From NCBI RefSeq assembly GCF_029168335.1, contig NZ_JARGYC010000001.1, positions 1 through 64,000 of the forward strand: a stretch of DNA of 64,000 nucleotides. The letters run 5' to 3'. Of the stretch, positions 1-64,000 are shown one piece after another (positions within the stretch are counted from its first letter, which is position 1; every line of letters starts with the position of its first letter). The position numbers were made by a program, and so were the translations under genes. The notes below the pieces were generated by a model. That model was given only the letters and a program-made list of their open reading frames with translations, was not told the origin of the DNA and searched no databases. This DNA comes from Psychromarinibacter sediminicola. GTDB taxonomy: Bacteria > Pseudomonadota > Alphaproteobacteria > Rhodobacterales > Rhodobacteraceae.

Positions 1-78
1 ATCGGCGAACTCATCGACTGCTTCACGCACCAGGAATGCGAAAACTACTTCGCCGCCTGCGGATACGATGCAGATTGA
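1..78 (+). CDS. IS630-type transposase, C-terminal end (truncated by window)
   Basis: An open frame enters from the left edge and stops at TGA 76-78. Its last 25 residues include FTHQECENYF and end AACGYDAD. This matches the usual tail of IS630-family DDE transposases (an ECxNYFxxxGY-type ending). Only the tail is visible, so catalytic residues and integrity cannot be judged. The bases after the stop (about 79-96, ending CTCTAA) could be the terminal inverted repeat, because IS630 elements end at a TA target, but the other end lies outside the window. Confidence 0.6.
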   Translation: MGELIDCFTHQECENYFAACGYDAD

Positions 79-295
79 TCGGAAAACGCTCTAACCGTGT
101 TCGGGGCAGGGTGGCGCGGCAAAGCGCGGGATCCGCGATGTGAAGCGCCTGAGCGGCCGCGCGGCGTTCATCGAGGAGGGACGAAGGCTCCAGGCTGTCG
201 AGAACGGGAGGCTTTTCATTGTCGTCAGCACCGCCGAACCCGTCTGAAACCGTCGCCTGAGCGCCGCGCACGGACCCTCGACGGGTCTTGCGTGG

Positions 296-1453
296 TCAGA
301 GGGCGTCAGCGGCGATCCCGGCGAAGCGGGTCAGCAGGATGCGGGCGGCGGTGCGGACGCGGGGCACGAAGCCGCCCTTCGGCACGGCGCGGTCGGTGAC
401 CAGCGGGACCACCGCCTCGGGCATGTCTGGCAGCCGGATCACCAGCTGGCCCACCGCCTGACCCTCTTCCAGCGGCGCCTGCAGCGGCGCGCGGTAGCGG
501 AGCTCGCCCTCGATGTCGCCCTGTACCAGCGCCGGCACCAGAAGCGAGACGTCGTCGGCCACGGTCAGGCCGACCTGCTCGATCTCGCCCAGCCAGACCG
601 GCGCCGAGGTCAGCACGCGGCCCTTCTCGGCCAGCGTCTTCTGGACGAACTGGCGGAAGGCCCAGCTGACCATGCGCTCGGCCTCCTCGGCGCGGGCCTC
701 TTCCGAATCCATCCCCGTCAGGACGAAGACGATGCGGCGGTCGCCCTGCAGCGCCGAGCCGACGAGGCCGTAGCCCGCCTCGGAGGTATGGCCGGTCTTC
801 AGCCCGTCGGCGCCGATCCCCAGCTTCAGCAGCGGATTGCGGTTGAACCGGTTCTGCGGCGCGCGGCCGTCCCAGGCGAATTCCTTCATCCCGAAATAGC
901 CGTAATATTCGGGGAATTCCTCGATCAGCCGCGCGGCGAGGTGGCCGAGATCGCGCATCGACATGCGCTGGTTCGGGTCGGGCCAACCGCTGGCATTGGC
1001 GAAGGTCGAGTTGTCCAGCCCCAGCGCGCGGGCCCGCTCGTTCATCATCCGGGCGAAGGCCTCTTCGGTCCCCGCCAGCCCCTCGGCCACCACGACGCAG
1101 GCATCGTTGCCCGACAGCACGACGATGCCCTTGATCAGCTCTTCGACCGTCGGCCGGTCGGTCTCGTTCAGGAACATGGTCGAGCCGCCCATGTTCTTGG
1201 CCTTGGTCGAGACGCGGAACTGGGTGTCGAGCGTCACGCGGCCGTCGCGCAGCGCCTCGAACAGCATGTTGAGCGTCATCAGCTTCGACATCGACGCCGG
1301 CGGCAGCGGCACGTCGGCGCGCTTTTCCATCAGCACCGTGTCGGTGGTCATGTCATAGACAAAGGCCGCCTCCGCCCGCGTCTCGAAAGCGCGGGCGGGC
1401 AGGGCGGCGGCCAGGATCAGGGCGAGCGTTGCGAGCAGACGGGCAGGGCGCAT
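296..1453 (-). CDS. D-alanyl-D-alanine carboxypeptidase (PBP5/6 type)
   Basis: Periplasmic serine peptidase of family S11 that removes the terminal D-Ala from peptidoglycan stem peptides. Visible motifs: a signal peptide (residues 1-22, ending PARA), SxxK (S54-M-S-K57), SGN (114-116) and KTG (219-221) in correct order and spacing. The C-terminal beta-rich domain follows, and a short amphipathic C-terminus (ILLTRFAGIAADAL) would anchor it to the inner membrane. At 385 residues it has normal length for the family. It lies 28 bp downstream of the SPOR lipoprotein gene on the same strand, so the two envelope genes are probably co-transcribed. Confidence 0.93.
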   Translation of the reverse strand: MRPARLLATLALILAAALPARAFETRAEAAFVYDMTTDTVLMEKRADVPLPPASMSKLMTLNMLFEALRDGRVTLDTQFRVSTKAKNMGGSTMFLNETDRPTVEELIKGIVVLSGNDACVVVAEGLAGTEEAFARMMNERARALGLDNSTFANASGWPDPNQRMSMRDLGHLAARLIEEFPEYYGYFGMKEFAWDGRAPQNRFNRNPLLKLGIGADGLKTGHTSEAGYGLVGSALQGDRRIVFVLTGMDSEEARAEEAERMVSWAFRQFVQKTLAEKGRVLTSAPVWLGEIEQVGLTVADDVSLLVPALVQGDIEGELRYRAPLQAPLEEGQAVGQLVIRLPDMPEAVVPLVTDRAVPKGGFVPRVRTAARILLTRFAGIAADAL

Positions 1454-1481
1454 GGGCGGATTCGGCCTTGTTCTCTGGGTG

Positions 1482-2420
1482 TCAGTTCCTCACGAAGTAG
1501 GCATCGGAATACCCGAGCTTCTTCACCTTGGCTAGCAGCGACCGGCGGTCGGACACGGACGGCGCCGGGCCGGCGAGAACCCGCCAGTAGGTCTTGCCGT
1601 TGCTTTCCTCCTTGCGGATCGTCGGCAGGATGCCGGCGTTGCGCAGCGCCGTGCCGTTGCGGTCGGCGTTGTCCTGGACGCTGAACAGGCCGATCTGGAT
1701 GAAGGGCTTCTCCAGCGCGGAGGCCGGGCGCTTGGGTGGTGCGGCGGGGGCGGCGGGGGCGGCGCTGTCGGCCGGCGCGGAGGTCGGCTCGACCTCGGTC
1801 AGCGGCGCCTCTCCCTCGACTTCGGTCAGCGCGGCGGCGGCCAGGGCGGTGGGATCGCCGGCTGTCTCCGGCTTGGGCGCGGCCGGATCGCCCAGCGTCG
1901 CCGTCTCGATCGCTTCCGGCGCTTCGAGGTCGGTCGTCTCGGGCTCCGCCGGCGTCTCGGGCGAGATCGGCACTTCCTGCCGGCGCAGGGCGGTCACGTT
2001 CAGCTCCGACGGCGCGCCTGCCAGCATGCCCAGCGCCGCCGCCGCGTCGGAGGAGACCTGGAAGGCCGGGCCGGGATTCTCGCGCTCGCGCTTGAACAGG
2101 GCGCCGATGACGAACTTGTCGTTCTCGGCGTTGCGGATGATCACCCGCTCGGGTTCGGCCACGTCCGGATGCGCGACCCAGACGCCGCCCAGCGACGGCC
2201 GCCCGTCCCACAGCCCCTTGTCGGAGACCTGGAACACCTCGGGCGCCTCGACGTCGCGCTCGACGAGCTTGGTGGTGGATGTGTCGGCGTCCGAGGTCAC
2301 CTCTGCATCCGCACCGGATTTCTTCTTGAAAAGCGAGAAGTCCTTGCCTTCGCCGCAGCCCGCCAGAATCGCCGCGCTGCACAGCATCAAGGCCCATCGC
2401 CCTGTCTGCGTCCTTGCCAT
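1482..2420 (-). CDS. SPOR-domain lipoprotein
   Basis: A 312-residue exported protein. The N-terminus MARTQTGRWALML is followed by a lipobox ILAGC with Cys22, so it should be lipidated after signal peptidase II cleavage. A low-complexity Ala/Pro/Glu-rich linker occupies about residues 130-230. The last 75 residues (from about 237, starting PFIQIGLFSVQDNA) form a SPOR domain, which binds denuded glycan strands at the septum. Position directly before a D,D-carboxypeptidase gene fits a cell-wall role. The precise function is unknown; RlpA-like lytic activity is unlikely because no double-psi barrel is visible. Confidence 0.85.
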   Translation of the reverse strand: MARTQTGRWALMLCSAAILAGCGEGKDFSLFKKKSGADAEVTSDADTSTTKLVERDVEAPEVFQVSDKGLWDGRPSLGGVWVAHPDVAEPERVIIRNAENDKFVIGALFKRERENPGPAFQVSSDAAAALGMLAGAPSELNVTALRRQEVPISPETPAEPETTDLEAPEAIETATLGDPAAPKPETAGDPTALAAAALTEVEGEAPLTEVEPTSAPADSAAPAAPAAPPKRPASALEKPFIQIGLFSVQDNADRNGTALRNAGILPTIRKEESNGKTYWRVLAGPAPSVSDRRSLLAKVKKLGYSDAYFVRN

Positions 2421-2624
2421 GTCTGCCCCATACCTTGGCGGTTTTTACCGCGTTATGCCTGCTCGCACCCCGGCCGCGGGCATGCGGCCGGAATAGAGGA
2501 ATCGTAGCGGCAATTTCGCCACATGGGAAGTGTCAAGGCGGACCGCGCCGAATTCGGCGGGCCGTTGTGGCCTTGGCGCCGGCCTTGCACTTGTCCCGGG
2601 GGAGGCGATAGGCAGACTTGGCGC

Positions 2625-2714
2625 GGAGAAGTGGCAGAGCGGTCGAATGCGGCGGTCTTGAAAACCGTTGAGGGTGAAAGCCCTCCGTGGGTTCGAATCC
2701 CACCTTCTCCGCCA
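2625..2714 (+). tRNA. tRNA-Ser (anticodon UGA)
   Basis: The 7-bp acceptor stem GGAGAAG pairs with CTTCTCC at 2704-2710, followed by discriminator G2711 and an encoded CCA. The anticodon loop reads CTTGAAA (anticodon TGA). A long variable arm (GAGGGTGAAAGCCCTC) is typical of class II serine tRNAs, and the T loop TTCGAATC is intact. No integrase gene adjoins this tRNA, but a dead IS6-type transposase lies about 120 bp downstream. Confidence 0.97.
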
Positions 2715-2830
2715 CGGGCGTAAGGCATTGATAAATATCAACTTTCTTGGGGAAATTGGTCTGGAGGTTCCCGTGCCTTCTCCGGTTTCCCAGTAACTGG
2801 AGACCCATTGCGGCGACGCACTGGGCCGGA

Positions 2831-3060
2831 TTTCGGTTACGATGGCATCTCGACAGGGTGTTCGTGTGGATCGGTGGCGAGAGGCATTACCTCTGACGAG
2901 CTGTCGACCACGAGGGCGAGATCCTAAAGAGCTTCGTGACGAAAACGCGCGACAAGACGGCGGCGCTGAGGTTTCTCAGGATGTCAAACGAGCGCTGCGG
3001 TCGGTTGGACTCCATCGTGACCGGCTGATTCCAGTGCGGCGGCGCGGCAGTCCAAGCTGA
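2831..3060 (+). pseudogene. IS6-family transposase remnant
   Basis: Reading the frame that passes through 2843 gives WHLDRVFVWIGGERHYL, a stop, then RAVDHEGEILKSFVTKTRDK, KTAALRFLRMSNERCGR and DSIVTG, and a second stop. This is the central DDE region of IS6/IS26-type transposases, where the usual text is HYLWRAVDHEG...SFVTKTRDK...TDG. Two in-frame TGA codons replace the expected Trp and the residue after the second catalytic Asp region, and the N-terminal and C-terminal thirds are missing. It is an inactive fossil of an insertion beside the tRNA-Ser gene. Confidence 0.75.
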
Positions 3061-3081
3061 AGCTTCAGAAAGGTTCTCGAT

Positions 3082-3633
3082 CTAACGTCGGTTCGACGTT
3101 CCACGCATCCCTCGAAAGACGAGCATCAAGGCCAGCGTCGTGATGATCAGTCCGACAAGGTCGCCAATGGCATAGGTCGAGAGCACCGCGAAGGAGAACC
3201 CGGGAAGAAACGTCCCGGAGAATACGATGGACTGGCCGACCGAGTTGATTACCGAGGCCAGGATGCCGACGAGAAGCAGCCATTTCCAGTGCACCTGAAA
3301 CGTCTGGCCGGCATAAAGGTTCTTTCCGAAAAGCCTGAACATCTCGAAGGCGGCAATCGCCGAGGCCGCCCCGACCGCGATCGACACGAGGATCACCGCA
3401 TCCATGGCACTGCTTGTCTCGGCCGGGGTGAAGATGACCTCTGACAGGAAGGCGCCGATACAGAGCGGAACGAACGCCACGCGGCCAAGCAGCCATGTCG
3501 CCAGCACCCGAACGCCATGGGGCAGGTAGACCAGGCTGGCGAACGCCGTGATGTCCGGGATGATGCGCGCCTGCAGCGGTGTGATCAGCATGGCGGTCAG
3601 GCCGTGGGCCAGGATGTAGGCCAAGATCAGCAC
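3082..3633 (-). CDS. Small integral membrane protein, unknown function
   Basis: A 183-residue protein with about five hydrophobic segments (roughly residues 1-20, 45-66, 78-98, 117-137 and 150-175) joined by short loops. It resembles the membrane-embedded sensor regions (MASE-type) that precede cyclase or kinase domains in other proteins, but no output domain follows here, so that link is inference. The start shown is GTG; the frame is open further upstream, so a longer N-terminus is possible. It lies 95 bp after a winged-helix regulator gene on the same strand and may share its transcript. Confidence 0.55.
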   Translation of the reverse strand: MLILAYILAHGLTAMLITPLQARIIPDITAFASLVYLPHGVRVLATWLLGRVAFVPLCIGAFLSEVIFTPAETSSAMDAVILVSIAVGAASAIAAFEMFRLFGKNLYAGQTFQVHWKWLLLVGILASVINSVGQSIVFSGTFLPGFSFAVLSTYAIGDLVGLIITTLALMLVFRGMRGTSNRR

Positions 3634-3728
3634 GATGAAGCTCGGTAGATAGGTCAGGTTGAACTCGTCCCCTGTTTCTTCGTATCGCGTTGAACGGTTT
3701 TCGGAACGCGGTCCGGACAGCGGAACGT

Positions 3729-4085
3729 CTATTGTAGCTCCTGCGGGTTCTTGCCGATCAGATCGCTCCGCACGACGTAGGATCGCGCCTTGGTTTCCGC
3801 GGCCCGTTCCAGCAGGCCGTGGCCGAGAAGCGTGCGAATGGCGCGGTAGAAGGTCGCCTGCGCCACGGATTGCACGAGCGTATGGTTGCGAATCTGCTCC
3901 GAGCTGATGACGTCCCCCGGACGCTTACAGATGCTGTGGGCCGCCAGCAGCACGTCACGTTCGGTCCGGCTTAGTTCCCCGAGGCCCACGTCCCGTTCAA
4001 GCTGTCTAAGCATTTCGCGTAGCTCGAAAATTGAACCCAGTTTGTCCATTTCCTGTTTATTCCATCGCTCTGCGCGTTCCGTCAA
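3729..4085 (-). CDS. Winged-helix transcriptional regulator (MarR-like fold)
   Basis: A 118-residue protein. An N-terminal helical stretch (about 10-35, LGSIFELREMLRQLE) is followed by a winged-helix DNA-binding region (about 38-105) with a recognisable LSRTERDVLLAAH helix, a turn, QATFYRAIRTLLGHGLLER as recognition helix, and the wing AETKARSYVV. It probably binds DNA as a dimer. A perfect 15-bp dyad at 4116-4130, about 30 bp before its start codon, is a likely autoregulatory operator. The downstream membrane protein is the probable co-regulated gene; the ligand is unknown. Confidence 0.65.
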   Translation of the reverse strand: MTERAERWNKQEMDKLGSIFELREMLRQLERDVGLGELSRTERDVLLAAHSICKRPGDVISSEQIRNHTLVQSVAQATFYRAIRTLLGHGLLERAAETKARSYVVRSDLIGKNPQELQ

Positions 4086-4115
4086 TTGGGGGAGGAAGAC
4101 GATCCACGGAGCAAA

Positions 4116-4130
4116 TTATCATAATGATAA
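4116..4130. promoter_or_regulatory. Perfect dyad, likely operator of the winged-helix regulator
   Basis: TTATCAT-A-ATGATAA is a perfect 7+1+7 inverted repeat, with two further complementary outer bases on each side (4113-4114 and 4132-4133). It sits about 30 bp upstream of the regulator gene start (4085) and stands out as AT-rich in a GC-rich region. Autoregulation is inferred from position. Confidence 0.5.
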
Positions 4131-4133
4131 ATT

Positions 4134-4248
4134 CTTGGCGTCCAAGTCGCCCCGTGGTAACGTCCCCAAGGCGCCGTTCGTGAGTGGTGGTGCCGCCTTG
4201 TATTTCGATCAGCTTTCGCCTTGGCGGCTACGGTCGCCAAGGCTTTTT
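4134..4248 (+). ncRNA. Candidate small RNA with intrinsic terminator
   Basis: The + strand here has no credible reading frame but contains two stems: CAAGGCG (4167-4173) with CGCCTTG (4194-4200), and a terminator hairpin at 4218-4243 followed by five T. Both neighbouring genes are on the - strand, so the + strand terminator has no protein gene to serve. The AT-rich region around 4110-4133 could hold a divergent promoter. The 5' end given is a guess; existence of the transcript is inference. Confidence 0.35.
4218..4248 (+). terminator. Rho-independent terminator (+ strand)
   Basis: A perfect 9-bp stem GCCTTGGCG / CGCCAAGGC (4218-4226 and 4235-4243) with an 8-nt loop is directly followed by TTTTT (4244-4248). 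Only the + orientation has the T tract. No + strand protein gene ends here. Confidence 0.6.
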
Positions 4249-4421
4249 CGTGCTTACAGGACTATGTTGCTTGACGCCAGCTTGCGATGTGGCGCGGTGC
4301 GGCGGCGAATAGACAACGCGACCCTCCCACCGCCTCGGTCCCCACCCGGTTTACGTGACAGTGCCCCTCTGTGAGGGGTCTCTTCTGTCAGATTCCGCCC
4401 CTCGCGTCGCAGCCCCCGCCA

Positions 4422-5591
4422 TCAGGCGTCGAGATCGCCATCGAGCACCGAGGGGCTGTCGGCCATCTGAGCCAGTTTCACCTGCATCAGCAGCGACATC
4501 TCGTCGTAGTTTGTCCATTCGTCGACGATGCGGCCGTCCCGAACGTGGAGATGGGTCATGCCCATGACCTGCACCCGCTTGCCCGTCGGAGCGCCCAGCT
4601 CCTCCAGAACGCCCCAGCCGAGGTGGTGCCCCTCGACGATCCAGCGGATCGCGACCTTGGTGCCGCCCTCCTCGCAGGGGACCGAGCAGATGTGCTGCGG
4701 CATGAAGAAGCCGTCCGGGATCGAGGCGTAAAGGCCGACGGTCTGGTGCGTCACGGCGCCATGGCCGTAGAGCTCTTTCATCAGGGGCCCGTGATACTGA
4801 ACCGTGGGGGCGTAGACCTCCTTGATCTTGCCGAACATCCGCTTGTTGTGGATCTCGTGCAGCCAGATCAGCACCTCGCGTTCCAGGTCGTTGTTGGCGA
4901 TGGCGGTGTCCGGTTCGCTCTCCGGCGGGTACTGGCCGATCAAGCGGCGGTTCTCGCCCATGTCCACGGCCAGGAGCCCCTTGTCGAAATAGCTCCTGGC
5001 CAGGGACTCGGCGAAGGCCTGCGGGTCCAGGCCGATCTGTTTGACCTGCGCCATCGTGTCGACCACCAGCCACTCGCGGTAGATCATGTTCTCGTAGATC
5101 ATGCAGTCGGCGATGGTGCGGGCGACGAAGGTGCGGCCGGTGGGCTTGCCGTAGATGCCCGGCTGCGTGTGGCGGCCGGTGCCGGTGACGAGGTGCGAGG
5201 TGTAGAAGCCATCCTCCTCGTTGCCGTTCCAGATCACCTGGGTGGCCATGCCGCGGCGTTCGGGCAGCATGAACATGCGCTGGATCGTGTTCTGGACGAC
5301 TTCCTCGCGCGTGTAGGTCGTGCCGAGCGCGCTGTAGACCACGCAGTCATGCGTGTAGTGCGTATAGATCAGGCCGACATCGCGCTCGTCCCAGATGCGG
5401 TGGGTGCAGCGGATGATGTAATCCACGATGTCGGTGTAGATCGGGTCGAAGCCCTTCATCGGCTGAACCCGTTCGCGGTTTTCCGGAACGAGGTCGACGA
5501 AGTCGCGCCGTTCGGCCTGCAGGACCTTGCCCGCTGCGCCCTTGGACGTCCCGTTGCCCGTGCCGTTGGTTCCCTGATCCTTCGCAGCCAT
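4422..5591 (-). CDS. Double SnoaL/NTF2-fold protein (paralogue A)
   Basis: A 389-residue cytoplasmic protein. After a Gly/Asn-rich N-terminus it has two SnoaL-like alpha+beta barrel domains. The first covers about residues 45-175 (IYTDIVDYIIRCTHRIWDER, later MIYREWLVVDT) and the second about 215-375 (ending MGMTHLHVRDGRIVDEWTNYDE). It aligns by eye with the proteins at 14842 and 15849 (shared HRIWDE/HEIWEE, TxTGxHTxPGxYG, ADC, YxEWLV and PTGxxVxVMGxTH blocks). SnoaL-fold proteins are cyclases, isomerases, hydrolases or dehydratases; the reaction here is unknown. I chose ATG 5591 over upstream starts because a LacI-type operator lies at 5638-5655. Leftmost gene of the LacI cluster. Confidence 0.7.
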   Translation of the reverse strand: MAAKDQGTNGTGNGTSKGAAGKVLQAERRDFVDLVPENRERVQPMKGFDPIYTDIVDYIIRCTHRIWDERDVGLIYTHYTHDCVVYSALGTTYTREEVVQNTIQRMFMLPERRGMATQVIWNGNEEDGFYTSHLVTGTGRHTQPGIYGKPTGRTFVARTIADCMIYENMIYREWLVVDTMAQVKQIGLDPQAFAESLARSYFDKGLLAVDMGENRRLIGQYPPESEPDTAIANNDLEREVLIWLHEIHNKRMFGKIKEVYAPTVQYHGPLMKELYGHGAVTHQTVGLYASIPDGFFMPQHICSVPCEEGGTKVAIRWIVEGHHLGWGVLEELGAPTGKRVQVMGMTHLHVRDGRIVDEWTNYDEMSLLMQVKLAQMADSPSVLDGDLDA

Positions 5592-5637
5592 GATGCTTTC
5601 CCGATAATTGACGTTGCTGGCGCCCATCCTGACGCAG

Positions 5638-5655
5638 ATAGCATACGTTTGCAAG
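5638..5655. promoter_or_regulatory. LacI-type operator 1
   Basis: ATAGCATA-CG-TTTGCAAG is an imperfect dyad centred on CG. It lies 47 bp upstream of the paralogue A start, in the gap between the two leftward SnoaL genes. The TTTGCAA half recurs at 23197-23216 and as TTGCAAG at 6776-6795. The CG-centred form is typical of LacI/GalR-family operators, and a LacI-type gene is in the cluster. Confidence 0.55.
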
Positions 5656-5676
5656 ATGGGCCGCGAAGGCCTCGCT

Positions 5677-6732
5677 TCAGCCGCGTGTCGCGAGCAATGC
5701 GCGCATACGTCCAAGCACGTCCACCCCCATCTGCAGAAGCAGATCCAGGATGTCGAGCGGCACCCAGTTCTCGCGAATAAGCCCCTCGTGGTGGAGGTAG
5801 AAATCCATCACGCGCATGGTCACGGGGCGATTCGTCGGGCCGATTCCAAGGAAGTCGGGGCCGGTGTGCATGGCGAAGACGCTCGGCCAGCCGGCGGTGA
5901 CGGAATAGGGGCCGTCCCCCACCCGGACGTAATGGCCGCCGCCATGTTTCTCTTTCAACTCGGCGACCTCGTCCCACTGGCCGCCGCCCTTGCGCCCGGG
6001 AAAGGCGGTGCGGAAGGGCAGCTGATGGTGATCGACGAAGCCGGAAAGCCCGCGCGCCGTGCCGATGCCGGAGGGGCCGTACCACATCATCTTCGGGTGC
6101 CAGTGGTCCTTCTGGGGCATGTTCAGCAGGCCTTCGCGACCGCCTTCGGCCTCGTCGCCATAGGCGCCGAGCGTTGCCTGCATGGCCAGGGTCTGCGCGA
6201 GGCTGGCCCGCGATTGCGCAGGATCCTGCGGCGTAAGCACGACGCCATCTTGGGTGATCGGGCCGGGCCACATGCCCTCGGCGCCGAGGCTGGGCGCGAG
6301 CGGCCAGTGCCCGGCCTGCCGAATCACGTCGAGGATGTCCCATAGGCAGTTGGTCTGGACGATTCGCCCGTCGCGGACCTCGTGCACCTCGCCGTAGCGG
6401 ATGTATGTGGCGCGGCCCGTGGCCGGGATGCCCAACCAGTCGCCGTGGAAGGTGCCGCAGTAGTGCCCCATCGTGGCGACGTAGCGGCGGCCCTCATAAC
6501 TGCCGCCGACGACGATGAGGTCGCGCCGCTCGAGATCGGGGAAGGCGGCGAGGGCGGGGCCGTAGAGCGCGTCGGCGAGGAATTCCAGGCCCTTGCCTTC
6601 GTTGACCGGGTGGGCGGCGCGCACCTCGACCTGCGGGTCGTAGAGGTCGGCTGCGTGGCGCTCGAACCCCGTCGCGCCGGCATCGCAGAGCGTGGCCAGG
6701 CCGCTGTAGAGTCTCTTCTTGGTCTCGATCAT
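5677..6732 (-). CDS. Double SnoaL/NTF2-fold protein (paralogue B)
   Basis: A 351-residue protein with two SnoaL-like domains. The first (about 5-140) ends with YIRYGEVHEVRDGRIVQTN, and the second (about 195-345) ends with MDFYLHHEGLIRENWVPLDI, the typical last two strands of the fold. The second domain resembles the single-domain protein at 11236 ([19 protein letters not shown]). It is more distant from paralogues A, C and D. Start ATG 6732 follows a divergent promoter region shared with the ABC transporter genes; upstream in-frame ATG codons would place the operator inside the gene. Probable catabolic enzyme, reaction unknown. Confidence 0.7.
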   Translation of the reverse strand: MIETKKRLYSGLATLCDAGATGFERHAADLYDPQVEVRAAHPVNEGKGLEFLADALYGPALAAFPDLERRDLIVVGGSYEGRRYVATMGHYCGTFHGDWLGIPATGRATYIRYGEVHEVRDGRIVQTNCLWDILDVIRQAGHWPLAPSLGAEGMWPGPITQDGVVLTPQDPAQSRASLAQTLAMQATLGAYGDEAEGGREGLLNMPQKDHWHPKMMWYGPSGIGTARGLSGFVDHHQLPFRTAFPGRKGGGQWDEVAELKEKHGGGHYVRVGDGPYSVTAGWPSVFAMHTGPDFLGIGPTNRPVTMRVMDFYLHHEGLIRENWVPLDILDLLLQMGVDVLGRMRALLATRG

Positions 6733-6775
6733 GGGAGCGCTCCGGTTTTGGGGAGTCATGCGCTTCCGACAAAAA

Positions 6776-6795
6776 TATTGCAAGCGTATTCAATA
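6776..6795. promoter_or_regulatory. LacI-type operator 2, divergent promoter region
   Basis: TATTGcAagCGtAttCAATA is a 20-bp dyad with perfect 5-bp outer arms and a CG centre. It lies between divergent genes (paralogue B start 6732 and the binding-protein start 6913), so one repressor could control both directions. The left half TTGCAAG matches operators 1 and 3. Confidence 0.6.
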
Positions 6796-6912
6796 CGGCC
6801 TATGGTTTGCCCAGGTTTGGCGGCCGCTGCGGCCGGCAGACGAACGAAAACAAGCGTTGCCGCCCGGACGGACAGGGTCATGGCGCACGCACTTCAGCGG
6901 AGGAATTCCGGA

Positions 6913-8148
6913 ATGAAATTCACCACCATGACATCCGCGACCGCGGCGATGATCGTTTCGGCGGGGGCCGCTTCGGCCGCTTGCGGTATCGAGAGCGGCT
7001 CGGTCCGTATTCTCTCCAACGACTTCGCGGCGCTGCACGCCGTGGCCGATTTCGCCGCGAAATGCGAAAGTGACGGGGTCGAGGTCACGCGCAACGCGAC
7101 CGAGGAGCACAAGTCGATCCAGGTGCCGGCGCTGACGATCGACCCGGCGACCTACACCGTGGCCGTCATCGCGACGAACTCGATCGTGCCGCTTCTGAAC
7201 AACAACCTGATCCGCCCGCTCGACGACTACATCGCCGAGTACGGCGAGCAGCTGCAGCCGAGCCAGCTCATCAAGGTGGGCGGCGAAACGATGGCGATCG
7301 CCTTCATGGCCAACGCCCAGCATCTCGTCTACCGCGAGGATCTCCTGGCGGAGAACGACATCGCGGTTCCGACGGACTATGACGAGCTTCTGGCCGCCGC
7401 CGAAACGCTGCGCGCCAACGGCGTTATGGAATACCCGATCGCGTCGAACTTCATGCCGGGCTGGAACATCGCCGCGGAATTCGTGAACGCCTATCTCTCC
7501 ACCGGCGCGGATTTCTTCGAGCCGGGCACGGCGGAGCTGGCGATCCAGAACGAGCACGGCATGGAAGTGCTCGAGACGCTCAAGGCGATGACCGAATACA
7601 TGAACCCCGAGTGGGTGACCTACGACTCCAACTCCGTCCTGCCGATCTACGAGGCCGGCGACATCGCCTTCTCGATCACCTGGGGGTCGCGTGCGGGCGC
7701 CTATCTCGACGAGGAGGGCCCGGCGCCCGCGATAGCGGCCAATTCCGGCGTCGCCGCGGCACTCGCCGTGGGCGACAGTGACATCCCCGGCGCTGCGCTT
7801 TGGTGGGACGGCTTCACCATCGCGTCGAACATCTCGGACGAGGATGCCGAGGCCTCCTTCCAGGCGATGATGAACGGCGTTTCTCCGGAAATGATGGCCG
7901 AGCACCCGACCGAGGCCGTGTGGTTGATCGAGGGCTACGAGCCGACCGAGGCCGCCGAGGGCGTGATCGCCAACCTGCAGGGCGGGGCGCGTCCCTACCC
8001 GATGCTGCCCTATATGGGCCTGCTGCACACCGCCCTCGGGGATAACCTGACCGAGTACCTGCAGGGCGACGAGAGCGCGGAACAGGCGCTGGCCGACGTA
8101 GCCGCGGCCTACGAGACCGCTGCGCGCGAAGCCGGGTTCCTCAACTGA
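6913..8148 (+). CDS. ABC transporter substrate-binding protein (CUT1/family 1 type)
   Basis: A 411-residue periplasmic binding protein. Signal peptide about residues 1-22 (MKFTTMTSATAAMIVSAGAASA); the mature part has the family 1 fold (SVRILSNDFAALHAVADFAAKCE, FMANAQHLVYREDLLAENDI, ALWWDGFTIASNISDEDAE). Start ATG follows a strong GGAGGAA ribosome site at 6899-6905. It is the first gene of an import operon with two permeases and an ATPase. Family members bind sugars, polyols, glycerol-phosphate and related compounds, so the ligand cannot be read from sequence. A hairpin after the stop probably favours high binding-protein expression. Confidence 0.88.
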   Translation: MKFTTMTSATAAMIVSAGAASAACGIESGSVRILSNDFAALHAVADFAAKCESDGVEVTRNATEEHKSIQVPALTIDPATYTVAVIATNSIVPLLNNNLIRPLDDYIAEYGEQLQPSQLIKVGGETMAIAFMANAQHLVYREDLLAENDIAVPTDYDELLAAAETLRANGVMEYPIASNFMPGWNIAAEFVNAYLSTGADFFEPGTAELAIQNEHGMEVLETLKAMTEYMNPEWVTYDSNSVLPIYEAGDIAFSITWGSRAGAYLDEEGPAPAIAANSGVAAALAVGDSDIPGAALWWDGFTIASNISDEDAEASFQAMMNGVSPEMMAEHPTEAVWLIEGYEPTEAAEGVIANLQGGARPYPMLPYMGLLHTALGDNLTEYLQGDESAEQALADVAAAYETAAREAGFLN

Positions 8149-8155
8149 CCTGATC

Positions 8156-8180
8156 TCCGGGGGGAGCCGTGCCCCCCGGA
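8156..8180 (+). promoter_or_regulatory. Hairpin between binding-protein and permease genes
   Basis: A perfect 9-bp inverted repeat TCCGGGGGG / CCCCCCGGA with a 7-nt loop starts 8 bp after the binding-protein stop, without a T tract. In comparable ABC operons such hairpins stabilise the 5' message and reduce downstream expression; that role is inferred. Confidence 0.5.
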
Positions 8181-8245
8181 CCGTCCGCCCGCCGAGACAT
8201 CAGACCGCGCCGGGACACCTCTCGCGCCGCGGAAGGGGGAGAGAC

Positions 8246-9277
8246 ATGCCGCACAAGACCTTTCTGGCCTTCATCTGGCCGTCACTCTTCGCGATGATCC
8301 TCTTCATCGCGATCCCGATCGTCTCGGTTGGTTTCCAGTCGCTCTATGTCGAGCACGAGCAGATCATGATCGAGGCCGAGAACTGCGGCCCCTTCGGCTG
8401 CAACTCCGAGGTTCGCGTCGATCGCGAGGCGATGGAGCAACTCCGCGAAGAGCAGCCCGCCGGCCGGTTCCACGGTCTCGGCACCTACACGAACCCCAGC
8501 CACCTGGCGATAGACGACATCCGCGAAATCGTCGCCACGTCCGAGAATTTCGGCGAGATCCGCAACCGGATCATGAACCTGCCGTTCTACAAGGCCCTGA
8601 TCTTCACGCTGGCCTATACCTTCATCGTCACGCCGCTGGTGATCGTGCTGGGCTTCATCATCGCGGTGGTGGTCAATTCGATCCCGAATGTCCTGAAGGG
8701 GCCGGTGATCTTCTTCTCGCTCCTGCCGATGATCGTGACGCCGCTGGTGGGCTCGCTGGTGCTGTTCTGGATGATCAACTCCCGCGGCATCCTGGGCGCG
8801 GCGCTCCAGTCGATCTTCGGCGACCCGACGCTGTCGCTCACGGCCTCGCCCGCGCTGACCTGGGTCACGCTTTTCGTCTACGGGGTCTGGCATTCCGCGC
8901 CCTTCGCGTTCGTCGTGTTCTACGCCGGCCTGCAGACCGTACCACGGGATACGCTGGAATCGGCCATGGTGGACGGGGCGAACCGACTGGAGCGGATCCG
9001 CTTCGTCGTGATCCCCTACCTTCTGCCGCTGGCCACGTTCATCGGGCTGATGCAGCTGATGGACAATTTCCGGATCTTCGAACCGATCATCGGCTTCTCG
9101 GCCGCGGCCAGCGCCACCTCGCTGAGCTATCTGATCTACAACGACCTGCGCCTGTCGGACACGCCGTTGTTCGGCTCGGCGGCGGCGACCTCGATGCTCA
9201 CGATCGTCGGGGTGCTGATCCTTCTCACACCGGTGCTGCGCCGCAACTGGCGCGAGTTCAACCGCAAGCCGAGCTGA
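8246..9277 (+). CDS. ABC transporter permease 1 (MalF-like)
   Basis: A 343-residue inner-membrane permease. One hydrophobic helix at about residues 8-28 is followed by a periplasmic segment (about 30-112) and then five more helices. The cytoplasmic EAA loop reads ESAMVDGANRLERIRFVVIPYLLP (about 234-257), which docks on the ATPase. It pairs with the permease 12 bp downstream. The extended periplasmic loop contains two Cys (NCGPFGCN) that could form a disulfide. Second gene of the import operon. Confidence 0.88.
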   Translation: MPHKTFLAFIWPSLFAMILFIAIPIVSVGFQSLYVEHEQIMIEAENCGPFGCNSEVRVDREAMEQLREEQPAGRFHGLGTYTNPSHLAIDDIREIVATSENFGEIRNRIMNLPFYKALIFTLAYTFIVTPLVIVLGFIIAVVVNSIPNVLKGPVIFFSLLPMIVTPLVGSLVLFWMINSRGILGAALQSIFGDPTLSLTASPALTWVTLFVYGVWHSAPFAFVVFYAGLQTVPRDTLESAMVDGANRLERIRFVVIPYLLPLATFIGLMQLMDNFRIFEPIIGFSAAASATSLSYLIYNDLRLSDTPLFGSAAATSMLTIVGVLILLTPVLRRNWREFNRKPS

Positions 9278-9289
9278 GGGGAGCAGGCC

Positions 9290-10171
9290 ATGTCCAATCC
9301 GGCAACGAAGAAACCGATGCCGCTGGTCGCCCTGTCGATCGCGTTCATCGTCATCTGGCTCATGATCGCGGCCTTTCCGTTCCTCTGGACGATGTGGGGC
9401 TCGTTCAAGGTGGAGGGGGACTTCTTTTCCCGCGCCGACTGGATGAACGCGATCACCGGACCGGCGACGCAGCTGCAGACCGGCGGGCGTTTCACGCTCG
9501 AGGGCTATTATGGCGCCTGGGTGGAGCAGGCGTTCTGGCGCAACGCGCTGAACACGCTGATCGTGGTTGTCTTCACGGTCCTGATCTCGCTCACGCTGGG
9601 CACGCTGGGCGGATACGCTCTGGCGCGGTCGGGGTTCAAATACACGTTCTGGATTCTGATGGCGGCGCTGGTGTTCCGCGCCATGCCGCATGTCACGCTC
9701 GTGTCGGGCTACCTGCTGCCCTTCTTCGAGCTGAACATCTGGGGTCACCTGACCACGACGATCGTCGTCCTGGTGGCGATCAACCAGCCCTTCACCCTGT
9801 GGATGCTGCACAGCTTCTTCCTGTCGATCCCCAAGGATCTCGATGAGGCGGCGATGGTCGACGGATGCACGCGGTTCCAGGCGTTCCGGTTGGCGGTGAT
9901 TCCGGTGATGTGGCCGGGAGTGATCACCACGGGGCTGTTCAGCTTCTTGCTGGCCTATAACGACTTCACGGTGACCGCGATGCTGCTGTCGGAGGAGAAC
10001 ACCACCATGGTGCCCCAGATCGACAGCTTCCTTGGGTCGACGCAGGAAAAGGGCAAGGTGATGTACGCGGTCGCCGCGGTGGTCTCTGCGATCCTGCCGC
10101 TCTTCCTGCTCATTCTGTTCTTCCAACGCCAGATCGTGTCCGGCCTGACCGCCGGCGCGGTGAAGGGATAA
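9290..10171 (+). CDS. ABC transporter permease 2 (MalG-like)
   Basis: A 293-residue inner-membrane permease with about six helices. The EAA loop is DEAAMVDGCTRFQAFRLAVIPVMWPG (about 184-209). It forms the heterodimeric channel with the preceding permease. Spacing of 12 bp on each side shows a single transcription unit. The C-terminus ends with the usual short QRQIVSGLTAGAVKG stretch of this family. Confidence 0.9.
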   Translation: MSNPATKKPMPLVALSIAFIVIWLMIAAFPFLWTMWGSFKVEGDFFSRADWMNAITGPATQLQTGGRFTLEGYYGAWVEQAFWRNALNTLIVVVFTVLISLTLGTLGGYALARSGFKYTFWILMAALVFRAMPHVTLVSGYLLPFFELNIWGHLTTTIVVLVAINQPFTLWMLHSFFLSIPKDLDEAAMVDGCTRFQAFRLAVIPVMWPGVITTGLFSFLLAYNDFTVTAMLLSEENTTMVPQIDSFLGSTQEKGKVMYAVAAVVSAILPLFLLILFFQRQIVSGLTAGAVKG

Positions 10172-10183
10172 GGGGCCGGTTCG

Positions 10184-11236
10184 ATGTCCAGACTGCAACT
10201 CAAGAACGTCAGCAAGCGCTGGGGCTCCTTCGTCGGGGTAGACAATTTCGACCTCGACATCGCGGATCAGGAATTTCTCGTGCTGCTGGGGCCGTCAGGC
10301 TGCGGCAAGTCCACCACGATGCGGATGATCGCGGGGCTGGAATCGGTCACGGAGGGCGAGATCTGGCTCGGCGAGAAGATGGTCAACAAGCTCGACCCGA
10401 AGGACCGCGACATCTCGATGGTGTTCCAGTCCTACGGTCTCTACCCGAACCTCACGGTCTACGAAAACATCCGTTTCCCGTTGCGGGTGCGGAAGGTGCC
10501 CAAGGAACAGCATCGCGAGATGGTCATGAAGGCCATCGAGATGGTGGAGCTCGAAGAGTTCATGGACCGACGCCCCGCCGAACTGTCTGGCGGTCAGCGC
10601 CAGCGCGTCGCGCTCGGCCGGGCCATCGTGCGCAAGCCGACGGTGTTCCTGATGGACGAGCCGCTGTCGAACCTCGACGCCAAACTCCGCGTCTCGACCC
10701 GGGCGCAGATCAAGAACCTGCAGTCCAAGTTGAAGGTCACGACGGTCTACGTGACGCATGATCAGATCGAGGCGATGACCCTGGCCGAGCGGGTGGTGGT
10801 GATGAACAGCGGCCGGATCCAGCAGGTCGGCACGCCCACGGATATCTACAACGACCCCGCCAACACCTTCGTGGCAAGCTTCATCGGGTCGCCGGCGATG
10901 AACCTGGTGGAAGGCAAGCTGCAGGACGGCCTTTTCAAGGGGCCGGGCATCCGTGTCGAGGGGCTGCCGAAGCACGCCTCCGGCAATGTCACGCTCGGTT
11001 TCCGGGCCGAGGACGCCGAGATCGTGCCGTCGGGCGGCCAGATCGCCGCGCCGATGTATTCCATCGAGCTGCTCGGCGAGGCCTCGATGATCACCTGGCG
11101 GATCGGCGCCGGCCTGGTCTCGGTCAAGACCAACAAGGACTACCGCGCCGAGATCGGCGATGTCGTCGAGGCCCGGATCCCGGCCGAGATCTGCCACCTT
11201 TTCGATACCGCGAGCGGAGAAAGGATCAAGACTTGA
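10184..11236 (+). CDS. ABC transporter ATPase (MalK/UgpC type)
   Basis: A 350-residue ATP-binding subunit. Walker A GPSGCGKST (36-44), Q-loop FQSYGLYPN, signature LSGGQ (134-138), Walker B VFLMDEP (154-160) and H-loop THDQIEAMT are all intact. A C-terminal OB-fold regulatory (TOBE) region of about 110 residues follows, as in CUT1 ATPases. The stop shares one base with the start of the next gene (TGATG), so transport and catabolism are translated together. Confidence 0.93.
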   Translation: MSRLQLKNVSKRWGSFVGVDNFDLDIADQEFLVLLGPSGCGKSTTMRMIAGLESVTEGEIWLGEKMVNKLDPKDRDISMVFQSYGLYPNLTVYENIRFPLRVRKVPKEQHREMVMKAIEMVELEEFMDRRPAELSGGQRQRVALGRAIVRKPTVFLMDEPLSNLDAKLRVSTRAQIKNLQSKLKVTTVYVTHDQIEAMTLAERVVVMNSGRIQQVGTPTDIYNDPANTFVASFIGSPAMNLVEGKLQDGLFKGPGIRVEGLPKHASGNVTLGFRAEDAEIVPSGGQIAAPMYSIELLGEASMITWRIGAGLVSVKTNKDYRAEIGDVVEARIPAEICHLFDTASGERIKT

Positions 11237-11736
11237 TGAGCCCGCAGGAGAAGGCCGAGGCAACCCGGGCGGTCGTGCGGCGCATGGAAGAGGCGCTGGC
11301 GGCCAACTCGAACGATATGGCCGACCATTTCCATGAGGATTTCCGCTGGATGGGCAACTACGGGTGCGGCACCAAGCCGGATCTCGCCGCGTTCCGCCGC
11401 AACTGGCAGTTGCCGCTTCGCGCCGCCTTCACCGAACGCGACTACAAGACCGAGCAGTTCGTCTGCGAAGGCGACTGGGCGTCCTGTTTCGGCCATATCG
11501 AGGCGACGCATTCGGGGCCTTTCATGGGTATCGCGGCGACCGGGAAGCGGGTGCGCATTCCCTACATGGATTTCTGGAAGATCGAGGACGGGCGCATCCG
11601 GGACAACTGGGTCTCGGTCGATTTCGCCGCGGTCCTGGCGCAGCTCGGCCGCGATGTGTTCGACGGCCAGGGCTGGGAACACTACGACGACGGAACAGCG
11701 GTCCCGCCGCATCCCGAGCGAGGAGAGACGAAATGA
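11236..11736 (+). CDS. Single-domain SnoaL/NTF2-fold protein
   Basis: A 166-residue protein that is one complete SnoaL-like domain: helix bundle [15 protein letters not shown], then strands [42 protein letters not shown]. It resembles the second half of paralogue B at 5677. I use ATG 11236 rather than the preceding TTG, since it overlaps the ATPase stop by one base. Its own stop overlaps the next gene as ATGA. It is probably an enzyme acting on the imported compound; His and Asp residues in the barrel are candidate acid-base groups. Confidence 0.75.
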
Positions 11737-13064
11737 GCGTGAGATACCTCAAGCGAGGCAAGCCCGAAGCCGAGCGCGCGGAAGACGACGCCAAGGTGCG
11801 GGGCGCCGTCGAAGCCGCGCTCGCCGAGATCGGTGCGCGGGGCGACGCGGCCGTCCGCGAAATGGCGGAGAAGTTCGACGGCTACAGCCGGGAAACCTAC
11901 CGCCTGAGCGACGGCGAGATCGAGGCGATCATCGCCAAGGTAAGCGATCGCGAGATGGCCGATATCCGCTTCGCGCAGGAGCAGGTCCGCGTCTTCGCCC
12001 AGGCGCAGCGGGAGTCGATGAAGGACATCGAGGTCGAAACCCTGCCGGGTGTCGTCCTGGGCCACCGCAACATTCCGGTCCAGTCCGTCGGCTGCTACGT
12101 GCCCGGCGGCAAGTTTCCCATGGTCGCCTCGGCCCACATGTCGGTGGCCACGGCCTCTGTCGCCGGGGTGCCGCGCATCATCGCCGCGACGCCCCCCTTC
12201 AAGGGCGAGCCCAACCCGGGCGTGATCGCCGCGATGCATCTGGGCGGGGCGCACGAGATCTACGTGCTCGGCGGGATCCAGGCGATCGGCGCCATGGCGC
12301 TCGGCACCGAGACGATCGAGCCGGTGCATATGCTGGTCGGGCCGGGCAACGCCTTTGTGGCCGAGGCGAAGCGCCAGCTTTTCGGGCGCGTCGGAATCGA
12401 CCTGTTCGCCGGGCCGACCGAGACCATGGTCATCGCCGACGAGACCGCGGCGGACGCGGAACTCTGCGCCACCGACCTGCTGGGACAGGCAGAGCATGGC
12501 TATAACAGCCCCTGTGTTCTTCTAACGAATTCGGAGCGGCTGGCGAAAGACACCATGGCCGAGGTCGATCGCCTGCTACAGATATTGCCCACCGCCGAGA
12601 CCGCGCGCGTCAGCTGGGAGGATTTCGGAGAGGTCATCGTCTGCGACAGCTACGACGAGATGCTCGCGGTCGCCGACGACATCGCCTCCGAGCATGTGCA
12701 GGTGATGACCGACCGGGACGACTGGTTCCTCGACAACATGACCTGCTACGGTGCCCTGTTCCTCGGCCCGCGCACCAACGTGGCCAACGGCGACAAGGTG
12801 ATCGGCACGAACCACACTCTGCCCACCAAGAAGGCCGGGCGCTATACGGGCGGTCTGTGGGTCGGTAAATACCTGAAGACGCACAGCTACCAGAAGATTC
12901 TCACCGACGAGGCCGCGGCAATGATCGGCGAATACGGATCGCGCCTGTGCCTTCTGGAAGGCTTCGTGGCGCATGCCGAGCAGTGCAACCTGCGGGTGCG
13001 CCGCTATGGCGGCGCGAACGTGCCCTATGGCGAGGCGGCGCCCTACCGCGAGGCCGCGACATGA
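11733..13064 (+). CDS. Histidinol-dehydrogenase-like NAD-dependent alcohol dehydrogenase (HpsN-like)
   Basis: A 443-residue member of the HisD superfamily, which oxidises a primary alcohol to a carboxylate in two NAD-dependent steps. Conserved blocks are present: [59 protein letters not shown] (zinc-ligand Gln/His region) and ASEHVQVM (Glu/His catalytic pair). No histidine-biosynthesis genes are nearby. In alphaproteobacteria close relatives are annotated as sulfopropanediol dehydrogenase (HpsN), so a polyol or sulfonated polyol substrate is plausible but unproven. Start ATG overlaps the SnoaL stop (ATGA); its stop overlaps the SDR start. Confidence 0.85.
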
Positions 13065-13825
13065 GCCTGCCGCGCACCCCATCCATGCGGCTCGACGGGC
13101 GGCGGGCGCTGGTGACCGGCGCGTCCTCCGGCATCGGGCAGGCCTGCGCCGCGGCGCTGGCGCAGGCGGGCGCGCATGTCGTGTGTCTCGCGCGCGGTGC
13201 GGAGAAGCTTCAGGCGACGGTGGACCTGATCGCGGAGGAAGGGGGCGCCGCCGAAGCCTGCGTGCTCGACATGAGCGATATCGGCGCGCTGGCGGAGATG
13301 CTGGAGACATACGATCCGTTCGACGTGGTCGTGAATTCCGCGGGTCTTGCCCGGCATTCTCCCGCGCTGGAAACCACGCCCGAGGATTTCGATGCGGCAA
13401 TGGGGCTGAACCTGCGGTCGGCCTACTTCCTGTCCACTGGCGCGGCGCGGCGCATGATCGCTGCGGGCCGCTCCGGCTCGATCATCCATATCGGCAGTCA
13501 GATGGGCCATGTCGGAGGCATCGACCGCGCGGTCTATTGCGCCACCAAGCACGGGCTCGAGGGCATGGTGAAATCCATGGCCATCGAGTGGGGCCCGAAG
13601 CAGGTGCGGGTGAACACCATCTGCCCGACCTTCATCCGGACGCCTCTGACCGCCGCGACCTTCGACAACCCCGAGCGCGCGGCCTGGGTTGCGGAGAAGA
13701 TCAAGCTTGGCCGCGTGGGCGAAGTAGAGGACATCATGGGCGCAGTGCTGTACCTCGCCTCGGATGCCGCCGGGCTGGTCACGGGCACGTCGTTACTGAT
13801 CGACGGGGGCTGGACGGCAGACTGA
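13061..13825 (+). CDS. SDR-family oxidoreductase
   Basis: A 254-residue classical short-chain dehydrogenase. Nucleotide-binding motif TGASSGIG (about 18-25), NSAG (about 90-93), catalytic Ser in [11 protein letters not shown], YxxxK as YCATKHG, and C-terminal [10 protein letters not shown]. It likely interconverts a secondary alcohol and a ketone on the pathway, using NAD(P). The ATGA overlap with the HisD-like gene suggests coupled production of the two dehydrogenases. Confidence 0.9.
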
Positions 13826-14841
13826 TGGGCAACGACCACGTGACATCCCTGCAGGTCGCCCGCCGCGCCGGCGTCAGCCAGTCCGCGGTCTCGCGCGTCT
13901 TCACGCCGGGGGCCAGCGTCTCGGGCAAGACGCGCGAAAAGGTGCTCGCCGCGGCAGAGGAGCTGGGCTACCGGCCCAATGTGCTCGCCCGGGCGATGAT
14001 CACCGGCAAGAGCCGGATCATCGGCCTCGTGGTCGCCTACCTCGAAAACCAGTTCTATCCCGAGGCGGTCGAGCGCCTTTCGGTCGCGCTGCAGCAGAAG
14101 GGCTATCACGTCCTGGTGTTCATGGCCTCGCCCACCAAGGGCGACGTGCAGGACGTGATGCGCGAGATCCTCGACTACCAGGTCGACGGGATCATCCTGG
14201 CCTCGGTCTCGATGTCCTCGGTCCTGGCCAGGCGCTGCCACGAGCACGGCATCCCGGTGCTGTTGTTCAACCGCGCGCAGGACGACGACCGGATGTCCTC
14301 TGTAACGACGGACAATTATCAGGGCGGGCGTGCCATCGCCGCGCATATCGCGAGCCTTGGCCACACCCGCATCGGCTATATCGCGGGGCTGGAAGAGGCC
14401 TCGACACAACGCGATCGCGAGCGCGGCTTTCGCGAGGGGCTGGAGGAGGCCGGACTGTCGCTCGCCGCGCGGGAGCTGGGGAACTTCGAATACGCCAGGG
14501 CGCGAGTCGCCGCGCTGGAGATGTTCGCAGGGCCGGCCCGGCCCGAGGCGGTCTTCGTCTGCAACGATCACATGGCCTTCGCGGTGATGGACGTGATCCG
14601 CTCGAAGCTCGGTCTGCGTATTCCCGAGGATGTCGCCGTCGCCGCGTTCGACGACACCCCGATTGCCGCATGGCCCGCCTATGATCTGACGAGCTACCGC
14701 CAGCCGATCAACCGGATGGTGGCGCAGACCGTGGACGCTCTCTTGCAGCGCATCGAGGACCGGGACGCACCGGCGCGCCGCGTGGTGCTGGAGGGCGAGC
14801 TGATCATCCGGGGCTCCACGACGCCCCGCCAGGAGGGCTGA
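13825..14841 (+). CDS. LacI-family transcriptional regulator
   Basis: A 338-residue regulator. The helix-turn-helix at residues 5-28 (TSLQVARRAGVSQSAVSRVF) and hinge helix (TREKVLAAAEELGYRPNVLARAM) are followed by a periplasmic-binding-protein-like ligand domain (IIGLVVAYLENQFYPEAVERL, TDNYQGGRAIAAHIASLGHTRIGYI, VFVCNDHMAFAVMDVI, VAVAAFDDTPIAAW). It starts in the SDR stop (TGATG) and is followed without gap by paralogue C. Likely represses the cluster through the CG-centred dyads at 5638, 6776 and 23197 and is released by a pathway metabolite. Confidence 0.9.
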   Translation: MGNDHVTSLQVARRAGVSQSAVSRVFTPGASVSGKTREKVLAAAEELGYRPNVLARAMITGKSRIIGLVVAYLENQFYPEAVERLSVALQQKGYHVLVFMASPTKGDVQDVMREILDYQVDGIILASVSMSSVLARRCHEHGIPVLLFNRAQDDDRMSSVTTDNYQGGRAIAAHIASLGHTRIGYIAGLEEASTQRDRERGFREGLEEAGLSLAARELGNFEYARARVAALEMFAGPARPEAVFVCNDHMAFAVMDVIRSKLGLRIPEDVAVAAFDDTPIAAWPAYDLTSYRQPINRMVAQTVDALLQRIEDRDAPARRVVLEGELIIRGSTTPRQEG

Positions 14842-15852
14842 ATGCGCGGCTTCGCACCCGAATGGCGGGACGTTCCGCATTTCGTCATCGGGATCACCAA
14901 GGAGATCTGGGAAGACCGCAAGATCGGCTCGCTCCGGCGGCGCTATGCCGACGGGCTGGTGGTGCGCTCGCCGGCCTCGGTCGTCGTGGACAATTCCGGC
15001 GTGATCGCCGCCACCATGGCCACGCTGGCCGAACTGCCCGACCGGGAGCTTCTGGGCGAAGACGTCATCTGGTGCGAGGATCCCGAGGGAGCGACCGAGA
15101 CCTCGGACGCATACCTGTCGTCACACCGGCTCCTCTGCACGGCGACCCACACCCATCCCGGCATGTACGGCGCGGCCAGCGGCACGCGGCTGCGCTACCG
15201 GATCCTTGCGGACTGCGCGATCCGCGACGACGCCGTCTATGACGAGTGGCTGGTGCGCGACCAGTCGGCGATCGTCCGGCAGATGGGTCTGGGCGTGGTG
15301 GACTGGACCCGCGACCTGATCCGGCGCGAGGGCGGGCCGGACGCCTGCGTGAAGCCCCTGACGCCAGACACGGATGTCGCCGGGCCCTATGACCGGCACG
15401 GCAACGACAGCGCCTGGGCCCAGCGGCTGTCCGACACGCTCTCGTCGATCATGGCGGCCGATTTCGACGTGATCCCGCGCGCCTATGACCGCGCGGCGGC
15501 GCTGCACTACGCCGGCGGGCAAGAGGCCGAGGGCTGGGCCGAGGCGGACAGGTTCTGGATGGGGCTGCGCGCGGCCTTCCCCGGCGCGGAATTCACGATC
15601 GAGCATGCCGTGGGGCGCGACGATCCGCTGGTGCCGCCCCGGGCCGCGATAGGCTGGTCGCTGCACGGCACTCATTCCGGCTGGGGCCGCTTCGGCATGC
15701 CGACCGGGGCGGAGGTCTATGTCATGGGCATCACCCATGCAGAGTTCGGCCCGTTCGGCGGTGGCGATCCGACGATCCGGCGCGAGTACACGCTCATCGA
15801 CGAAACGGCGATCTGGAAGCAGATCCTTCTGCAGACGGGACAGCACGAATGA
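14842..15852 (+). CDS. Double SnoaL/NTF2-fold protein (paralogue C)
   Basis: A 336-residue protein with two SnoaL-like domains. The first covers about residues 5-150 (ITKEIWEDRKIGSLRRRY, LPDRELLGEDVIWCEDPEG, VYDEWLVRDQSAIVRQMGL) and the second about 190-330 (VIPRAYDRAAALHYAGG, THSGWGRFGMPTGAEVYVMGITHAEF, REYTLIDETAIWKQIL). It is a tandem paralogue of the next gene, with which it shares most landmark blocks. The start abuts the LacI stop directly, and the stop overlaps the next start as ATGA. The reaction is unknown; the fold suggests an isomerase, hydrolase or dehydratase. Confidence 0.72.
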   Translation: MRGFAPEWRDVPHFVIGITKEIWEDRKIGSLRRRYADGLVVRSPASVVVDNSGVIAATMATLAELPDRELLGEDVIWCEDPEGATETSDAYLSSHRLLCTATHTHPGMYGAASGTRLRYRILADCAIRDDAVYDEWLVRDQSAIVRQMGLGVVDWTRDLIRREGGPDACVKPLTPDTDVAGPYDRHGNDSAWAQRLSDTLSSIMAADFDVIPRAYDRAAALHYAGGQEAEGWAEADRFWMGLRAAFPGAEFTIEHAVGRDDPLVPPRAAIGWSLHGTHSGWGRFGMPTGAEVYVMGITHAEFGPFGGGDPTIRREYTLIDETAIWKQILLQTGQHE

Positions 15853-16829
15853 AGGGGTTCTCTCCCAGGTTCAGCGACTTGCCGGACTACATCCTGAAGA
15901 TCACGCACGAGATCTGGGAAGAGCGCGGCCTCGCCACGCTGCACCATTACTACGGCAAGGACATTCCGATGCGGTTTCCCTCGGGCCTGGTGCGCGGCAA
16001 TGCCGGGGTGATCGACGGCACGCTGGCAACGCTGGCGGAGTTTCCAGACCGGCAACTTCTGGGCGAAGACGTGATCTGGTCCGAGGACCCGGCGGAGGCG
16101 GGGCGCTACCTGTCGTCCCACCGGTTGGTCACCACGGGCACGCATACAGGCCATGGCGCCTTCGGGGCGCCGACCGGCAAACGGTTCGAGATCCGCGCCA
16201 TCGCCGATTGCGCCGCGAAGGCGGACGTGATCGACGACGAGTGGCTGATCCGCGACGTGGGCGGCATGGCCCGGCAGCTGGGGTGGGAGCCGTCCGACTA
16301 CGCGCTCTACCAGATCGAGCGCGAAGGCGGCCCCGAGGCCTGCGTGCAGCCGTTCCATCCCGATCATGACATGCAGGGGCCCTACACCGGGCGCGGCAAC
16401 GACAACGCTTGGGGCGCGAAGCTCGCGGGTATCCTGCGGCGGATCATGGAGAAGAACTTCACCGTGATCCGCGCGGAATACGACCGGGCGGTGCGGACCG
16501 AACACTGGGGCAGTCGCGGCGGCTGGTCCTGGGAGTTCGCCGAGACCGACTGGATGCGGCTGCGCTCCTCCTTTCCGACCGCGACCTTCGATATCCACCA
16601 CGTGATCGGCCGCTCCGATCCCGGCACGCCGACCCGCGCCGCCGTGCGCTGGTCGCTGACGGGGGAACATGCCGGTGCGGGATATTTCGGCGCGCCGACC
16701 GGCGCCGAGGTGCATGTGATGGGCATCACCCACGCCGAATGGGGCGAATGGGGGCTGAGGCGGGAATTCACGCTGATCGACGAAGTCGCAGTCTGGAAGC
16801 AGATCCTGCTCCGTAAGGGAGGGGTCTGA
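15849..16829 (+). CDS. Double SnoaL/NTF2-fold protein (paralogue D)
   Basis: A 326-residue tandem paralogue of the preceding gene with the same two-domain plan: ITHEIWEERGLATLHHYYGKD, FPDRQLLGEDVIWSEDP, YLSSHRLVTTGTHTGHGAFGAPTG, DEWLIRDVGGMARQLG, then NFTVIRAEYDRAVRTEHWG, GEHAGAGYFGAPTGAEVHVMGITHAEW and REFTLIDEVAVWKQIL. Retention of two diverged copies in one operon suggests either a hetero-oligomer or successive steps. Its TGA overlaps the ATG of a 33-codon frame. Confidence 0.72.
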   Translation: MKGFSPRFSDLPDYILKITHEIWEERGLATLHHYYGKDIPMRFPSGLVRGNAGVIDGTLATLAEFPDRQLLGEDVIWSEDPAEAGRYLSSHRLVTTGTHTGHGAFGAPTGKRFEIRAIADCAAKADVIDDEWLIRDVGGMARQLGWEPSDYALYQIEREGGPEACVQPFHPDHDMQGPYTGRGNDNAWGAKLAGILRRIMEKNFTVIRAEYDRAVRTEHWGSRGGWSWEFAETDWMRLRSSFPTATFDIHHVIGRSDPGTPTRAAVRWSLTGEHAGAGYFGAPTGAEVHVMGITHAEWGEWGLRREFTLIDEVAVWKQILLRKGGV

Positions 16830-16930
16830 TGGCCCGCATCGCCCGCCTCTGGTCGCCGTATCACGGCTATCTGGCCAGCCGCCGCGCCCGGCGGCTCAAC
16901 CTGCGCCCGCCCGGGCGCGTCCTCTGCTGA
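16829..16930 (+). CDS. Possible 33-residue coupled microprotein
   Basis: The ATG overlaps the preceding TGA (ATGA), the same coupling used between the neighbouring genes. The product has 33 residues, begins MARIARLWSPYHGYLASRR, is strongly basic (Arg-rich) and ends at TGA 16928-16930. No family is recognised. It could be a small regulatory protein or merely a chance frame in the leader of the cupin gene. Confidence 0.3.
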   Translation: MARIARLWSPYHGYLASRRARRLNLRPPGRVLC

Positions 16931-16969
16931 GACGAGAGCAATCTTTCACACGAATTCAGGATCAGACAG

Positions 16970-17935
16970 ATGACACCCCAGGATATGGAACCCCGCATCG
17001 TTCGCTATGGCGAGCTGCAACCCTGCAAGACCGCCTTCATCGACGCCCACACGCCGGGCTCGAACCAGAAGGAGAACTTCACGATCATCGGCGGCGGCGT
17101 TTCGGAAAGCCCCGACCAGCACGTCCACATCTCCATCCCGCACGGCTTCAACATCGGCGCGGCGGGGCAGCCGCCGAAATGCCGCAACTCGCTGCACGAC
17201 CACCACACGGCCGAAGTGTTCTTCGTCCTGTCCGGGCGCTGGCGCTTCTTCTGGGGTCGCTGGGGCACGGCGGGCGAGGTCACGCTGGAGCCCGGCGACA
17301 TCTTCAACATCCCCACCGGGATCTTCCGCGGCTTCGAGAACATCGGCACCGATTACGGGATGATCATGGCGATCCTCGGCGGTGACGATGCCGGGGGCGG
17401 CGTGATGTGGGCCCCCCAGGTGATCGAGGAGGCCGCCGATCACGGGCTGGTCCTGGGCGACAACGGCAAGCTCTATGACAGCAAGAAGGGTCAGCACCTG
17501 CCCGATGGCGTCAAGCCGATGCCGGTGATGAACGAGGACGAGCTCGCCAAGCGGCCCGAGCCTACGACGGCGGATGTGCTGCCGAACCACGTGGCCCGCT
17601 ACTGGGACCTGGTGGCGCTGGCGGACCGCAAGCCCGTGACCGTGATCGGCGAGACCGGCCTGCTGCGCGACCGGCCGGGCTTCGAGGTGGATTTCGTCAC
17701 CCGCGAAAGCGCCACGGAGGAGATGCACAGCTACGATCATCCGTCGGTTCTGATGCCGGTGAAGGGCCACTGGCGCGTGGATTGGGACGGCGGCTCGGTC
17801 GTGCTGGCCCCCGGCGACACCATGAGCGTGCCGGAAAACCTGGCCCATTCTGCGGTCCCGTCGATGACGGGCGAGGCGGCGCTGTATCGCGTCGTCGGCA
17901 CCGACGATCCCGCCGGGGCGACCTGGAGAGGCTGA
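16970..17935 (+). CDS. Bicupin-domain protein
   Basis: A 321-residue protein with two cupin barrels. The first carries a full metal site: HDHHTAEVFFVLSGRWRFFWG (about residues 72-92; His, His and Glu) and EPGDIFNIPTGIFRGFEN with the fourth ligand region. The second (about 225-310: SYDHPSVLMPVKGHWRVDWDGG, LAPGDTMSVPENLAHS) has fewer obvious ligands. Such proteins are dioxygenases or isomerases of the quercetinase/gentisate type, or metal-dependent aldose-acid epimerases. It follows the SnoaL pair by 40 bp beyond the 33-codon frame and precedes a MetE-like gene. Confidence 0.75.
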   Translation: MTPQDMEPRIVRYGELQPCKTAFIDAHTPGSNQKENFTIIGGGVSESPDQHVHISIPHGFNIGAAGQPPKCRNSLHDHHTAEVFFVLSGRWRFFWGRWGTAGEVTLEPGDIFNIPTGIFRGFENIGTDYGMIMAILGGDDAGGGVMWAPQVIEEAADHGLVLGDNGKLYDSKKGQHLPDGVKPMPVMNEDELAKRPEPTTADVLPNHVARYWDLVALADRKPVTVIGETGLLRDRPGFEVDFVTRESATEEMHSYDHPSVLMPVKGHWRVDWDGGSVVLAPGDTMSVPENLAHSAVPSMTGEAALYRVVGTDDPAGATWRG

Positions 17936-18004
17936 GACGTCAGCGGGCGCGCGGTGGCGGCCCGCGTCCGCCGCGCCCCGGCAACAGACCGAAAAGGCAG
18001 CAAT

Positions 18005-19129
18005 ATGACCCGAGTTCTGACCACCCATGTCGGCTCGCTCCCTCGGACGCAGGAAGTGGTCGACTTCATCTTCGCCCGCGAACGCGGCGAGGCGCATGAC
18101 GCCGACGCCTTCGACGCCTGCATGACCCGCGCGGTCTCGGACACGGTCCGCAAGCAGAAGGAGGCGGGGATCGACATCGTGTCCGATGGCGAAACCTCGA
18201 AGATCTCCTACGCGACCTATGTGAAAGACCGCTATACCGGCTTCGACGGGGACAGCCCGCGCAACGCGCCGGCCGATCTCAAGGCCTTCCCGAGCTTTCT
18301 CAAACGCATCGCCGACGAGGGCGGGACACCGCAATACGCCCGCCCGATGTGCGTGGGCGAGGTGAAATCCAAGGGGCAGGACGCGCTGCGAAAGGACATC
18401 GACAACCTGAAGGCGGCGATGGACGAGCACGGGGTCGAGCGTGGGTTCATGAACGCGGCGAGCCCCGGGGTGATCTCGCTCTTCCTGCAGAACGATCACT
18501 ACCCGACGCGGGACGCCTATCTCGCCGCCCTGGCCGACGCCATGGCCGAGGAATACCGCACCATCGTCGATGCCGGCCTCGACTTGCAACTCGACTGTCC
18601 GGACCTCGCCCTGTCGCGGCACATGCTGTTCACCGATCTCTCGGACGAGGCCTTCGTCAAGGTCGCCGCTGCCCATGTGGAGGCGCTGAACCACGCGCTG
18701 GACGGCATACCGGAAGAGAAGGTCCGCATCCACATCTGCTGGGGCAATTACGAGGGACCGCATGTCTGCGACATCCCGATGTCCCGGATGTTCGACACGC
18801 TGATGTCGGCCCGCGCGCGCTATGTCCTGTTCGAAACCTCGAACCCGCGGCATGGCCACGAATGGTCCGTGTTCCGCGACCGCAAGGCAGACATTCCCGA
18901 GGACAAGGTGCTGGTGCCTGGCGTGGTGGACACGACCACGAATTTCGTCGAGCACCCGGACCTCGTGGCGCAGCGCATCGCGCGCTTCGTCGACATCGTC
19001 GGGGCGGATCGCGTGATCGCCGGGTCGGATTGCGGCTTTGGCACCTTCGCGGGCTATGGCGCCGTGGATCCGGACATCGCCTATGCCAAGCTCGCGGCCA
19101 TGGCCGAGGGAGCGGCGCGGGTGGCATGA
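18005..19129 (+). CDS. MetE C-terminal-like zinc thiol-alkylating enzyme (EaCoMT-like)
   Basis: A 374-residue protein corresponding to the catalytic C-terminal half of cobalamin-independent methionine synthase. It has THVGSLPR near the start, and zinc ligands H243 and C245 (IHICWG), E277 (LFETSN) and C343 (GSDCGFG). Lacking the MetE N-terminal half, it belongs with stand-alone relatives such as epoxyalkane:coenzyme M transferase and MetE-II types. In this context it is more likely to add or remove a thiol or methyl group on a catabolic intermediate than to make methionine. Overlaps the next gene as ATGA. Confidence 0.78.
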   Translation: MTRVLTTHVGSLPRTQEVVDFIFARERGEAHDADAFDACMTRAVSDTVRKQKEAGIDIVSDGETSKISYATYVKDRYTGFDGDSPRNAPADLKAFPSFLKRIADEGGTPQYARPMCVGEVKSKGQDALRKDIDNLKAAMDEHGVERGFMNAASPGVISLFLQNDHYPTRDAYLAALADAMAEEYRTIVDAGLDLQLDCPDLALSRHMLFTDLSDEAFVKVAAAHVEALNHALDGIPEEKVRIHICWGNYEGPHVCDIPMSRMFDTLMSARARYVLFETSNPRHGHEWSVFRDRKADIPEDKVLVPGVVDTTTNFVEHPDLVAQRIARFVDIVGADRVIAGSDCGFGTFAGYGAVDPDIAYAKLAAMAEGAARVA

Positions 19130-19827
19130 CGCCGCTTGTCCTTCTCCCGGGCATGATGTGCGACGCGCGGCTCTTCGGGCCGCAGTTCGCCGCGTTCTCC
19201 GGGAGCCGGGCCATGCAGTGCGCGCCGATCGGCGGGGCGGCGACCATGACGGAGCTCGCGGCGCAGGTGCTGGCCGACGCCCCGCCGCGCTTTGCGCTGG
19301 CGGGGCTGTCCATGGGCGGGATCGTGGCGATGGAGATCGCCGCGCAGGCGCCGGAGCGGCTGGCCGGCCTGGCGCTTCTGGACACGAACCCGTTGGCCGA
19401 ACGGCCCGAGGTGCAGGCCCGCCGCGCCCCGCAGATGGACAAGGCGCGCGCCGGGGCGCTGCACGCCGTCATGCGCGACGAGATGAAGCCCAACTATCTG
19501 ACCGAGGGGCCGAACCGCACCGCGATCCTCGACCTCTGCATGGAGATGGCGATGGCGCTGGGCCCCGAGCAATTCGTGAACCAGTCGCTTGCGCTGCGCG
19601 ACCGGCCGGACCGGCAGGAGACATTGCGGTCGGTGACATGCCCCACGCTGATCCTCTGCGGATGGGACGACGCGCTTTGCCCGGTGGAGCGGCACGCGCT
19701 GATGCATGATCTGGTGGCCGATAGCCGCCTGGTCGTGATCGAGAGGGCGGGGCACCTGCCCACGCTGGAACAACCCGAAAAGACCAATGCCGCCCTGGCG
19801 GACTGGCTGGAGACAACCGATGAATGA
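19126..19827 (+). CDS. Alpha/beta-fold hydrolase
   Basis: A 233-residue hydrolase. Oxyanion-hole strand LVLLPGMM, nucleophile elbow GLSMGG with Ser62, acid residue in LILCGWDDALCP and catalytic His in RAGHLPTLEQP. It resembles 3-oxoadipate enol-lactonase-like and carboxylesterase proteins, so it likely hydrolyses an ester, thioester or lactone. Coupled to both neighbours by short overlaps. Confidence 0.85.
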   Translation: MTPLVLLPGMMCDARLFGPQFAAFSGSRAMQCAPIGGAATMTELAAQVLADAPPRFALAGLSMGGIVAMEIAAQAPERLAGLALLDTNPLAERPEVQARRAPQMDKARAGALHAVMRDEMKPNYLTEGPNRTAILDLCMEMAMALGPEQFVNQSLALRDRPDRQETLRSVTCPTLILCGWDDALCPVERHALMHDLVADSRLVVIERAGHLPTLEQPEKTNAALADWLETTDE

Positions 19828-20515
19828 CGAGCTTCTGACGCTCCTGCAAAGCGTCGACACGCCCACGATCTGCAACGCCATCGAGACCGCGCAGGGCACG
19901 CGCGGCTTCGACGCCTATACCCGCGGCACCGTGCAATGCTCCGACCCCGAAGCGCCTGCGATCGTGGGGTATGCCGTGACTGCGCGGATCGCCGCTCTGG
20001 CCCCACCGGAAGACCCGGCCGAGGAGGTCCGGGCCCGCCGCATGGCCTATTACAAGGCGATGGCCGAGGGGACGAAGCCGTCGGTCGCGGTGGTCGAGGA
20101 CCAGGATTACCCGAACTGCGTGGGCGCATACTGGGGCGAGGTGAACACGAGCGTGCACAAGGGCTTCGGCATGTCCGGAGCGGTGACCAACGGGGTGATG
20201 CGGGATCTGGGCGACCTCGCCCCCGGCTTTCCGGTGATCGCGGGGTCGATCGGGCCCAGTCATGCCTTCGTGCATGTCACGGAGATCGATGTCCCGGTCA
20301 CGCTCTTCGGCCTGACGGTGCGGCCGGGCGACCTGGTACATGCCGACCGGCACGGCGCGGTGGTCATCCCGCCGGAGCTGCTCGAGGCGCTGCCTGCGGC
20401 CATCGACAAGATGCGACGCACGGAAGACCTGGTCCTCGGTCCCGCCCGCGAGGACGGCTTCGATTTCGAGACGTTCGAGGCGGCATGGAGCGCTTTCGAG
20501 AAGGCCCGTACATGA
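19820..20515 (+). CDS. RraA-like aldolase/decarboxylase
   Basis: A 231-residue protein of the RraA/HMG-aldolase family. Visible landmarks: VDTPTICNAIE at the start, the central GxxTNGVMRDL block (SGAVTNGVMRDLGDLAPGFPVIAGSIGP), and RPGDLVHADRHGAVVIPPE with the metal-binding Asp region. Relatives are divalent-metal class II aldolases for 4-hydroxy-4-methyl-2-oxoglutarate and oxaloacetate decarboxylases; true RNase-E inhibitors are shorter. A retro-aldol or decarboxylation step late in the pathway is plausible. The start overlaps the hydrolase gene by 8 bp. Confidence 0.82.
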   Translation: MNDELLTLLQSVDTPTICNAIETAQGTRGFDAYTRGTVQCSDPEAPAIVGYAVTARIAALAPPEDPAEEVRARRMAYYKAMAEGTKPSVAVVEDQDYPNCVGAYWGEVNTSVHKGFGMSGAVTNGVMRDLGDLAPGFPVIAGSIGPSHAFVHVTEIDVPVTLFGLTVRPGDLVHADRHGAVVIPPELLEALPAAIDKMRRTEDLVLGPAREDGFDFETFEAAWSAFEKART

Positions 20516-21861
20516 CGGACAGCCCGTGCGACCTGACCCTCGCGGAGGCCGGCAGAGCGCTCCGCAGTGGACGGTTGACCAGCGAAGCACTGACGCGCGC
20601 CCATGTCGACCGGATAGAGGCACAGGACGGACGGATCGGCGCCTTCGTCCATGTCGCGGCGGAGGAGGCCCTGGCCGCGGCGCGTGTGGCGGATACGCGG
20701 ATGCAGGCAGGAACGGATCTCGGACCGCTGCACGGAATTCCTTTCGCGGTGAAGGACGTGATCGACGTCGCCGGCTGGCCGGTTCGCTGGGGCTCGCGCC
20801 TGCAGGCGACGCGGCGGGCGCGCGAGACGGCGCCGGCGGTGCAACGCCTGATCGATGGCGGGGCCGTGCCGCTCGGCCTCGTGGCAAGCTATGAGATGGC
20901 GACCGTCGGACCCGACGCCGAAAGCCTCTATCCACAGCCGAAGAACCCATGGAACAGGGATCACGTGACGGGCGGTTCTTCCTCCGGGTCGGCGGCCGCG
21001 GTGGCGGCAGGGCTGGTGCGGCTGTCCCTTGGCACGGATACCGGCGGATCGGTGCGCAGCCCGGCGTCCTATTGCGGCGTCGTAGGGTTGAAGCCGACCG
21101 CAGGTGCAGTGCCGCGGGACGGCGTCATGGAATTGTCGGGGACAATGGATCACGTCGGAGTCGTCGCGCGAACGGCCGCGGACGCAGCCGCCGCGGCGGC
21201 CGTGCTGTCGGGGCAGGTGGCCGGGTCGGAGCGCGCGGTCGCCGGGCTGCGTCTCGCCTACGGACGCGGCTGGGCCGAGGACGAGGCGGCCCACGCGGAC
21301 CTGATGCCGCTGCTCGATGCCGCGGCCTCGGTGCTCAGCCTGTGTGGCGCGACGGTACAGATCCGCGCACTGCCGGACTATGCGGGGATCGAGACGGTCG
21401 GCTCGGACATCCTGCTGTCGGAAGGCTTTGCCGCGCATGGGGCCGATGTGGCGGCGGCCGATGCCGAGGCGGTCGGACCGATGGCGCGGGCCAGTATCCT
21501 GTCGGGCGGCGAGATCGGAGTGGCGCGGCTGAAGGCGGCGCGCGCGCGGGTCGAAACGCTTCGGACGCAGATCGAGGCGCTGCTGGCCGACCACGATGCG
21601 CTGATCCTGCCCACGACGTTGACGCCCGCCCCGGCCTTTTCGGCCTTCCGGGCCGGGGTTCCGGTCTGGACGCCGATGCGTACCATACCCTTCAACCTGA
21701 CCGGGCATCCGGCGCTTTCCGTGCCGATGGGATATGCCGACGGTCTGCCGATGGGATTGCAGATCGTCGGACGGCATGGCGACGACGCGACGGTGCTGGC
21801 GATCGGCGCCGCCTTCGAGGCGGCGACCGATCATTCCGTGCTTCAGCCGGCCTTCGCCTGA
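20512..21861 (+). CDS. Amidase (amidase-signature family)
   Basis: A 449-residue amidase with the Ser-cisSer-Lys triad: K81 (FAVKDVIDVAG), S156 (GGSSSGS) and S180 (TDTGGSVRSPA). It hydrolyses an amide, suggesting that the imported compound or an intermediate carries nitrogen. It is the last gene of the rightward operon; its 3' end overlaps the converging HisD-like gene by 19 bp. GatA is unlikely because gatB/gatC are absent. Confidence 0.88.
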   Translation: MTDSPCDLTLAEAGRALRSGRLTSEALTRAHVDRIEAQDGRIGAFVHVAAEEALAAARVADTRMQAGTDLGPLHGIPFAVKDVIDVAGWPVRWGSRLQATRRARETAPAVQRLIDGGAVPLGLVASYEMATVGPDAESLYPQPKNPWNRDHVTGGSSSGSAAAVAAGLVRLSLGTDTGGSVRSPASYCGVVGLKPTAGAVPRDGVMELSGTMDHVGVVARTAADAAAAAAVLSGQVAGSERAVAGLRLAYGRGWAEDEAAHADLMPLLDAAASVLSLCGATVQIRALPDYAGIETVGSDILLSEGFAAHGADVAAADAEAVGPMARASILSGGEIGVARLKAARARVETLRTQIEALLADHDALILPTTLTPAPAFSAFRAGVPVWTPMRTIPFNLTGHPALSVPMGYADGLPMGLQIVGRHGDDATVLAIGAAFEAATDHSVLQPAFA

Positions 21862-23138
21862 AGGCGGTCGAGCCGCAGCTGCGCGGCACGGCGATGCCCG
21901 TCGAGCCCCTCGCTGGCGCTCTGGCGCACGGCGGGGGGCGCGACCGCCTTCACGCCCTCGGCATCCATCCACTGATGCGTGACCGTCTTGACGTAGCTGC
22001 CGACCCAAAGCCCGCCGGTGTAACGGGCCGCCGCCATGGTGGGCAGCGTGTGGTTCGTGCCGCAGCACTTGTCGGAGTAAACGACGCTGGCCATCTCGCC
22101 GATGAACAGAGAACCGTAGTTCCGCAGCTCTCTGGCCGTCGCCTGCGGGTCGGCGGTGTGGACCTGCAGGTGTTCGGCGGCGATATGATCGGAATAGGCG
22201 ATCATCGCGGTCGTATCCTCGCAGATCGCGATCTCGCCCTTGGCCTCCCAGGCCTCCCGCGCGGTCTCGGCTGTCGCGAGTTCGGTGAGCTGGCGGGCGA
22301 CCTCTGCCTCGACGGCTTCGGCCAGCTTGGCATCGGTGGTGATCAGGCCGACCCGGGTTTTCACGTCATGCTCGGCCTGAGCAAGCAGGTCGGTCGCGAT
22401 CATCTCGGCGTCGCCGGTCTGGTCGGCGACAACGTAGATCTCGGACGGACCTGCGAGCTGGTCGATACCGACGGGGCCGAAGACCTGCCGTTTCGCCTCG
22501 TTCACGAAGGCATTGCCGGGGCCGACGATCTTGTCCGTCGCCGGCACCGTCTCGGTGCCATAGGCCATGGCTGCGATGGCCTGCGCGCCGCCGATCAGGA
22601 AGATCCGGTCGGCGCCGGACAGGTGGCAACCGGCGATCATCGCGCGGTGGGCGTTGGGCGGTAGGCAGGCGATCACCTCGTCCACGCCGGCGACCTTGGC
22701 CGGGACGATGGTCATGATCGGCGCGGACAAAAGCGGGTAACGCCCGCCAGGGACGTAGCAGCCCACGCGCCCGATGGGGATGATGCGGTGGCCCAGATGC
22801 ACGCCGGGGCGGATCTCGACGTCGAGCGGCAGCATCGTCTCAAGCTGCGCCTCGGCAAATCTGCGTACGTTTGCAATCGCGAATTCGGTATCTTCCCGGG
22901 TCTGCGGATCGAGCTCTGCCAGGGCAGCTTCGCGCGCCTCCGGTCCGACCTCGAAGGACGTCAGGTCGCTCCGGTCGAACTTCTGCGCGTATTCGGTGAC
23001 GGCCGCATCGCCGCGCTCCCGCACGGCAGAGAGGATCTCGGATACGGTCTTTTCCAGATTGGAGGCTTCCGCGCCCGCGGTCTCGGACGGGCGGCGGAGA
23101 TGGCGGACGCCCTGGAAGCTGGCGGCATGGGTAAGCAA
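21843..23138 (-). CDS. Second histidinol-dehydrogenase-like enzyme
   Basis: About 431 residues. HisD-superfamily blocks: [82 protein letters not shown] and [12 protein letters not shown]. It is clearly diverged from the copy at 11733, so the two probably act on different alcohols, or on the two enantiomers of one. The frame is open up to 23204; I prefer TTG 23138, close to family N-termini and leaving operator 3 (23197-23216) in the promoter. It converges on the amidase gene and belongs to the same regulon. Confidence 0.8.
22861..22876. promoter_or_regulatory. Possible auxiliary LacI-type operator inside the HisD-like gene
   Basis: CTGCGTACGTTTGCAA contains the same ACGTTTGCAA half as operators 1 and 3, about 340 bp inside the gene from operator 3. 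LacI-type repressors often loop to such internal sites. It also codes for conserved protein sequence, so chance is possible. Confidence 0.25.
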
Positions 23139-23196
23139 GACGATCCCTTTCGGATAGAGCGTTGTCAAACGCGAGTCTTGTAGCAAGCCCAGCCGA

Positions 23197-23216
23197 AATT
23201 GCAAACGTATTCACTT
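23197..23216. promoter_or_regulatory. LacI-type operator 3
   Basis: AATTGCAAACGTATTCACTT is a CG-centred dyad with 7 of 9 paired positions matching. It lies about 60 bp upstream of the leftward HisD-like gene. The core TTGCAAACGTAT matches the reverse complement of operator 1 (ATACGTTTGCAA). Confidence 0.55.
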
Positions 23217-23386
23217 CGGCGGGAAGGTGCGGACGGATCCTGTTTCCAAGGGTTTCATGAGTGACGTGGATCGAAGCAGGTTGCGGCCATGTGTCCGGCG
23301 CGGTGCGCTGCTCTCGGTGACCCGACATTGCATGCGGTCCAATGACGGCGACCAATGCAGCTGACCGGTTCGTCTTCCGGCGCCCT

Positions 23387-25852
23387 CTATGGCTGTCCTG
23401 TCTCTGCCGTCACGAAGGGAAACCAGCCCGTTTCACCGACGAGCACGGACGGGGTGCCTGCCCCGTCTCGCATGACAAGCTGGCAATTCTCGATCTCGGT
23501 TTCCTCCCAGACCCACCTGTCGCAGAGGCGCGCGTCGACGACGCGGCTTCGTCCCTCTCTCGCGCGCGGCAGCGGACCGAAGGCGCCGTCCTGGAACAGC
23601 ACGCCGTCGGCCGTGCGCACCTGGGTCCAGTCCTGCAGGACGAGCCATGTCCGGCGACCGGCAATCCGGCGGTCGAACAGGCGCTCCTCGATCTCCGCCC
23701 CCGAGAGCGGGACCGCCCGCGCCATGTTCTGCGCGTCCTCCGCCTCGCCGGAGGCCTCGAACAGTCGGTTGCGGAACCGCGCATCGACCGCCGCGTCCGC
23801 GAAACGGATCAGGGTCGCGGCCTCTGCCGCGGTCGGCCGCCGCCATGTCGCGGCACGCGGGTTCTCATAGGTCACATCGCCCATCCGCCAGGCGCCGAAG
23901 GGGCGGCTTTCCAGGGCCGCGACAAGCTCCCGGAACGCGGCGCGCGACGCCGCTTCGTCCGCGCCGGCGAGGATGGCGGACCGCAGGGCGAGGAGCTGCA
24001 GCGGACGGCCCCGCGCTGTCAGGAACGCCGTCTCGACCGCCTCGCGGGCGCGGTCCATCTCATCGTCGGCAAAGGCCGCGAGTCCCAGCGACAGGTATCC
24101 GTCCTCCGGCGCGGCCGGCGACAGCACGATCGCCCGGGTCGCAAGACGCCTCGCGGCATCCGTCTCGCCGGTGAGCGCGAGGCTTCGCGACAGAACCGCG
24201 AGCGCGCCGACATGAGCGCTGTCCAGGTCGAGTGCCCGCCGGGCGAGATCCTGCGCCGCAAGATGGTCGAGGCGGCGCAGCGCGAGCCTTGACCGTGCGG
24301 CCAGGATATCGGGGTGTTCCACATTGGCCGCGGCAAGCTCCCGTTTCAGCCGCAAGTAACCTTCCAGCCAATGCAGCCCCGCGGCGCGGGCGAAATCGTC
24401 CGCCCCGAAGGCGACCCGTTCGTAGGCGATGGCCAATCCTGCAACGGGTTCGGGGGCGTCGGGATGCGCCTCGGCCAGCTCGGTCAGCCGTTCGATGGCC
24501 TCTGCATTGCCCTCGGGCGCGCCGGAATGCAGCCGGCCGAGGGCGGCCAGATAGGCCGGTACGGCGGCCTCGGGAAGTGCGACCGGCTCGGTCGCGGGCA
24601 AGGGTGTCAGCGCGATGCCGATCCCCTCGGAGATCCGGGTGACGGTCGCGTCGCGCACGGCGCGAAGCGCGTCTTCCGATCCGGCGAAGCGGTCGGCCCA
24701 GATCTCGCGCCCGCCATCGGTTTCGGTGATCCAGACGTTAAGCACCCACCGGTCCTCGTCGCTCCGCATGCGTCCGCGCAGGACGTGACTGGCGCCGCTC
24801 GACGCCTCGTCCCCATCCGCCACGAGGCGCCCGCTTTCGCGCGACAGCACGTCGATGTCGGACCGCCGGACGAGCGCTGTCGAGAGGTCGTCGGAAAACC
24901 CGCGCGCAAGGTCCGGCGCCACCCCGTCGCCCGCGTCAAAGGGGCGGACGAGCAGCCGGACGATATCCGGGTCGGGCCGGGGGCCGGGGGCCAGCGTCGC
25001 CCACAGGAGCGCCGCGCCGAGAAGGACGGCGCCTGCCATCGCGATGACGACGGGCCGGAGCGCCGGGACAGGCCGGCGGGGGCGGCTGGCGTTCGAGGCC
25101 GCGTCGTCGAAGGCGCCGGCGCGGATCCGCGCCGCGAGGTCGGCAAGCGCGTCGGACGGCGCGATGCCGAGATCCGTGGAAAGCAGCGTGGCGAAGGCGT
25201 CCGCGGCCTCGATGGCCGCGGCGGGGCGTCCGGCGCGGGCAAGCAGCAGCATCCGGACGCGCAGGGCCGGTTCGTTGTAGGGGTCGATCGACAGGAGCCG
25301 GTCGACGAGCGGCATCTCCGCCGCCTCCGGCGCACGCTCCCAGGCCGCCATCAGGGCGGTGCCGCCGTCGACAGCATAGCCCTCAAGCCGCGCGCGTTCG
25401 GCCGCGCGCCATTCCGCGTAGCCCTCCTCCGTGTCGATGGAGAGATCGTCGAGGAACGGGCCTTCATACAGGTTCAGGCAACACCTCTGCCCGGCCTCGC
25501 CGCCTTCCGTGAATGCTGCTTCGAGCTCCCAGGCGTCGGCCGATAGGAGATCGGCGTCGAGCGCCACGGTGTCGGGCCGGGCCTTGATGAGATCCGGGGC
25601 CGTCCCGTTAAGGGCGCGGCGCAGGCTGTAGAGCGCCTGGCTGAGCGAGGCCAGCGACTGGCGCGTATCGACGCGGGACCACAGAAGGTTGGCAAGCTGC
25701 TCGCGCCGGAGCGGCTGACCCTTGGCCATGACGAGAACGGCCAGGAGCGCGCGCGCCTTCCGTGTCTCGATGGGGATCGGACGGCGATCGCCGGTGGCAA
25801 GCGCGAACGTGCCGAGAAGGGTAGCCTGAAGCCGCGTCATCCCATCGAGCAT
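23387..25852 (-). CDS. BTAD/winged-helix regulator with TM, TolB-like and TPR-type regions
   Basis: An 821-residue multidomain protein. Residues about 5-95 form an OmpR/SARP-type winged helix (TLLGTFALATGDRRPIPIETRKARALLAVL, QLANLLWS, SLSQALYSLRRAL). About 100-255 is a bacterial transcriptional activator domain. A membrane helix lies near 275-293 (PVVIAMAGAVLLGAALLWATL). About 300-420 is a TolB N-terminal-like segment, followed by TPR-like helices to the end. This plan occurs in alphaproteobacterial regulators related to the CadC/adenylate-cyclase TPR group. DNA binding at the membrane is implied; targets are unknown. An in-frame ATG at 25840 is an alternative start. Confidence 0.75.
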   Translation of the reverse strand: MLDGMTRLQATLLGTFALATGDRRPIPIETRKARALLAVLVMAKGQPLRREQLANLLWSRVDTRQSLASLSQALYSLRRALNGTAPDLIKARPDTVALDADLLSADAWELEAAFTEGGEAGQRCCLNLYEGPFLDDLSIDTEEGYAEWRAAERARLEGYAVDGGTALMAAWERAPEAAEMPLVDRLLSIDPYNEPALRVRMLLLARAGRPAAAIEAADAFATLLSTDLGIAPSDALADLAARIRAGAFDDAASNASRPRRPVPALRPVVIAMAGAVLLGAALLWATLAPGPRPDPDIVRLLVRPFDAGDGVAPDLARGFSDDLSTALVRRSDIDVLSRESGRLVADGDEASSGASHVLRGRMRSDEDRWVLNVWITETDGGREIWADRFAGSEDALRAVRDATVTRISEGIGIALTPLPATEPVALPEAAVPAYLAALGRLHSGAPEGNAEAIERLTELAEAHPDAPEPVAGLAIAYERVAFGADDFARAAGLHWLEGYLRLKRELAAANVEHPDILAARSRLALRRLDHLAAQDLARRALDLDSAHVGALAVLSRSLALTGETDAARRLATRAIVLSPAAPEDGYLSLGLAAFADDEMDRAREAVETAFLTARGRPLQLLALRSAILAGADEAASRAAFRELVAALESRPFGAWRMGDVTYENPRAATWRRPTAAEAATLIRFADAAVDARFRNRLFEASGEAEDAQNMARAVPLSGAEIEERLFDRRIAGRRTWLVLQDWTQVRTADGVLFQDGAFGPLPRAREGRSRVVDARLCDRWVWEETEIENCQLVMRDGAGTPSVLVGETGWFPFVTAETGQP

Positions 25853-26016
25853 CCGGCCAAGCCGGAGGCCGGGTCAAGCGGCTGCGTGGGACGGTTCCGA
25901 CCCCGACGGCGCCCACGACGCCACTTTTGAGAGCGTCTTGAGACCGGATTGGCCCGAATCTGAGAGGCGCCGGGCAAGCAGTCCCCATTGCAACGCAGCG
26001 CATGGGAGCCTGTCCG

Positions 26017-26538
26017 ATGACCATTCTCAAATCCAGCCTGATCGCCTTGATCCTCGCCGCCCCCGCGGGCGCGGCCCCGCTGATCGAGGGCCACGAGGCG
26101 CCCTACGAGCAACGCATGATCCTCGACACGATGGAGGAACTGAACCTCTGGCTCGACGGCTACACCGACCTGCCGCGGTCGGACGTGCCGCTGGCCCGCG
26201 TCGAATTCGTCCAGCCCGGGGCCGACATCCTCTATGACGGGCACATGACCCAGATCGACCAGACCGTGCGGGGCGTTTACGATGCCGACACGGCGACGAT
26301 CTACCTCGTGCGGCAGTGGTACGGCGTGACCGCCTTCGACCGCAGCGTGCTCCTGCACGAAATGGTGCACCACCGTCAGGCGAACGCGAAGCACTGGTAT
26401 TGCCCGCAGGCGATGGAGTGGGACGCCTACCTGATCCAGGAGGACTATCTGAACGCGCATGGCGAAACGGGGGATTTCAACTGGGCCTGGGTGCTGCTTG
26501 CGTCGAGCTGCGCGGTGCGCGACCATCACCCCGACTGA
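26017..26538 (+). CDS. Secreted HExxH putative metallopeptidase
   Basis: A 173-residue protein. Signal peptide about 1-20 (LIALILAAPAGAA), then a compact domain with the zinc motif HEMVHH (LLHEMVHHRQ) and a downstream Cys/Glu-rich stretch AKHWYCPQAMEWDAYLIQEDYL that could supply the third ligand (Glu). I prefer ATG 26017 because GGAG at 26004-26008 is well spaced. It looks like the short DUF6647-type proteins of Rhodobacterales; peptidase activity is inferred from the motif only. Divergent from the BTAD regulator and abutting the converging PotD-like gene. Confidence 0.6.
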   Translation: MTILKSSLIALILAAPAGAAPLIEGHEAPYEQRMILDTMEELNLWLDGYTDLPRSDVPLARVEFVQPGADILYDGHMTQIDQTVRGVYDADTATIYLVRQWYGVTAFDRSVLLHEMVHHRQANAKHWYCPQAMEWDAYLIQEDYLNAHGETGDFNWAWVLLASSCAVRDHHPD

Positions 26539-27621
26539 TCACAGGCCAAGCCCCCTGCGCCAGATGGCGAACCGCTCGGTGAGGTCCGGCCCGTGCTCGG
26601 CCCAGAATTGCGGATCGAGCACGAGCGCGTTCTCGATCCGGTCTTCGCGCGACGGGATATGCGGCAGAACCGGCACGCCGGTGTGAAACCAGGGTTCTCC
26701 CGCCGCGATGATGTCGAGCGCCGACTTCCGCATCGGGCCATAGGGTATCCACCGCGCCTGCGCCGCCTGCTGCTCGGGCTCGGCCACGTGGCGGAGGAAG
26801 TCGAGCGCGGCCGCTTCGTTCGGGGCCCCTGCGACGACAACGAACCATTCCTCGTCGAGGATCTGCCCGTCGTAGATGGTGCCGATGCGTGTTTCGCCGG
26901 ACAGTTCCGCGGCCGCCACACGCCCGTTATAGGCCGTGGTCATTGCGACCTCGCCGTTCTGCAGAAGACGGATGGGCTCCTCTCCGGACGACCACAGATG
27001 CAGATCCGCCGCGATGCCGTTCAGCACCGAGAATGCGCGGTCCTGCCCGTCTTCTGTCGCAAGCAGGTCGTACACGTCCTTCGCGGCCACGCCGTCGGCC
27101 AGGAGGGCCATCTCCAGGTTAGCCTGCGGAAAGGCGGCGATCGCGCGCGGACCGGGGAATGTATCGGTGTCGAAGAAATCGGCGACCGACGCCGGGGCCT
27201 CGTCGGAAAAGCGCGCCGTGTCGTAGGCCGTCACCCAGGACCAGGTGATGTTCGGGCCCACGCAGTCGTTGGGCCGCGGGATCACCAGATCGCCGGCCAT
27301 CTCCTCGGGAAAGAGGTCGTCGGGAAGACGCAGGAAATACCCCTCGTCACAGCCGATGCGCGCGTCATGGGCAAGCACGTCCACGACGTCCCATGTGATC
27401 TCGCCGGCTTCGACCTGCGCGCGGATCTCGTCGAGGCCGCCGCGATACTCGATCCATTCGATCTCGGGCCCGAAGCCGGGGGCGTAGGCGTTCTCCTGGC
27501 TCGTCTGGTAGGTGCCGCCCCAGGTGACGACCCTCAGATCGTCGGCCCAGGTCCAGCCAGGCGCCAGCGCGGCGAACAGGAGTGCGGGAGCGAGGCGGGC
27601 CCTGTGTCTGCTGTCGGTCAT
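26539..27621 (-). CDS. PotD-like ABC substrate-binding protein (orphan)
   Basis: A 360-residue periplasmic binding protein of the spermidine/putrescine type. Signal peptide about 1-26 (ending GWTWA), then DLRVVTWGGTYQTSQENAYAPGF, WDVVDVLAHDARIGCDEG and VAMTTAYNGRVAAA, all typical of this class. No permease or ATPase gene adjoins it, so it must use a transporter encoded elsewhere or act as a sensor-type binding protein. Its stop lies directly against the stop of the HExxH gene. Confidence 0.8.
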   Translation of the reverse strand: MTDSRHRARLAPALLFAALAPGWTWADDLRVVTWGGTYQTSQENAYAPGFGPEIEWIEYRGGLDEIRAQVEAGEITWDVVDVLAHDARIGCDEGYFLRLPDDLFPEEMAGDLVIPRPNDCVGPNITWSWVTAYDTARFSDEAPASVADFFDTDTFPGPRAIAAFPQANLEMALLADGVAAKDVYDLLATEDGQDRAFSVLNGIAADLHLWSSGEEPIRLLQNGEVAMTTAYNGRVAAAELSGETRIGTIYDGQILDEEWFVVVAGAPNEAAALDFLRHVAEPEQQAAQARWIPYGPMRKSALDIIAAGEPWFHTGVPVLPHIPSREDRIENALVLDPQFWAEHGPDLTERFAIWRRGLGL

Positions 27622-27759
27622 CGTTCGATGTTACGTCCCGCCCGTCGGATCAATCAACCTCCGGCCGTTCGCGGCGCTGCTGAGCCGGTCACGGTCTCCG
27701 GCGCCAAACGCCGTCCGTCAGCGTGCAGGAGCGCTGCGAGCATTCGTTCAAACCCGCAC

Positions 27760-29031
27760 CTATTTGTCGCTCTCGGCGGTCGCCTCGCGGCCCGCCTCGG
27801 CCTGTTCCGCAGCCCATGCCCCGGCCGCTTCGACGGCCACGGGCGACGCGGTCGGCACCACGCCGAGGTAGCTCTCGGTCTCGCCTGCATGGACCGAGGG
27901 ACGCCGGGTCATGCGATAGAGCGAATAGAGCGCGATTGCGGCGAATGTCGCCCCCAGGGCAGGCCAGAACGCAAACGGCCCGAACCGCTGCATGGCCCCG
28001 CCCGTCACCAGGGGCCCCAGGATCGCGCCGACCCCGAAGGTCAGCACGAGGCCCCCGGACGCGGCCGGCATGTCCTCGGCGGAGAGGGCGTCGTTGGTGT
28101 AGGCCAGGAAGAGGGCGTAGAGTGGCGTCGTGACACCGCCTGCGAAGAACGCCGCGGCCATCAGGGCCCACAGAAGGTCTCCGGCCATCCATGCCAGACC
28201 GCAGCAGACCGCGCCCAGAACGGCGGAGCCGAAGATCAGCTTGCGCCGGTCCATCCGGTCCGACAGCCATCCGATCGGATATTGCAGGACCAGCGCGCCG
28301 GCGAAGAGCATGGCCACGAACAGCGAGATCTGCGCGGCGCTCATCTCGATCTCGGAGCCGAAGACCGCGCCCATGCCCGATTGGGTCGCATAGACACCGC
28401 CGAGCAGGAAGATCCCCACCGTGCCCAGAGGCGAGCCGGCAAAGAGCTTTCGCAGCGGCATCGGCCGCGCGACTTCCGCAGCCGGCACCGGAGAGACCGA
28501 AAGAAGGATCGGCGCGAAGGAAATCGAGACAAGGATCGACGCGCCGATGAAAAGCGCCGAGGTCGCGGCGTCGCCGAGGTTCAGCAGCGCCTGCGCCCCG
28601 ATGATGCCCAGGGTCTGAGCGATCATGTAGGCCGCCAGCACCTTGCCACGGGTCTCGTTCGTGGAGGCGTCGTTCAACCAGCTCTCGGCGGTGACGTAGA
28701 TGCCCGACATGCAGAAGCCCACGAGCAGCCGCAGGAGCGTCCAGGCCCAGGGTTCGGTCACCAGCGGGAAGGCGATGAGCCCCGCCGACATGAAGCTGCC
28801 GAGCGCAGCAAAGACCCGCACATGCCCGACCCGCTTGATCATGACCGGGCTGAGCCGCGCCCCGGCGAGAAACCCGGCGAAATAGCCGGAGGTGACGATG
28901 GCCAGTTCGGTGGCCGAAAAGCCCTCGATGCCGCCGCGAAGCCCGATCAGCGTGAAATGCATGCCGTTGCCCAGCATGATCAGCACGATACCGAGCAACA
29001 GGGGCCAGACCCCCGACAACACCTGGTTCAA
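27760..29031 (-). CDS. MFS transporter (YcaD-like)
   Basis: A 423-residue major facilitator with about 12 membrane helices. The cytoplasmic loop between helices 2 and 3 reads GARLSPVMIKRVGHVRVFAALGSF, and the second half has the repeat loop IGWLSDRMDRRKLIFG (MFS motif A, about 255-270). ESWLNDASTNETRGKVLAAYM after helix 4 is characteristic of YcaD/YfkF-type permeases. The C-terminal 50 residues are a polar tail. Substrate unknown. It appears monocistronic. Confidence 0.82.
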   Translation of the reverse strand: MNQVLSGVWPLLLGIVLIMLGNGMHFTLIGLRGGIEGFSATELAIVTSGYFAGFLAGARLSPVMIKRVGHVRVFAALGSFMSAGLIAFPLVTEPWAWTLLRLLVGFCMSGIYVTAESWLNDASTNETRGKVLAAYMIAQTLGIIGAQALLNLGDAATSALFIGASILVSISFAPILLSVSPVPAAEVARPMPLRKLFAGSPLGTVGIFLLGGVYATQSGMGAVFGSEIEMSAAQISLFVAMLFAGALVLQYPIGWLSDRMDRRKLIFGSAVLGAVCCGLAWMAGDLLWALMAAAFFAGGVTTPLYALFLAYTNDALSAEDMPAASGGLVLTFGVGAILGPLVTGGAMQRFGPFAFWPALGATFAAIALYSLYRMTRRPSVHAGETESYLGVVPTASPVAVEAAGAWAAEQAEAGREATAESDK

Positions 29032-29204
29032 GTCGCATCCTCGTCATGTGGGGCGGGACCGCCGCCGTCTTCCTGCATGACAGATGCGCATCTCCCGGCC
29101 GCCCGTGTCAATGTTGTCGGGTCGTTTCCGACAAACCGCCGTCGGAGCGACGCAGCGCGTACGGTGCGCGCCGGCGAGCGGGATCGCCCGCTCCTTCGCC
29201 TTTG

Positions 29205-30440
29205 CTATTCGCCGTGCACCGCTGCCTTCGGGCCTTCGGGCTTCGCCCAAAGCGGCCGATCCTCGTCCGCCACGCGGGCCGTCCGGTTGGTCAGGATCTC
29301 GCGGATCTCTTCCGGCGAATACCCGAGGTCGCCCAGAACCTCGGCGCTGTGCTCGCCCAGAAGGGGAGGGGCGTCGCGGAGCCCGTCCTGTCGCACCTGC
29401 GCCGGCAGCGGCAGGTCGGGGCCGTGAAAGGCATAGTCGCCGAAGTCGAAGTCAGAGCATTTGCCGGCCTCCTGCGCCTGCGGGGCGTCCAGCACGCGGT
29501 CCAGCGAAAGCACCTCGTTGAACCCGACGCGGGCCGTGGTCAGCCGCGCGGCCAGGTCGTCGTAGCGGACGGCGCCGACGGCACCGGACACGATCTCTTC
29601 CACCTCTGGGCGGGCGCGGCGACGCTGGCGCAGCGTGGCGAGGTCGGGGTCCGCTGCGATGCCGAGCGCCGTGCAGAACCGTCGCCAATGCTCGTCGGTC
29701 AGCATGACCAGATAGATCCACCGCCCGTCCGCCGTCTCGTAGGCGCCGTAACCGGGAATGCTAAACTCGGCCGAGGGCTCCTGCTCCGGCCGTCCCAGCA
29801 GCTGCGATTTGAGTTGTACGCCCAGCAGGTCGCGCGCGGCGATGTGCAGGCCGGTCTCGTAGAGCCCCAGCTCGATGTTGCGCTTCGCGGGGTCGTCGGA
29901 GAGCAGGGCGGACAGAACCGAGATCACCGCGTAGCAGCCGGCGAACTGGTCGTGATAGGACGGCCCGAGCCGCGACGGGCGGCCGTCGACCCGGTTCGAG
30001 AACATGACGCCCGTCGCTGCTTCGGCGATGGGGTTCGAGGCGACCTCCTCCGCCATCGGCCCGGCGCCGTAGCCCTTGATGTGGCAGAACACGATCCCGG
30101 GATTCGCCGCGCGGCAGTCCTCGTAGGTCGCGCCGAGCTTACGGGCGGCGGAGGGCGACAGGTTCTGCACGACGATATCGGCCTTCGCGACGATTTTGCG
30201 GAAGATCTCCTGCCCGGCGTCCGATTGCAGGTCGAGGCACAGGCTCTTCTTGCCGCGGTTGAAGGCGAGGTAGCTGCCGCTCGGCCCGCCGCGCACCAGC
30301 TTGCGCGTCGTCTCGCCGCCCGGCGGCTCGATCTTGACGACCTCGGCGCCGAGCTGTTGCAGGATGTGCGTTGCGAAGGGGGCGGCGATCATGCTGCCGA
30401 GTTCGATGACCGTCTTGCCGGCCAGCACACCGTTCTGCAT
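29205..30440 (-). CDS. Family III CoA-transferase (CaiB/BaiF), copy 1
   Basis: A 411-residue CoA-transferase. Start ATG 30440 follows AGGAGG. Family landmarks: LAGKTVIELGSMIAAPFATHILQQLGAEVVKIEPPGG, KKSLCLDLQSDAGQEIF and AYETADGRWIYLVMLTDEHW. At the nucleophile position, where formyl-CoA transferase has Asp in a VDVSxxDA block, this protein reads IELGLYETG, giving Glu. It is divergent from the Liv-type transport operon across a promoter region with two AT-rich operator sites, so it probably activates the imported acid or belongs to the same regulon. Confidence 0.85.
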   Translation of the reverse strand: MQNGVLAGKTVIELGSMIAAPFATHILQQLGAEVVKIEPPGGETTRKLVRGGPSGSYLAFNRGKKSLCLDLQSDAGQEIFRKIVAKADIVVQNLSPSAARKLGATYEDCRAANPGIVFCHIKGYGAGPMAEEVASNPIAEAATGVMFSNRVDGRPSRLGPSYHDQFAGCYAVISVLSALLSDDPAKRNIELGLYETGLHIAARDLLGVQLKSQLLGRPEQEPSAEFSIPGYGAYETADGRWIYLVMLTDEHWRRFCTALGIAADPDLATLRQRRRARPEVEEIVSGAVGAVRYDDLAARLTTARVGFNEVLSLDRVLDAPQAQEAGKCSDFDFGDYAFHGPDLPLPAQVRQDGLRDAPPLLGEHSAEVLGDLGYSPEEIREILTNRTARVADEDRPLWAKPEGPKAAVHGE

Positions 30441-30525
30441 CCGAACCTCCTCTGTCTGCCGCGCGTCCCCGCGTGGTCGGAACCGCCCGACTGATGGCAA
30501 ATCCGCGAGGGTGGGGCAAGCGTAA

Positions 30526-30540
30526 AATGCATTATATTGC
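30526..30540. promoter_or_regulatory. GntR-type operator candidate a
   Basis: AATGCATTATATTGC contains the dyad GCATTA/TATTGC (5 of 6 pairs). It lies 86 bp upstream of the leftward CoA-transferase start. The TGCATTATA core recurs at 39220-39234 and 39301-39314. Confidence 0.5.
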
Positions 30541-30645
30541 CGCTCATTCGGCCGAGAGGAGGTCAAGCACCTTAGCCGGAGAGCTAATTTTATTGCGAAA
30601 TTACAAAGGTTCGGGCCATTTGCCGTCGCCCGGTCTCCGATAAAA

Positions 30646-30660
30646 AATGCATTTTGCATT
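30646..30660. promoter_or_regulatory. GntR-type operator candidate b
   Basis: AATGCA-TTT-TGCATT is a perfect 6+3+6 inverted repeat in the divergent region, 62 bp upstream of the binding-protein start at 30723. Confidence 0.5.
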
Positions 30661-30722
30661 GACCGGCAGCCGAGATGCCCCTACCGTCCCGGGAAACGCG
30701 GAATCTCAAGGGAGGAGAAGAA

Positions 30723-31934
30723 ATGCCATTGGACTATGGAAAGGGGCTCTTCGCGGGCCTGATGCTGTCGGTCGCCGGGCTGGCGAGCCCGGCCGCTGCG
30801 CAGGACGTGGGGATCGACCCCGAGAACAAGACCGTCACCATCGGGGCCTTCACGCCCGTCACCGGGCCGGTTCCGTTCTACGCGATCCTGACCCACGCGG
30901 CGGAAGCCTATTACCGCAACCTGAACGAAAACGGCGGGATCGACGGCTGGACGATCAACTATGTCACCAAGGACGACGGCTATGACCCGGCGCGCTCGGT
31001 GGCGGTGACCCGCCAGATGGTCGACGACGACGGCATCTTCGCCCTGTCCGCGTCCATCGGCACCGCGACCAACGTTGCGGTGATCCCCTATGCCAAGGAA
31101 GTCGGCCTGCCCATGGTCGGCCCGATCGGCGGGGCGAGCGCGTTCTTCGTGGAGCCCAACATCTTCCCGCTGCTGCCGGACTACGGCTGGTCCGCGGCGT
31201 CGAACCTCGACTACGCGGTGAACGATCTCGGCCTGACCAAGGTCGCGCTGCTGTGGGAGAACGACGAACTCGGCAAGTCGGCCAAGCGGGGCTTCGACGC
31301 CTACATGGCCGAGATGGGCATGGAGCCCGCCGCATCGGTGCCGTTCGACGTGAAGACCACCAGTTTCAGCCCGCATATCCGCCGCGTGGCGAATTCGGGC
31401 GCCGAGGCGGTGATCCTGTTCGGCTCGAACGCCAACCTGGCGGCCGCGCTGAAGGCGGCCGATCTGCAGGGCGTCGACGTGGAATGGTTCGCGCCGTTCT
31501 TCACCGCCGACCCCTCGACGCTGAAGCTCCCGGGTGACCTGCTGGACGGCGTCCACTTCTCGTCCTGGCTGCTGCCGGTGTCGAGCGACGCGCCCGAGGT
31601 CGCGGCCTATCGCGACGCGATCGCCGAATACTACCCCGACGACCCCGTCGGCGTGTTCGGGCTGAACGGCTGGAGCAACGCGGCGATCTTCCACAAGGGT
31701 TTCGAGGCGCTGCTGGCCTCCGGCGACGAGCTGACGCGCGAGAACCTGGTGAAGGCGCTGGAGACGCTGGAGGATGCCTCGGTCGGCGGCGCGCGTGGCG
31801 TGACCTTCGAGCCGGGCGACCATCGCGGCACCCGGCAGGAGGGGATCATCCAGGCGCAGGGCGACGAATTCGTTCTGGTCAAGGAGTTCCGGCCCTACCC
31901 CGAAGTCGTCTTTGACGGCGCGAAGACGCAGTAG
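30723..31934 (+). CDS. Branched-chain-type ABC substrate-binding protein
   Basis: A 403-residue periplasmic protein of the LivJ/family 5 type. Signal peptide about 1-25 (ending PAAAQ), then ITIGAFTPVTGPVPFYAI-like start of the mature domain, NGGIDGWTINYVTKDDGYDPARS and FGLNGWSNAAIFHKGFEALL. A GGGAGGAGAA ribosome site precedes ATG 30723. In catabolic clusters such proteins often bind aromatic or dicarboxylic acids rather than amino acids. The matching permeases and ATPases start at 33659. Confidence 0.88.
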   Translation: MPLDYGKGLFAGLMLSVAGLASPAAAQDVGIDPENKTVTIGAFTPVTGPVPFYAILTHAAEAYYRNLNENGGIDGWTINYVTKDDGYDPARSVAVTRQMVDDDGIFALSASIGTATNVAVIPYAKEVGLPMVGPIGGASAFFVEPNIFPLLPDYGWSAASNLDYAVNDLGLTKVALLWENDELGKSAKRGFDAYMAEMGMEPAASVPFDVKTTSFSPHIRRVANSGAEAVILFGSNANLAAALKAADLQGVDVEWFAPFFTADPSTLKLPGDLLDGVHFSSWLLPVSSDAPEVAAYRDAIAEYYPDDPVGVFGLNGWSNAAIFHKGFEALLASGDELTRENLVKALETLEDASVGGARGVTFEPGDHRGTRQEGIIQAQGDEFVLVKEFRPYPEVVFDGAKTQ

Positions 31935-31948
31935 TCTGATGCCGATCG

Positions 31949-31976
31949 CGGTGGCCGGAGGAGGAGCCGGCCACCG
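31949..31976 (+). promoter_or_regulatory. Hairpin after the binding-protein gene
   Basis: A perfect 10-bp inverted repeat CGGTGGCCGG / CCGGCCACCG with an 8-nt loop, followed by only TTTC. It is more likely an mRNA-stabilising or partial attenuation element than a full terminator, since the operon continues. Confidence 0.5.
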
Positions 31977-32011
31977 TTTCCGACGACTGCACCAGAAACT
32001 TGGGAGGAAAG

Positions 32012-32761
32012 ATGAGCAGTATTCCGATCAGCGGACCCGCGCGCCTTGACGGTCAGATCGCCCTCATCACGGGCGCGGCCGGCGGCATTGGACGGGCAAC
32101 GGCCCTGGCGTTCGCCGAGGCGGGGGCCACCGTGATCGCCACTGACATCACCGAGGCGCCGGATTTCGGCACCGCAGACATCCACTACCGCACGTACGAC
32201 GTCACCTCGCGGGACGAGACGAAGGCGCTGATCGACGCGGTGAAGGCAGAGCACGGCCGCATCGACGCGCTGGTGCTCTGCGCCGGCACGATCTCGCACC
32301 GCCCGCTGATCGAGTCGACCGACGACGAATGGCAGCAGATGCTGGACGTGAACCTGATGGGCGTCGTGAACCCGGTGCGCGAGGTCTTTCCGGTCATGGC
32401 CGAGCAGGGGATGGGCAAGATCGTCGCCCTGGGCTCGATCGCGTCGAAGATCGGCGGCGTGGCGTCGGGCCCGTCCTATGTCGCCGCGAAAGCGGCGGTC
32501 CACGGGCTGATGAAATGGGTCGCCAAGAACGGCGCGGCGCACGGGGTCTATGCCTCGACGGTGGCGCCCGGCCCGGTCGAGACCCCGATGTGGGAGACGG
32601 TCACCCAGCGCGCGGCCCCGTCGCCCAACGGCAGTGTCCCGCTCGGCCGTTTCGGCCAGCCCGAGGACATCGCGCAGGCGATCCTGTTCCTCGCCTCTCC
32701 GCAATCGCACTGGATAACCGGCACCGTTCTCGACGTGAACGGCGGCATGTTGATGGACTGA
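32012..32761 (+). CDS. SDR-family oxidoreductase
   Basis: A 249-residue short-chain dehydrogenase: TGAAGGIG cofactor motif (about 20-27), CAGT (about 91-94), LGSIASKIGG with catalytic Ser, YVAAKAAV (YxxxK), and GTVLDVNGGMLMD at the end. A GGGAGGAAAG ribosome site precedes the ATG. It sits between the transporter binding protein and permease genes together with a 3-hydroxyacid dehydrogenase-like gene, so it likely oxidises a hydroxyl group of the imported compound. Confidence 0.88.
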   Translation: MSSIPISGPARLDGQIALITGAAGGIGRATALAFAEAGATVIATDITEAPDFGTADIHYRTYDVTSRDETKALIDAVKAEHGRIDALVLCAGTISHRPLIESTDDEWQQMLDVNLMGVVNPVREVFPVMAEQGMGKIVALGSIASKIGGVASGPSYVAAKAAVHGLMKWVAKNGAAHGVYASTVAPGPVETPMWETVTQRAAPSPNGSVPLGRFGQPEDIAQAILFLASPQSHWITGTVLDVNGGMLMD

Positions 32762-32765
32762 GACA

Positions 32766-33662
32766 ATGGCCAAGACAGAGACAATCGGATTCATCGGCCT
32801 CGGCGTCATGGGCGGCCCCATGAGCCGGAACATGGCGGTGAAGCATCCCGGCCGCGTGCTGGTGTTCGACCTGTCGGAAGAGGCGCTCGCGGCGCTGTCC
32901 GACACCAAGGCGGAGCGCGCGGCCTCGGTCGAGGCGCTGACGGCGGAGGCGGACGTGATCTTCCTGTCGCTGCCGGGCGGCGCGCAGGTCGAGACGGTCG
33001 CCGGGCTCATCGCCGACGCGGCGGCGCCGGGCACGGCGGTGGTGGACCTGTCGACCACCCCCGTCGCGACGGCCCGCAAGGTGGGCGAGGCGCTGGCGGC
33101 GAAGGAGATCGCCTTCGCCGACGCTCCGGTCGCGCGGACCCGCGAGGCGGCCCAGAAGGGCGCGCTGTCCATCATGGTCGGCGCGACGGAGGAAGTATAC
33201 GCCCGCATCCGCCCGATGCTGGACTATGTCGCCACCGACGTGACGCATGGCGGCGCGGTCGGTGCAGGCCAGGTGCTGAAACTCGTCAACAACATGCTGG
33301 TCTTCGCCAACACGGTCGCGCTGTCCGAGATGATGGTGCTGGGCGAGAAGGCCGGCGTCGATGCCGAGACGCTGCTGGATGCGGTGTCCAAGGGGTCGGG
33401 CGACAGCTTTGTCCTGCGCAACCACGGCCGCAAGGCGATGGCCCCGCGCGAGTTCCCGGCCAAGGCGTTCTCGCCGGCCTATGCCGTGAAGGACATCGGC
33501 TATGTCTTCGAGCTGGCGGGGCAGCTCGGGCTTGACCTGCCGGCCGCGGAAACCGCCCGCAGCTACTATGCCCGCGCGGTCGAACGCGGCTTCGGCGACC
33601 GCTACTTTCCCTGCGTGATCCAGCTGGTGGAGGACGGATCGATGTCCGTTGAGCCGGCATGA
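32766..33662 (+). CDS. 3-hydroxyisobutyrate dehydrogenase-like NAD(P)-binding enzyme
   Basis: A 298-residue beta-hydroxyacid dehydrogenase. N-terminal Rossmann motif IGFIGLGVMGGPMSRNM, substrate-binding block FADAPVARTREAAQKGALSIMVG (the usual DAPVSGG is changed to DAPVART), catalytic Lys in GQVLKLVNNM, and KDIGYVFELAGQLGLDLPAAE. The family includes tartronate semialdehyde reductase, 3-hydroxyisobutyrate dehydrogenase and 2-(hydroxymethyl)glutarate dehydrogenase. Its stop overlaps the permease start. Confidence 0.85.
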   Translation: MAKTETIGFIGLGVMGGPMSRNMAVKHPGRVLVFDLSEEALAALSDTKAERAASVEALTAEADVIFLSLPGGAQVETVAGLIADAAAPGTAVVDLSTTPVATARKVGEALAAKEIAFADAPVARTREAAQKGALSIMVGATEEVYARIRPMLDYVATDVTHGGAVGAGQVLKLVNNMLVFANTVALSEMMVLGEKAGVDAETLLDAVSKGSGDSFVLRNHGRKAMAPREFPAKAFSPAYAVKDIGYVFELAGQLGLDLPAAETARSYYARAVERGFGDRYFPCVIQLVEDGSMSVEPA

Positions 33663-34549
33663 GCGACATTCTCCGGGATCTCTTTCCGCTCGTCTGGTCG
33701 GGGATGATCACCGGCTGCCTCTATGCGCTGGGGGCGCTGGGGCTGGTGATGATCTTCAAGTGCTCGCGGGTGGTGAATTTCAGCCACGGCAACGTTGCGG
33801 GCTTCGCCGCTTTCCTGATCTACGGATTTTCCAGCGGCGTGCTGCTGGAGCTGTCCTGGGGCGCGGCGGTGCTGCTGACCATAATCGCGATCATCGCCAT
33901 CGCCTTCCTGAGCTATGCCGTCGTGTCGCCGCTGGTGTTCGAGTCCGACCTGACGGCCACCATCGCGACGCTGGGGATCGGCCTGATCGCCCAGGGCGCG
34001 ACGCTGCTGATCTTCGGGGCCGATATCGTCAGCCTCGACCTGCCGGTGCCACGGTTCAGTACCGCGGTGCTGGGGCTGCGCATTACCGGCTACGATCTGA
34101 CGGTGCTTGCCGTGGCGGTCGTGACCATCGGGGCGCTGTTCTTCGTGATCGACTTCACCAAGCTCGGCATCGCCTTCCGCGCCATCTCGGAGAACCCGTT
34201 CGCGGCGGAAGTCTGCGGCCTGAACCTGCGGTCGGTTCACCTGTTCGCCTGGATCGTCGCGGCGATCCTCGGGGTGGTCGGCGCGCTGTTGATCGTGCCG
34301 ACGACGTTCCTGAGCGTGACGACCGTGGCGGCCTTCATGCTGCAGGCCTTCGCGGCCGCGGTGATCGGCGGCTTCGCCAGCCTGCCGGGCGCGCTGGTCG
34401 GCGGCATCCTGGTGGGGGTGCTGATGAACCTCTTCACCTTCTACGTATCGCCGGAATACTCCAGCACCTTCCTGCTGGGCCTGATCATGCTGGCGCTGAA
34501 CATCTTCCCGAACGGCATTCTCGCGCGTGTGGAGGGCTTCCGTGTCTGA
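33659..34549 (+). CDS. Branched-chain-type ABC permease (LivH-like)
   Basis: A 296-residue inner-membrane permease with about eight helices. Typical early block GALGLVMIFKCSRVVNFSHGNVAGFAAF (about 20-47) and the cytoplasmic coupling region FRAISENPFAAEVCGLNLRSVHLFAW (about 179-204) identify the LivH family. It partners with the next permease and overlaps both neighbours by a few bases. Confidence 0.9.
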   Translation: MSDILRDLFPLVWSGMITGCLYALGALGLVMIFKCSRVVNFSHGNVAGFAAFLIYGFSSGVLLELSWGAAVLLTIIAIIAIAFLSYAVVSPLVFESDLTATIATLGIGLIAQGATLLIFGADIVSLDLPVPRFSTAVLGLRITGYDLTVLAVAVVTIGALFFVIDFTKLGIAFRAISENPFAAEVCGLNLRSVHLFAWIVAAILGVVGALLIVPTTFLSVTTVAAFMLQAFAAAVIGGFASLPGALVGGILVGVLMNLFTFYVSPEYSSTFLLGLIMLALNIFPNGILARVEGFRV

Positions 34550-35528
34550 TCAGAACGTATCCCTTCCGCTGTCGCCCGTGGACCAGGCCGGATGGCGTAG
34601 CCTGATCTCGGCGCAGGTCGGCACCTGGCTGCTGATCGCCGTCGCGCTCTGCCTGCCGCTGGTGGTCGCCGGATCCTGGGTCTTCGCCCTCGGCATCTGC
34701 TTCGCCAATGCCATCGGCGTGCTGTCGGTCAGCGTGCTCGTTCGCTACGGCGGCGAGGTCTCGATCGGTCACACGTTCTTCTCGGCGGTGGGGGCCTATA
34801 CCGTCGCCATCCTCGACACCCGCTTCGGCATCCCGTTGTGGCTGAGCGTGCCGCCGGCCCTGGCGCTGGGCGTGGTCGCGGGCATCCTCTTCGCCTGGCC
34901 CTCGCGCCGGCTGTCGGGGATCTACCTTGCCGTCTCGACACTGGCGCTGGCGCTGGCAGTGCCGGAGATCATCAACAACGCCGACGGCCTGACCGGCGGC
35001 TACGAGGGGCTTTATGTCTCGGAACCGCTGGTGCCGGGGGTGAAGATGTCGCTGCAGCGCTACTACGCCGCGCTGGCGGTGCTGCTGGCGGTGACCTACG
35101 GGCTGGCGCGGCTGCGGCGGTCGCGGCAGGGCCTGGCGCTCTTGCTGTCGAAATCGCATCCCGCCGCCGCCGACGCCTTCGGGGCCCGCCAGGTCTGGGC
35201 GCGGGTCGCGGTCATGGGCATCTCGGGCGGCATCGCCGCGCTCTGCGGCGCGATGCTGGCCTTCGCGGGCTCGACGGTCTCGCCCTCGGGTTTCACCTTC
35301 TGGGCCGCGATCTTCCTGCTCGTGGGCTCGGTGGTCAGCGTCTACGGCCTGACCTTCCCGCGCGCGCTGATCGGCGGGGCCTTCCTGACGCTGATCCCGC
35401 AGTTCCTGTCGGCATCGGGCGCCTGGATCCCGGTGCTCTACGGGGTGGCGCTCTTGGGGGTGATCCTCGCCGGGCACTACCTGCCGCGGCTGACGCAGGC
35501 GATGGGCCGCCGGAAGGGAGGTGCGTGA
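34542..35528 (+). CDS. Branched-chain-type ABC permease (LivM-like)
   Basis: A 328-residue permease with about eight to ten hydrophobic segments. GEVSIGHTFFSAVGAYTVAIL and LSGIYLAVSTLALALAVPEII match the LivM plan, and LLLSKSHPAAADAFGARQVWARVAVMGISG is the coupling region. I chose GTG 34542, which overlaps the LivH stop, over GTG 34527. It completes the heterodimeric channel. Confidence 0.88.
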   Translation: MSDQNVSLPLSPVDQAGWRSLISAQVGTWLLIAVALCLPLVVAGSWVFALGICFANAIGVLSVSVLVRYGGEVSIGHTFFSAVGAYTVAILDTRFGIPLWLSVPPALALGVVAGILFAWPSRRLSGIYLAVSTLALALAVPEIINNADGLTGGYEGLYVSEPLVPGVKMSLQRYYAALAVLLAVTYGLARLRRSRQGLALLLSKSHPAAADAFGARQVWARVAVMGISGGIAALCGAMLAFAGSTVSPSGFTFWAAIFLLVGSVVSVYGLTFPRALIGGAFLTLIPQFLSASGAWIPVLYGVALLGVILAGHYLPRLTQAMGRRKGGA

Positions 35529-36296
35529 TGGACGCCGCGACCAATGCGCTGACGGGACAGGGAATCTCGCTGTCCTTCGGCGGCATCAAGGTGCTCAAGG
35601 GGCTGGATGTCACGTTCCGGGCCGGCGAGATCACCGGCCTCATCGGCCCGAACGGCGCCGGAAAGACCAGCCTCTTCAACTGCCTGACCGGCGCCTATTC
35701 CCCGCAGGAGGGGCAGATCGCCTATGCGGGGCAAAGCCTGGACGGCCTGTCGCCCGCCGCCCGTGCGGGCAAGGGGATTGTCCGCAGCTTCCAGCATGTG
35801 GCGCTGAGCCTCGACCTGACGGTGCTGGAGAACGTGATGATCGGCGTCGCGCGCAACCACCACGCGGGCTGGCTGAACGCCTTCCTGCCCCTGCCGCGCG
35901 GCCGGGCCGAACGCGCCGAGATGGAGCGTGCCGCGATGGGCGCGCTGACCGATCTCGGCCTCGCCGATGCCGCCCACAGCCTGCCCGACGCGCTGCCGCC
36001 GGGGATGCTGCGGCTGGTCGAGATCGCCCGCGCCATCGTCGGCAAGCCTGACGTGCTGTTGCTGGACGAACCGGCGGCGGGGCTGAACAACTCCGAAACC
36101 CGCGACCTGATGCAGACCCTGCGCAAGCTCCGCTCCGGCGGGCTGGTGATGGTCGTGGTGGAACACGACATGGATCTCGTCATGTCGATCTGCGACCGGA
36201 TCTACGTCATGAATTTCGGCGAGTTCGTCGCCTGCGGCACCGCCGACGAGGTGCGCCGCGACCCCGACGTGATCCGCATCTACCTGGGGAGCGACG

Positions 36297-36304
<8 letters not shown>
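35528..36304 (+). CDS. Branched-chain-type ABC ATPase (LivG-like)
   Basis: A 258-residue ATP-binding protein. Walker A GPNGAGKTS, GLSPAARAGKGIVRSFQHVALSLDLTVLENVMIG (LivG-type Q-loop region), Walker B VLLLDEPAAGLNNSE and H-loop VVEHDMDLVMSICDRIYVMNFG. The family signature LSGGQ is replaced by LPPGMLR, unlike the intact signature in the LivF partner. LivG signatures are commonly SYGxQRxLE, so this departure is noteworthy but conservative in position. Starts in the LivM stop (TGATG). Confidence 0.9.
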
Positions 36305-37034
<730 letters not shown>

Positions 37035-37042
37035 AGGCGGCG

Positions 37043-37864
37043 ATGACGGACCCTGCGACATACGAGGTCTACGCGATCCGCCACGCGGTGAACGACACAC
37101 GGACGCGCGGCAACAACTTCATCCTCGAGGCCGATCCGACCGCACCGCTGGTGCTGGATTTCTACTCCTGGGTGCTGATCGGGCGCGACCGGACGATTGT
37201 GGTCGACACCGGCATGGACCCGGCGAAGTCCGCGAAACACGGTCACCGCCACCTGCTGAGCCCGGTCGATGCGCTGGCCGTGCTGGGGATCGACGCGGCG
37301 ACGGCGGACACGGTGATCCTGACCCACGCGCATTACGACCACCTCGGCTTTCTCGACGCTTTCCCGGCGGCGCATTTCTACATGCAGGCCGAGGAGATGG
37401 CCTATGTCACCGGCCCGTGGATGGAGAAGCCGTGGTTCCGCCGCGCCTACGAGCCGGACGAGATCAACCGGCTGGTCAACCTGTTGCACGCCGACCGCCT
37501 GACGCTTCACGGCCGCGACGCCGAGATCGCGGACGGCGTGACCGTCCACTGGGTCGGCGGCCATTGCGCGGGCCAGGAGGTGGTGCGCGTCAGGACCGAG
37601 CGGGGCTGGGTCGTGCTCGCCTCGGACGCGCTGCATTACTACGAGGAATACGAGCGCGGCGTGCCCTTTGCCGTCGCATTCAACCTGTCTGACATGATCG
37701 CGGCGCACGACCGCATCCGCGCGCTGGCCGACAGCGACGACCATGTCCTTCCCGCCCACGACCCGCGCCTGGCCGAGCTTTACCCGCCGCTCGACGCGAC
37801 CCGCGCGGGGCAGATCCTGCGGCTCGATGTGGCGCCCGCGCGGCGTCGGGAGGCGGCGCAGTGA
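37043..37864 (+). CDS. Metallo-beta-lactamase-fold hydrolase (lactonase-like)
   Basis: A 273-residue protein with the metal motif HAHYDHLG (H95, H97, D99, H100), VHWVGGHCAGQE (third His) and LASDALHYYEEYERG (bridging Asp), the order found in N-acyl-homoserine lactonases and related lactone hydrolases. In this operon it more likely opens a lactone or hydrolyses an ester or thioester in catabolism than quenches signalling. It is 8 bp downstream of the LivF-like gene and is the last gene before the GntR regulator. Confidence 0.82.
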   Translation: MTDPATYEVYAIRHAVNDTRTRGNNFILEADPTAPLVLDFYSWVLIGRDRTIVVDTGMDPAKSAKHGHRHLLSPVDALAVLGIDAATADTVILTHAHYDHLGFLDAFPAAHFYMQAEEMAYVTGPWMEKPWFRRAYEPDEINRLVNLLHADRLTLHGRDAEIADGVTVHWVGGHCAGQEVVRVRTERGWVVLASDALHYYEEYERGVPFAVAFNLSDMIAAHDRIRALADSDDHVLPAHDPRLAELYPPLDATRAGQILRLDVAPARRREAAQ

Positions 37865-37875
37865 TATATTGCATC
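37863..37875. promoter_or_regulatory. GntR-type operator candidate c (autoregulatory)
   Basis: GATATATTGCATC forms a partial dyad (GAT...ATC) and shares TATTGCAT with the other sites of the cluster. It lies between the hydrolase stop and the GntR start, 56 bp upstream of the latter. Confidence 0.4.
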
Positions 37876-37930
37876 ATCCCGCGAGGGGCGTGCTATACAT
37901 GTCTGCCACAAGGCATGGAAGGTCAGCCGT

Positions 37931-38566
37931 TTGAAGTCACAGACCAAGGAAGAGCAGGTTGCGGATTTCCTGCGGGAAGGCATCATTTCCGGCCAGTTCG
38001 CGCGGGGATCGAAGCTGAAACAGGCGCAGATCGCCGAGATGACGGGGATGAGCATCACCCCGGTCCGCGAGGCGATCAAGCTGCTGGAAGCCGAGGGCTT
38101 CGTGCTGGCCTCGTCGCATCGCGGTGCGGTAGTGGCGCCCTTCGACATGAACGCGACGGAAGAGATCGTCGACCTGCGCGTCACGCTGGAATGCAAGCTG
38201 GCGCTCAAGGCGATGTCTCGCCTCACCCAGAAGGATCTGGAGGAGCTGACCGCGCTGCAGGGCGAGTTGGAGGCCGCGTCGGAGACGGGCGACCGGGACG
38301 CGGTGCGCTCGATCAACTACCGCTTCCACGAGTTGCTGTACCAGGCCGCGGACCTGCCTCAGACGCTGCGCTTCGTCCGGGCGCTCTGGGCGCGCTACCC
38401 GTTCGACCTGATCAACAAGCTGGACAACCGGATCGACCGCGCCTCGGCCGAGCATCGCGCGATGCTGAGCGCGATCCTCGCGCGGGACGAGGGCGAGATG
38501 CTGAGCGCGCTGCGCAGCCACATCCGCGCCGGCTGGGAAGAATTCAAGGAAAGCTACACCGAGTAG
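37931..38566 (+). CDS. GntR-family regulator, FCD type
   Basis: A 211-residue regulator. N-terminal winged helix (KEEQVADFLREGIISGQFARGSKLKQAQIAEMTGMSITPVREAIKLLEAEGFV, about 6-58) and an all-helical FCD ligand domain (about 70-205) with metal-ligand type residues in LRVTLECKLA, INYRFHELLYQAA and ALRSHIRAGWEEF. The start is TTG, 8 bp after GGAAGG; the nearby ATG 37915 is out of frame. FCD regulators typically sense carboxylic acids. It is the obvious candidate to bind the TGCATTATA-like sites in this cluster. Confidence 0.9.
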   Translation: MKSQTKEEQVADFLREGIISGQFARGSKLKQAQIAEMTGMSITPVREAIKLLEAEGFVLASSHRGAVVAPFDMNATEEIVDLRVTLECKLALKAMSRLTQKDLEELTALQGELEAASETGDRDAVRSINYRFHELLYQAADLPQTLRFVRALWARYPFDLINKLDNRIDRASAEHRAMLSAILARDEGEMLSALRSHIRAGWEEFKESYTE

Positions 38567-38584
38567 TCCGGGCACCTGTCTCCG

Positions 38585-38611
38585 GTTCCGGTGTGGCTTT
38601 GGCACCGGAAC
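38585..38611 (+). promoter_or_regulatory. Hairpin between regulator and isochorismatase-fold genes
   Basis: A perfect 9-bp inverted repeat GTTCCGGTG / CACCGGAAC with a 9-nt loop, without a T tract. It may lower read-through or protect the upstream message. Confidence 0.4.
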
Positions 38612-38632
38612 GCTGAAAGCAAGGAGACAGCG

Positions 38633-39211
38633 ATGGCCCCGAAAAGCATTCTTCTGGTCATGGACATGCTGAATGACCTTGTCCATCCCGACGGAATGGG
38701 CGGCAAGAGCTACGTGCCGCTGTGCGAAGAGCGCGGCGTGTACGATGCGACGAAACTCGCGATCCGCCGCGCGCGCGAGGCGGGGGTGATGGTGGGCTAT
38801 GTGCGGGTCGGCTTTTCGCCGGACTACGCCGAATGCCCGCCCGGCTCCCCGGTCTTCTCCAAGGCGCGCGACAACGGCGTCTTCACCCTGGGCGGCTGGG
38901 GCACCGAGGTCTACGAGGGCTTCGCGCCCGAAGACGGCGATCCCGACATCGTCAAGCACCGCGTCAGCCCGTTCTACGGCACCAAGCTGGAACCGCTGCT
39001 GCGCGCGCAGGGAATCGGCCGGCTGATTCTCTCCGGCGTTTCGACCAACGGCGTCGTCTCGGCGGCGGTGCGGGAAGGGCACGACCGGGATTACGACTGC
39101 GTTCTGCTCGAGGATTGCTGCGCCGGCGCGACCCGGGAGGAGCATGAGCACGCGCTGTCGGGGCTGAAGCGCTTCTCGCGGATCACCACGGCGGCCGAGG
39201 TCGAATTCTGA
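38633..39211 (+). CDS. Isochorismatase-fold hydrolase lacking the usual cysteine
   Basis: A 192-residue hydrolase. Asp near residue 11 (LLVMDMLNDLV) and Lys in DIVKHRVSPFYGT are the expected catalytic pair. The nucleophile block normally reads GxxTNxCVxxT, but here it is GVSTNGVVSAAVREG, with Val in place of Cys. Nicotinamidase-type amide hydrolysis is therefore doubtful, and an isochorismatase-like, cysteine-independent mechanism is possible. An adjacent EDCCAGAT block contains two other Cys. It has its own AAGGAG ribosome site. Confidence 0.8.
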   Translation: MAPKSILLVMDMLNDLVHPDGMGGKSYVPLCEERGVYDATKLAIRRAREAGVMVGYVRVGFSPDYAECPPGSPVFSKARDNGVFTLGGWGTEVYEGFAPEDGDPDIVKHRVSPFYGTKLEPLLRAQGIGRLILSGVSTNGVVSAAVREGHDRDYDCVLLEDCCAGATREEHEHALSGLKRFSRITTAAEVEF

Positions 39212-39219
39212 AGCCAAAG

Positions 39220-39234
39220 AATGCATTATAATGT
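39220..39234. promoter_or_regulatory. GntR-type operator candidate d
   Basis: AATGCATTATAATGT contains a perfect 10-bp palindrome CATTATAATG (39224-39233). It starts just after the isochorismatase-fold gene and lies about 200 bp upstream of the hydratase gene. Confidence 0.5.
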
Positions 39235-39300
39235 CGAGCAGCGTGCCTTTGCTCGGCATTTTGATGCCGTTTCTCACCGAAATGCGGAGAAATTCACGAA

Positions 39301-39314
39301 AAAAATGCATTATG
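39301..39314. promoter_or_regulatory. GntR-type operator candidate e
   Basis: AAAAATGCATTATG repeats the left half of candidate d (AATGCATTA), with a degenerate right half. Confidence 0.4.
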
Positions 39315-39340
39315 TGGCGCATCCGGCTTGACCCTAGCCA

Positions 39341-39354
39341 TTAAATAATGCATC
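39341..39354. promoter_or_regulatory. GntR-type operator candidate f (half site)
   Basis: TTAAATAATGCATC repeats the AATGCAT half seen at the other sites, 83 bp before the hydratase start. It may form part of a tandem array with the two sites upstream. Confidence 0.35.
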
Positions 39355-39436
39355 AAAACTGCGAACCAACGGATCCGAGCGGCCATCGCGCGCCCGGATC
39401 CATGCACACCTGGATACCGAATGGGAGGCGAGTCTC

Positions 39437-40657
39437 GTGACCAGCGCAGACGCTATGGACAAGAAGAACGCGGATGTCGGCGGCGCGCCGGCAGAGGGCA
39501 AGATCACCGACGAGGCCGTCGCGGCCGCAAAGGACATGATCGGCCTGCAGCTGCGCCCCGAGGGGCCGTATCTGCAGGACGCCACCGCAGACACGCTCCG
39601 CAACTGGTGCAACGGCATCGGTGACCTGAACCCGCTGTATCGCGACCCGGGCTACGGCGCGGCCTCCCGCTACGGCACCCAGCTGGGCCATCCGATGTTC
39701 CCCATGGCGCTGGGCTGGATCGGTCGCACCCGCTGGGGTCTGCCTGGCGTTCACGGCTTCTATGCAGGCAATGACTGGGAGATTTTCCGCCACATCCGAC
39801 CAGGCGACCGTATCAACGCCATCGAGCGCGTGATCGGCATCGAGGAGAAGGAATCCAAGTTCTCCGGCCGGCTCGTCCTGCAATATGTCGAGGCGACATA
39901 TTATAACCAGCATGGCGACATGCTGTCCCGCGCCCTCGGCACCTGCACCCGGCACGAGCGCAAGGCGGCGCGCGACGCGGGCAAGTACAAGGATATCAAG
40001 ACCTACGAATACACCCAGGAAGAATATGAAGAACTCGATGCCTGCATCATGGAAGAACCGCAGAAGATCCGCGGATCCAAGGTGCGCTACTGGGAAGATG
40101 TGACCGAGGGCGAGACGCTCGACACCATCGTGCGCGGCCCGCTGTCCTTGATGGACACGATGGGCTTTCTCGTCGGCTCCGGGCGTGGCCACACGCATGG
40201 CGTAGTGTTCCAGAACGCGATGAAGCACCCCGGCCACTTCTTCCGCAATCCCGAGGCGGGTGGCGGCATCGAATATACCGGCATCGGCCACCACCGCGAA
40301 TCCACCGCCAAGGAAGTCGGCGTCCCCGGCGTCTACGACTACGGTCCGCAGCGGTCGTCCTGGATGGCATCGCTGGTCACCAACTGGATGGGCGACGCGG
40401 CCTTCCTCAAGCGGGTGCGCACCGAGATGCGGCGCTTCAACACGATGGGCGACAGCACCTGGTGCAAAGGCAAGGTGTCCAAGAAGTACATCAAGGACGG
40501 CCACGCGCTTGTCGATATCGAGATCTGGGGCGAAAATCAGCGCGGCGAGATCACGACGCCGGGGATCGCCACGGTCGCCCTGCAGTCCCGCAATCCCGAG
40601 CTTCGGGTCTTCTTCGACGGTTCCGCGCTCGACCTCGAGCTGCCGGTCGTTCGCTGA
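39437..40657 (+). CDS. Double hot-dog hydratase (MaoC/FAS1-like dehydratase)
   Basis: A 406-residue protein with two hot-dog domains. N-terminal: TLRNWCNGIGDLNPLYRDPGYG (about 54-75), where the MaoC motif normally has His, here Tyr. C-terminal part from about 215: KVRYWEDVTEGETLDTIVRGPLSLMDTMGFLVGSG. Large two-domain members hydrate or dehydrate CoA thioesters. GTG 39437 has a GGGAGGCG ribosome site; ATG 39455 is an alternative. First gene of the CoA-thioester part of the cluster. Confidence 0.78.
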   Translation: MTSADAMDKKNADVGGAPAEGKITDEAVAAAKDMIGLQLRPEGPYLQDATADTLRNWCNGIGDLNPLYRDPGYGAASRYGTQLGHPMFPMALGWIGRTRWGLPGVHGFYAGNDWEIFRHIRPGDRINAIERVIGIEEKESKFSGRLVLQYVEATYYNQHGDMLSRALGTCTRHERKAARDAGKYKDIKTYEYTQEEYEELDACIMEEPQKIRGSKVRYWEDVTEGETLDTIVRGPLSLMDTMGFLVGSGRGHTHGVVFQNAMKHPGHFFRNPEAGGGIEYTGIGHHRESTAKEVGVPGVYDYGPQRSSWMASLVTNWMGDAAFLKRVRTEMRRFNTMGDSTWCKGKVSKKYIKDGHALVDIEIWGENQRGEITTPGIATVALQSRNPELRVFFDGSALDLELPVVR

Positions 40658-40681
40658 GCAAGAGGCCGCGGGGCGATCGGA

Positions 40682-41848
40682 ATGCAGGATCTGAAACCAC
40701 TCGACGGCATCAGGGTGGTGGAGCGCGCCTCGGGCGTGGCCGCCGCCTATGCCGGCCGGCTTCTCGCCGCCATGGGGGCCGAGGTCTTCATGGCGGAACC
40801 GCCGGAGCACAGCCCGCTGCGGCGCGAGGCGCCGTTCCTGCCCGGAGGCGGCAGCGCGCTGTTCGCCTACCTCGCGGCCGACAAGCGCAGCGTCCTGTGC
40901 GACCTCGGCGACCCCGAGGGGCGCGAAGCGTTCCACGGTCTTGTCGCGGCGGCGCAGATCCTGATCGACGACACGCCGGTCGCGGATCGCGCGGCGCAGG
41001 GGCTCGACCCGGCCGGCATCGTCGAGCGGCATCCGCATCTCGTGCATCTGTCGGTGCTTCCCTTCGGCGCCGAGGGGCCCAAGGCGGGCTGGGCCGGCGC
41101 CGAGATCAACCTGATCCACGCGGGCGGCGAGGGGTTCCTGCTGCCCAACGGGCTGTCGGCGGACCTGTTCCCGGACCGCCCGCCGCTGAAGATCGCGGGC
41201 CACTTCGCCGAGATGCAGGGCGGCGTCACCGCGGCGCTGGCCGCGCTCTCGGCCCTCTGGTCGGGGCAGGGGCAGTTCGTCGACGTCTCGGTCCAGGACG
41301 CCAATGTCGCCATCGGCGCCTTCGCGGTGCAACGCTATGGCGACGGCGCGGTCGAGCACCGGACGACCCGGTCGTTCCGCTATGGCGGCGTCATCGAGTG
41401 CCGCGACGGGTTCGTCGAGCTTCTGACGCTGGAGGAGCGCCAGTGGCAGCGTCTGGTGGACCTGCTCGGGCGGCCGGACTGGGCCACCGATCCGGCCCTG
41501 ACCGACAGCGCCGAACGCAGCGCGCGGGGCGACATGATCAACGCCAACATCCGGGCCTGGGCCAAGGATCAGTCCGTCGCCGATCTTGTCGCGCGGGCGC
41601 AGGAGCTCGGCGTGCCGATGGCGCCCTACAACACGCCGCAGGACATCCTGGAAGGCGGCCAGGAGACGGCGCGCGAGATTTTCCGCGAGGTCGCGATGCC
41701 GGGCGAGGGCCGGGTGCAGATCCAGTCGGCCCCCTTCCGCTTCGGCCCCGAGCCGCTGTCAGTGACGCGCGGCGCCCCGAAGCCCGGCGCGGACCAGCAG
41801 CTTCTGATGTCCTGCGTCCCGCCCGAGGCGCGGAGGGTCCAGGCATGA
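40682..41848 (+). CDS. Family III CoA-transferase, copy 2
   Basis: A 388-residue CaiB/BaiF protein: LDGIRVVERASGVAAAYAGRLLAAMGAEVFMAEPP at the start, KRSVLCDLGDPEGRE, and GQGQFVDVSVQDANVA with the nucleophilic Asp in the canonical place. It overlaps the next CoA-transferase gene by ATGA, suggesting a heteromeric enzyme like other paired family III transferases. Likely transfers CoA from succinyl-CoA or another donor to the carboxylate being degraded. Confidence 0.86.
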   Translation: MQDLKPLDGIRVVERASGVAAAYAGRLLAAMGAEVFMAEPPEHSPLRREAPFLPGGGSALFAYLAADKRSVLCDLGDPEGREAFHGLVAAAQILIDDTPVADRAAQGLDPAGIVERHPHLVHLSVLPFGAEGPKAGWAGAEINLIHAGGEGFLLPNGLSADLFPDRPPLKIAGHFAEMQGGVTAALAALSALWSGQGQFVDVSVQDANVAIGAFAVQRYGDGAVEHRTTRSFRYGGVIECRDGFVELLTLEERQWQRLVDLLGRPDWATDPALTDSAERSARGDMINANIRAWAKDQSVADLVARAQELGVPMAPYNTPQDILEGGQETAREIFREVAMPGEGRVQIQSAPFRFGPEPLSVTRGAPKPGADQQLLMSCVPPEARRVQA

Positions 41849-43041
41849 CCAGGCCGCTGGAAGGCATCCGTATCGCCGATTTCACGGTCCACGCGGCCGG
41901 GCCGTTCTGTACCCACATGCTGTCGCAGCTCGGGGCGGAATGCATCAAGATCGAGACCGCGCTGCGCCCCGACATCTTCCGCAAGCCGCATGCCGTCTAC
42001 GGCCGCGCCGGCCCCGCGACCTTCGACCAGGTCGCGTCGAACAAGCTGTCGGTGCGGCTGAACCTGAAGCACCCCGAGGGGGTCGCCTTGGCGAAACGGC
42101 TCGTGGCCGTCTCGGACGTCGCCGCCGAAAGCTTCCGCGCCGGCGTGATGGAGCGGCTGGGGCTGGGCTATGAGGCGCTGCGCGAGGTGCGGCGCGACAT
42201 CGTGATGGTCTTGGTGTCGTCCTCCGGCCAGACCGGCCCGGATTCCCACTTTGCCGGCTACGCCCCGCTGTTCGGCGCGTGGGGCGGGCTGGGCTATCTG
42301 TCGGGCTACCGCGACGGTCCGCCGCTCGAGATGCGGCACGTGATGGACCACTCGGTCGGCATGAACGCCGCGCTCGCCACGGTCGCCGCGCTGCACAAGC
42401 GCCGCCGCACGGGCGAGGGGAGCCATGTCGACGTCGCCGCGCGCGAGGTCGCGTCCTCGCTGGTCGGCGATGCCCTGACCGCGGCCGGTGCCGGCGTCGC
42501 GCCCGAACGCATGGGCAACGAGGACCCGCAGCGCGCGCCGCACGGTCTGTACCCTACTGCGGAGGCCGACCGGTGGCTCAGCATCGCGGTCGATACCGAT
42601 GCCGGATGGCGCAGGCTCGCCGCCCTGACGGGCCGCCAACATCTCGCGTCCGATCCCCGCTTTGCCACCGCCGCCGCCCGCGTTGCCAACCGCGCCGAGG
42701 TGGATGGCGTCGTCGCGGACTGGACCGCGACCCAGGCCCCCGACGCCGCCGCCGCGGCGCTGCAGGAGGCGGGCATCGCGGCACATCTGTCGTGGCGCGC
42801 CTCCGATATCGCGGCCGACCCGCACATGCGGGCCCGCGGCGCGATCGTCGACGTGGCCGAGACCGGCGACACCACGCGCGCCGCGGTCGGCTTCCCGGCG
42901 CGGTTCTCGGGCAGCGATCAGCCGGGCATGACGCGCGGCACGCCCGAACTGGGCGCGCATGAAGAGTACGTTTTCGGCGAACTGCTCGGGCTGGGACAGG
43001 CCCGCATCGGCGACCTGATCGCCGACCGCGCGATCTACTGA
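41845..43041 (+). CDS. Family III CoA-transferase, copy 3 (nucleophile Asp replaced by Glu)
   Basis: A 398-residue CaiB/BaiF protein: LEGIRIADFTVHAAGPFCTHMLSQLGAECIKIET, NKLSVRLNLKHPEGVALAKRL, and GEGSHVDVAAREVASS. In the last block the position of the nucleophilic Asp is Glu, as far as an eye alignment can tell. Coupled to copy 2 by a 4-bp overlap, it could be the partner subunit that binds the second acid. A direct role as an independent transferase is also possible. Confidence 0.85.
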   Translation: MTRPLEGIRIADFTVHAAGPFCTHMLSQLGAECIKIETALRPDIFRKPHAVYGRAGPATFDQVASNKLSVRLNLKHPEGVALAKRLVAVSDVAAESFRAGVMERLGLGYEALREVRRDIVMVLVSSSGQTGPDSHFAGYAPLFGAWGGLGYLSGYRDGPPLEMRHVMDHSVGMNAALATVAALHKRRRTGEGSHVDVAAREVASSLVGDALTAAGAGVAPERMGNEDPQRAPHGLYPTAEADRWLSIAVDTDAGWRRLAALTGRQHLASDPRFATAAARVANRAEVDGVVADWTATQAPDAAAAALQEAGIAAHLSWRASDIAADPHMRARGAIVDVAETGDTTRAAVGFPARFSGSDQPGMTRGTPELGAHEEYVFGELLGLGQARIGDLIADRAIY

Positions 43042-43088
43042 CGCCGCCGACTGACACCGCAGACCCGAACCCGAGGGGAGAGAGAACC

Positions 43089-43940
43089 TTGAACGACGCG
43101 ATGGACCCGTCCCCGGCCCAGGCCATCGGCCGCCGGCAGTCGGCCGAGGCGCCGATCCGGACCGAGCCGGCGGCGCAGCTTGCCGCGACGCTGGACCTTG
43201 ACGATGCCCCGTCGGACGGGGCGCCGCTGCCGCCGGGCTGGCACTGGATGTACTTCAATCCGTTCCCCGCGTGCAGCGAACTGGGCCCCGACGGCCACCC
43301 GAAGCGTGGCGGCTTCCTGCCAGAGACAGGGCTGCCGCGGCGCATGTGGGCCGGCGGGCGGATCTTCTATCCAGGCCAGTTGCGCATCGGCGCGGCGGCG
43401 CGGAAGGACAGCCGCATCCTGAACGTCGCCGAGAAATCCGGCCGCGCGGGGCGGCTGTGCTTCGTGACGGTACAGCACCGGATCTCGCAGGACGGCGAGC
43501 TCTGCATCGAGGAAGAGCAGGATATCGTCTATCGCGAGCCGCCCGATCCCGCCGCCACGCCCCCCGCGCCGAGCGCGGCCCCGGACGGCGCGGAGTGGTC
43601 GGAAGAGATCGTGCCCGACCCGGTCCTGCTGTTTCGCTATTCCGCCCTGACCTCGAACGGGCATCGCATCCACTACGATCAGCCCTATGCGACGCGCGAG
43701 GAGGGCTATCCCGACCTCGTCGTCCACGGCCCGCTCATCGCGACCCTCCTGCAAGGGCTCGCAACGCGCTGCCGTCCCGGTCTGCACCTGCAGCATTTCA
43801 GCTTCCGGGGCATGGCGCCGCTCTTCGTGACTCGCCCGTTCCGGATCGAGGCGAAGCGTGGCGAAGCCCCCGACGACCTGTCGCTCTGGGCGCGCGGCCC
43901 CGAGGGCGAACTGGCCATGCGCGCCGAAGCGCTGTTCTGA
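43089..43940 (+). CDS. Itaconyl/mesaconyl-CoA hydratase-like hot-dog protein
   Basis: A 283-residue double hot-dog hydratase. N-terminal block GWHWMYFNPFPACSELGPDGH and MWAGGRIFYPGQLRIG, then a MaoC-like C-terminal block LFRYSALTSNGHRIHYDQPYA (about 180-200) with the expected Asp/His-type residues, and PDLVVHGPLIATLLQ. This order is typical of mesaconyl-C4-CoA hydratase and bacterial itaconyl-CoA hydratase (Ich). Start TTG 43089 has a GAGGGGAG ribosome site; ATG 43101 is an alternative. It directly precedes a CitE-like lyase gene, which supports the hydration-cleavage sequence. Confidence 0.78.
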   Translation: MNDAMDPSPAQAIGRRQSAEAPIRTEPAAQLAATLDLDDAPSDGAPLPPGWHWMYFNPFPACSELGPDGHPKRGGFLPETGLPRRMWAGGRIFYPGQLRIGAAARKDSRILNVAEKSGRAGRLCFVTVQHRISQDGELCIEEEQDIVYREPPDPAATPPAPSAAPDGAEWSEEIVPDPVLLFRYSALTSNGHRIHYDQPYATREEGYPDLVVHGPLIATLLQGLATRCRPGLHLQHFSFRGMAPLFVTRPFRIEAKRGEAPDDLSLWARGPEGELAMRAEALF

Positions 43941-43951
43941 AGCAGGCGGCC

Positions 43952-44776
43952 ATGCGCGACCCCAGAAGCTACCTTTTCGTTCCGGGCAATCGCCCCGACC
44001 GCTTCGCCAAGGCGGCGGCCGCGGGGGCCGATGCCCTGATCCTCGACCTCGAGGATGCGGTCGGCCCGTCCGAGAAGGACGATGCGCGCGTATCGGTGCG
44101 GCGCTGGTTCGAGGGTGGCGGCGCCGGGCTCGTCCGGGTCAACGGGACCGATACGCCGTGGTTCGCGGACGATGTCGCCGCACTCGCCGAGCTTGGTCCG
44201 GCGGCCGTCATGGTGCCGAAAGCCGACCGGGCGAGCCTTGCCCTTGCAGCGCGGAAGCTGCCGGGCCGCGCCCTGCTGGCTTTGGTCGAGACGGTCGCGG
44301 GCCTGGCGGAGCTGCGCGAGGCCGCGCGAATGCCCGGCGTGGCGCGGCTCGCCTTCGGCAATCTCGACTTCGGCACGGATGCCCGGGTGCCGCCGGAAAG
44401 CCCGGTCCTCGACGCCGCGCGCGTCGAACTCGCGCTGGCCTCGCGGCTGGCGGACCTTCCGCCGCCGGTTGACGGCGTGACCATGGCGCTGAAGGACGAC
44501 GCGGTCCTCCGCGCCGACATTCAGCGCGCCTGTCTCTCGGGCTTCTCGGCCAAACTGTGCATCCACCCGGCGCAGGTCGAACCGGTGAACAGCGGCTTCC
44601 TGCCTTCGGCGGACGAGCTCGACTGGGCCCGCCGGGTGCTTGCCGCCCTTCAGACGGCGGGCGGATCGGTCGTTCAACTGGACGGCAAGATGGTGGACAA
44701 GCCGCTGATCGAACGCGCCGAAAGGATTGTGGCGGCCATGCCGGACGAACCCGTGCCGCAGCCGGGCCTGGGCTGA
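43952..44776 (+). CDS. CitE/HpcH-family CoA-ester lyase
   Basis: A 274-residue TIM-barrel lyase: RSYLFVPGNRPDRFAKAAAAGADALILDLEDAV, LVRVNG, AAVMVPKAD, LLALVETVAGL, LAFGNLDFGTD and KLCIHPAQVEPVN are the classic CitE/malyl-CoA/citramalyl-CoA lyase blocks, with metal-binding Glu and Asp present. With the hydratase upstream, cleavage of citramalyl-CoA to pyruvate and acetyl-CoA is a reasonable prediction. Last intact gene of the cluster. Confidence 0.87.
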   Translation: MRDPRSYLFVPGNRPDRFAKAAAAGADALILDLEDAVGPSEKDDARVSVRRWFEGGGAGLVRVNGTDTPWFADDVAALAELGPAAVMVPKADRASLALAARKLPGRALLALVETVAGLAELREAARMPGVARLAFGNLDFGTDARVPPESPVLDAARVELALASRLADLPPPVDGVTMALKDDAVLRADIQRACLSGFSAKLCIHPAQVEPVNSGFLPSADELDWARRVLAALQTAGGSVVQLDGKMVDKPLIERAERIVAAMPDEPVPQPGLG

Positions 44777-45208
44777 TCGCGCGAGGTCAGACGGACTCCG
44801 GTTGAGCGGGGCGGGGTCGTCGCGCTGGGCGAAACGCGACCCGAGCAGGTCCTGCCAGAGCGGCCTTGCGACACCGCCGAAGAGCCGCGCCTCCCCCTCC
44901 CTGGCTGACGCTGGCACGTTCGGTGACGCCGACCGAGATCGACCTGTCCTGTACCGTGAACGGGATGGAGGTTCAGTCGGCAACGACCGCCCCCATGGCG
45001 CTCGCCGTCGCCCGGCGGATCTCGGAGCTTTCCGGCGGCATGACGCGCGGGTCCCGGTCTGGCGAAGAAGGTGCGGCAAGACACGCCGGCACGGCTCTAT
45101 CAGGACTGAGGGCCCTGTCGGGGCGGGCCGGGTGGCTGGCGCCCACGATCCCGGCCGGCGCGCTCATGCGGTCGCCGGCCGGCACGTCCGTTCCGCCCTT
45201 CGACGGCC
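44777..45208. other. Gene-free stretch with a decayed hydrolase fragment
   Basis: This 432-bp gap between the lyase gene and the converging permease gene holds no complete gene. A fumarylacetoacetate-hydrolase-like fragment lies at 44899-45046. I see no terminator with a T tract. Confidence 0.5.
44899..45046 (+). pseudogene. Fumarylacetoacetate-hydrolase family fragment
   Basis: In one frame the sequence reads PWLTLARSVTPTEIDLSC, then TVNGMEVQSATTAPMALA and VARRISELSGGMT. This matches the FAH family text around GPW(L/I)xTAD, VNGxxxQxxxTxxM and ISxxMTLxPGD. The N-terminal catalytic part is missing and similarity ends after GGMT, so it is a gene remnant. It hints that the cluster once encoded an FAH-type hydrolase. 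Confidence 0.5.
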
Positions 45209-46258
45209 TCACGCCAGGCTCCAGAGCTGGAACAGGAGCCCCGCCGCGAAGGCGCCCGTCAGCGACAGCGCGATGTAGAGCGCGAAGACCGGCGGCCGGG
45301 CCAGCGCCCAGACGGCCATCGCGGCGGGGATCGAGGTGACGCCGCCGGCCACCAGGAACGCCATGCCGGCGCCGGGGGCCATGCCCTGCTCGATCAGCCC
45401 GCCGACCAGCGGCAGCGCGGCGTAGCCGTTCAGATAGGCCGGCACGCCCACCAGCGTCGCCGTCGCGATCGGCAAGAGCCCCTCGCCACCCAGCGCGGCG
45501 GTCACCGTCTCGGCCGGGATCCAGGCGAGCATCAAGCTTTCCAGCGTGAAGGCCAGCAGCAGCCATTTGGCGAGGAACAGCGTGGTGGAGATGGCGGTCT
45601 TCGCGAAGGTCGCGCGCCGCTCCGGCTCGGTCCAGAAGCGCCAGACGACCGGTTTCGGCGCACGCACCCGCGCCCCGCCGCAGCCGCCGTTGCCGACGCC
45701 CTCGCGCAGCGGGTTCGACAGCCCGCCGCCTTGCGCCAGGAGATGCACGACAAAACCGCCGACCAGGCCCAGCCCGATGGCGGCGAACGTCTTGGCGATC
45801 GCGAATTCCAGGTCCAGCACGCCCGTCGTCAGGACGAACATCGAGGGGTCCATGATCGGCGAGGCCAGCCAGAAGGCCATGACGGCCGACAGCGGCACGC
45901 CCATCGCCAGAAGCGCCGCGATCAGCGGGATCACCCCGCAGGAGCAGAACGGCGACAGCCCCCCGGCCAGCGCGCCCAGCCCGATCATCAACAGCGGCGC
46001 GCCGGTAAACGCCCGCGCGACGAGATTGTCGGCGCCCGTCGCCCCGGCGCCGGCGGCTATGCCGATGGACAGAAGCAGGTAGGGCGCCGTGTGCAAGAGC
46101 GACGCGCCGGCGAAGCGCGCGCTTTCGACCGCCTGCAGCGGGTCGAAGACCGCCAGCAGCAGCAGGATCGTGGCGGTCGTCAGGCAGACCCGGTGATCCC
46201 GCCAGAGAGAGCGCAGGAGGGTGCGAGGGCCGTTCGGCGAGAGGGTCGTGTCTGTCAT
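45209..46258 (-). CDS. Permease of the UPF0718/ArsP type
   Basis: A 349-residue membrane protein with about eight to ten helices. The hallmark SPFCSCGVIPLIAALLAMGVPLSAVMAFWLASPIMDPSMF appears about a third of the way in, with a second half-repeat VGVPAYLNGYAALPLVGGLIEQGM later. A loop GNGGCGGARV between the halves adds two Cys. Family members export organoarsenicals (ArsP) or other thiol-reactive compounds. It lies 55 bp downstream of an ArsR-family gene on the same strand. I use ATG 46258 over the preceding GTG. Confidence 0.83.
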   Translation of the reverse strand: MTDTTLSPNGPRTLLRSLWRDHRVCLTTATILLLLAVFDPLQAVESARFAGASLLHTAPYLLLSIGIAAGAGATGADNLVARAFTGAPLLMIGLGALAGGLSPFCSCGVIPLIAALLAMGVPLSAVMAFWLASPIMDPSMFVLTTGVLDLEFAIAKTFAAIGLGLVGGFVVHLLAQGGGLSNPLREGVGNGGCGGARVRAPKPVVWRFWTEPERRATFAKTAISTTLFLAKWLLLAFTLESLMLAWIPAETVTAALGGEGLLPIATATLVGVPAYLNGYAALPLVGGLIEQGMAPGAGMAFLVAGGVTSIPAAMAVWALARPPVFALYIALSLTGAFAAGLLFQLWSLA

Positions 46259-46313
46259 CACTAAATCTCCGGAATTCCGGTTGTATCAGGGCAAAGAAAA
46301 GCGCGCCCGGGCA

Positions 46314-46631
46314 TCAGGCCGCGCCCTCTTCGGTGCGGAGCGTGACGCCGGCGCAGCATTCCGAGGTCAGGAAGGACAGGACACGGTGCATCGCGTCATA
46401 GTCCACCCGGTTGAACACCTCGCGCCCGCGCTTGTCCTGAACCACCAGGCCGGCATCGACGAGCGTCGACAGGTGGTGGGCCAGGGTCGACGGCGCGAGC
46501 CCCAGATGCCCGCCGATATCGCTGACGCGCAACCCGTCCTCGCCCGCCTTCACCAGGATGCGGAAGATCGCCAGACGCGCGTCATGGCCAAGGGCGGCAA
46601 GGGCTCGGGCAGTGGGGCTGGTCGTTGTCAT
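46314..46631 (-). CDS. ArsR-family transcriptional regulator
   Basis: A 105-residue winged-helix repressor: ALAALGHDARLAIFRILVKAG, LRVSDIGGHLGLAPSTLAHHLSTLVDAGLV (helix-turn-helix), REVFNRVDYDAMHRVLSFL (wing and last helix), and a C-terminal vicinal pair in TSECCAGV. The Cys pair near the C-terminus resembles metalloid-sensing sites of type-variant ArsR proteins, so As(III) or a similar thiophile may be the inducer. ATG 46631 is preferred to upstream starts. It controls the permease downstream. Confidence 0.87.
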   Translation of the reverse strand: MTTTSPTARALAALGHDARLAIFRILVKAGEDGLRVSDIGGHLGLAPSTLAHHLSTLVDAGLVVQDKRGREVFNRVDYDAMHRVLSFLTSECCAGVTLRTEEGAA

Positions 46632-46639
46632 GGGGTCAT

Positions 46640-46647
46640 GATACAAC
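46640..46647. promoter_or_regulatory. Candidate ArsR operator element
   Basis: GATACAAC lies just upstream of the ArsR start, and its reverse complement GTTGTATC appears at 46280-46287 just upstream of the permease start. The same octamer in both leaders suggests binding by one regulator; short length makes this weak. Confidence 0.25.
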
Positions 46648-47037
46648 TACAATTCTGGTTTTGTAAACCCTTTCGAAAGGAGGCGCGTCTTTCGGGGCAC
46701 GGCCCGGCGCCCATTGGGCCGGCCCGGACTCCGGCCGCGAGCGTCTCGGATATGCGTCTCGATATGCGGAAGTGGGCGACACGCCTTGGAGCCTCCGAAG
46801 CGAATGCTTCGGAAACGCATTCGTTATCAATGCCTTGTTGGGGTGGCGGAGACGAAGTCCGAAAGACAAAGTCCTCAACATACTGAAAACAATTACCACT
46901 TCGAAAAGCATCAAGCCCTCAACCCACTTTCTACCCCACATTTCGAGAAGCATCGATCGACGGTGCCATGGAGTGCTATCCTGCTATCCTCCGACCCCGG
47001 CGAACCGGCCCGCTTTTTTCCAGCGGGCCGAGCTCGA
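46648..47037. other. Gene-free region containing the left island junction
   Basis: This 390-bp stretch between the ArsR gene and the DUF3987-type gene contains the 14-bp att repeat at 46844-46857. I see no credible gene or terminator in it. Confidence 0.5.
46844..46857 (+). repeat. Island attachment repeat, distal copy
   Basis: TGGCGGAGACGAAG is an exact copy of 54354-54367, the 3' end of tRNA-Ser(GCU) read on the + strand. It marks the distal junction of the island. Confidence 0.75.
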
Positions 47038-48540
47038 TCATACAACATCGACGATGTTGGGGTTCACGATGAACGCTTCTGCCCGCTTCGAGCCGCTTAC
47101 AACAGTGCCTTTCGGCAGCATCTTGATCCATCCATGATCCACGAGGGTCCGCATCGCCTGCTGCCGATCTCCTTTCTTCCGGAACTCGCTCGGTCCATGC
47201 TGTGAAACATGCTGGTCGTGTCCGATGCCGCCCGCCCCATACTCGCGAGCCATCCAGGCACCCAGCGCTCCGGTCTTGCTCAGGTCCTTCTGCGACCTGC
47301 CGAGGGCCAGAACATGCCGAAACTCTTCGAGGTAAAAGGTCATCAGCTTGCGCCCGCTGAGCGCTGCCTGCTCCGAGACCTCGCTGGCCTCGATGTCATC
47401 GAACAGCGAGATGATGGCGGCGAGACGAGTGGCGTTCTCGGCGGCCCGATTAGCGAAACCAGTGATCTGCGCATATCGACCATTTGCTTGAAGCTCTGCC
47501 TCGACCTCGTTGAAGAAGTCGATAAGGGCCTTCCGCGCCTCGGTCGACAGTTTCAGCGATGGAATTCGAGCGGCGAAGATGTCCTTCGGTTCAACCCGGG
47601 CCTCTCGGATGAGAATCACATGTTCAAGACGCTCAAAGATGCCACGCGAAAAGTCCTCGATGATTTGTGATGCATTTGCTGACGGCTCCCTGAAGAAGCG
47701 CGTTCCCATCGTCGACGGCGGGAAACAGGGCAAGACACGGGGGAGCAGACCTTGCTCCACCAATTCGCGGTCGCCGTATACGGCCGGGATCAAGTAAGGC
47801 TGGAACATCAGGCTCATAGTCAACGGAACGCCAGAGATGAACTGGTCCTGACCATGAACGCGCGCTCGCCGCACATCGCTACCACTCCAAATCTGTGAGA
47901 GGCCTGCGATGGTCTTTTGGCGCTGATCGCGGCTCATAGCATGCCCACCGAAGAAACCGGCTGCGTCGTCATTGCTTAACGAGCAGAAGCCCGGCCCGTT
48001 TGACATTGTGCGAAGAAGGCCTTCCCAGGTGGGATCATTCACGATGATGTCCGCGCTCGTCCTGTCCTGTGCGGCCTCCGCCTCATCCATTCCGGCTCGC
48101 TGTTCAGCCAAGGATGCGCGCAACTGGCCTTCAAAGACCTTGATGCCCTTCTGTGCGGCCCCGTCCACGGTGGACTTCCGCTCACCGCTCTGCGCGACGG
48201 TCGCGAGGTAGACTGCCATGGGCATATCTGCACCATGGATGGTTTGGACATTACCCCAGCCGCTTACGGTTGCGGACATCGCGCTGATCACGGCTTGGCC
48301 GCAGAGGCCCGCCGGGGCTTGGAACTGTTCGCAGAAAGCATCTGCTACTTTGCTACCTTCTTCGCCGAGGGCGTCGAGTGGAAAATCCGCTTCCCGACCA
48401 GCGACGCAGCCCAACGCTTTCGGGATGGGAGCACCAGGCCAAATGTTTCCATTTTCGAAATTGCCTTCTGGCCTGTCGTCGATAAGTGGCTGACTATCGC
48501 GTCCAAGTAATAAGTCGCCGGGGTTCATGACTTTTTCCAT
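47038..48540 (-). CDS. DUF3987/YfjI-like protein
   Basis: A 500-residue protein of the DUF3987 type found on plasmids, prophages and islands. Recognisable parts: FPLDALGEEGSKVADAFCEQFQAPAGLCGQAVISAMSA, VYLATVAQSGERKSTVDGAA (a degenerate P-loop-like GERKST), and DFFGG-like FFGGHAMSRDQRQKTIAGLSQIWSG. The C-terminus is a winged-helix-like tail (RQQAMRTLVDHGWIKMLPKG). The family is thought to be helicase/primase-related and to serve element replication; the activity is not established. Start ATG 48540 follows AGGAGAA. Confidence 0.78.
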   Translation of the reverse strand: MEKVMNPGDLLLGRDSQPLIDDRPEGNFENGNIWPGAPIPKALGCVAGREADFPLDALGEEGSKVADAFCEQFQAPAGLCGQAVISAMSATVSGWGNVQTIHGADMPMAVYLATVAQSGERKSTVDGAAQKGIKVFEGQLRASLAEQRAGMDEAEAAQDRTSADIIVNDPTWEGLLRTMSNGPGFCSLSNDDAAGFFGGHAMSRDQRQKTIAGLSQIWSGSDVRRARVHGQDQFISGVPLTMSLMFQPYLIPAVYGDRELVEQGLLPRVLPCFPPSTMGTRFFREPSANASQIIEDFSRGIFERLEHVILIREARVEPKDIFAARIPSLKLSTEARKALIDFFNEVEAELQANGRYAQITGFANRAAENATRLAAIISLFDDIEASEVSEQAALSGRKLMTFYLEEFRHVLALGRSQKDLSKTGALGAWMAREYGAGGIGHDQHVSQHGPSEFRKKGDRQQAMRTLVDHGWIKMLPKGTVVSGSKRAEAFIVNPNIVDVV

Positions 48541-48565
48541 GTCGTTCTCCTATGCTGGGGTTTCG

Positions 48566-48859
48566 TCATGGAAGGGAGATGGTTCCCCCTTTGTTCGCAC
48601 GGAAAGAAAAAGTTGGTTTCTGTTTTGACGACAATCCATTTGGGTCTTCGGCTCCGCCTGGAGCGGCTTTTGCAGCAGATCGGCGCATGTCAGGGAGGCG
48701 TTCCTCGAACGCGTCAAGCAGGTCGGAAACGGTTTCGAGCACCCTGTCGAGATCAAGTTCGCCCTCATCGACCTTCACGAGCCGAAACCGTCCGAGATGG
48801 TGAAGGATTGCCAGCGCAACCCGCAGCCGTGTTTTCTCGTTTTTCGTAAGCTGCCGCAT
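48566..48859 (-). CDS. Small island protein, unknown function
   Basis: A 97-residue protein starting MRQLTKNEKTRLRVALAILHHLGRF, helical in its first 60 residues (charged heptads up to LLDAFEERLPDMRR) and polar at the C-terminus. ATG 48859 has a GGAGATAGG ribosome site. It lies 25 bp upstream of the DUF3987-type gene on the same strand and diverges from the relaxase gene, so it may be a co-transcribed accessory or a regulator binding the inverted repeat at 48890-48911. Confidence 0.6.
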   Translation of the reverse strand: MRQLTKNEKTRLRVALAILHHLGRFRLVKVDEGELDLDRVLETVSDLLDAFEERLPDMRRSAAKAAPGGAEDPNGLSSKQKPTFSFRANKGGTISLP

Positions 48860-48889
48860 TTCCCTATCTCCGTTTTGAAGGCGCACAAC

Positions 48890-48911
48890 GGACAAAATAG
48901 GCATTTTGTCC
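48890..48911. promoter_or_regulatory. Perfect inverted repeat in relaxase divergent region (oriT or operator)
   Basis: GGACAAAAT-AGGC-ATTTTGTCC is a perfect 9+4+9 inverted repeat between the divergent small gene (48859) and the relaxase (48933). An inverted repeat directly upstream of a MobQ-type relaxase is where oriT is usually found; an autoregulatory operator is the alternative. Confidence 0.5.
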
Positions 48912-48932
48912 CACCTCCAAGAACGGCAGACC

Positions 48933-50165
48933 ATGGCACTCTTTTCGTTCCGACACTCCGTGAAAACCTTCTCGCCGAAGTGCGAGAGCGCTGACCGCGT
49001 GGCGAGGGAAGGTCAAACGGCATCGCACTTGCGATACATCACGCGAGAGGCAGCGGCGCGAGTGGTGCTTCGGGAGCGGTTGGATCATCTCGACGATACC
49101 GAACAAGCACGCAGCGCCGAGCGCGCCGCGATGAAACGCCGGGGGCGCGTCTGTGAGCGCTTCATCATCGCGCTGCCCGCTGAGGCGTCCGAAACCCAGA
49201 GAGAAGAACTGGCCCGAAGGTTCGCCGAAGAGCTCTCACAAGGCAAGGCTGGGTTCGTCCTGGCGATCCACGACAAAGCCGGAAACGACATCCGAAACCC
49301 GCACTTCCACCTTGTGGCCTTTGATCACCATGAGCGGTCGGGCCGTCGCGGTCGGCCTCGCAGTGTCCTCGGCATGGCCAGGAAGAACGCAGTAGAGCAG
49401 AAGGCAAAGCTCTGGGCGGACATCCACAATGAGATGATGCGCACCTGGGGATTTCGACAGGACAGCATGATCTCGCACCTGTCCTTTTCGGATCGCGGCG
49501 TCCATCAGATTCCGCAGATACACGAAGGCCCTGCGGCACGATACATCGCCGCGCGGGGGGATGCGGTCCAGTCAAAACCGGAATGGCGTCATGTCGATGC
49601 TGGCCACAGCCGGGCGGAAGCGAACCAAGTCATCAAAGAGATCAATCAGCTGAAAAGGAAAGCAAGCCATGACATTCGATTGGGAAGCAGAAATGAAGGA
49701 GGTCCGGTCGAAGGCGACAGCAGCCGCCCGCCATGGCGAAAGGACACTTGGCGGGGTGGCAGAGGCATTGATGGCCATTCAATCGCAAGACAAGCACCTG
49801 AGCGATATGAGCAAAACGGTCAAAGCGACAGAAGCCCGCCTTGGGTCGCTGGAAGCCACTTTGCGGGCCACTCAGGCGCGGCAGGTGAACAACCCCGCCG
49901 AAGCACCGCTCCGCCTTTCTGTGCCCCTGTGGAGCGGCGCAGTCGGCCTTTTCGTCGGCGTCGCTCTATCAGGCGTGTTTTTCTGGAACTGATCTTCTTG
50001 CGCGACACCCTCCGGGCGCGGCTTGCGACTCTTGGTGGTCGCCGCCACGCCCTGCCGAGTAGCAAAATAGCAGACGCAGAAAGATCAACCGGCGACGGCC
50101 TCGGAGCCTTGCAGCAACATCCCCACCAATCCCGCGCCAATGCGCCGGAGATCGGTGAGCGTTAA
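48933..50165 (+). CDS. MobA/MobL-family relaxase
   Basis: A 410-residue mobilisation protein that would nick oriT and lead conjugative transfer. The N-terminus MALFSFRHSVKTFSPK and SHLRYITR are typical of MobL. The histidine metal site is visible as H113...H124-F-H126 (AIHDKAGNDIRNPHFHLVAFDHH). The N-terminal 250 residues are well-conserved in style, while the C-terminal 160 residues are Arg/Ser/Pro-rich and overlap a different gene in another frame, so the true end may be earlier in evolution or the tail unstructured. No primase domain is apparent. Confidence 0.83.
   Translation: MALFSFRHSVKTFSPKCESADRVAREGQTASHLRYITREAAARVVLRERLDHLDDTEQARSAERAAMKRRGRVCERFIIALPAEASETQREELARRFAEELSQGKAGFVLAIHDKAGNDIRNPHFHLVAFDHHERSGRRGRPRSVLGMARKNAVEQKAKLWADIHNEMMRTWGFRQDSMISHLSFSDRGVHQIPQIHEGPAARYIAARGDAVQSKPEWRHVDAGHSRAEANQVIKEINQLKRKASHDIRLGSRNEGGPVEGDSSRPPWRKDTWRGGRGIDGHSIARQAPERYEQNGQSDRSPPWVAGSHFAGHSGAAGEQPRRSTAPPFCAPVERRSRPFRRRRSIRRVFLELIFLRDTLRARLATLGGRRHALPSSKIADAERSTGDGLGALQQHPHQSRANAPEIGER
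49669..49992 (+). CDS. Small membrane protein overlapping the relaxase tail
   Basis: A 107-residue frame shifted +1 relative to the relaxase, beginning MTFDWEAEMKEVRSKATAAARHGERT. It has an AAAGGAAAG ribosome site at about 49655-49663. A coiled-coil-like region spans about 30-70 (HLSDMSKTVKATEARLGSLEATLRA), and a C-terminal membrane helix is at about 85-105 (VPLWSGAVGLFVGVALSGVFFW). Its composition looks like a real protein, more so than the relaxase tail it overlaps. Small membrane partners are common in mobilisation operons. Function inferred only from position. Confidence 0.6.
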   Translation: MTFDWEAEMKEVRSKATAAARHGERTLGGVAEALMAIQSQDKHLSDMSKTVKATEARLGSLEATLRATQARQVNNPAEAPLRLSVPLWSGAVGLFVGVALSGVFFWN

Positions 50166-51685
50166 AGCCCGCTCCTCTCTCGAACTTGCTGAATCGTCCG
50201 TCTCACAAGATCGACGAATCTGCGATTGCCGCGCCGCTCATTGATTTCAAGCGAGCGCGCCAGCAGATCCAATGCCTCTTGCGGTGAGCGCCCTTCGATG
50301 GCGAGGGCGTAGCTCCGAAGCGTCTGCGCCACTCCGTTGTCGTCGCGCAGCTTTTCAAGAATACTGATGCTGTTTTCGTAGGTGGATACGGCGTCGTCCA
50401 AGCGCCCTTCTCGTTGGCTCAGTAGGTTCGCAAGACTATGAAGCGTTTGGGCGACATGATGCGGGCGGTCGATACTCTCACCGATCTCAATGCTCTCACG
50501 ATAGGCCTTCTCTGCCTCGTCCAAGCGCCCATCCTGCTTGCTCAGGAGGTTGGCGAGGCTGTGAAGGGCCTGTGCGACACCGAAACGGTTGCCGAGGCTG
50601 CCGTCGATCTCGATGCTCTCACGATAGGCCTTCTCTGCCTCGTCCAAGCGCCCATCCTGCTTGCTCAGGAGGTTGGCGAGGCTGTGAAGGGCCTGAGCGA
50701 CACCGAAACGGTTGCCGAGGCTGCCGTCGATCTCGATGCTCTCACGATAGGCCTTCTCCGCCTCGTCCCAGCGCCCGTCCTGCTTGCTCAGGAGGTTGGC
50801 GAGGCTGTGAAGGGTCTGGGCAACATGGAAGCGGTTGCCGACGCTCTCGCCGATCTCGATGCTCTCACGATAGGCCTTCTCCGCCTCGTCCCAGCGCCGA
50901 TCCTGTTTTTGCAGCAGATTGGCAAGGCTGTGCAGAACCTGAGCGACGCCCAGCCGGTCGCCGGTGCTTTCGCCGATCTCGATGCTTCGCCGAAGCTCCG
51001 CTTCCGCTTGTTCCGAGCGCCGTGGAGGGCGGTCGTTGCCCAGCAAGTGGAGGGAAATCGCGACTTCGCGCTTTGGCTCATCCGTTTCGGCTATCCTCGC
51101 GAAAAGGGGCATTGCCTCTTTCTTGCGACCTTGCCGCAGCATTACCCAAGCGCGCAGGAAGGTCGATTCGATCTGCCCTTTTGGAATGACGCCGGTCTCT
51201 TCCTGTTCTTCGACAAGCTTCGCACCAAGCCATTGCGCCCCATTGAATGGACCAAGAGAGGCGCGGCTGTAATGCTCCAAGGCGGCTTCGGTTTTTCCGG
51301 CCCCGGCCAGATGGTAGGCAAGGCCTGCCTCGGAGAACAGGTAAGTCGGAACAGTTCGGCCCGCCGTCTCGCGGAAGTCTGCTTTCTCTCCCAGCTCCGC
51401 CAGATAGCGGTGAACCGAGTGCTTTTCGTCCGAGGGCAAGAAATCCGAACGGACGAGTTCATCCCGCAGTTCGTGATTGAGATTCCATTCGCTGTTTCGC
51501 GGCTCCGTCAGGCCAGAATATTTGAAAGCGGACAGAAACTGCTCTGCATCCAATCCGGGCACAGGCACCGTTTTGTAAATCGCGCGCGCGACATCATCCG
51601 TGAGGCTCTCTGCACAAGCCAATGCCGCCAGCGTCGGCCCTACGCCGTCTGGTGCACCTGCGAGGAAGTCGTCAAGCAAGCTCAC
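50162..51685 (-). CDS. TPR-repeat protein of the candidate conflict operon
   Basis: A 507-residue protein. Residues about 1-110 are helical with a winged-helix-like stretch (VPGLDAEQFLSAFKYSGLTE, NWNLNHELRDELV in part), as in the region after the NTPase of STAND proteins. From about 120 on come TPR helices, including four near-identical 41-residue units (EKAYRESIEIxxSxGNRFxVAQxLHSLANLL type). Start is GTG, 6 bp after the preceding gene. It is the probable sensor or scaffold of the operon. Repeats of this kinesin-light-chain style are frequent in bacterial NLR-like sensors; the ligand is unknown. Confidence 0.72.
   Translation of the reverse strand: MSLLDDFLAGAPDGVGPTLAALACAESLTDDVARAIYKTVPVPGLDAEQFLSAFKYSGLTEPRNSEWNLNHELRDELVRSDFLPSDEKHSVHRYLAELGEKADFRETAGRTVPTYLFSEAGLAYHLAGAGKTEAALEHYSRASLGPFNGAQWLGAKLVEEQEETGVIPKGQIESTFLRAWVMLRQGRKKEAMPLFARIAETDEPKREVAISLHLLGNDRPPRRSEQAEAELRRSIEIGESTGDRLGVAQVLHSLANLLQKQDRRWDEAEKAYRESIEIGESVGNRFHVAQTLHSLANLLSKQDGRWDEAEKAYRESIEIDGSLGNRFGVAQALHSLANLLSKQDGRLDEAEKAYRESIEIDGSLGNRFGVAQALHSLANLLSKQDGRLDEAEKAYRESIEIGESIDRPHHVAQTLHSLANLLSQREGRLDDAVSTYENSISILEKLRDDNGVAQTLRSYALAIEGRSPQEALDLLARSLEINERRGNRRFVDLVRRTIQQVRERSGL
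50491..50982 (-). repeat. Four 123-bp direct repeats within the TPR gene
   Basis: The text TGCTCTCACGATAGGCCTTC (+ strand) recurs at 50491, 50614, 50737 and 50860, exactly 123 bp apart, with near-identical flanking bases. Each unit encodes one 41-residue TPR. Near-identity at synonymous positions indicates recent duplication or gene conversion. Confidence 0.85.
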
Positions 51686-51691
51686 AATAAA

Positions 51692-52534
51692 TCATCGCTT
51701 TAAGTTGTTGAACATGATCGTCTTGGAAAGACCCATATGCAGTCTCAATACAGAGTCGCAGTTACTTGCAACAAGCCCACCCGCAGTTTTGCTTGCTTCG
51801 TCGTCGGAATATCCTGCATGAGATTTTAATATCTCGATAATGTCGTCATAGACTTCGTCCTGTCTTGCATCGTCACTTTCAATGCTGTGAGGAAGCGTAA
51901 ACTGAACTTCCGGCGCAGGCGCGTCGCCATGCGGTTCTCGCCCACACTTTGGGCCAACATAGTAGACCAAAGCTATGCGGTCTCCTACCGCGTCCCGCAG
52001 CCCCGCGTTCCAAATCATCTGCCAGAACTTGCCTTGGTTATGGCTCTGCATGTCATTTATGATCAACATGAAGTGCCCACCGTTCCCGACAAACTTCGCC
52101 ATGGCTTCGCAGACGAGAAGTAAGAGCTTTTGAATGCCCACTGGCGAGACATCTACACCATTTACAAAATATGAATTTTCAATATTGATGATGTTATCGC
52201 GTCCAGCTTGGTTTCCAGACGCTGTGTCGCCTGAACCGTTCTGCACTTGCGACCAGTCGATCTCAACATTCGCTTCTTCAAGTTTTCTTGCGATTGCGAC
52301 AATCTGATCGTATCCAGGAAAAGTTGTGCTCCACGCATCGTCCAGCCGAAGCGACAACCATTGACCGTTGCCGGTTTTGTTTTGAAACTTCTCCTTGAGG
52401 AAATGATTGAACTTGTCCTCCGCTGCATCATCCGAAGCGAAGTCAATCCGAACCACGCCTGGGTTTCCGTCGAAAAGCGGATTGAGTTTCTTTTCTTCTC
52501 TCAACCAATCAAGGCGAAAATGTGCGTGACTCAT
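51692..52534 (-). CDS. STAND-like protein without visible P-loop, with G/N-rich motif
   Basis: A 280-residue protein. N-terminal globular part with VVRIDFASDDAAEDKFNHFL and a beta-strand QWLSLRLDD; the motif NGSGDTASGNQAGRDNI (about 99-115) followed by INIENSYFVNG; and a second globular part with a Walker-B-like strand HFMLIINDMQSH, RIALVYYVGP and a helical tail ending GGLVASNCDSVLRLHMGLS. I see no GxxxxGK(S/T), so it may be an inactive STAND-type domain. Start ATG 52534 lies 4 bp after the previous stop, so translation is coupled. The region is visibly AT-richer than the chromosome. Confidence 0.5.
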   Translation of the reverse strand: MSHAHFRLDWLREEKKLNPLFDGNPGVVRIDFASDDAAEDKFNHFLKEKFQNKTGNGQWLSLRLDDAWSTTFPGYDQIVAIARKLEEANVEIDWSQVQNGSGDTASGNQAGRDNIINIENSYFVNGVDVSPVGIQKLLLLVCEAMAKFVGNGGHFMLIINDMQSHNQGKFWQMIWNAGLRDAVGDRIALVYYVGPKCGREPHGDAPAPEVQFTLPHSIESDDARQDEVYDDIIEILKSHAGYSDDEASKTAGGLVASNCDSVLRLHMGLSKTIMFNNLKR

Positions 52535-52538
52535 TTTG

Positions 52539-52868
52539 TCAAAGATCGCTATCGGAAATCTTGATCTTCGTGTTGCCACCGGATTCATTTTCCGAGGCAA
52601 TATTCCCAGAGCCATCTTTCGCCTTCACATTTTTCATTTCTATATCGAGGTCTTTTTTGGACTTGTTTCTCATGGCGATGGAGCGCGGCTCTTTCGAACT
52701 TCCAGAAGTGCGCCAATGCAAATAGAAGGTGATGCCGATCACGACAACGAAAACGATTACCGCAGCAATCGTTCTCCAAGTTTCGCTGAGCCCCAGCAGC
52801 ATCGGCTCGACCAGAAAAAACAGCAGAGCTGCCGCGAAGCTTATGAACACCCCGATAATGACTTGCAT
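52539..52868 (-). CDS. Two-TM protein with C-terminal G/N-rich motif (candidate effector)
   Basis: A 109-residue membrane protein. Two hydrophobic helices (about 2-22 and 33-51: VIIGVFISFAAALLFFLV and TIAAVIVFVVVIGITFYL) are followed by a basic segment and a C-terminal motif GSGNIASENESGGN (about 86-99) then TKIKI. This motif aligns with one in the next gene product. ATG 52868 has a GGGGGAAA ribosome site; longer upstream starts would run into the integrase end. Membrane-disrupting effector activity is inferred from topology. Confidence 0.55.
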   Translation of the reverse strand: MQVIIGVFISFAAALLFFLVEPMLLGLSETWRTIAAVIVFVVVIGITFYLHWRTSGSSKEPRSIAMRNKSKKDLDIEMKNVKAKDGSGNIASENESGGNTKIKISDSDL

Positions 52869-52953
52869 ATTTCCCCCAGCCTCTGCTCGCAGCAGAGTAG
52901 CCGGAGCTTTTCCTGATGACAACGGGGCAAGACTGATAGAAGATGCCCCGAGA

Positions 52954-54228
52954 TCAAGCGCTTTCCATCCATCTGCCTCGAATGATCGCTTCCACATCAT
53001 TACCATTGGAAAACGGTTCAAGGTCGCCGTAGGCCCATAAGCCCCATTTCTCCATCAACATCAGCCTGTGGTCCAGCAACTCCGCCTGATTGTATATCTG
53101 CGCTACACGCGAGCCCACCTTGTGGGCGAGGCAAAGCTCGGCGACATCATGATCGGCGCGAACGATTTCAGCGGCCCAGGTTCGGAAGCTGGTCCGCATG
53201 CCGTGGACCGTTGCCCCCGGGTGCTTCGATTGCAGGAGTTTCCGCATGGTTGCATCGCTGATCATCTTTGCGGGCCTCGAAGGCGAAGGGAAGACGAGAT
53301 CACTGGCCTTTGTGCGGTGCTTCTGGGCCCTGAGCAGGACTGAACGGGCAGGCATCGAGAGCGGCACCGTAAACTCTTTCCTCGTTTTCATCTTCTCTGC
53401 CGGAATGGTCCAAGCTTGAAGACCGCTGTCGAACTCCGACCAGCATGCCGCGCGGATCGGCCCCGACCGCATTGCGGTAAGTGTGGCAAACAGCAGCGCG
53501 AGTGCTCCGACATCGTTTGACTGGTCGACGTCCAACACGAGATCGCTGATCTCCATATACGGGACTGCCGAAAAGTGCTTGGTATCTGCCCTTTGGTCTC
53601 GCATCAATGACCGCATGCCGGTCGCCGGGTTCCCCTTCGTTCGCAAACCGCGACCACACGCATGGTCGAAAACAGTTTTCATCCGTTGAAGAACACGACG
53701 AGCCGTTTCGGGCTTGGTAGTCCAGATCGGATCAAGCACTTGCTCCAAGTCGTCTTGGTGAATGTCCTCTACTGACAGGTTTCCGATGAGCGGAAAAGCA
53801 TATGTTTCGAGCGTGTTGATCCACTGAGCGATGTGTTTGCCGTTGTTTGCCCTTTCCTTGAACTTCCGCTCGTGCACCGTTCGAGCGAGTTCTGCAAATG
53901 TCGTTGCCTTGCCCTCGACTGCGCGCTCTCGGACCACGGGATTGCCTCCTGTGCGGGCGAGCTTTCGATACTCATAGGCCTTCTCGCGAGCTTCCGCCAA
54001 AGACACGAGACTTGCCGACCCCAGCCCGAAGTCTCTGCGTTTTCCGCGAACAACAATGCGCAGCAACCAACGACGAGCACCCGAATGATCGACCTGAAGA
54101 TAGAGCCCGCCGCCGTCAGTGTGCCGTCCCGGCGGTGCTTTCCGCACGAAGGCAGCGTTCAACCGTTTTTCAACATGTGGTCCGGGCTGCTTTCCGCGTG
54201 CTTCATGATCTAAGGACGGGCCATCCAT
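52954..54228 (-). CDS. Tyrosine recombinase/integrase (P4 type)
   Basis: A 424-residue integrase that would recombine the island with the 3' end of tRNA-Ser(GCU). N-terminal DUF4102-like arm-binding region (HTDGGGLYLQVDHSGARRWLLRI), central core-binding helices, and the catalytic domain with R254 (TAMRSGPIR), K281, H342/R345 (HGMRTSFR), H369 (LAHKVGSR) and Tyr379 nucleophile (AQIYNQAE). The gene begins 126 bp from the tRNA, the usual arrangement. All catalytic residues are present, so it could be active. Confidence 0.9.
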   Translation of the reverse strand: MDGPSLDHEARGKQPGPHVEKRLNAAFVRKAPPGRHTDGGGLYLQVDHSGARRWLLRIVVRGKRRDFGLGSASLVSLAEAREKAYEYRKLARTGGNPVVRERAVEGKATTFAELARTVHERKFKERANNGKHIAQWINTLETYAFPLIGNLSVEDIHQDDLEQVLDPIWTTKPETARRVLQRMKTVFDHACGRGLRTKGNPATGMRSLMRDQRADTKHFSAVPYMEISDLVLDVDQSNDVGALALLFATLTAMRSGPIRAACWSEFDSGLQAWTIPAEKMKTRKEFTVPLSMPARSVLLRAQKHRTKASDLVFPSPSRPAKMISDATMRKLLQSKHPGATVHGMRTSFRTWAAEIVRADHDVAELCLAHKVGSRVAQIYNQAELLDHRLMLMEKWGLWAYGDLEPFSNGNDVEAIIRGRWMESA

Positions 54229-54353
54229 TCTTCACCCCACATTTTACCCCACAAAGCTTGCGGGTGGTTTGGAACCAGATGTTGGGCTTTCGATGGACAA
54301 ACTGCGGAAAACTTGGGGCATCCCGCGCAGTCGTGTGCCAAAAACGAGGTTTC

Positions 54354-54367
54354 TGGCGGAGACGAAG
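54354..54367 (+). repeat. Island attachment repeat, tRNA copy
   Basis: TGGCGGAGACGAAG, identical to 46844-46857, is the reverse complement of the tRNA-Ser(GCU) 3' end including CCA. Integration restored a full tRNA gene. Confidence 0.75.
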
Positions 54368-54443
54368 GGATTCGAACCCTCGAGACGGTTTCCCGTCTAC
54401 TCCCTTAGCAGGGGAGCGCCTTCGACCACTCGGCCACGTCTCC
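54354..54443 (-). tRNA. tRNA-Ser (anticodon GCU)
   Basis: On the - strand a 7-bp acceptor stem GGAGACG pairs with CGTCTCC, followed by G and an encoded CCA. The anticodon GCT is at 54407-54409 (AGC on +), the long variable arm is typical of serine tRNAs, and the T loop TTCGAATC is present. Its 3' end is the attachment site of the adjacent island. Confidence 0.97.
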
Positions 54444-54740
54444 GCCGACCGTCCTATCGGCCCGGGCCCAGGGAGACAAGCGATAACTTGAAACGGCGCG
54501 GCGGTTGCGTAGCATGCGCCGGGGCCCCACCCCGAGCCCGAAAACGCAGGAGGCAGGTCACGCTGTCCGATCCGCGCGGCTGTGCCGGCCGCGTCGGAGG
54601 CCGGCGTTATTCCGGCCAATGACAGCGGCATCCGCAAGGCCCGCGCGAGCGGCGGCCCGGACGGCGCCGGGGGACACCGGGGAACCCGGCGCGGCCTGCG
54701 GCGTTCCGCCTGCGCAAACAGGCCACGGAGGGATGCAGAA

Positions 54741-55376
54741 ATGGATTGGCTGGCGGCGCACGGACCGGTTGTGAACCTTATCGTCAACCTGGGCATGCTG
54801 GTTGTCTGGGTGGCCTATCTGCAGCTGTTCCTGATCACCTATCTTCGGTCCAGGAAGCCGCGGCTGATCATCAATCGCGGGTCGGGGCGCGACATCGGCT
54901 CGGTCATCCTGGTGTCGAACATGAGCCAGGAGCCGGTCTACCCGCAGAATGCCTATTGCACGATCCACCACGCCGACGCCTCCTATTCGGCGACGATCAC
55001 CGACCGGGAGGAGCTTCTGCCGACGGACGCGGCCGAGCGGCCGGAGGGCGTCACCAGCCATGGCCCGCTGGGCCGGGGCGAGTTCATGAGCATCGGCACC
55101 TTCCGCAACATCCTGGAGATCACCGCCGCCGCCGCCGAGGGGTGCCCCGACGAACTGGACGCGCATGCCGACAGGATACGAAGCGTCGAGATCATGGTCG
55201 TCGGCGCCTTCGGGGGCGACGACCTGGAGATCGCGGCCAAGCGGGAATACCGCATCGATACCGGGCACGATCCCTGGCGGGTGATCCCGGTCGGGCCGGC
55301 GACGCGGCAGATCTCCAGCCGCCGCGAGCGCAAGCGCATCCGCAGGATGATCACCGACGAGCTGCGGCAGGGCTGA
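54741..55376 (+). CDS. Membrane-anchored protein, unknown function
   Basis: A 211-residue protein with one N-terminal membrane helix (about 8-33: PVVNLIVNLGMLVVWVAYLQLFLITYL) followed by a basic stretch RSRKPRLIINRGSG and a soluble domain rich in beta-strands (IGSVILVSNMSQEPVYPQNAYCTIHH). The C-terminus is a basic helix (SSRRERKRIRRMITDELRQ). ATG 54741 has a GGAGGGA ribosome site. No known domain is recognised. It converges on metG. Confidence 0.6.
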   Translation: MDWLAAHGPVVNLIVNLGMLVVWVAYLQLFLITYLRSRKPRLIINRGSGRDIGSVILVSNMSQEPVYPQNAYCTIHHADASYSATITDREELLPTDAAERPEGVTSHGPLGRGEFMSIGTFRNILEITAAAAEGCPDELDAHADRIRSVEIMVVGAFGGDDLEIAAKREYRIDTGHDPWRVIPVGPATRQISSRRERKRIRRMITDELRQG

Positions 55377-55391
55377 TCCGGCCGGCGCGCT

Positions 55392-57110
55392 CTACCCGCG
55401 GCCGCCGGCGAACCGTTCCTGCCACGCGGCGCGTTCGTCGTCGGTGATCTTGCGGAACAGGTTCTCCGGCACGTCGAAGGCATGGCCCGCGGGCAGGGCG
55501 GACAGGGCCGCGTCCACGTCCTGGGGCCAGGCGGCGTCTTCGGCCTTCAGCGCCTTCAGCAGCGTGGCCGAGGCATCGGGGATGAACGGCTCGGACAGCA
55601 CCGCATAAAACCGGGCGAGGTTCAGCGAGAAGCGGATGATCGCGGCGGCGCGGTCGGGGTCTTCCTTGAACACCGCCCAGGGCGCGGCCTCCTGCAGGTA
55701 TTCGTTCCCGGCGACCCAGATCGCGCGCAGCTCGGCCGCGGCCTTGCGGATGTCGATGGCCTCCATATGGGCGGCATAGGCCGCCAGCCGCTCGGTCAGC
55801 TCGGCCGCGACGACCGCCTCGCCGGGGCCGTAGCTGCCGGCCTCCGGCACCGCCTCGCCGAAGCGGGAGCGGCAGAACTTGGTGACCCGGCTGACGAAGT
55901 TGCCCAGCACGTCGGCGAGGTCCTTGTTGACCGAGCTCTGGAAGTTCTCCCAGGTGAACTCGCTGTCGGAATTCTCGGGGGCATGCGACAGCAGCCACCA
56001 GCGCCAGTAGTCGGCCGGCAGGATCTCCAGCGCCTGGTCCATGAACACGCCGCGGCCCTGCGAGGTCGAGAACTGGCCGCCGTCGTAGTTGAGGTAGTTG
56101 AACGACTTGATGTAGTCGACGAGCTTCCACGGGTCGCCCGAGCCGATGATCGTGGCCGGGAAGGACAGGGTGTGGAAGGGCACGTTGTCCTTGCCCATGA
56201 ACTGGACGTAGCGCACCTCGTCCGCGCCCTCGTCGGTGCGCCACCAGCGGCGCCAGGCGGCCTCGCCCAGCCCTTCGGCATCGGCCCATTCCCGGGTGGC
56301 GGCGATGTATTCGATGGGGGCGTCGAACCAGACGTAGAAGACCTTGCCCTCCATCCCCGGCCAGTCCGCGTCGCCGCGCTTGACCGGCACGCCCCAGTCG
56401 AGGTCGCGGGTAATGCCGCGGTCGCGCAGCCCGTCGCCGTCGTGCAGCCACTTGCGGGCGATCGAGGTGGTCAGCACGGGCCAGTCGGTCTTCGACGCGA
56501 TCCATTCGTCGAGCCGGTCCTTCAGGAGCGACTGGCGCAGGTAGAGGTGCTTGGTCTCGCGCACCTCCAGGTCGGTGGAGCCGGAGATCGCCGAGCGCGG
56601 GTCGATCAGGTCGGTCGGGTCGAGCTGTTTGGTGCAGTTCTCGCACTGGTCGCCGCGGGCCTTCTCGTAGCCGCAGTTGGGGCAGGTGCCCTCGATGTAG
56701 CGGTCGGGCAGGAACCGGCCGTCGGCATTGGAATAGACCTGCTTCTCGGTGACTTCCTCGATATAGCCGTTCTCGGCCAGCCGGCCGGCGAAGTACTGGG
56801 TCAGCGCGTGGTTCTGCGGGCTGGAGGAGCGGCCGAACTTGTCGAAGGACAGCCGGAAGCCGTCGGAGAGGTTCTTCTGGACCTGCCACATCTCGGCGCA
56901 GTACTCGGCGACGGGCTTGCCGGCCTTGGCGGCGGCGAGCTCGGCGGGGGTGCCGTGCTCGTCGGTGGCGCAGATGAACATCACCTCGTGGCTGCGGGCG
57001 CGCATGTAGCGGGCATAGAGGTCGGCGGGTAGCTGGGAGCCGACGAGGTTGCCCAGGTGCTTGATCCCGTTGATGTAGGGGATCGCGGAGGTGATGAGAA
57101 TCCGGGCCAT
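55392..57110 (-). CDS. metG: Methionyl-tRNA synthetase
   Basis: A 572-residue class I aminoacyl-tRNA synthetase charging tRNA-Met. HIGH-type motif in [15 protein letters not shown] (about 11-25), a zinc knuckle [17 protein letters not shown] (about 143-159), [13 protein letters not shown], and a KMSKS-type loop reading [12 protein letters not shown] (about 345-356). The anticodon-binding helical domain fills the C-terminal 180 residues. No C-terminal EMAP/Arc1p-like domain is present, normal for alphaproteobacteria. Confidence 0.96.
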
Positions 57111-57310
57111 GAAAGCGTCCTGTCTGGGTTTGCCGGGGCCTTAGCGTATTCGGACGGCAGGGACCAGAGGAGGTGCGCCTGTCCGAGGGTGTCCAAGGTT
57201 GGACGGGGGTTCAAGCCCTTGATCTTTATGGTGATACCGCTAACGGCTTCGCGTCCGGGTCCGCGTCCGGGTCATGGCGGGACCGGCGGGTGCAGGATCG
57301 GATCAGGGGG

Positions 57311-57386
57311 CGGACTTTTCTGGAAAAGTCCGGAAGACACGATCTTCTAGAAGATCGTGCCGGGCAGGAATTTCTAGAAATTCCTG
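57311..57386. repeat. Three consecutive perfect palindromes
   Basis: CGGACTTTTCTGGAAAAGTCCG-type hairpin (10-bp arms, 57311-57332), a 22-bp perfect palindrome centred on TCTAGA (57338-57359) and a second 22-bp one, also centred on TCTAGA (57365-57386), follow one another within 76 bp. They lie 3' of the ImuA-like gene and 5' of metG. Each could form a strong hairpin, so transcript termination or protection is possible; tandem intergenic palindromes also occur as dispersed repeat elements. Confidence 0.8.
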
Positions 57387-57409
57387 CTGTGCGGGGGCGC
57401 GCGTTTCGG

Positions 57410-58048
57410 TCAGGCCGGTGCGGGCGACAGCGGTGCGGCGTGCAGGCGGCCCTCGGCGGGGCTCACGCGCCAGCTGGCCACCGGGGCGGTGCGGGCGCGC
57501 AGGCGGTGCAGGTGCCAGGCGCGGACCCCGCCCGGCCCGTGCGCGGCCTGCATCTGCCAGCGCGTCTCGACCCCCGGGGCGCCGCCGGTGCCGGGGGTCA
57601 GCAGAAGGCCCAGGGGCGGCGGAACGCCCTCTTCCTCGGCGCCGGTCTCGGCGGCGAGGTGCAGCCGGCGCACCGCCGTCAGCCCCGGCGGCGCGGGCAG
57701 GTCGGCCACGGCGAGCGAGACCACGCCGGCGCGCAGCACCTCCTCCAGGCACCACAGCAGATCCTCCGCGCGCTTCGGCTCCAGGAACACCAGGCGGCCG
57801 GGGTCGAACAGGTGCAGCACCGCCTCGGGGTTCGGCCGTTCGGGCACCCAGGAGGGGACGATCCAGAACACCGGCCCCTCGGTCCGCGCCGCGACCAGCG
57901 CCGCCAGCGTGCGCCGCGCGTCGCCGCAGATCTCGTGCGCCCGGCCCATCGGTAGCGACAGCTCGCCCAGCACCGGCAGGGCGGCCAGGGCGGCGCGCGC
58001 GCTCGCGCGCGGGGCGTGGCGGTGGCGGGAGAGGGGCGGGGCGGTCAT
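57410..58048 (-). CDS. ImuA-like RecA-fold protein
   Basis: A 212-residue protein: GRAHEICGDARRTLAALVAARTEGPVFWIVPSWVPERPNPEAVLHLFDPGRLVFLEPKRAEDLLWCLEEVLRAGVVSLAVADLPAPPGLTAVRRLHL-type order of blocks is that of alphaproteobacterial ImuA-family proteins (shown here only as the region about 35-140). ImuA works with ImuB and DnaE2 in SOS mutagenesis, but neither gene follows here. The start ATG 58048 lies 17 bp from a consensus LexA box at 58065-58079, which supports a DNA-damage role. No clear Walker A is visible, as is usual for this family. Confidence 0.65.
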   Translation of the reverse strand: MTAPPLSRHRHAPRASARAALAALPVLGELSLPMGRAHEICGDARRTLAALVAARTEGPVFWIVPSWVPERPNPEAVLHLFDPGRLVFLEPKRAEDLLWCLEEVLRAGVVSLAVADLPAPPGLTAVRRLHLAAETGAEEEGVPPPLGLLLTPGTGGAPGVETRWQMQAAHGPGGVRAWHLHRLRARTAPVASWRVSPAEGRLHAAPLSPAPA

Positions 58049-58064
58049 GGGGCGGAGTATATGT

Positions 58065-58079
58065 GTTCCTATTTCGTTC
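58065..58079. promoter_or_regulatory. LexA (SOS) box, GTTC-N7-GTTC
   Basis: GTTCCTATTTCGTTC fits the alphaproteobacterial LexA consensus exactly. It lies 17 bp upstream of the ImuA-like start and about 90 bp upstream of the divergent DsrE-like gene, so control of the former is more likely. Confidence 0.7.
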
Positions 58080-58167
58080 TCAAGCGGAACGCCGGAAAAG
58101 AAATTTCCTGAAGACATGTATACGAAATCGAATATAGTGATGGGATCGAGAACAGGGAGGAAAAGCC

Positions 58168-58599
58168 ATGAAACGACTCGCACTGGCCGCCGTTCTGGCG
58201 GGGCTGCCGATGGCCGCGCTGGCCGAGGGCAAGACCCACTACGTCGCGTTCCATATCGACGACAGCGACAAGCGCGTGATGAACATGGTGCTGAACAACG
58301 TGCAGAACACGGCGAACCACTATCGCGCGCAGGGCGACTCGGTGGTGATCGAGGTGGTGGCCTACGGGCCCGGCCTGCAGATGTACGTGGATGGCGGCAG
58401 CCCCGTCGCCGACCGCATCGCGGCGATGTCGCTGGAACTCGACGACATCACTTTTTCGGCCTGCGGAAATACCCATCGCAAGATGAGCGAGAAGGCCGGG
58501 GCCGAGGTCGCCCTGCTCGACGAGGCCGGCATCGTCCCCTCGGGCGTTGTACGCCTGGTCGAACTGCAGGAAGCGGGATTCGCCTACGTCCGGCCCTGA
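58168..58599 (+). CDS. Secreted DsrE/DsrF-like protein
   Basis: A 143-residue protein. Signal peptide about 1-19 (MKRLALAAVLAGLPMAALA), then a DsrE-like alpha/beta domain: THYVAFHIDDSDKRVMNMVLNNVQNTANHY, VVIEVVAYGPGLQMYVDG, ITFSACGNTHRKM with a Cys at the position often used in sulfur transfer, and VPSGVVRLVELQEAGFAYVRP. Periplasmic DsrE-like proteins are common in Rhodobacterales; sulfur relay is inferred, not shown. Confidence 0.75.
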   Translation: MKRLALAAVLAGLPMAALAEGKTHYVAFHIDDSDKRVMNMVLNNVQNTANHYRAQGDSVVIEVVAYGPGLQMYVDGGSPVADRIAAMSLELDDITFSACGNTHRKMSEKAGAEVALLDEAGIVPSGVVRLVELQEAGFAYVRP

Positions 58600-58735
58600 G
58601 GCCAGAGATCGGGACTGATCGGGACCGGACGGTCGCCCCCGTTCCCGGTCCCGCCCCGATCTCCCCTTGTCCCTGCCGGTCGGGTCGTTAGCCTTGCCGC
58701 GACGACACGCATAAGGACACGAACTGGGGACAGGG

Positions 58736-59779
58736 ATGGACAAGATCACGCTCGGCCGCAGCGACCTGACGGTCACGCGGCTCTGCCTCGGCACGATGGG
58801 CTGGGGCAGCCGCAACACCGAAGACGAGGCCCACGCCCAGCTCGACCGCGCCCATGCGGCCGGGCTGACCTTTCTCGACACCGCCGAGGTCTATCCGACC
58901 TATCCGGTGAAACCCGAAACCGTGGGCCGGACCGAGGAGATCCTCGGCACCTGGTTCGCAAGGACCGGACGGCGCGACGACATGGTGCTGGCCACCAAGG
59001 TCTCCGCGCCGCGGCAGAAGGCGGCGCGCAACGGCGAGGGCTACAGCGCGGCGGTGCTGCCGAAGACGGTCGACGGCTCGCTGCGGCGCCTGCAGACCGA
59101 TGTCATCGACCTTTACCAGACGCATTTCCCGACACGTCCGATCTATCACATGCGCGCCAACTGGCGCTGGAACCCCGCGCCCTTCGACATCGCGGCGGTC
59201 GAGGCGGAGATGGTCGACGTGCTGGAGGGGATGGACGCCCTGATCCGGGCGGGCAAGATCCGCCACTGGGGCCTGTCGAACGAGACCGCCTGGGGCACGG
59301 CGACCTGGCTGCGGCTGGCGGATGCCAACGGGCTGCCGCGCCCGGTGTCGGTCCAGAACGAATACTCGCTGCTGTGCCGCCTTGCCGACACCGACCTCGC
59401 CGAGCTCTGCGTCGCCGAGACGGTGCCGCTTCTGCCCTTCTCGCCCCTGGGCATGGGGCTGTTGTCGGACAAGTACGCGCCGGAGGTGACGCCGGAGAAC
59501 ACCCGCCGGTCCGTGGAAGCGACGCTGAACGGCCGGATCAACCCCAAGGTCTGGCCGGCGGTCGAAGCCTACACCGCCATCGCCGCGCGGCACGGGCTGG
59601 ACCCCTGCGCCATGGCGCTGGCCTGGACGCTGACCCGGCCGATGGTGGCGGCGCCGATCTTCGGGGCGTCCTCGGTGGCGCAGTTGGACGTGGCGCTGAC
59701 GGCGGCGGAGCTGGAGCTGTCCGACGAGGTGCTGGAAGAGATCGACGAGGCCAACCGGCAGCATCCGATCCCGTTCTGA
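58736..59779 (+). CDS. Aldo/keto reductase (Tas/YakC-like)
   Basis: A 347-residue NADPH-dependent oxidoreductase. Catalytic tetrad visible: Asp and Tyr in FLDTAEVYPTYP, Lys in MVLATKVSAP, His in DLYQTHFPTRP. The C-terminal cofactor block GASSVAQLDVALTAAELELS is intact. The insert PVKPETVGRTEEILG after the Tyr is typical of Tas-type members. It reduces small aldehydes or ketones; the substrate is unknown. It appears to be a single gene. Confidence 0.92.
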   Translation: MDKITLGRSDLTVTRLCLGTMGWGSRNTEDEAHAQLDRAHAAGLTFLDTAEVYPTYPVKPETVGRTEEILGTWFARTGRRDDMVLATKVSAPRQKAARNGEGYSAAVLPKTVDGSLRRLQTDVIDLYQTHFPTRPIYHMRANWRWNPAPFDIAAVEAEMVDVLEGMDALIRAGKIRHWGLSNETAWGTATWLRLADANGLPRPVSVQNEYSLLCRLADTDLAELCVAETVPLLPFSPLGMGLLSDKYAPEVTPENTRRSVEATLNGRINPKVWPAVEAYTAIAARHGLDPCAMALAWTLTRPMVAAPIFGASSVAQLDVALTAAELELSDEVLEEIDEANRQHPIPF

Positions 59780-60072
59780 GCGGTCCGGGCGGGGCCGTCG
59801 CGCGGAGCGTGCGGTCGCCTCGCCGGGCCGTGCGGGCGGGATTTTCGTATTTTTCAACGAGAAGAAGCAGGGGGGCGTGTCGCGGGGCTGCGGCCGGCGC
59901 GGGCCGCCCGTGCGCCCGGCCCGGAGGGGGCCTTCGCCGGGGGCTGAGCGGCGGGCTGCCGCGCGCCGGGTCTTGCGCGGGCCGGCGGATTCGGGCTCTT
60001 CTGAGCGGAGGACCGGGGCGGCCGTGGCGCGGACCGGACCCTTCGGGTGGAGCAGTGAGACAGGGAATGCAG

Positions 60073-60555
60073 ATGCGGTGGATTCTGGCCGGGCTCGTGG
60101 TGGTCCTTGTGGCGTCCTGCGGACAGCGGGAGGGCCTCGGCGGGTTCGGAGGCGGCGGCGGGTTCGCCCTGTTCGGGCAGCGCGAGGCGCCTTCGACCCC
60201 GCCCCCGGACGGCCCGCCGGACAGCGGCCCGCCGGGGCCGGAGGTGGAGGCGGCGCCCGCGCCGTCCGATCCGCCGGCGCCGCGCAATGTCGACCTGGAC
60301 CCCGCGAACACCAACGCGCTCGACAGCGACCGGGTGATCTGCGAGGCGAAGGGCGGCCGCTGGAGCCGGGCGAGCGGCAGCAGCTACACCTGCGTCTACC
60401 CGACGACCGACGCCAACAAGGCCTGCACCGCGCCCGACCAGTGCGAGGGCTACTGCCTGGCGCGGTCGGGGACCTGCGCGCCGGTCAAGCCGCTCTTCGG
60501 CTGCCACGAGATCGTGTCCTCGAATGGCGGGATGCAGACCGTCTGCGTGAACTGA
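60073..60555 (+). CDS. Cysteine-rich lipoprotein
   Basis: A 160-residue lipoprotein. Signal MRWILAGLVVVLVASC with a lipobox VASC (Cys16), then a Gly-rich stretch, a Pro-rich linker (about 38-75) and a C-terminal domain with eight Cys (ICEAKGG, YTCVYP, KACTAPDQCEGYCLARSGTCAPVKP, FGCHE, TVCVN) that probably form disulfides. ATG 60073 is preferred to ATG 60067 because AGGGA is then correctly spaced. Function unknown; envelope location is inferred. Confidence 0.75.
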   Translation: MRWILAGLVVVLVASCGQREGLGGFGGGGGFALFGQREAPSTPPPDGPPDSGPPGPEVEAAPAPSDPPAPRNVDLDPANTNALDSDRVICEAKGGRWSRASGSSYTCVYPTTDANKACTAPDQCEGYCLARSGTCAPVKPLFGCHEIVSSNGGMQTVCVN

Positions 60556-60588
60556 CGCCGCCGGACCGGGGCGACCCGGGCGCGGCGG

Positions 60589-61212
60589 TCAGGTCTTGCG
60601 GGCGACGACGAACCAGGTGGCGGGGGCGCCTTCGAAGGCGCGCGCCTCGACGATTTCGAAGCCGGCGGCGCGGATCTCGGCCTCCAGCTGGTCGCGGGTG
60701 AACACGTTGACATAGGGCGCCTTGCCGATGGCGCGCAGGACTGGCAGCGCCAGGCGCAAAAGCGGGTTCATGTTGCCGAGGCAGCCGGACTTGGTGATGT
60801 AGAGCCCGCCCGGCTTCAGCAGCGCGCGGGCGCGGGCGATCCCGGCGGGCAGGTCGCGCAGCAGGTGCAGAAGGTTGAAGGCGAGGACGGCATCGAAGCT
60901 TTCGGGTTCGAACGGGTCGCTGTCGGCCGGCGCCGCGGTGAAGGTCAGATTCGGCACACCGGCCTCGGCGGCCTTCGTCTGCGCGATCTCGATCATCCCG
61001 GGCGAGATGTCGGTCGCGGTGTAGTCGGCAACATGCGGCGCCAGCTTCAGCGCGGTGGAGCCGGTGCCGCAGCCGCTTTCGAGAACGCGGTCGGTCTCGG
61101 TCAGGTAGCTCCGCACCCGGTCGAGCGTCGCCGCGTAGGCGGCCGTGTTGCGGACGGGGCTGCGAGCATAGCGCGGCGCGGCGCGGTCCCAGAAGGCGGT
61201 GTCGGTGGTCAT
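60589..61212 (-). CDS. Class I SAM-dependent methyltransferase
   Basis: A 207-residue methyltransferase: AdoMet-binding motif I VLESGCGTGSTALKLAP (about 44-60), motif II TATDISPGMIEIAQ, motif III FDAVLAFNLLHLL, and KPGGLYITKSGCLG. It resembles small UbiE-like enzymes with unknown acceptor. ATG 61212 follows AAGGAGA. It diverges from a LysR-type gene across 83 bp containing a strong dyad, so it is the likely target of that regulator. Confidence 0.9.
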   Translation of the reverse strand: MTTDTAFWDRAAPRYARSPVRNTAAYAATLDRVRSYLTETDRVLESGCGTGSTALKLAPHVADYTATDISPGMIEIAQTKAAEAGVPNLTFTAAPADSDPFEPESFDAVLAFNLLHLLRDLPAGIARARALLKPGGLYITKSGCLGNMNPLLRLALPVLRAIGKAPYVNVFTRDQLEAEIRAAGFEIVEARAFEGAPATWFVVARKT

Positions 61213-61268
61213 CGGGGTCTCCTTTGCCGCCGCTTTACCCATGCGCGGGCCGCAGGGGAATTGCCTGA

Positions 61269-61291
61269 TTCCGGATATGATGTATACGGAA
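61269..61291. promoter_or_regulatory. Operator dyad for the LysR-type regulator
   Basis: TTCCGGATA-tgatg-TATACGGAA has 8 of 9 arm pairs complementary. It lies in the divergent region, directly before the LysR start and 57 bp upstream of the methyltransferase start, the normal location of a LysR binding site. Confidence 0.5.
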
Positions 61292-61295
61292 ATGC

Positions 61296-62201
61296 ATGAA
61301 TTGGGCGGCGATCTCCTTCGACTGGAACCATATCCGCGCGTTCCTGGCCAGCGTCGAGGAAGGCTCGCTCTCGGCGGCGGCCCGCGCGCTGGGCCAGTCG
61401 CAGCCGACCCTGTCACGCCAGATCGCGGCGCTGGAGGCCGAGCTGGGGCTGGTGCTGTTCGAACGGGTCGGCCGGCGGCTGGCGCCGACGCCGGCGGCGC
61501 TGGACCTGGTGGCGCATGTCCGCGCGATGGGCGAGGCGGCCGGCCGCATCTCGCTGACCGCGGCGGGGCGGTCGGAGGCGGTGGAGGGCACCGTCTCGGT
61601 GACGGCGTCCGACAGCTTCTCCGCCTATCTCCTGCCCGGTATCCTGGGGCGGCTGCGCGAGGTGGCGCCGGGGATCACGGTGGACGTGGTGGCCGCCAAC
61701 GACATCCGCGACCTGCAGCGGCGCGAGGCGGACATCGCGGTGCGCCACGTGCGGCCCGAGCAGCCGGAGCTGGTGGCGCGGCTGATCCGGTCCTCGGGCG
61801 CGGGGCTTTACGCGGCGCCGGCCTACCTGGCGGCGCGGGGGCGGCCGGAGACGGTGGAGGCGCTGGCGGGGCACGACTTCGTCGGGTTCCAGCCGGTGGA
61901 CCGCTTCGTCGAGCTGATGAACGGCTTCGGCGTGCCGGTTGCGCAGGACCGCATCCGCGTTGTCACCGACAGCGGCATCGTCGCCTGGGAGATGGCGCGC
62001 GCGGGGCTGGCGATCGGGGTCCAGGCGCGCGAGGTGGCGGCGCTGTTTCCCGAGATGGCCCCGCTTCTGCCGGAGTTCGAGCCGATCCCGGTGCCGATCT
62101 GGCTGACCTGCCACCGCGAGCTGCATACCAGCCGGCGGATCAGGCTGGTCTACGACGTCCTGGCCGACGCGCTGACCGAGCTTTCGCGCTCCGACAGGTA
62201 G
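61296..62201 (+). CDS. LysR-family transcriptional regulator
   Basis: A 301-residue LysR-type protein. N-terminal helix-turn-helix (FDWNHIRAFLASVEEGSLSAAARALGQSQPTLSRQIAALEAELGLVLFER, about 8-57), a linker helix and a periplasmic-binding-like effector domain (VEGTVSVTASDSFSAYLLPGIL, LQRREADIAVRHVRPEQPEL). It probably controls the divergent methyltransferase gene. Its 3' end overlaps the converging XRE-type gene by 52 bp. Confidence 0.92.
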   Translation: MNWAAISFDWNHIRAFLASVEEGSLSAAARALGQSQPTLSRQIAALEAELGLVLFERVGRRLAPTPAALDLVAHVRAMGEAAGRISLTAAGRSEAVEGTVSVTASDSFSAYLLPGILGRLREVAPGITVDVVAANDIRDLQRREADIAVRHVRPEQPELVARLIRSSGAGLYAAPAYLAARGRPETVEALAGHDFVGFQPVDRFVELMNGFGVPVAQDRIRVVTDSGIVAWEMARAGLAIGVQAREVAALFPEMAPLLPEFEPIPVPIWLTCHRELHTSRRIRLVYDVLADALTELSRSDR

Positions 62202-63025
62202 GCGGGAAAGTCGCGGTCGGACACGGTCGCCTCGCGCACCAGAAGGTCGAAATGGCGCGTCAGGATCTGCACGCGCTCGGTGTCGCGGAAGGCGATGTAA
62301 TGGCCGCCGGCGTAGATCACCGCCTGCAGCGGGCCGAAGATCGTCACCGGCGAACAGTAAAGCCGGCGGGCGTCGAACAGGTAGAGCCGCAGGCGCGGGT
62401 AGAGCTGGTCGTAGATCTCGCGGATGCGGGCGGCCTGGCTGCGCCGGAGATCGCGCGGCAGGTCGCGGTAATAGCCCTCGCCGCGCACGAAACAGTCGAT
62501 CTCGTAGAGCGGCAGGGCGATCTCGTAGTCGGATTGCGCCGTCAGCATGAAGTTCAGCCGGTCCTCGGAGGCGCCGATCGCCTGTTCCGTCGTGCGGCCG
62601 AGATGCGGGCTGTACTCCCGTTCCAGCATGGCGCGGGTCTTGAGCATGTCGGGCAGGGCAGCCGGAACATGGCGGATCTTGTAGCCCGCGGCCTCGCGGT
62701 GCCAGTCGAAGATCTGCTGATCGACGAGGGCGCGGGGCGCCTCGGTCACGCTGAGCGAGTTGGCGACGAGGTCGGCGGCGCTCTCGGGCCGGTCGGACAG
62801 GCCGAGGAGCCAGTCGGCCGAGACGCCGAGCGCCGCGGCGCATTCGCCCACGACCTGCGCATTTGGCAGGCGCGCGCCGTCGCCGGACAGAAGCTGCGAG
62901 ACCGTGGAGCGGTCGACGCCGATGGCCCGGGCGAGCGCGCTCTGGCTGGTGTGGCTCGTCTCCATCGCCTGGACCAGGCGGGTGCGAAGCAGCATGGCGC
63001 GGGTGCGTTTGTCGAGTTTGGACAT
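62150..63025 (-). CDS. XRE-type regulator with C-terminal sensor-like domain
   Basis: A 291-residue protein. A helix-turn-helix of the XRE/Cro type spans about 14-75 (RTRLVQAMETSHTSQSALARAIGVDRSTVSQLLSG, ALGVSADWLLGL). The rest (about 95-285) is a mixed alpha/beta domain with YEIALPLYEIDCFVRGEGYYRDLP and VQILTRHFDLLVREATVSDRDFPAYL, without a recognised family. It likely senses a small molecule. Its promoter faces the DUF2061 gene (divergent, 111 bp apart). Confidence 0.78.
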   Translation of the reverse strand: MSKLDKRTRAMLLRTRLVQAMETSHTSQSALARAIGVDRSTVSQLLSGDGARLPNAQVVGECAAALGVSADWLLGLSDRPESAADLVANSLSVTEAPRALVDQQIFDWHREAAGYKIRHVPAALPDMLKTRAMLEREYSPHLGRTTEQAIGASEDRLNFMLTAQSDYEIALPLYEIDCFVRGEGYYRDLPRDLRRSQAARIREIYDQLYPRLRLYLFDARRLYCSPVTIFGPLQAVIYAGGHYIAFRDTERVQILTRHFDLLVREATVSDRDFPAYLSERESSVSASARTS

Positions 63026-63136
63026 CTTCGTTGCGTTTTGTCACCAATCGCGGGGTTGAGATAACCATATCCGGAATTCGCAACGGGCCCCAGCGCGATT
63101 ATCACGGCCGGGAGACGCGACACGACCGGAGGCGAG

Positions 63137-63337
63137 ATGGAGACGCGGCGGAGAACCGTGGTGAAGGCCGTTTTATGGGCCGTCTGGGGCTGGGTGGCGA
63201 TGGCCGCCGTGGGGCTGGCCTTCACCGGCTCGATGCTGGCGGGCGGCGGCATGGCGGCGGTGAACACCTGTGTCGGGCTGCTGTGCTATGTCGTCTACGA
63301 ACGGATCTGGGCCAATATCGGCTGGGGGCGCGCGTGA
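63137..63337 (+). CDS. DUF2061-type small membrane protein
   Basis: A 66-residue protein with two membrane helices (about 8-30 and 35-55: VVKAVLWAVWGWVAMAAVGLAFTGS, GGMAAVNTCVGLLCYVVYERIW). The KxxLWxxxG...YxxYERIWxxIxWGR pattern is that of DUF2061 proteins. The stop overlaps the desaturase start (GTGA), so the two are co-translated; DUF2061 proteins are often encoded next to lipid or sulfur enzymes. Confidence 0.8.
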   Translation: METRRRTVVKAVLWAVWGWVAMAAVGLAFTGSMLAGGGMAAVNTCVGLLCYVVYERIWANIGWGRA

Positions 63338-64000
63338 GGCGCGCGCGGGCCGAATGGCCGACGCTGAGGCTCATGGCGCTGTGCTACGGGGTCTGGGCGC
63401 TGGGCACGACCTGGGCCGCGGCGCTGTGGCTGCCGCTGGGGATCGGGCTGACGGCGCTGGCGGTGGCGCTGCATTCGTCGCTGCAGCACGAGGCGATCCA
63501 CGGGCATCCGACGCCCTGGCCCCGGGTCAACGCGGTGCTGATGGCGCCGGGGCTGACGCTGCTGGTGCCGTATCTGCGGTTCCGCGACACGCATCTCGAC
63601 CATCACGACAACGCGGTGCTGACCGACCCCTATGACGACCCGGAATCCAACTACATGGACCCGGCCGTCTGGGGCCGGCTGCCGCGGCCGGTGCAGGCGC
63701 TGCTGGTGGTCAACAACACGCTCCTGGGCCGCGTCACGGTGGGCACGGCGATCGGGCTGGTGGCCTTCCTGCTGGGCGAGGCGCGGCTGGCGCGGCAGGG
63801 CGACGCGCGGGTGATCCGCGGGTGGCTGTGGCATGGGCCGGCGCTGCTGCCGGTGGCGGGATGGCTCGCCTTCGTCGCGCAGATGCCGGTCTGGGGCTAC
63901 CTGCTGGCGGCCTATGGCGGCATGTCGCTGGTGCGCATCCGCACCTTCCTGGAGCATCAGGCGGCGGAGCGGGCGAGCGCGCGGACGGCGATCATCGAGG
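63334..64000 (+). CDS. Fatty acid desaturase family protein (3' end outside window)
   Basis: An open frame from GTG 63334, overlapping the DUF2061 stop, runs off the right edge with at least 222 codons. It has the di-iron His boxes of membrane desaturases/hydroxylases: HSSLQHEAIHGH (about 49-60), DTHLDHHDN (about 88-96) and the beginning of the third box RTFLEHQAAER near the end. Hydrophobic helices separate them. It would act on acyl chains or carotenoid-like lipids in the membrane. No ATG is better placed. Confidence 0.85.
   Translation, partial: MRRARAEWPTLRLMALCYGVWALGTTWAAALWLPLGIGLTALAVALHSSLQHEAIHGHPTPWPRVNAVLMAPGLTLLVPYLRFRDTHLDHHDNAVLTDPYDDPESNYMDPAVWGRLPRPVQALLVVNNTLLGRVTVGTAIGLVAFLLGEARLARQGDARVIRGWLWHGPALLPVAGWLAFVAQMPVWGYLLAAYGGMSLVRIRTFLEHQAAERASARTAIIE

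Follow-up and report, generated by a model that had tools for sequence, protein, structure and literature searches.

Tandem double-SnoaL proteins in a LacI-controlled catabolic regulon conserved in marine Rhodobacterales

The window, by which we mean the whole analysed stretch of 64,000 nucleotides (positions 1 to 64,000 of contig NZ_JARGYC010000001.1 of Psychromarinibacter sediminicola, assembly GCF_029168335.1), carries between 4.4 and 23.2 kb a gene cluster in the order A, B, CUT1 ABC importer, E, HDH, SDR, LacI, C, D, cupin, MetE-like, alpha/beta hydrolase, RraA, amidase and HDH2. A to E are proteins with SnoaL domains, and C and D are the subject of this analysis. The features are as follows.

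4422–5627, minus strand: protein A, two-domain SnoaL protein of the two-domain lineage of C and D (start at 5627 or 5591 likelier than at 5714)
5639–5654, no strand: LacI-type operator-like site upstream of A, two mismatches
5677–6759, minus strand: protein B, two-domain SnoaL protein of the second lineage (AlphaFold2 pLDDT 89)
6778–6793, no strand: putative LacI-type operator TTGCAAGCGTATTCAA, between B and the transporter operon, one mismatch
6892–8148, plus strand: CUT1-type ABC solute-binding protein (SBP)
8246–9277, plus strand: ABC permease 1 (from sequence; orthologue annotated as sugar ABC permease)
9290–10171, plus strand: ABC permease 2
10184–11236, plus strand: ABC ATPase
11233–11736, plus strand: protein E, with one SnoaL domain that most resembles the C-half of B-type proteins
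11733–13064, plus strand: HDH, HisD/HpsN-like dehydrogenase with an invariant GKFPM loop
13061–13825, plus strand: SDR dehydrogenase
13822–14841, plus strand: LacI-family regulator
14842–15852, plus strand: protein C, 336 aa, two-domain SnoaL-fold enzyme of the C clade, window-type subclade
15849–16829, plus strand: protein D, 326 aa, two-domain SnoaL-fold enzyme of the D clade (AlphaFold2 pLDDT 96; domains at about 5–146 and 184–322)
16970–17935, plus strand: cupin protein with conserved metal-type histidines in its first domain
18008–19129, plus strand: MetE C-domain-like protein with invariant HxC, E and C zinc ligands
19126–19827, plus strand: alpha/beta hydrolase
19787–20515, plus strand: RraA-like aldolase
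20512–21861, plus strand: amidase
21843–23138, minus strand: HDH2, second HisD-like dehydrogenase, GRYPL loop (open reading frame listed to 23204, start uncertain)
23199–23214, no strand: LacI-type operator-like site upstream of HDH2, two mismatches

C and D are 52% identical over their full length, their genes meet in an ATGA overlap that recurs in most of the tandem loci checked, and the codon-position GC of both is normal for the genome. Pfam matched PF07366 (SnoaL) in all five proteins, A to E; the scores of C and D are weak, and their SnoaL assignment is clear by structure. The 5.03-Mb genome has ten PF07366 stretches in seven genes, and eight of the stretches and five of the genes fall within 12.4 kb. 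With a binomial P of about 2e-12 for one given interval, to be multiplied by some 400 such intervals, chance grouping is excluded. The remaining two matches of the genome lie outside the window (G000:C122:45197–45559 and G000:C214:2090–2476).

AlphaFold2 models were obtained for D (pLDDT 96.1, pTM 0.93; 42 sequences) and B (pLDDT 88.7, pTM 0.88; 30 sequences). Searched with Foldseek and VIA-align, the N-half of D matched SnoaL, AclR, IdmH and SnoaL2 and its C-half matched ketosteroid isomerase (KSI) and limonene epoxide hydrolase (LEH), both halves reaching Z 13–16 at about 2–3 Å against SnoaL/KSI/LEH structures. The best two-domain Foldseek matches were Lsd19 for D, and Lsd19 together with MonBI-MonBII for B. 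We conclude that D and B, as modelled, each consist of two SnoaL/KSI-like domains; the SnoaL/NTF2-like alpha+beta cone is present in each half, in D and B by AlphaFold2 and in A and C by profile. The earlier note on this DNA had described C and D as adjacent paralogues on a shared double-SnoaL plan, and identity, gene overlap, profiles and fold all agree with that description; no fold other than SnoaL appeared in D or B.

Comparison of half-domain profiles separated two lineages. The N-half of C/D matched that of A at E 2e-43 and the C-half that of A at 7e-23, against just 1e-7 between the two halves of C/D themselves. The N-half of B paired with other B-type N-halves and its C-half with B-type C-halves, and E was closest to B-type C-halves (4e-27 with the B-prime set, B-type genes that other clusters carry between HDH and SDR). 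This pairing of halves implies that the two-domain plan was in place before A and C/D diverged and likewise, in the other lineage, before the B group split. It also upholds the suggestion that A belongs with C/D and that B and E form a second subgroup.

The operator pattern TTGNATNCGNATNCAA was derived from one site of locus L085 compared with the window and then run on all loci, and was thus chosen on part of the data on which it was tested. With at most one mismatch it was counted 93 times over the 100 loci, in most cases ahead of B, HDH or an importer gene; a 30-locus subset gave 25 sites against 0 after shuffling that preserved base composition only and not dinucleotides. If two mismatches are allowed, the window contains four sites; dinucleotide shuffles average 1.0, and 3 of 100 reached four. 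A search for near-perfect palindromic operators found almost nothing. Because it is conserved across loci, the site at 6778 is a well-supported candidate operator, and the positions of those at 5639 and 23199 are suggestive of the same function. As listed, the open reading frames of A (4422–5714) and B (5677–6783) would contain the sites at 5639 and 6778, which argues that these starts are too long; the true starts are probably 5627 or 5591 for A and 6759 for B. With a LacI gene in the operon and operator-like sites before A, B/SBP and HDH2, the proposal that these genes form one regulon was upheld. The regulon is adjoined by a gene for an 821-aa protein with OmpR-type DNA-binding and BTAD domains (23387–25852, minus strand). 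A separate catabolic-looking region at 29205–41848 holds two family III CoA-transferases, a FAS1-type dehydratase-region protein and parts of a branched-chain-amino-acid-type ABC transporter.

To describe the wider setting, we counted the neighbours of C/D homologues at 80 loci, the best 80 of at least 559 matches ranked by likeness to D; they are nearly all from marine Rhodobacterales and, being top scorers, are no random sample. LacI was found at 77 of them, HDH at 73, cupin at 71, SDR at 69, B-type genes at 65, MetE-like at 64, the ABC genes at 60–66, RraA at 59, E at 54, alpha/beta hydrolase at 48, A at 6 and amidase at 4. In an even sample of the window's family, nearly all of different genera, D had a match at 1e-10 in 91 of 198 genomes (a few through an A-type protein only), and across the phylum 23 of 398 genomes had one at 1e-15. 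The named loci include the abundant pelagic lineages Planktomarina and HTCC2255. We conclude that C and D lie in a catabolic regulon that is conserved around their homologues in marine Rhodobacterales. The cluster was not described in the open-access literature that we searched for SnoaL or ester cyclase with its partner genes or with roseobacters.

Variant clusters occur outside the roseobacters. A Pantoea dispersa plasmid carries LacI, a C/D-type gene, A (67% to the window's A), HDH2 (64%) and amidase, with A adjoining HDH2 and amidase, and on the opposite side cupin, a citrate-lyase-type aldolase, alpha/beta hydrolase, SDR and HDH (68%). On a plasmid of Deinococcus sp. QL22, a tandem array of four A-type SnoaL genes (L126:11189–14987), of which one encodes a single domain, accompanies two HisD-like genes, SDR, LacI, cupin, hydrolase, aldolase and importer. 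Ensifer plasmid pC combines importer, C, a citrate-lyase-type aldolase, hydrolase, OtnK, aldolase, LacI and cupin, the OtnK and aldolase being additions known from sugar-acid pathways. In these clusters from Pantoea, Deinococcus and Ensifer, a citrate-lyase-type aldolase stands in for RraA, which speaks for a retro-aldol reaction as the last step. A Vibrio pelagius plasmid (L124:8505–18143), a probable case of horizontal transfer, has the importer and four double-SnoaL genes (three B types and one C type) next to sarcosine oxidase genes, and the other enzymes of the cluster are not nearby. Four double-domain SnoaL proteins in one regulon had been called exceptional in the earlier note: the cluster is indeed dense within its genome, but several SnoaL proteins are usual for this gene set, as the Deinococcus and Vibrio versions illustrate.

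In a tree of 126 rows, C and D formed two clades with supports of 98 and 86. Assignment by clade gave 49 C-only loci, 29 D-only loci and 17 with both among 95 loci (window counted). The window's own C belongs to a subclade (FastTree support 0.999) of 16 distinct loci, in 13 of which it lies directly beside D; the three others are genome G153, Ensifer plasmid pC and genome G119, whose D gene is on another contig. These exceptions came from a search with C as query and from locus L128, beyond the 80 loci ranked by D. In the family sample, 16 genomes had a C of the wider group, with D adjacent in nine, a D-like gene elsewhere in six and neither in one; a D-like gene, defined as one with higher identity to D than to C, was thus present in 15 of the 16. 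The D gene of genome G049 is split into two overlapping matches (L031:8768–9732) and may be frameshifted; its C is intact.

These distributions bear on how C and D work together. It had been suggested that they assemble as heteromers, and an obligate complex comparable to the paired polyether epoxide hydrolases would fit the ATGA overlap, the adjacency of window-type C to D and the fold comparisons, whose best matches include two-domain Lsd19 and a MonBI-MonBII complex of solved structure. However, most clusters have C or D alone, which weakens the idea; some genomes hold C and D at separate loci, G153 and Ensifer pC have no adjacent D, and the gene order in tandem loci varies between C-D and D-C. 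Obligate pairing in general is therefore not supported, although window-type C is co-conserved with D and may form a heteromer with it in that subset; we regard an obligate heteromer as unlikely. Redundant, isofunctional copies with a mere dosage effect appear less likely still: either gene can fill the one slot between LacI and cupin, and either suffices in most clusters, but the two clades are old, differ in near-fixed fashion at positions 41, 43, 46, 57, 97, 105, 139, 202, 219 and others, and have been paired long enough for the paired C and D to have subclades of their own. The pattern looks rather like a core activity supplied by a D-type or a solo C-type protein, with the window's C, found beside D in nearly all its loci, as a specialised and dependent add-on that most likely serves a related second step or a variant substrate.

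Catalysis in SnoaL relies on Asp121 with Asn33, Gln105, His107 and His119 (PMC6830212). We mapped these residues from E to the SnoaL structure 1sjw, which E matches at 2e-9, and then from E to C/D, using sequence profiles that are weak for the C-half. In 111 sequences, the N-half has an invariant Ala119 where SnoaL has His107 and an invariant Leu133 in place of Asp121; by the weaker alignment, the C-half has Thr/Ser294 and Thr308 there. Since neither residue is kept, C and D would not be ester cyclases of the SnoaL type. Both halves do have invariant charged residues elsewhere (R42, D74, H91, R92, H99, D130, D136, R213, H251 and others), so catalysis likely proceeds through another residue set. 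The Pfam name, SnoaL polyketide cyclase, and the automatic annotation 'ester cyclase' would make these proteins polyketide-type cyclases of a biosynthetic cluster. That reading is largely refuted by the replaced residues and by neighbours that are an importer, LacI and dehydrogenases; no polyketide synthase was present among the cluster genes of the window or the recurrent neighbours of the homologue loci, and we find it hardly credible. The NTF2-like fold serves binding in other families, and the Vibrio pelagius set has just importer and SnoaL genes, as might be expected of ligand-binding or sequestering proteins. The invariant charged residues and the location in an enzyme operon speak against such a role, which we consider very improbable; that the SnoaL proteins are pathway enzymes is well supported.

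The loop of HDH reads GKFPM in 87 of 87 sequences and that of HDH2 GRYPL in 5 of 5. HpsN carries GRY(A/S)H, with the sulfonate-binding His126, and HisD carries GSAPL (PMC11382572). HDH has neither loop and retains the catalytic Glu-His and Asp of both enzymes, a combination that points to HDH probably making a carboxylate from a different primary alcohol; it appears to represent a third specificity class, distinct from those of HisD and HpsN. Catabolism of the sulfonate DHPS, considered because HDH is nearest to HpsN, was ruled out by the loop, by which HDH is not a DHPS dehydrogenase. The MetE-like protein, present in 64 of 80 clusters, keeps the zinc ligands HxC, E and C in 80 of 80, the ligand set (His, Cys, Glu, Cys) of cobalamin-independent methionine synthase. 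In P. inhibens, a core-MetE homologue does not prevent methionine auxotrophy (PMC12478193), and the cluster protein may be among the marine 'core-MetE' homologues of that study. The unassigned open reading frames of the homologue loci held no recurrent dehydratase family; recurrent extras near the operon, judged by eye from their sequences, look like a GMC oxidoreductase (10 loci) and a methyltransferase (6 loci). Comparison of the SBP with solved structures gave weak matches only, which do not name a ligand.

From the fold, the gene context and the lack of a recurrent dehydratase, we infer that the double-SnoaL proteins carry out proton transfer or dehydration. In the scheme that we propose, the CUT1 importer would feed the LacI-controlled regulon, NAD-dependent HDH and SDR would oxidise the substrate, and the double-SnoaL proteins would then perform cofactor-free proton transfer (dehydration, isomerisation or hydration) on sugar-acid-like intermediates ahead of the closing reactions, hydrolysis by the alpha/beta hydrolase and retro-aldol cleavage by RraA. 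The double-SnoaL proteins would thereby take the place of the IlvD/enolase-type dehydratases of ordinary non-phosphorylative sugar pathways. Several observations weigh against the scheme: the MetE-like zinc protein misfits a plain sugar-acid pathway, SnoaL-fold proteins vary widely in activity and include non-enzymes, the Vibrio pelagius set has importer and SnoaL genes without the remaining enzymes nearby, and the catalytic residues of SnoaL itself are missing. Weighing both sides, we think that the scheme as a whole is somewhat more probable than otherwise.

A broader possibility, which we raise tentatively and rate below that scheme, is a widespread and undescribed marine catabolic pathway in which double-SnoaL sets replace metal-dependent dehydratases. 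Such a pathway would also include a HisD-fold dehydrogenase of a third class and a MetE-like alkyl transferase of the zinc-thiolate kind. The importer-plus-enzyme set is common to a large share of marine roseobacters, and a set so common and so conserved implies a common marine compound. Present annotations call the genes for its breakdown ester cyclases, histidinol dehydrogenase and methionine synthase. Identifying the substrate would mend annotations across marine roseobacters and give the double-SnoaL proteins a testable catabolic function.

Among known systems, the SnoaL and AknH polyketide ester cyclases (PF07366; 1sjw, 2f98) share the fold of each half and are the best sequence family, whereas here two domains are fused, His107 and Asp121 are not conserved and the context is catabolic. 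The polyether epoxide hydrolases Lsd19 and MonBI-MonBII (3rga, 4rzm, 9kw6) likewise pair SnoaL/KSI-like domains, and the double enzymes of the Lsd19 type, which hydrolyse epoxides by means of acidic catalytic pairs, have two such domains in one chain, as do D and B. The identity is nevertheless low (11–16%), no polyether pathway accompanies the cluster, and an rmsd of 16–19 Å over both domains indicates that the relative placing of the domains differs. The DHPS 3-dehydrogenase HpsN (8v35, 8wwe) is the closest solved sequence to HDH (E 3e-115) and shares its Glu-His and Asp but differs in the diagnostic loop. Operons for non-phosphorylative catabolism of sugars and sugar acids contain an importer, LacI, dehydrogenases, a hydrolase and an aldolase, all of which they have in common with this cluster; in place of an IlvD/enolase dehydratase, the cluster has several double-SnoaL proteins, and a cupin and a MetE-like protein besides.
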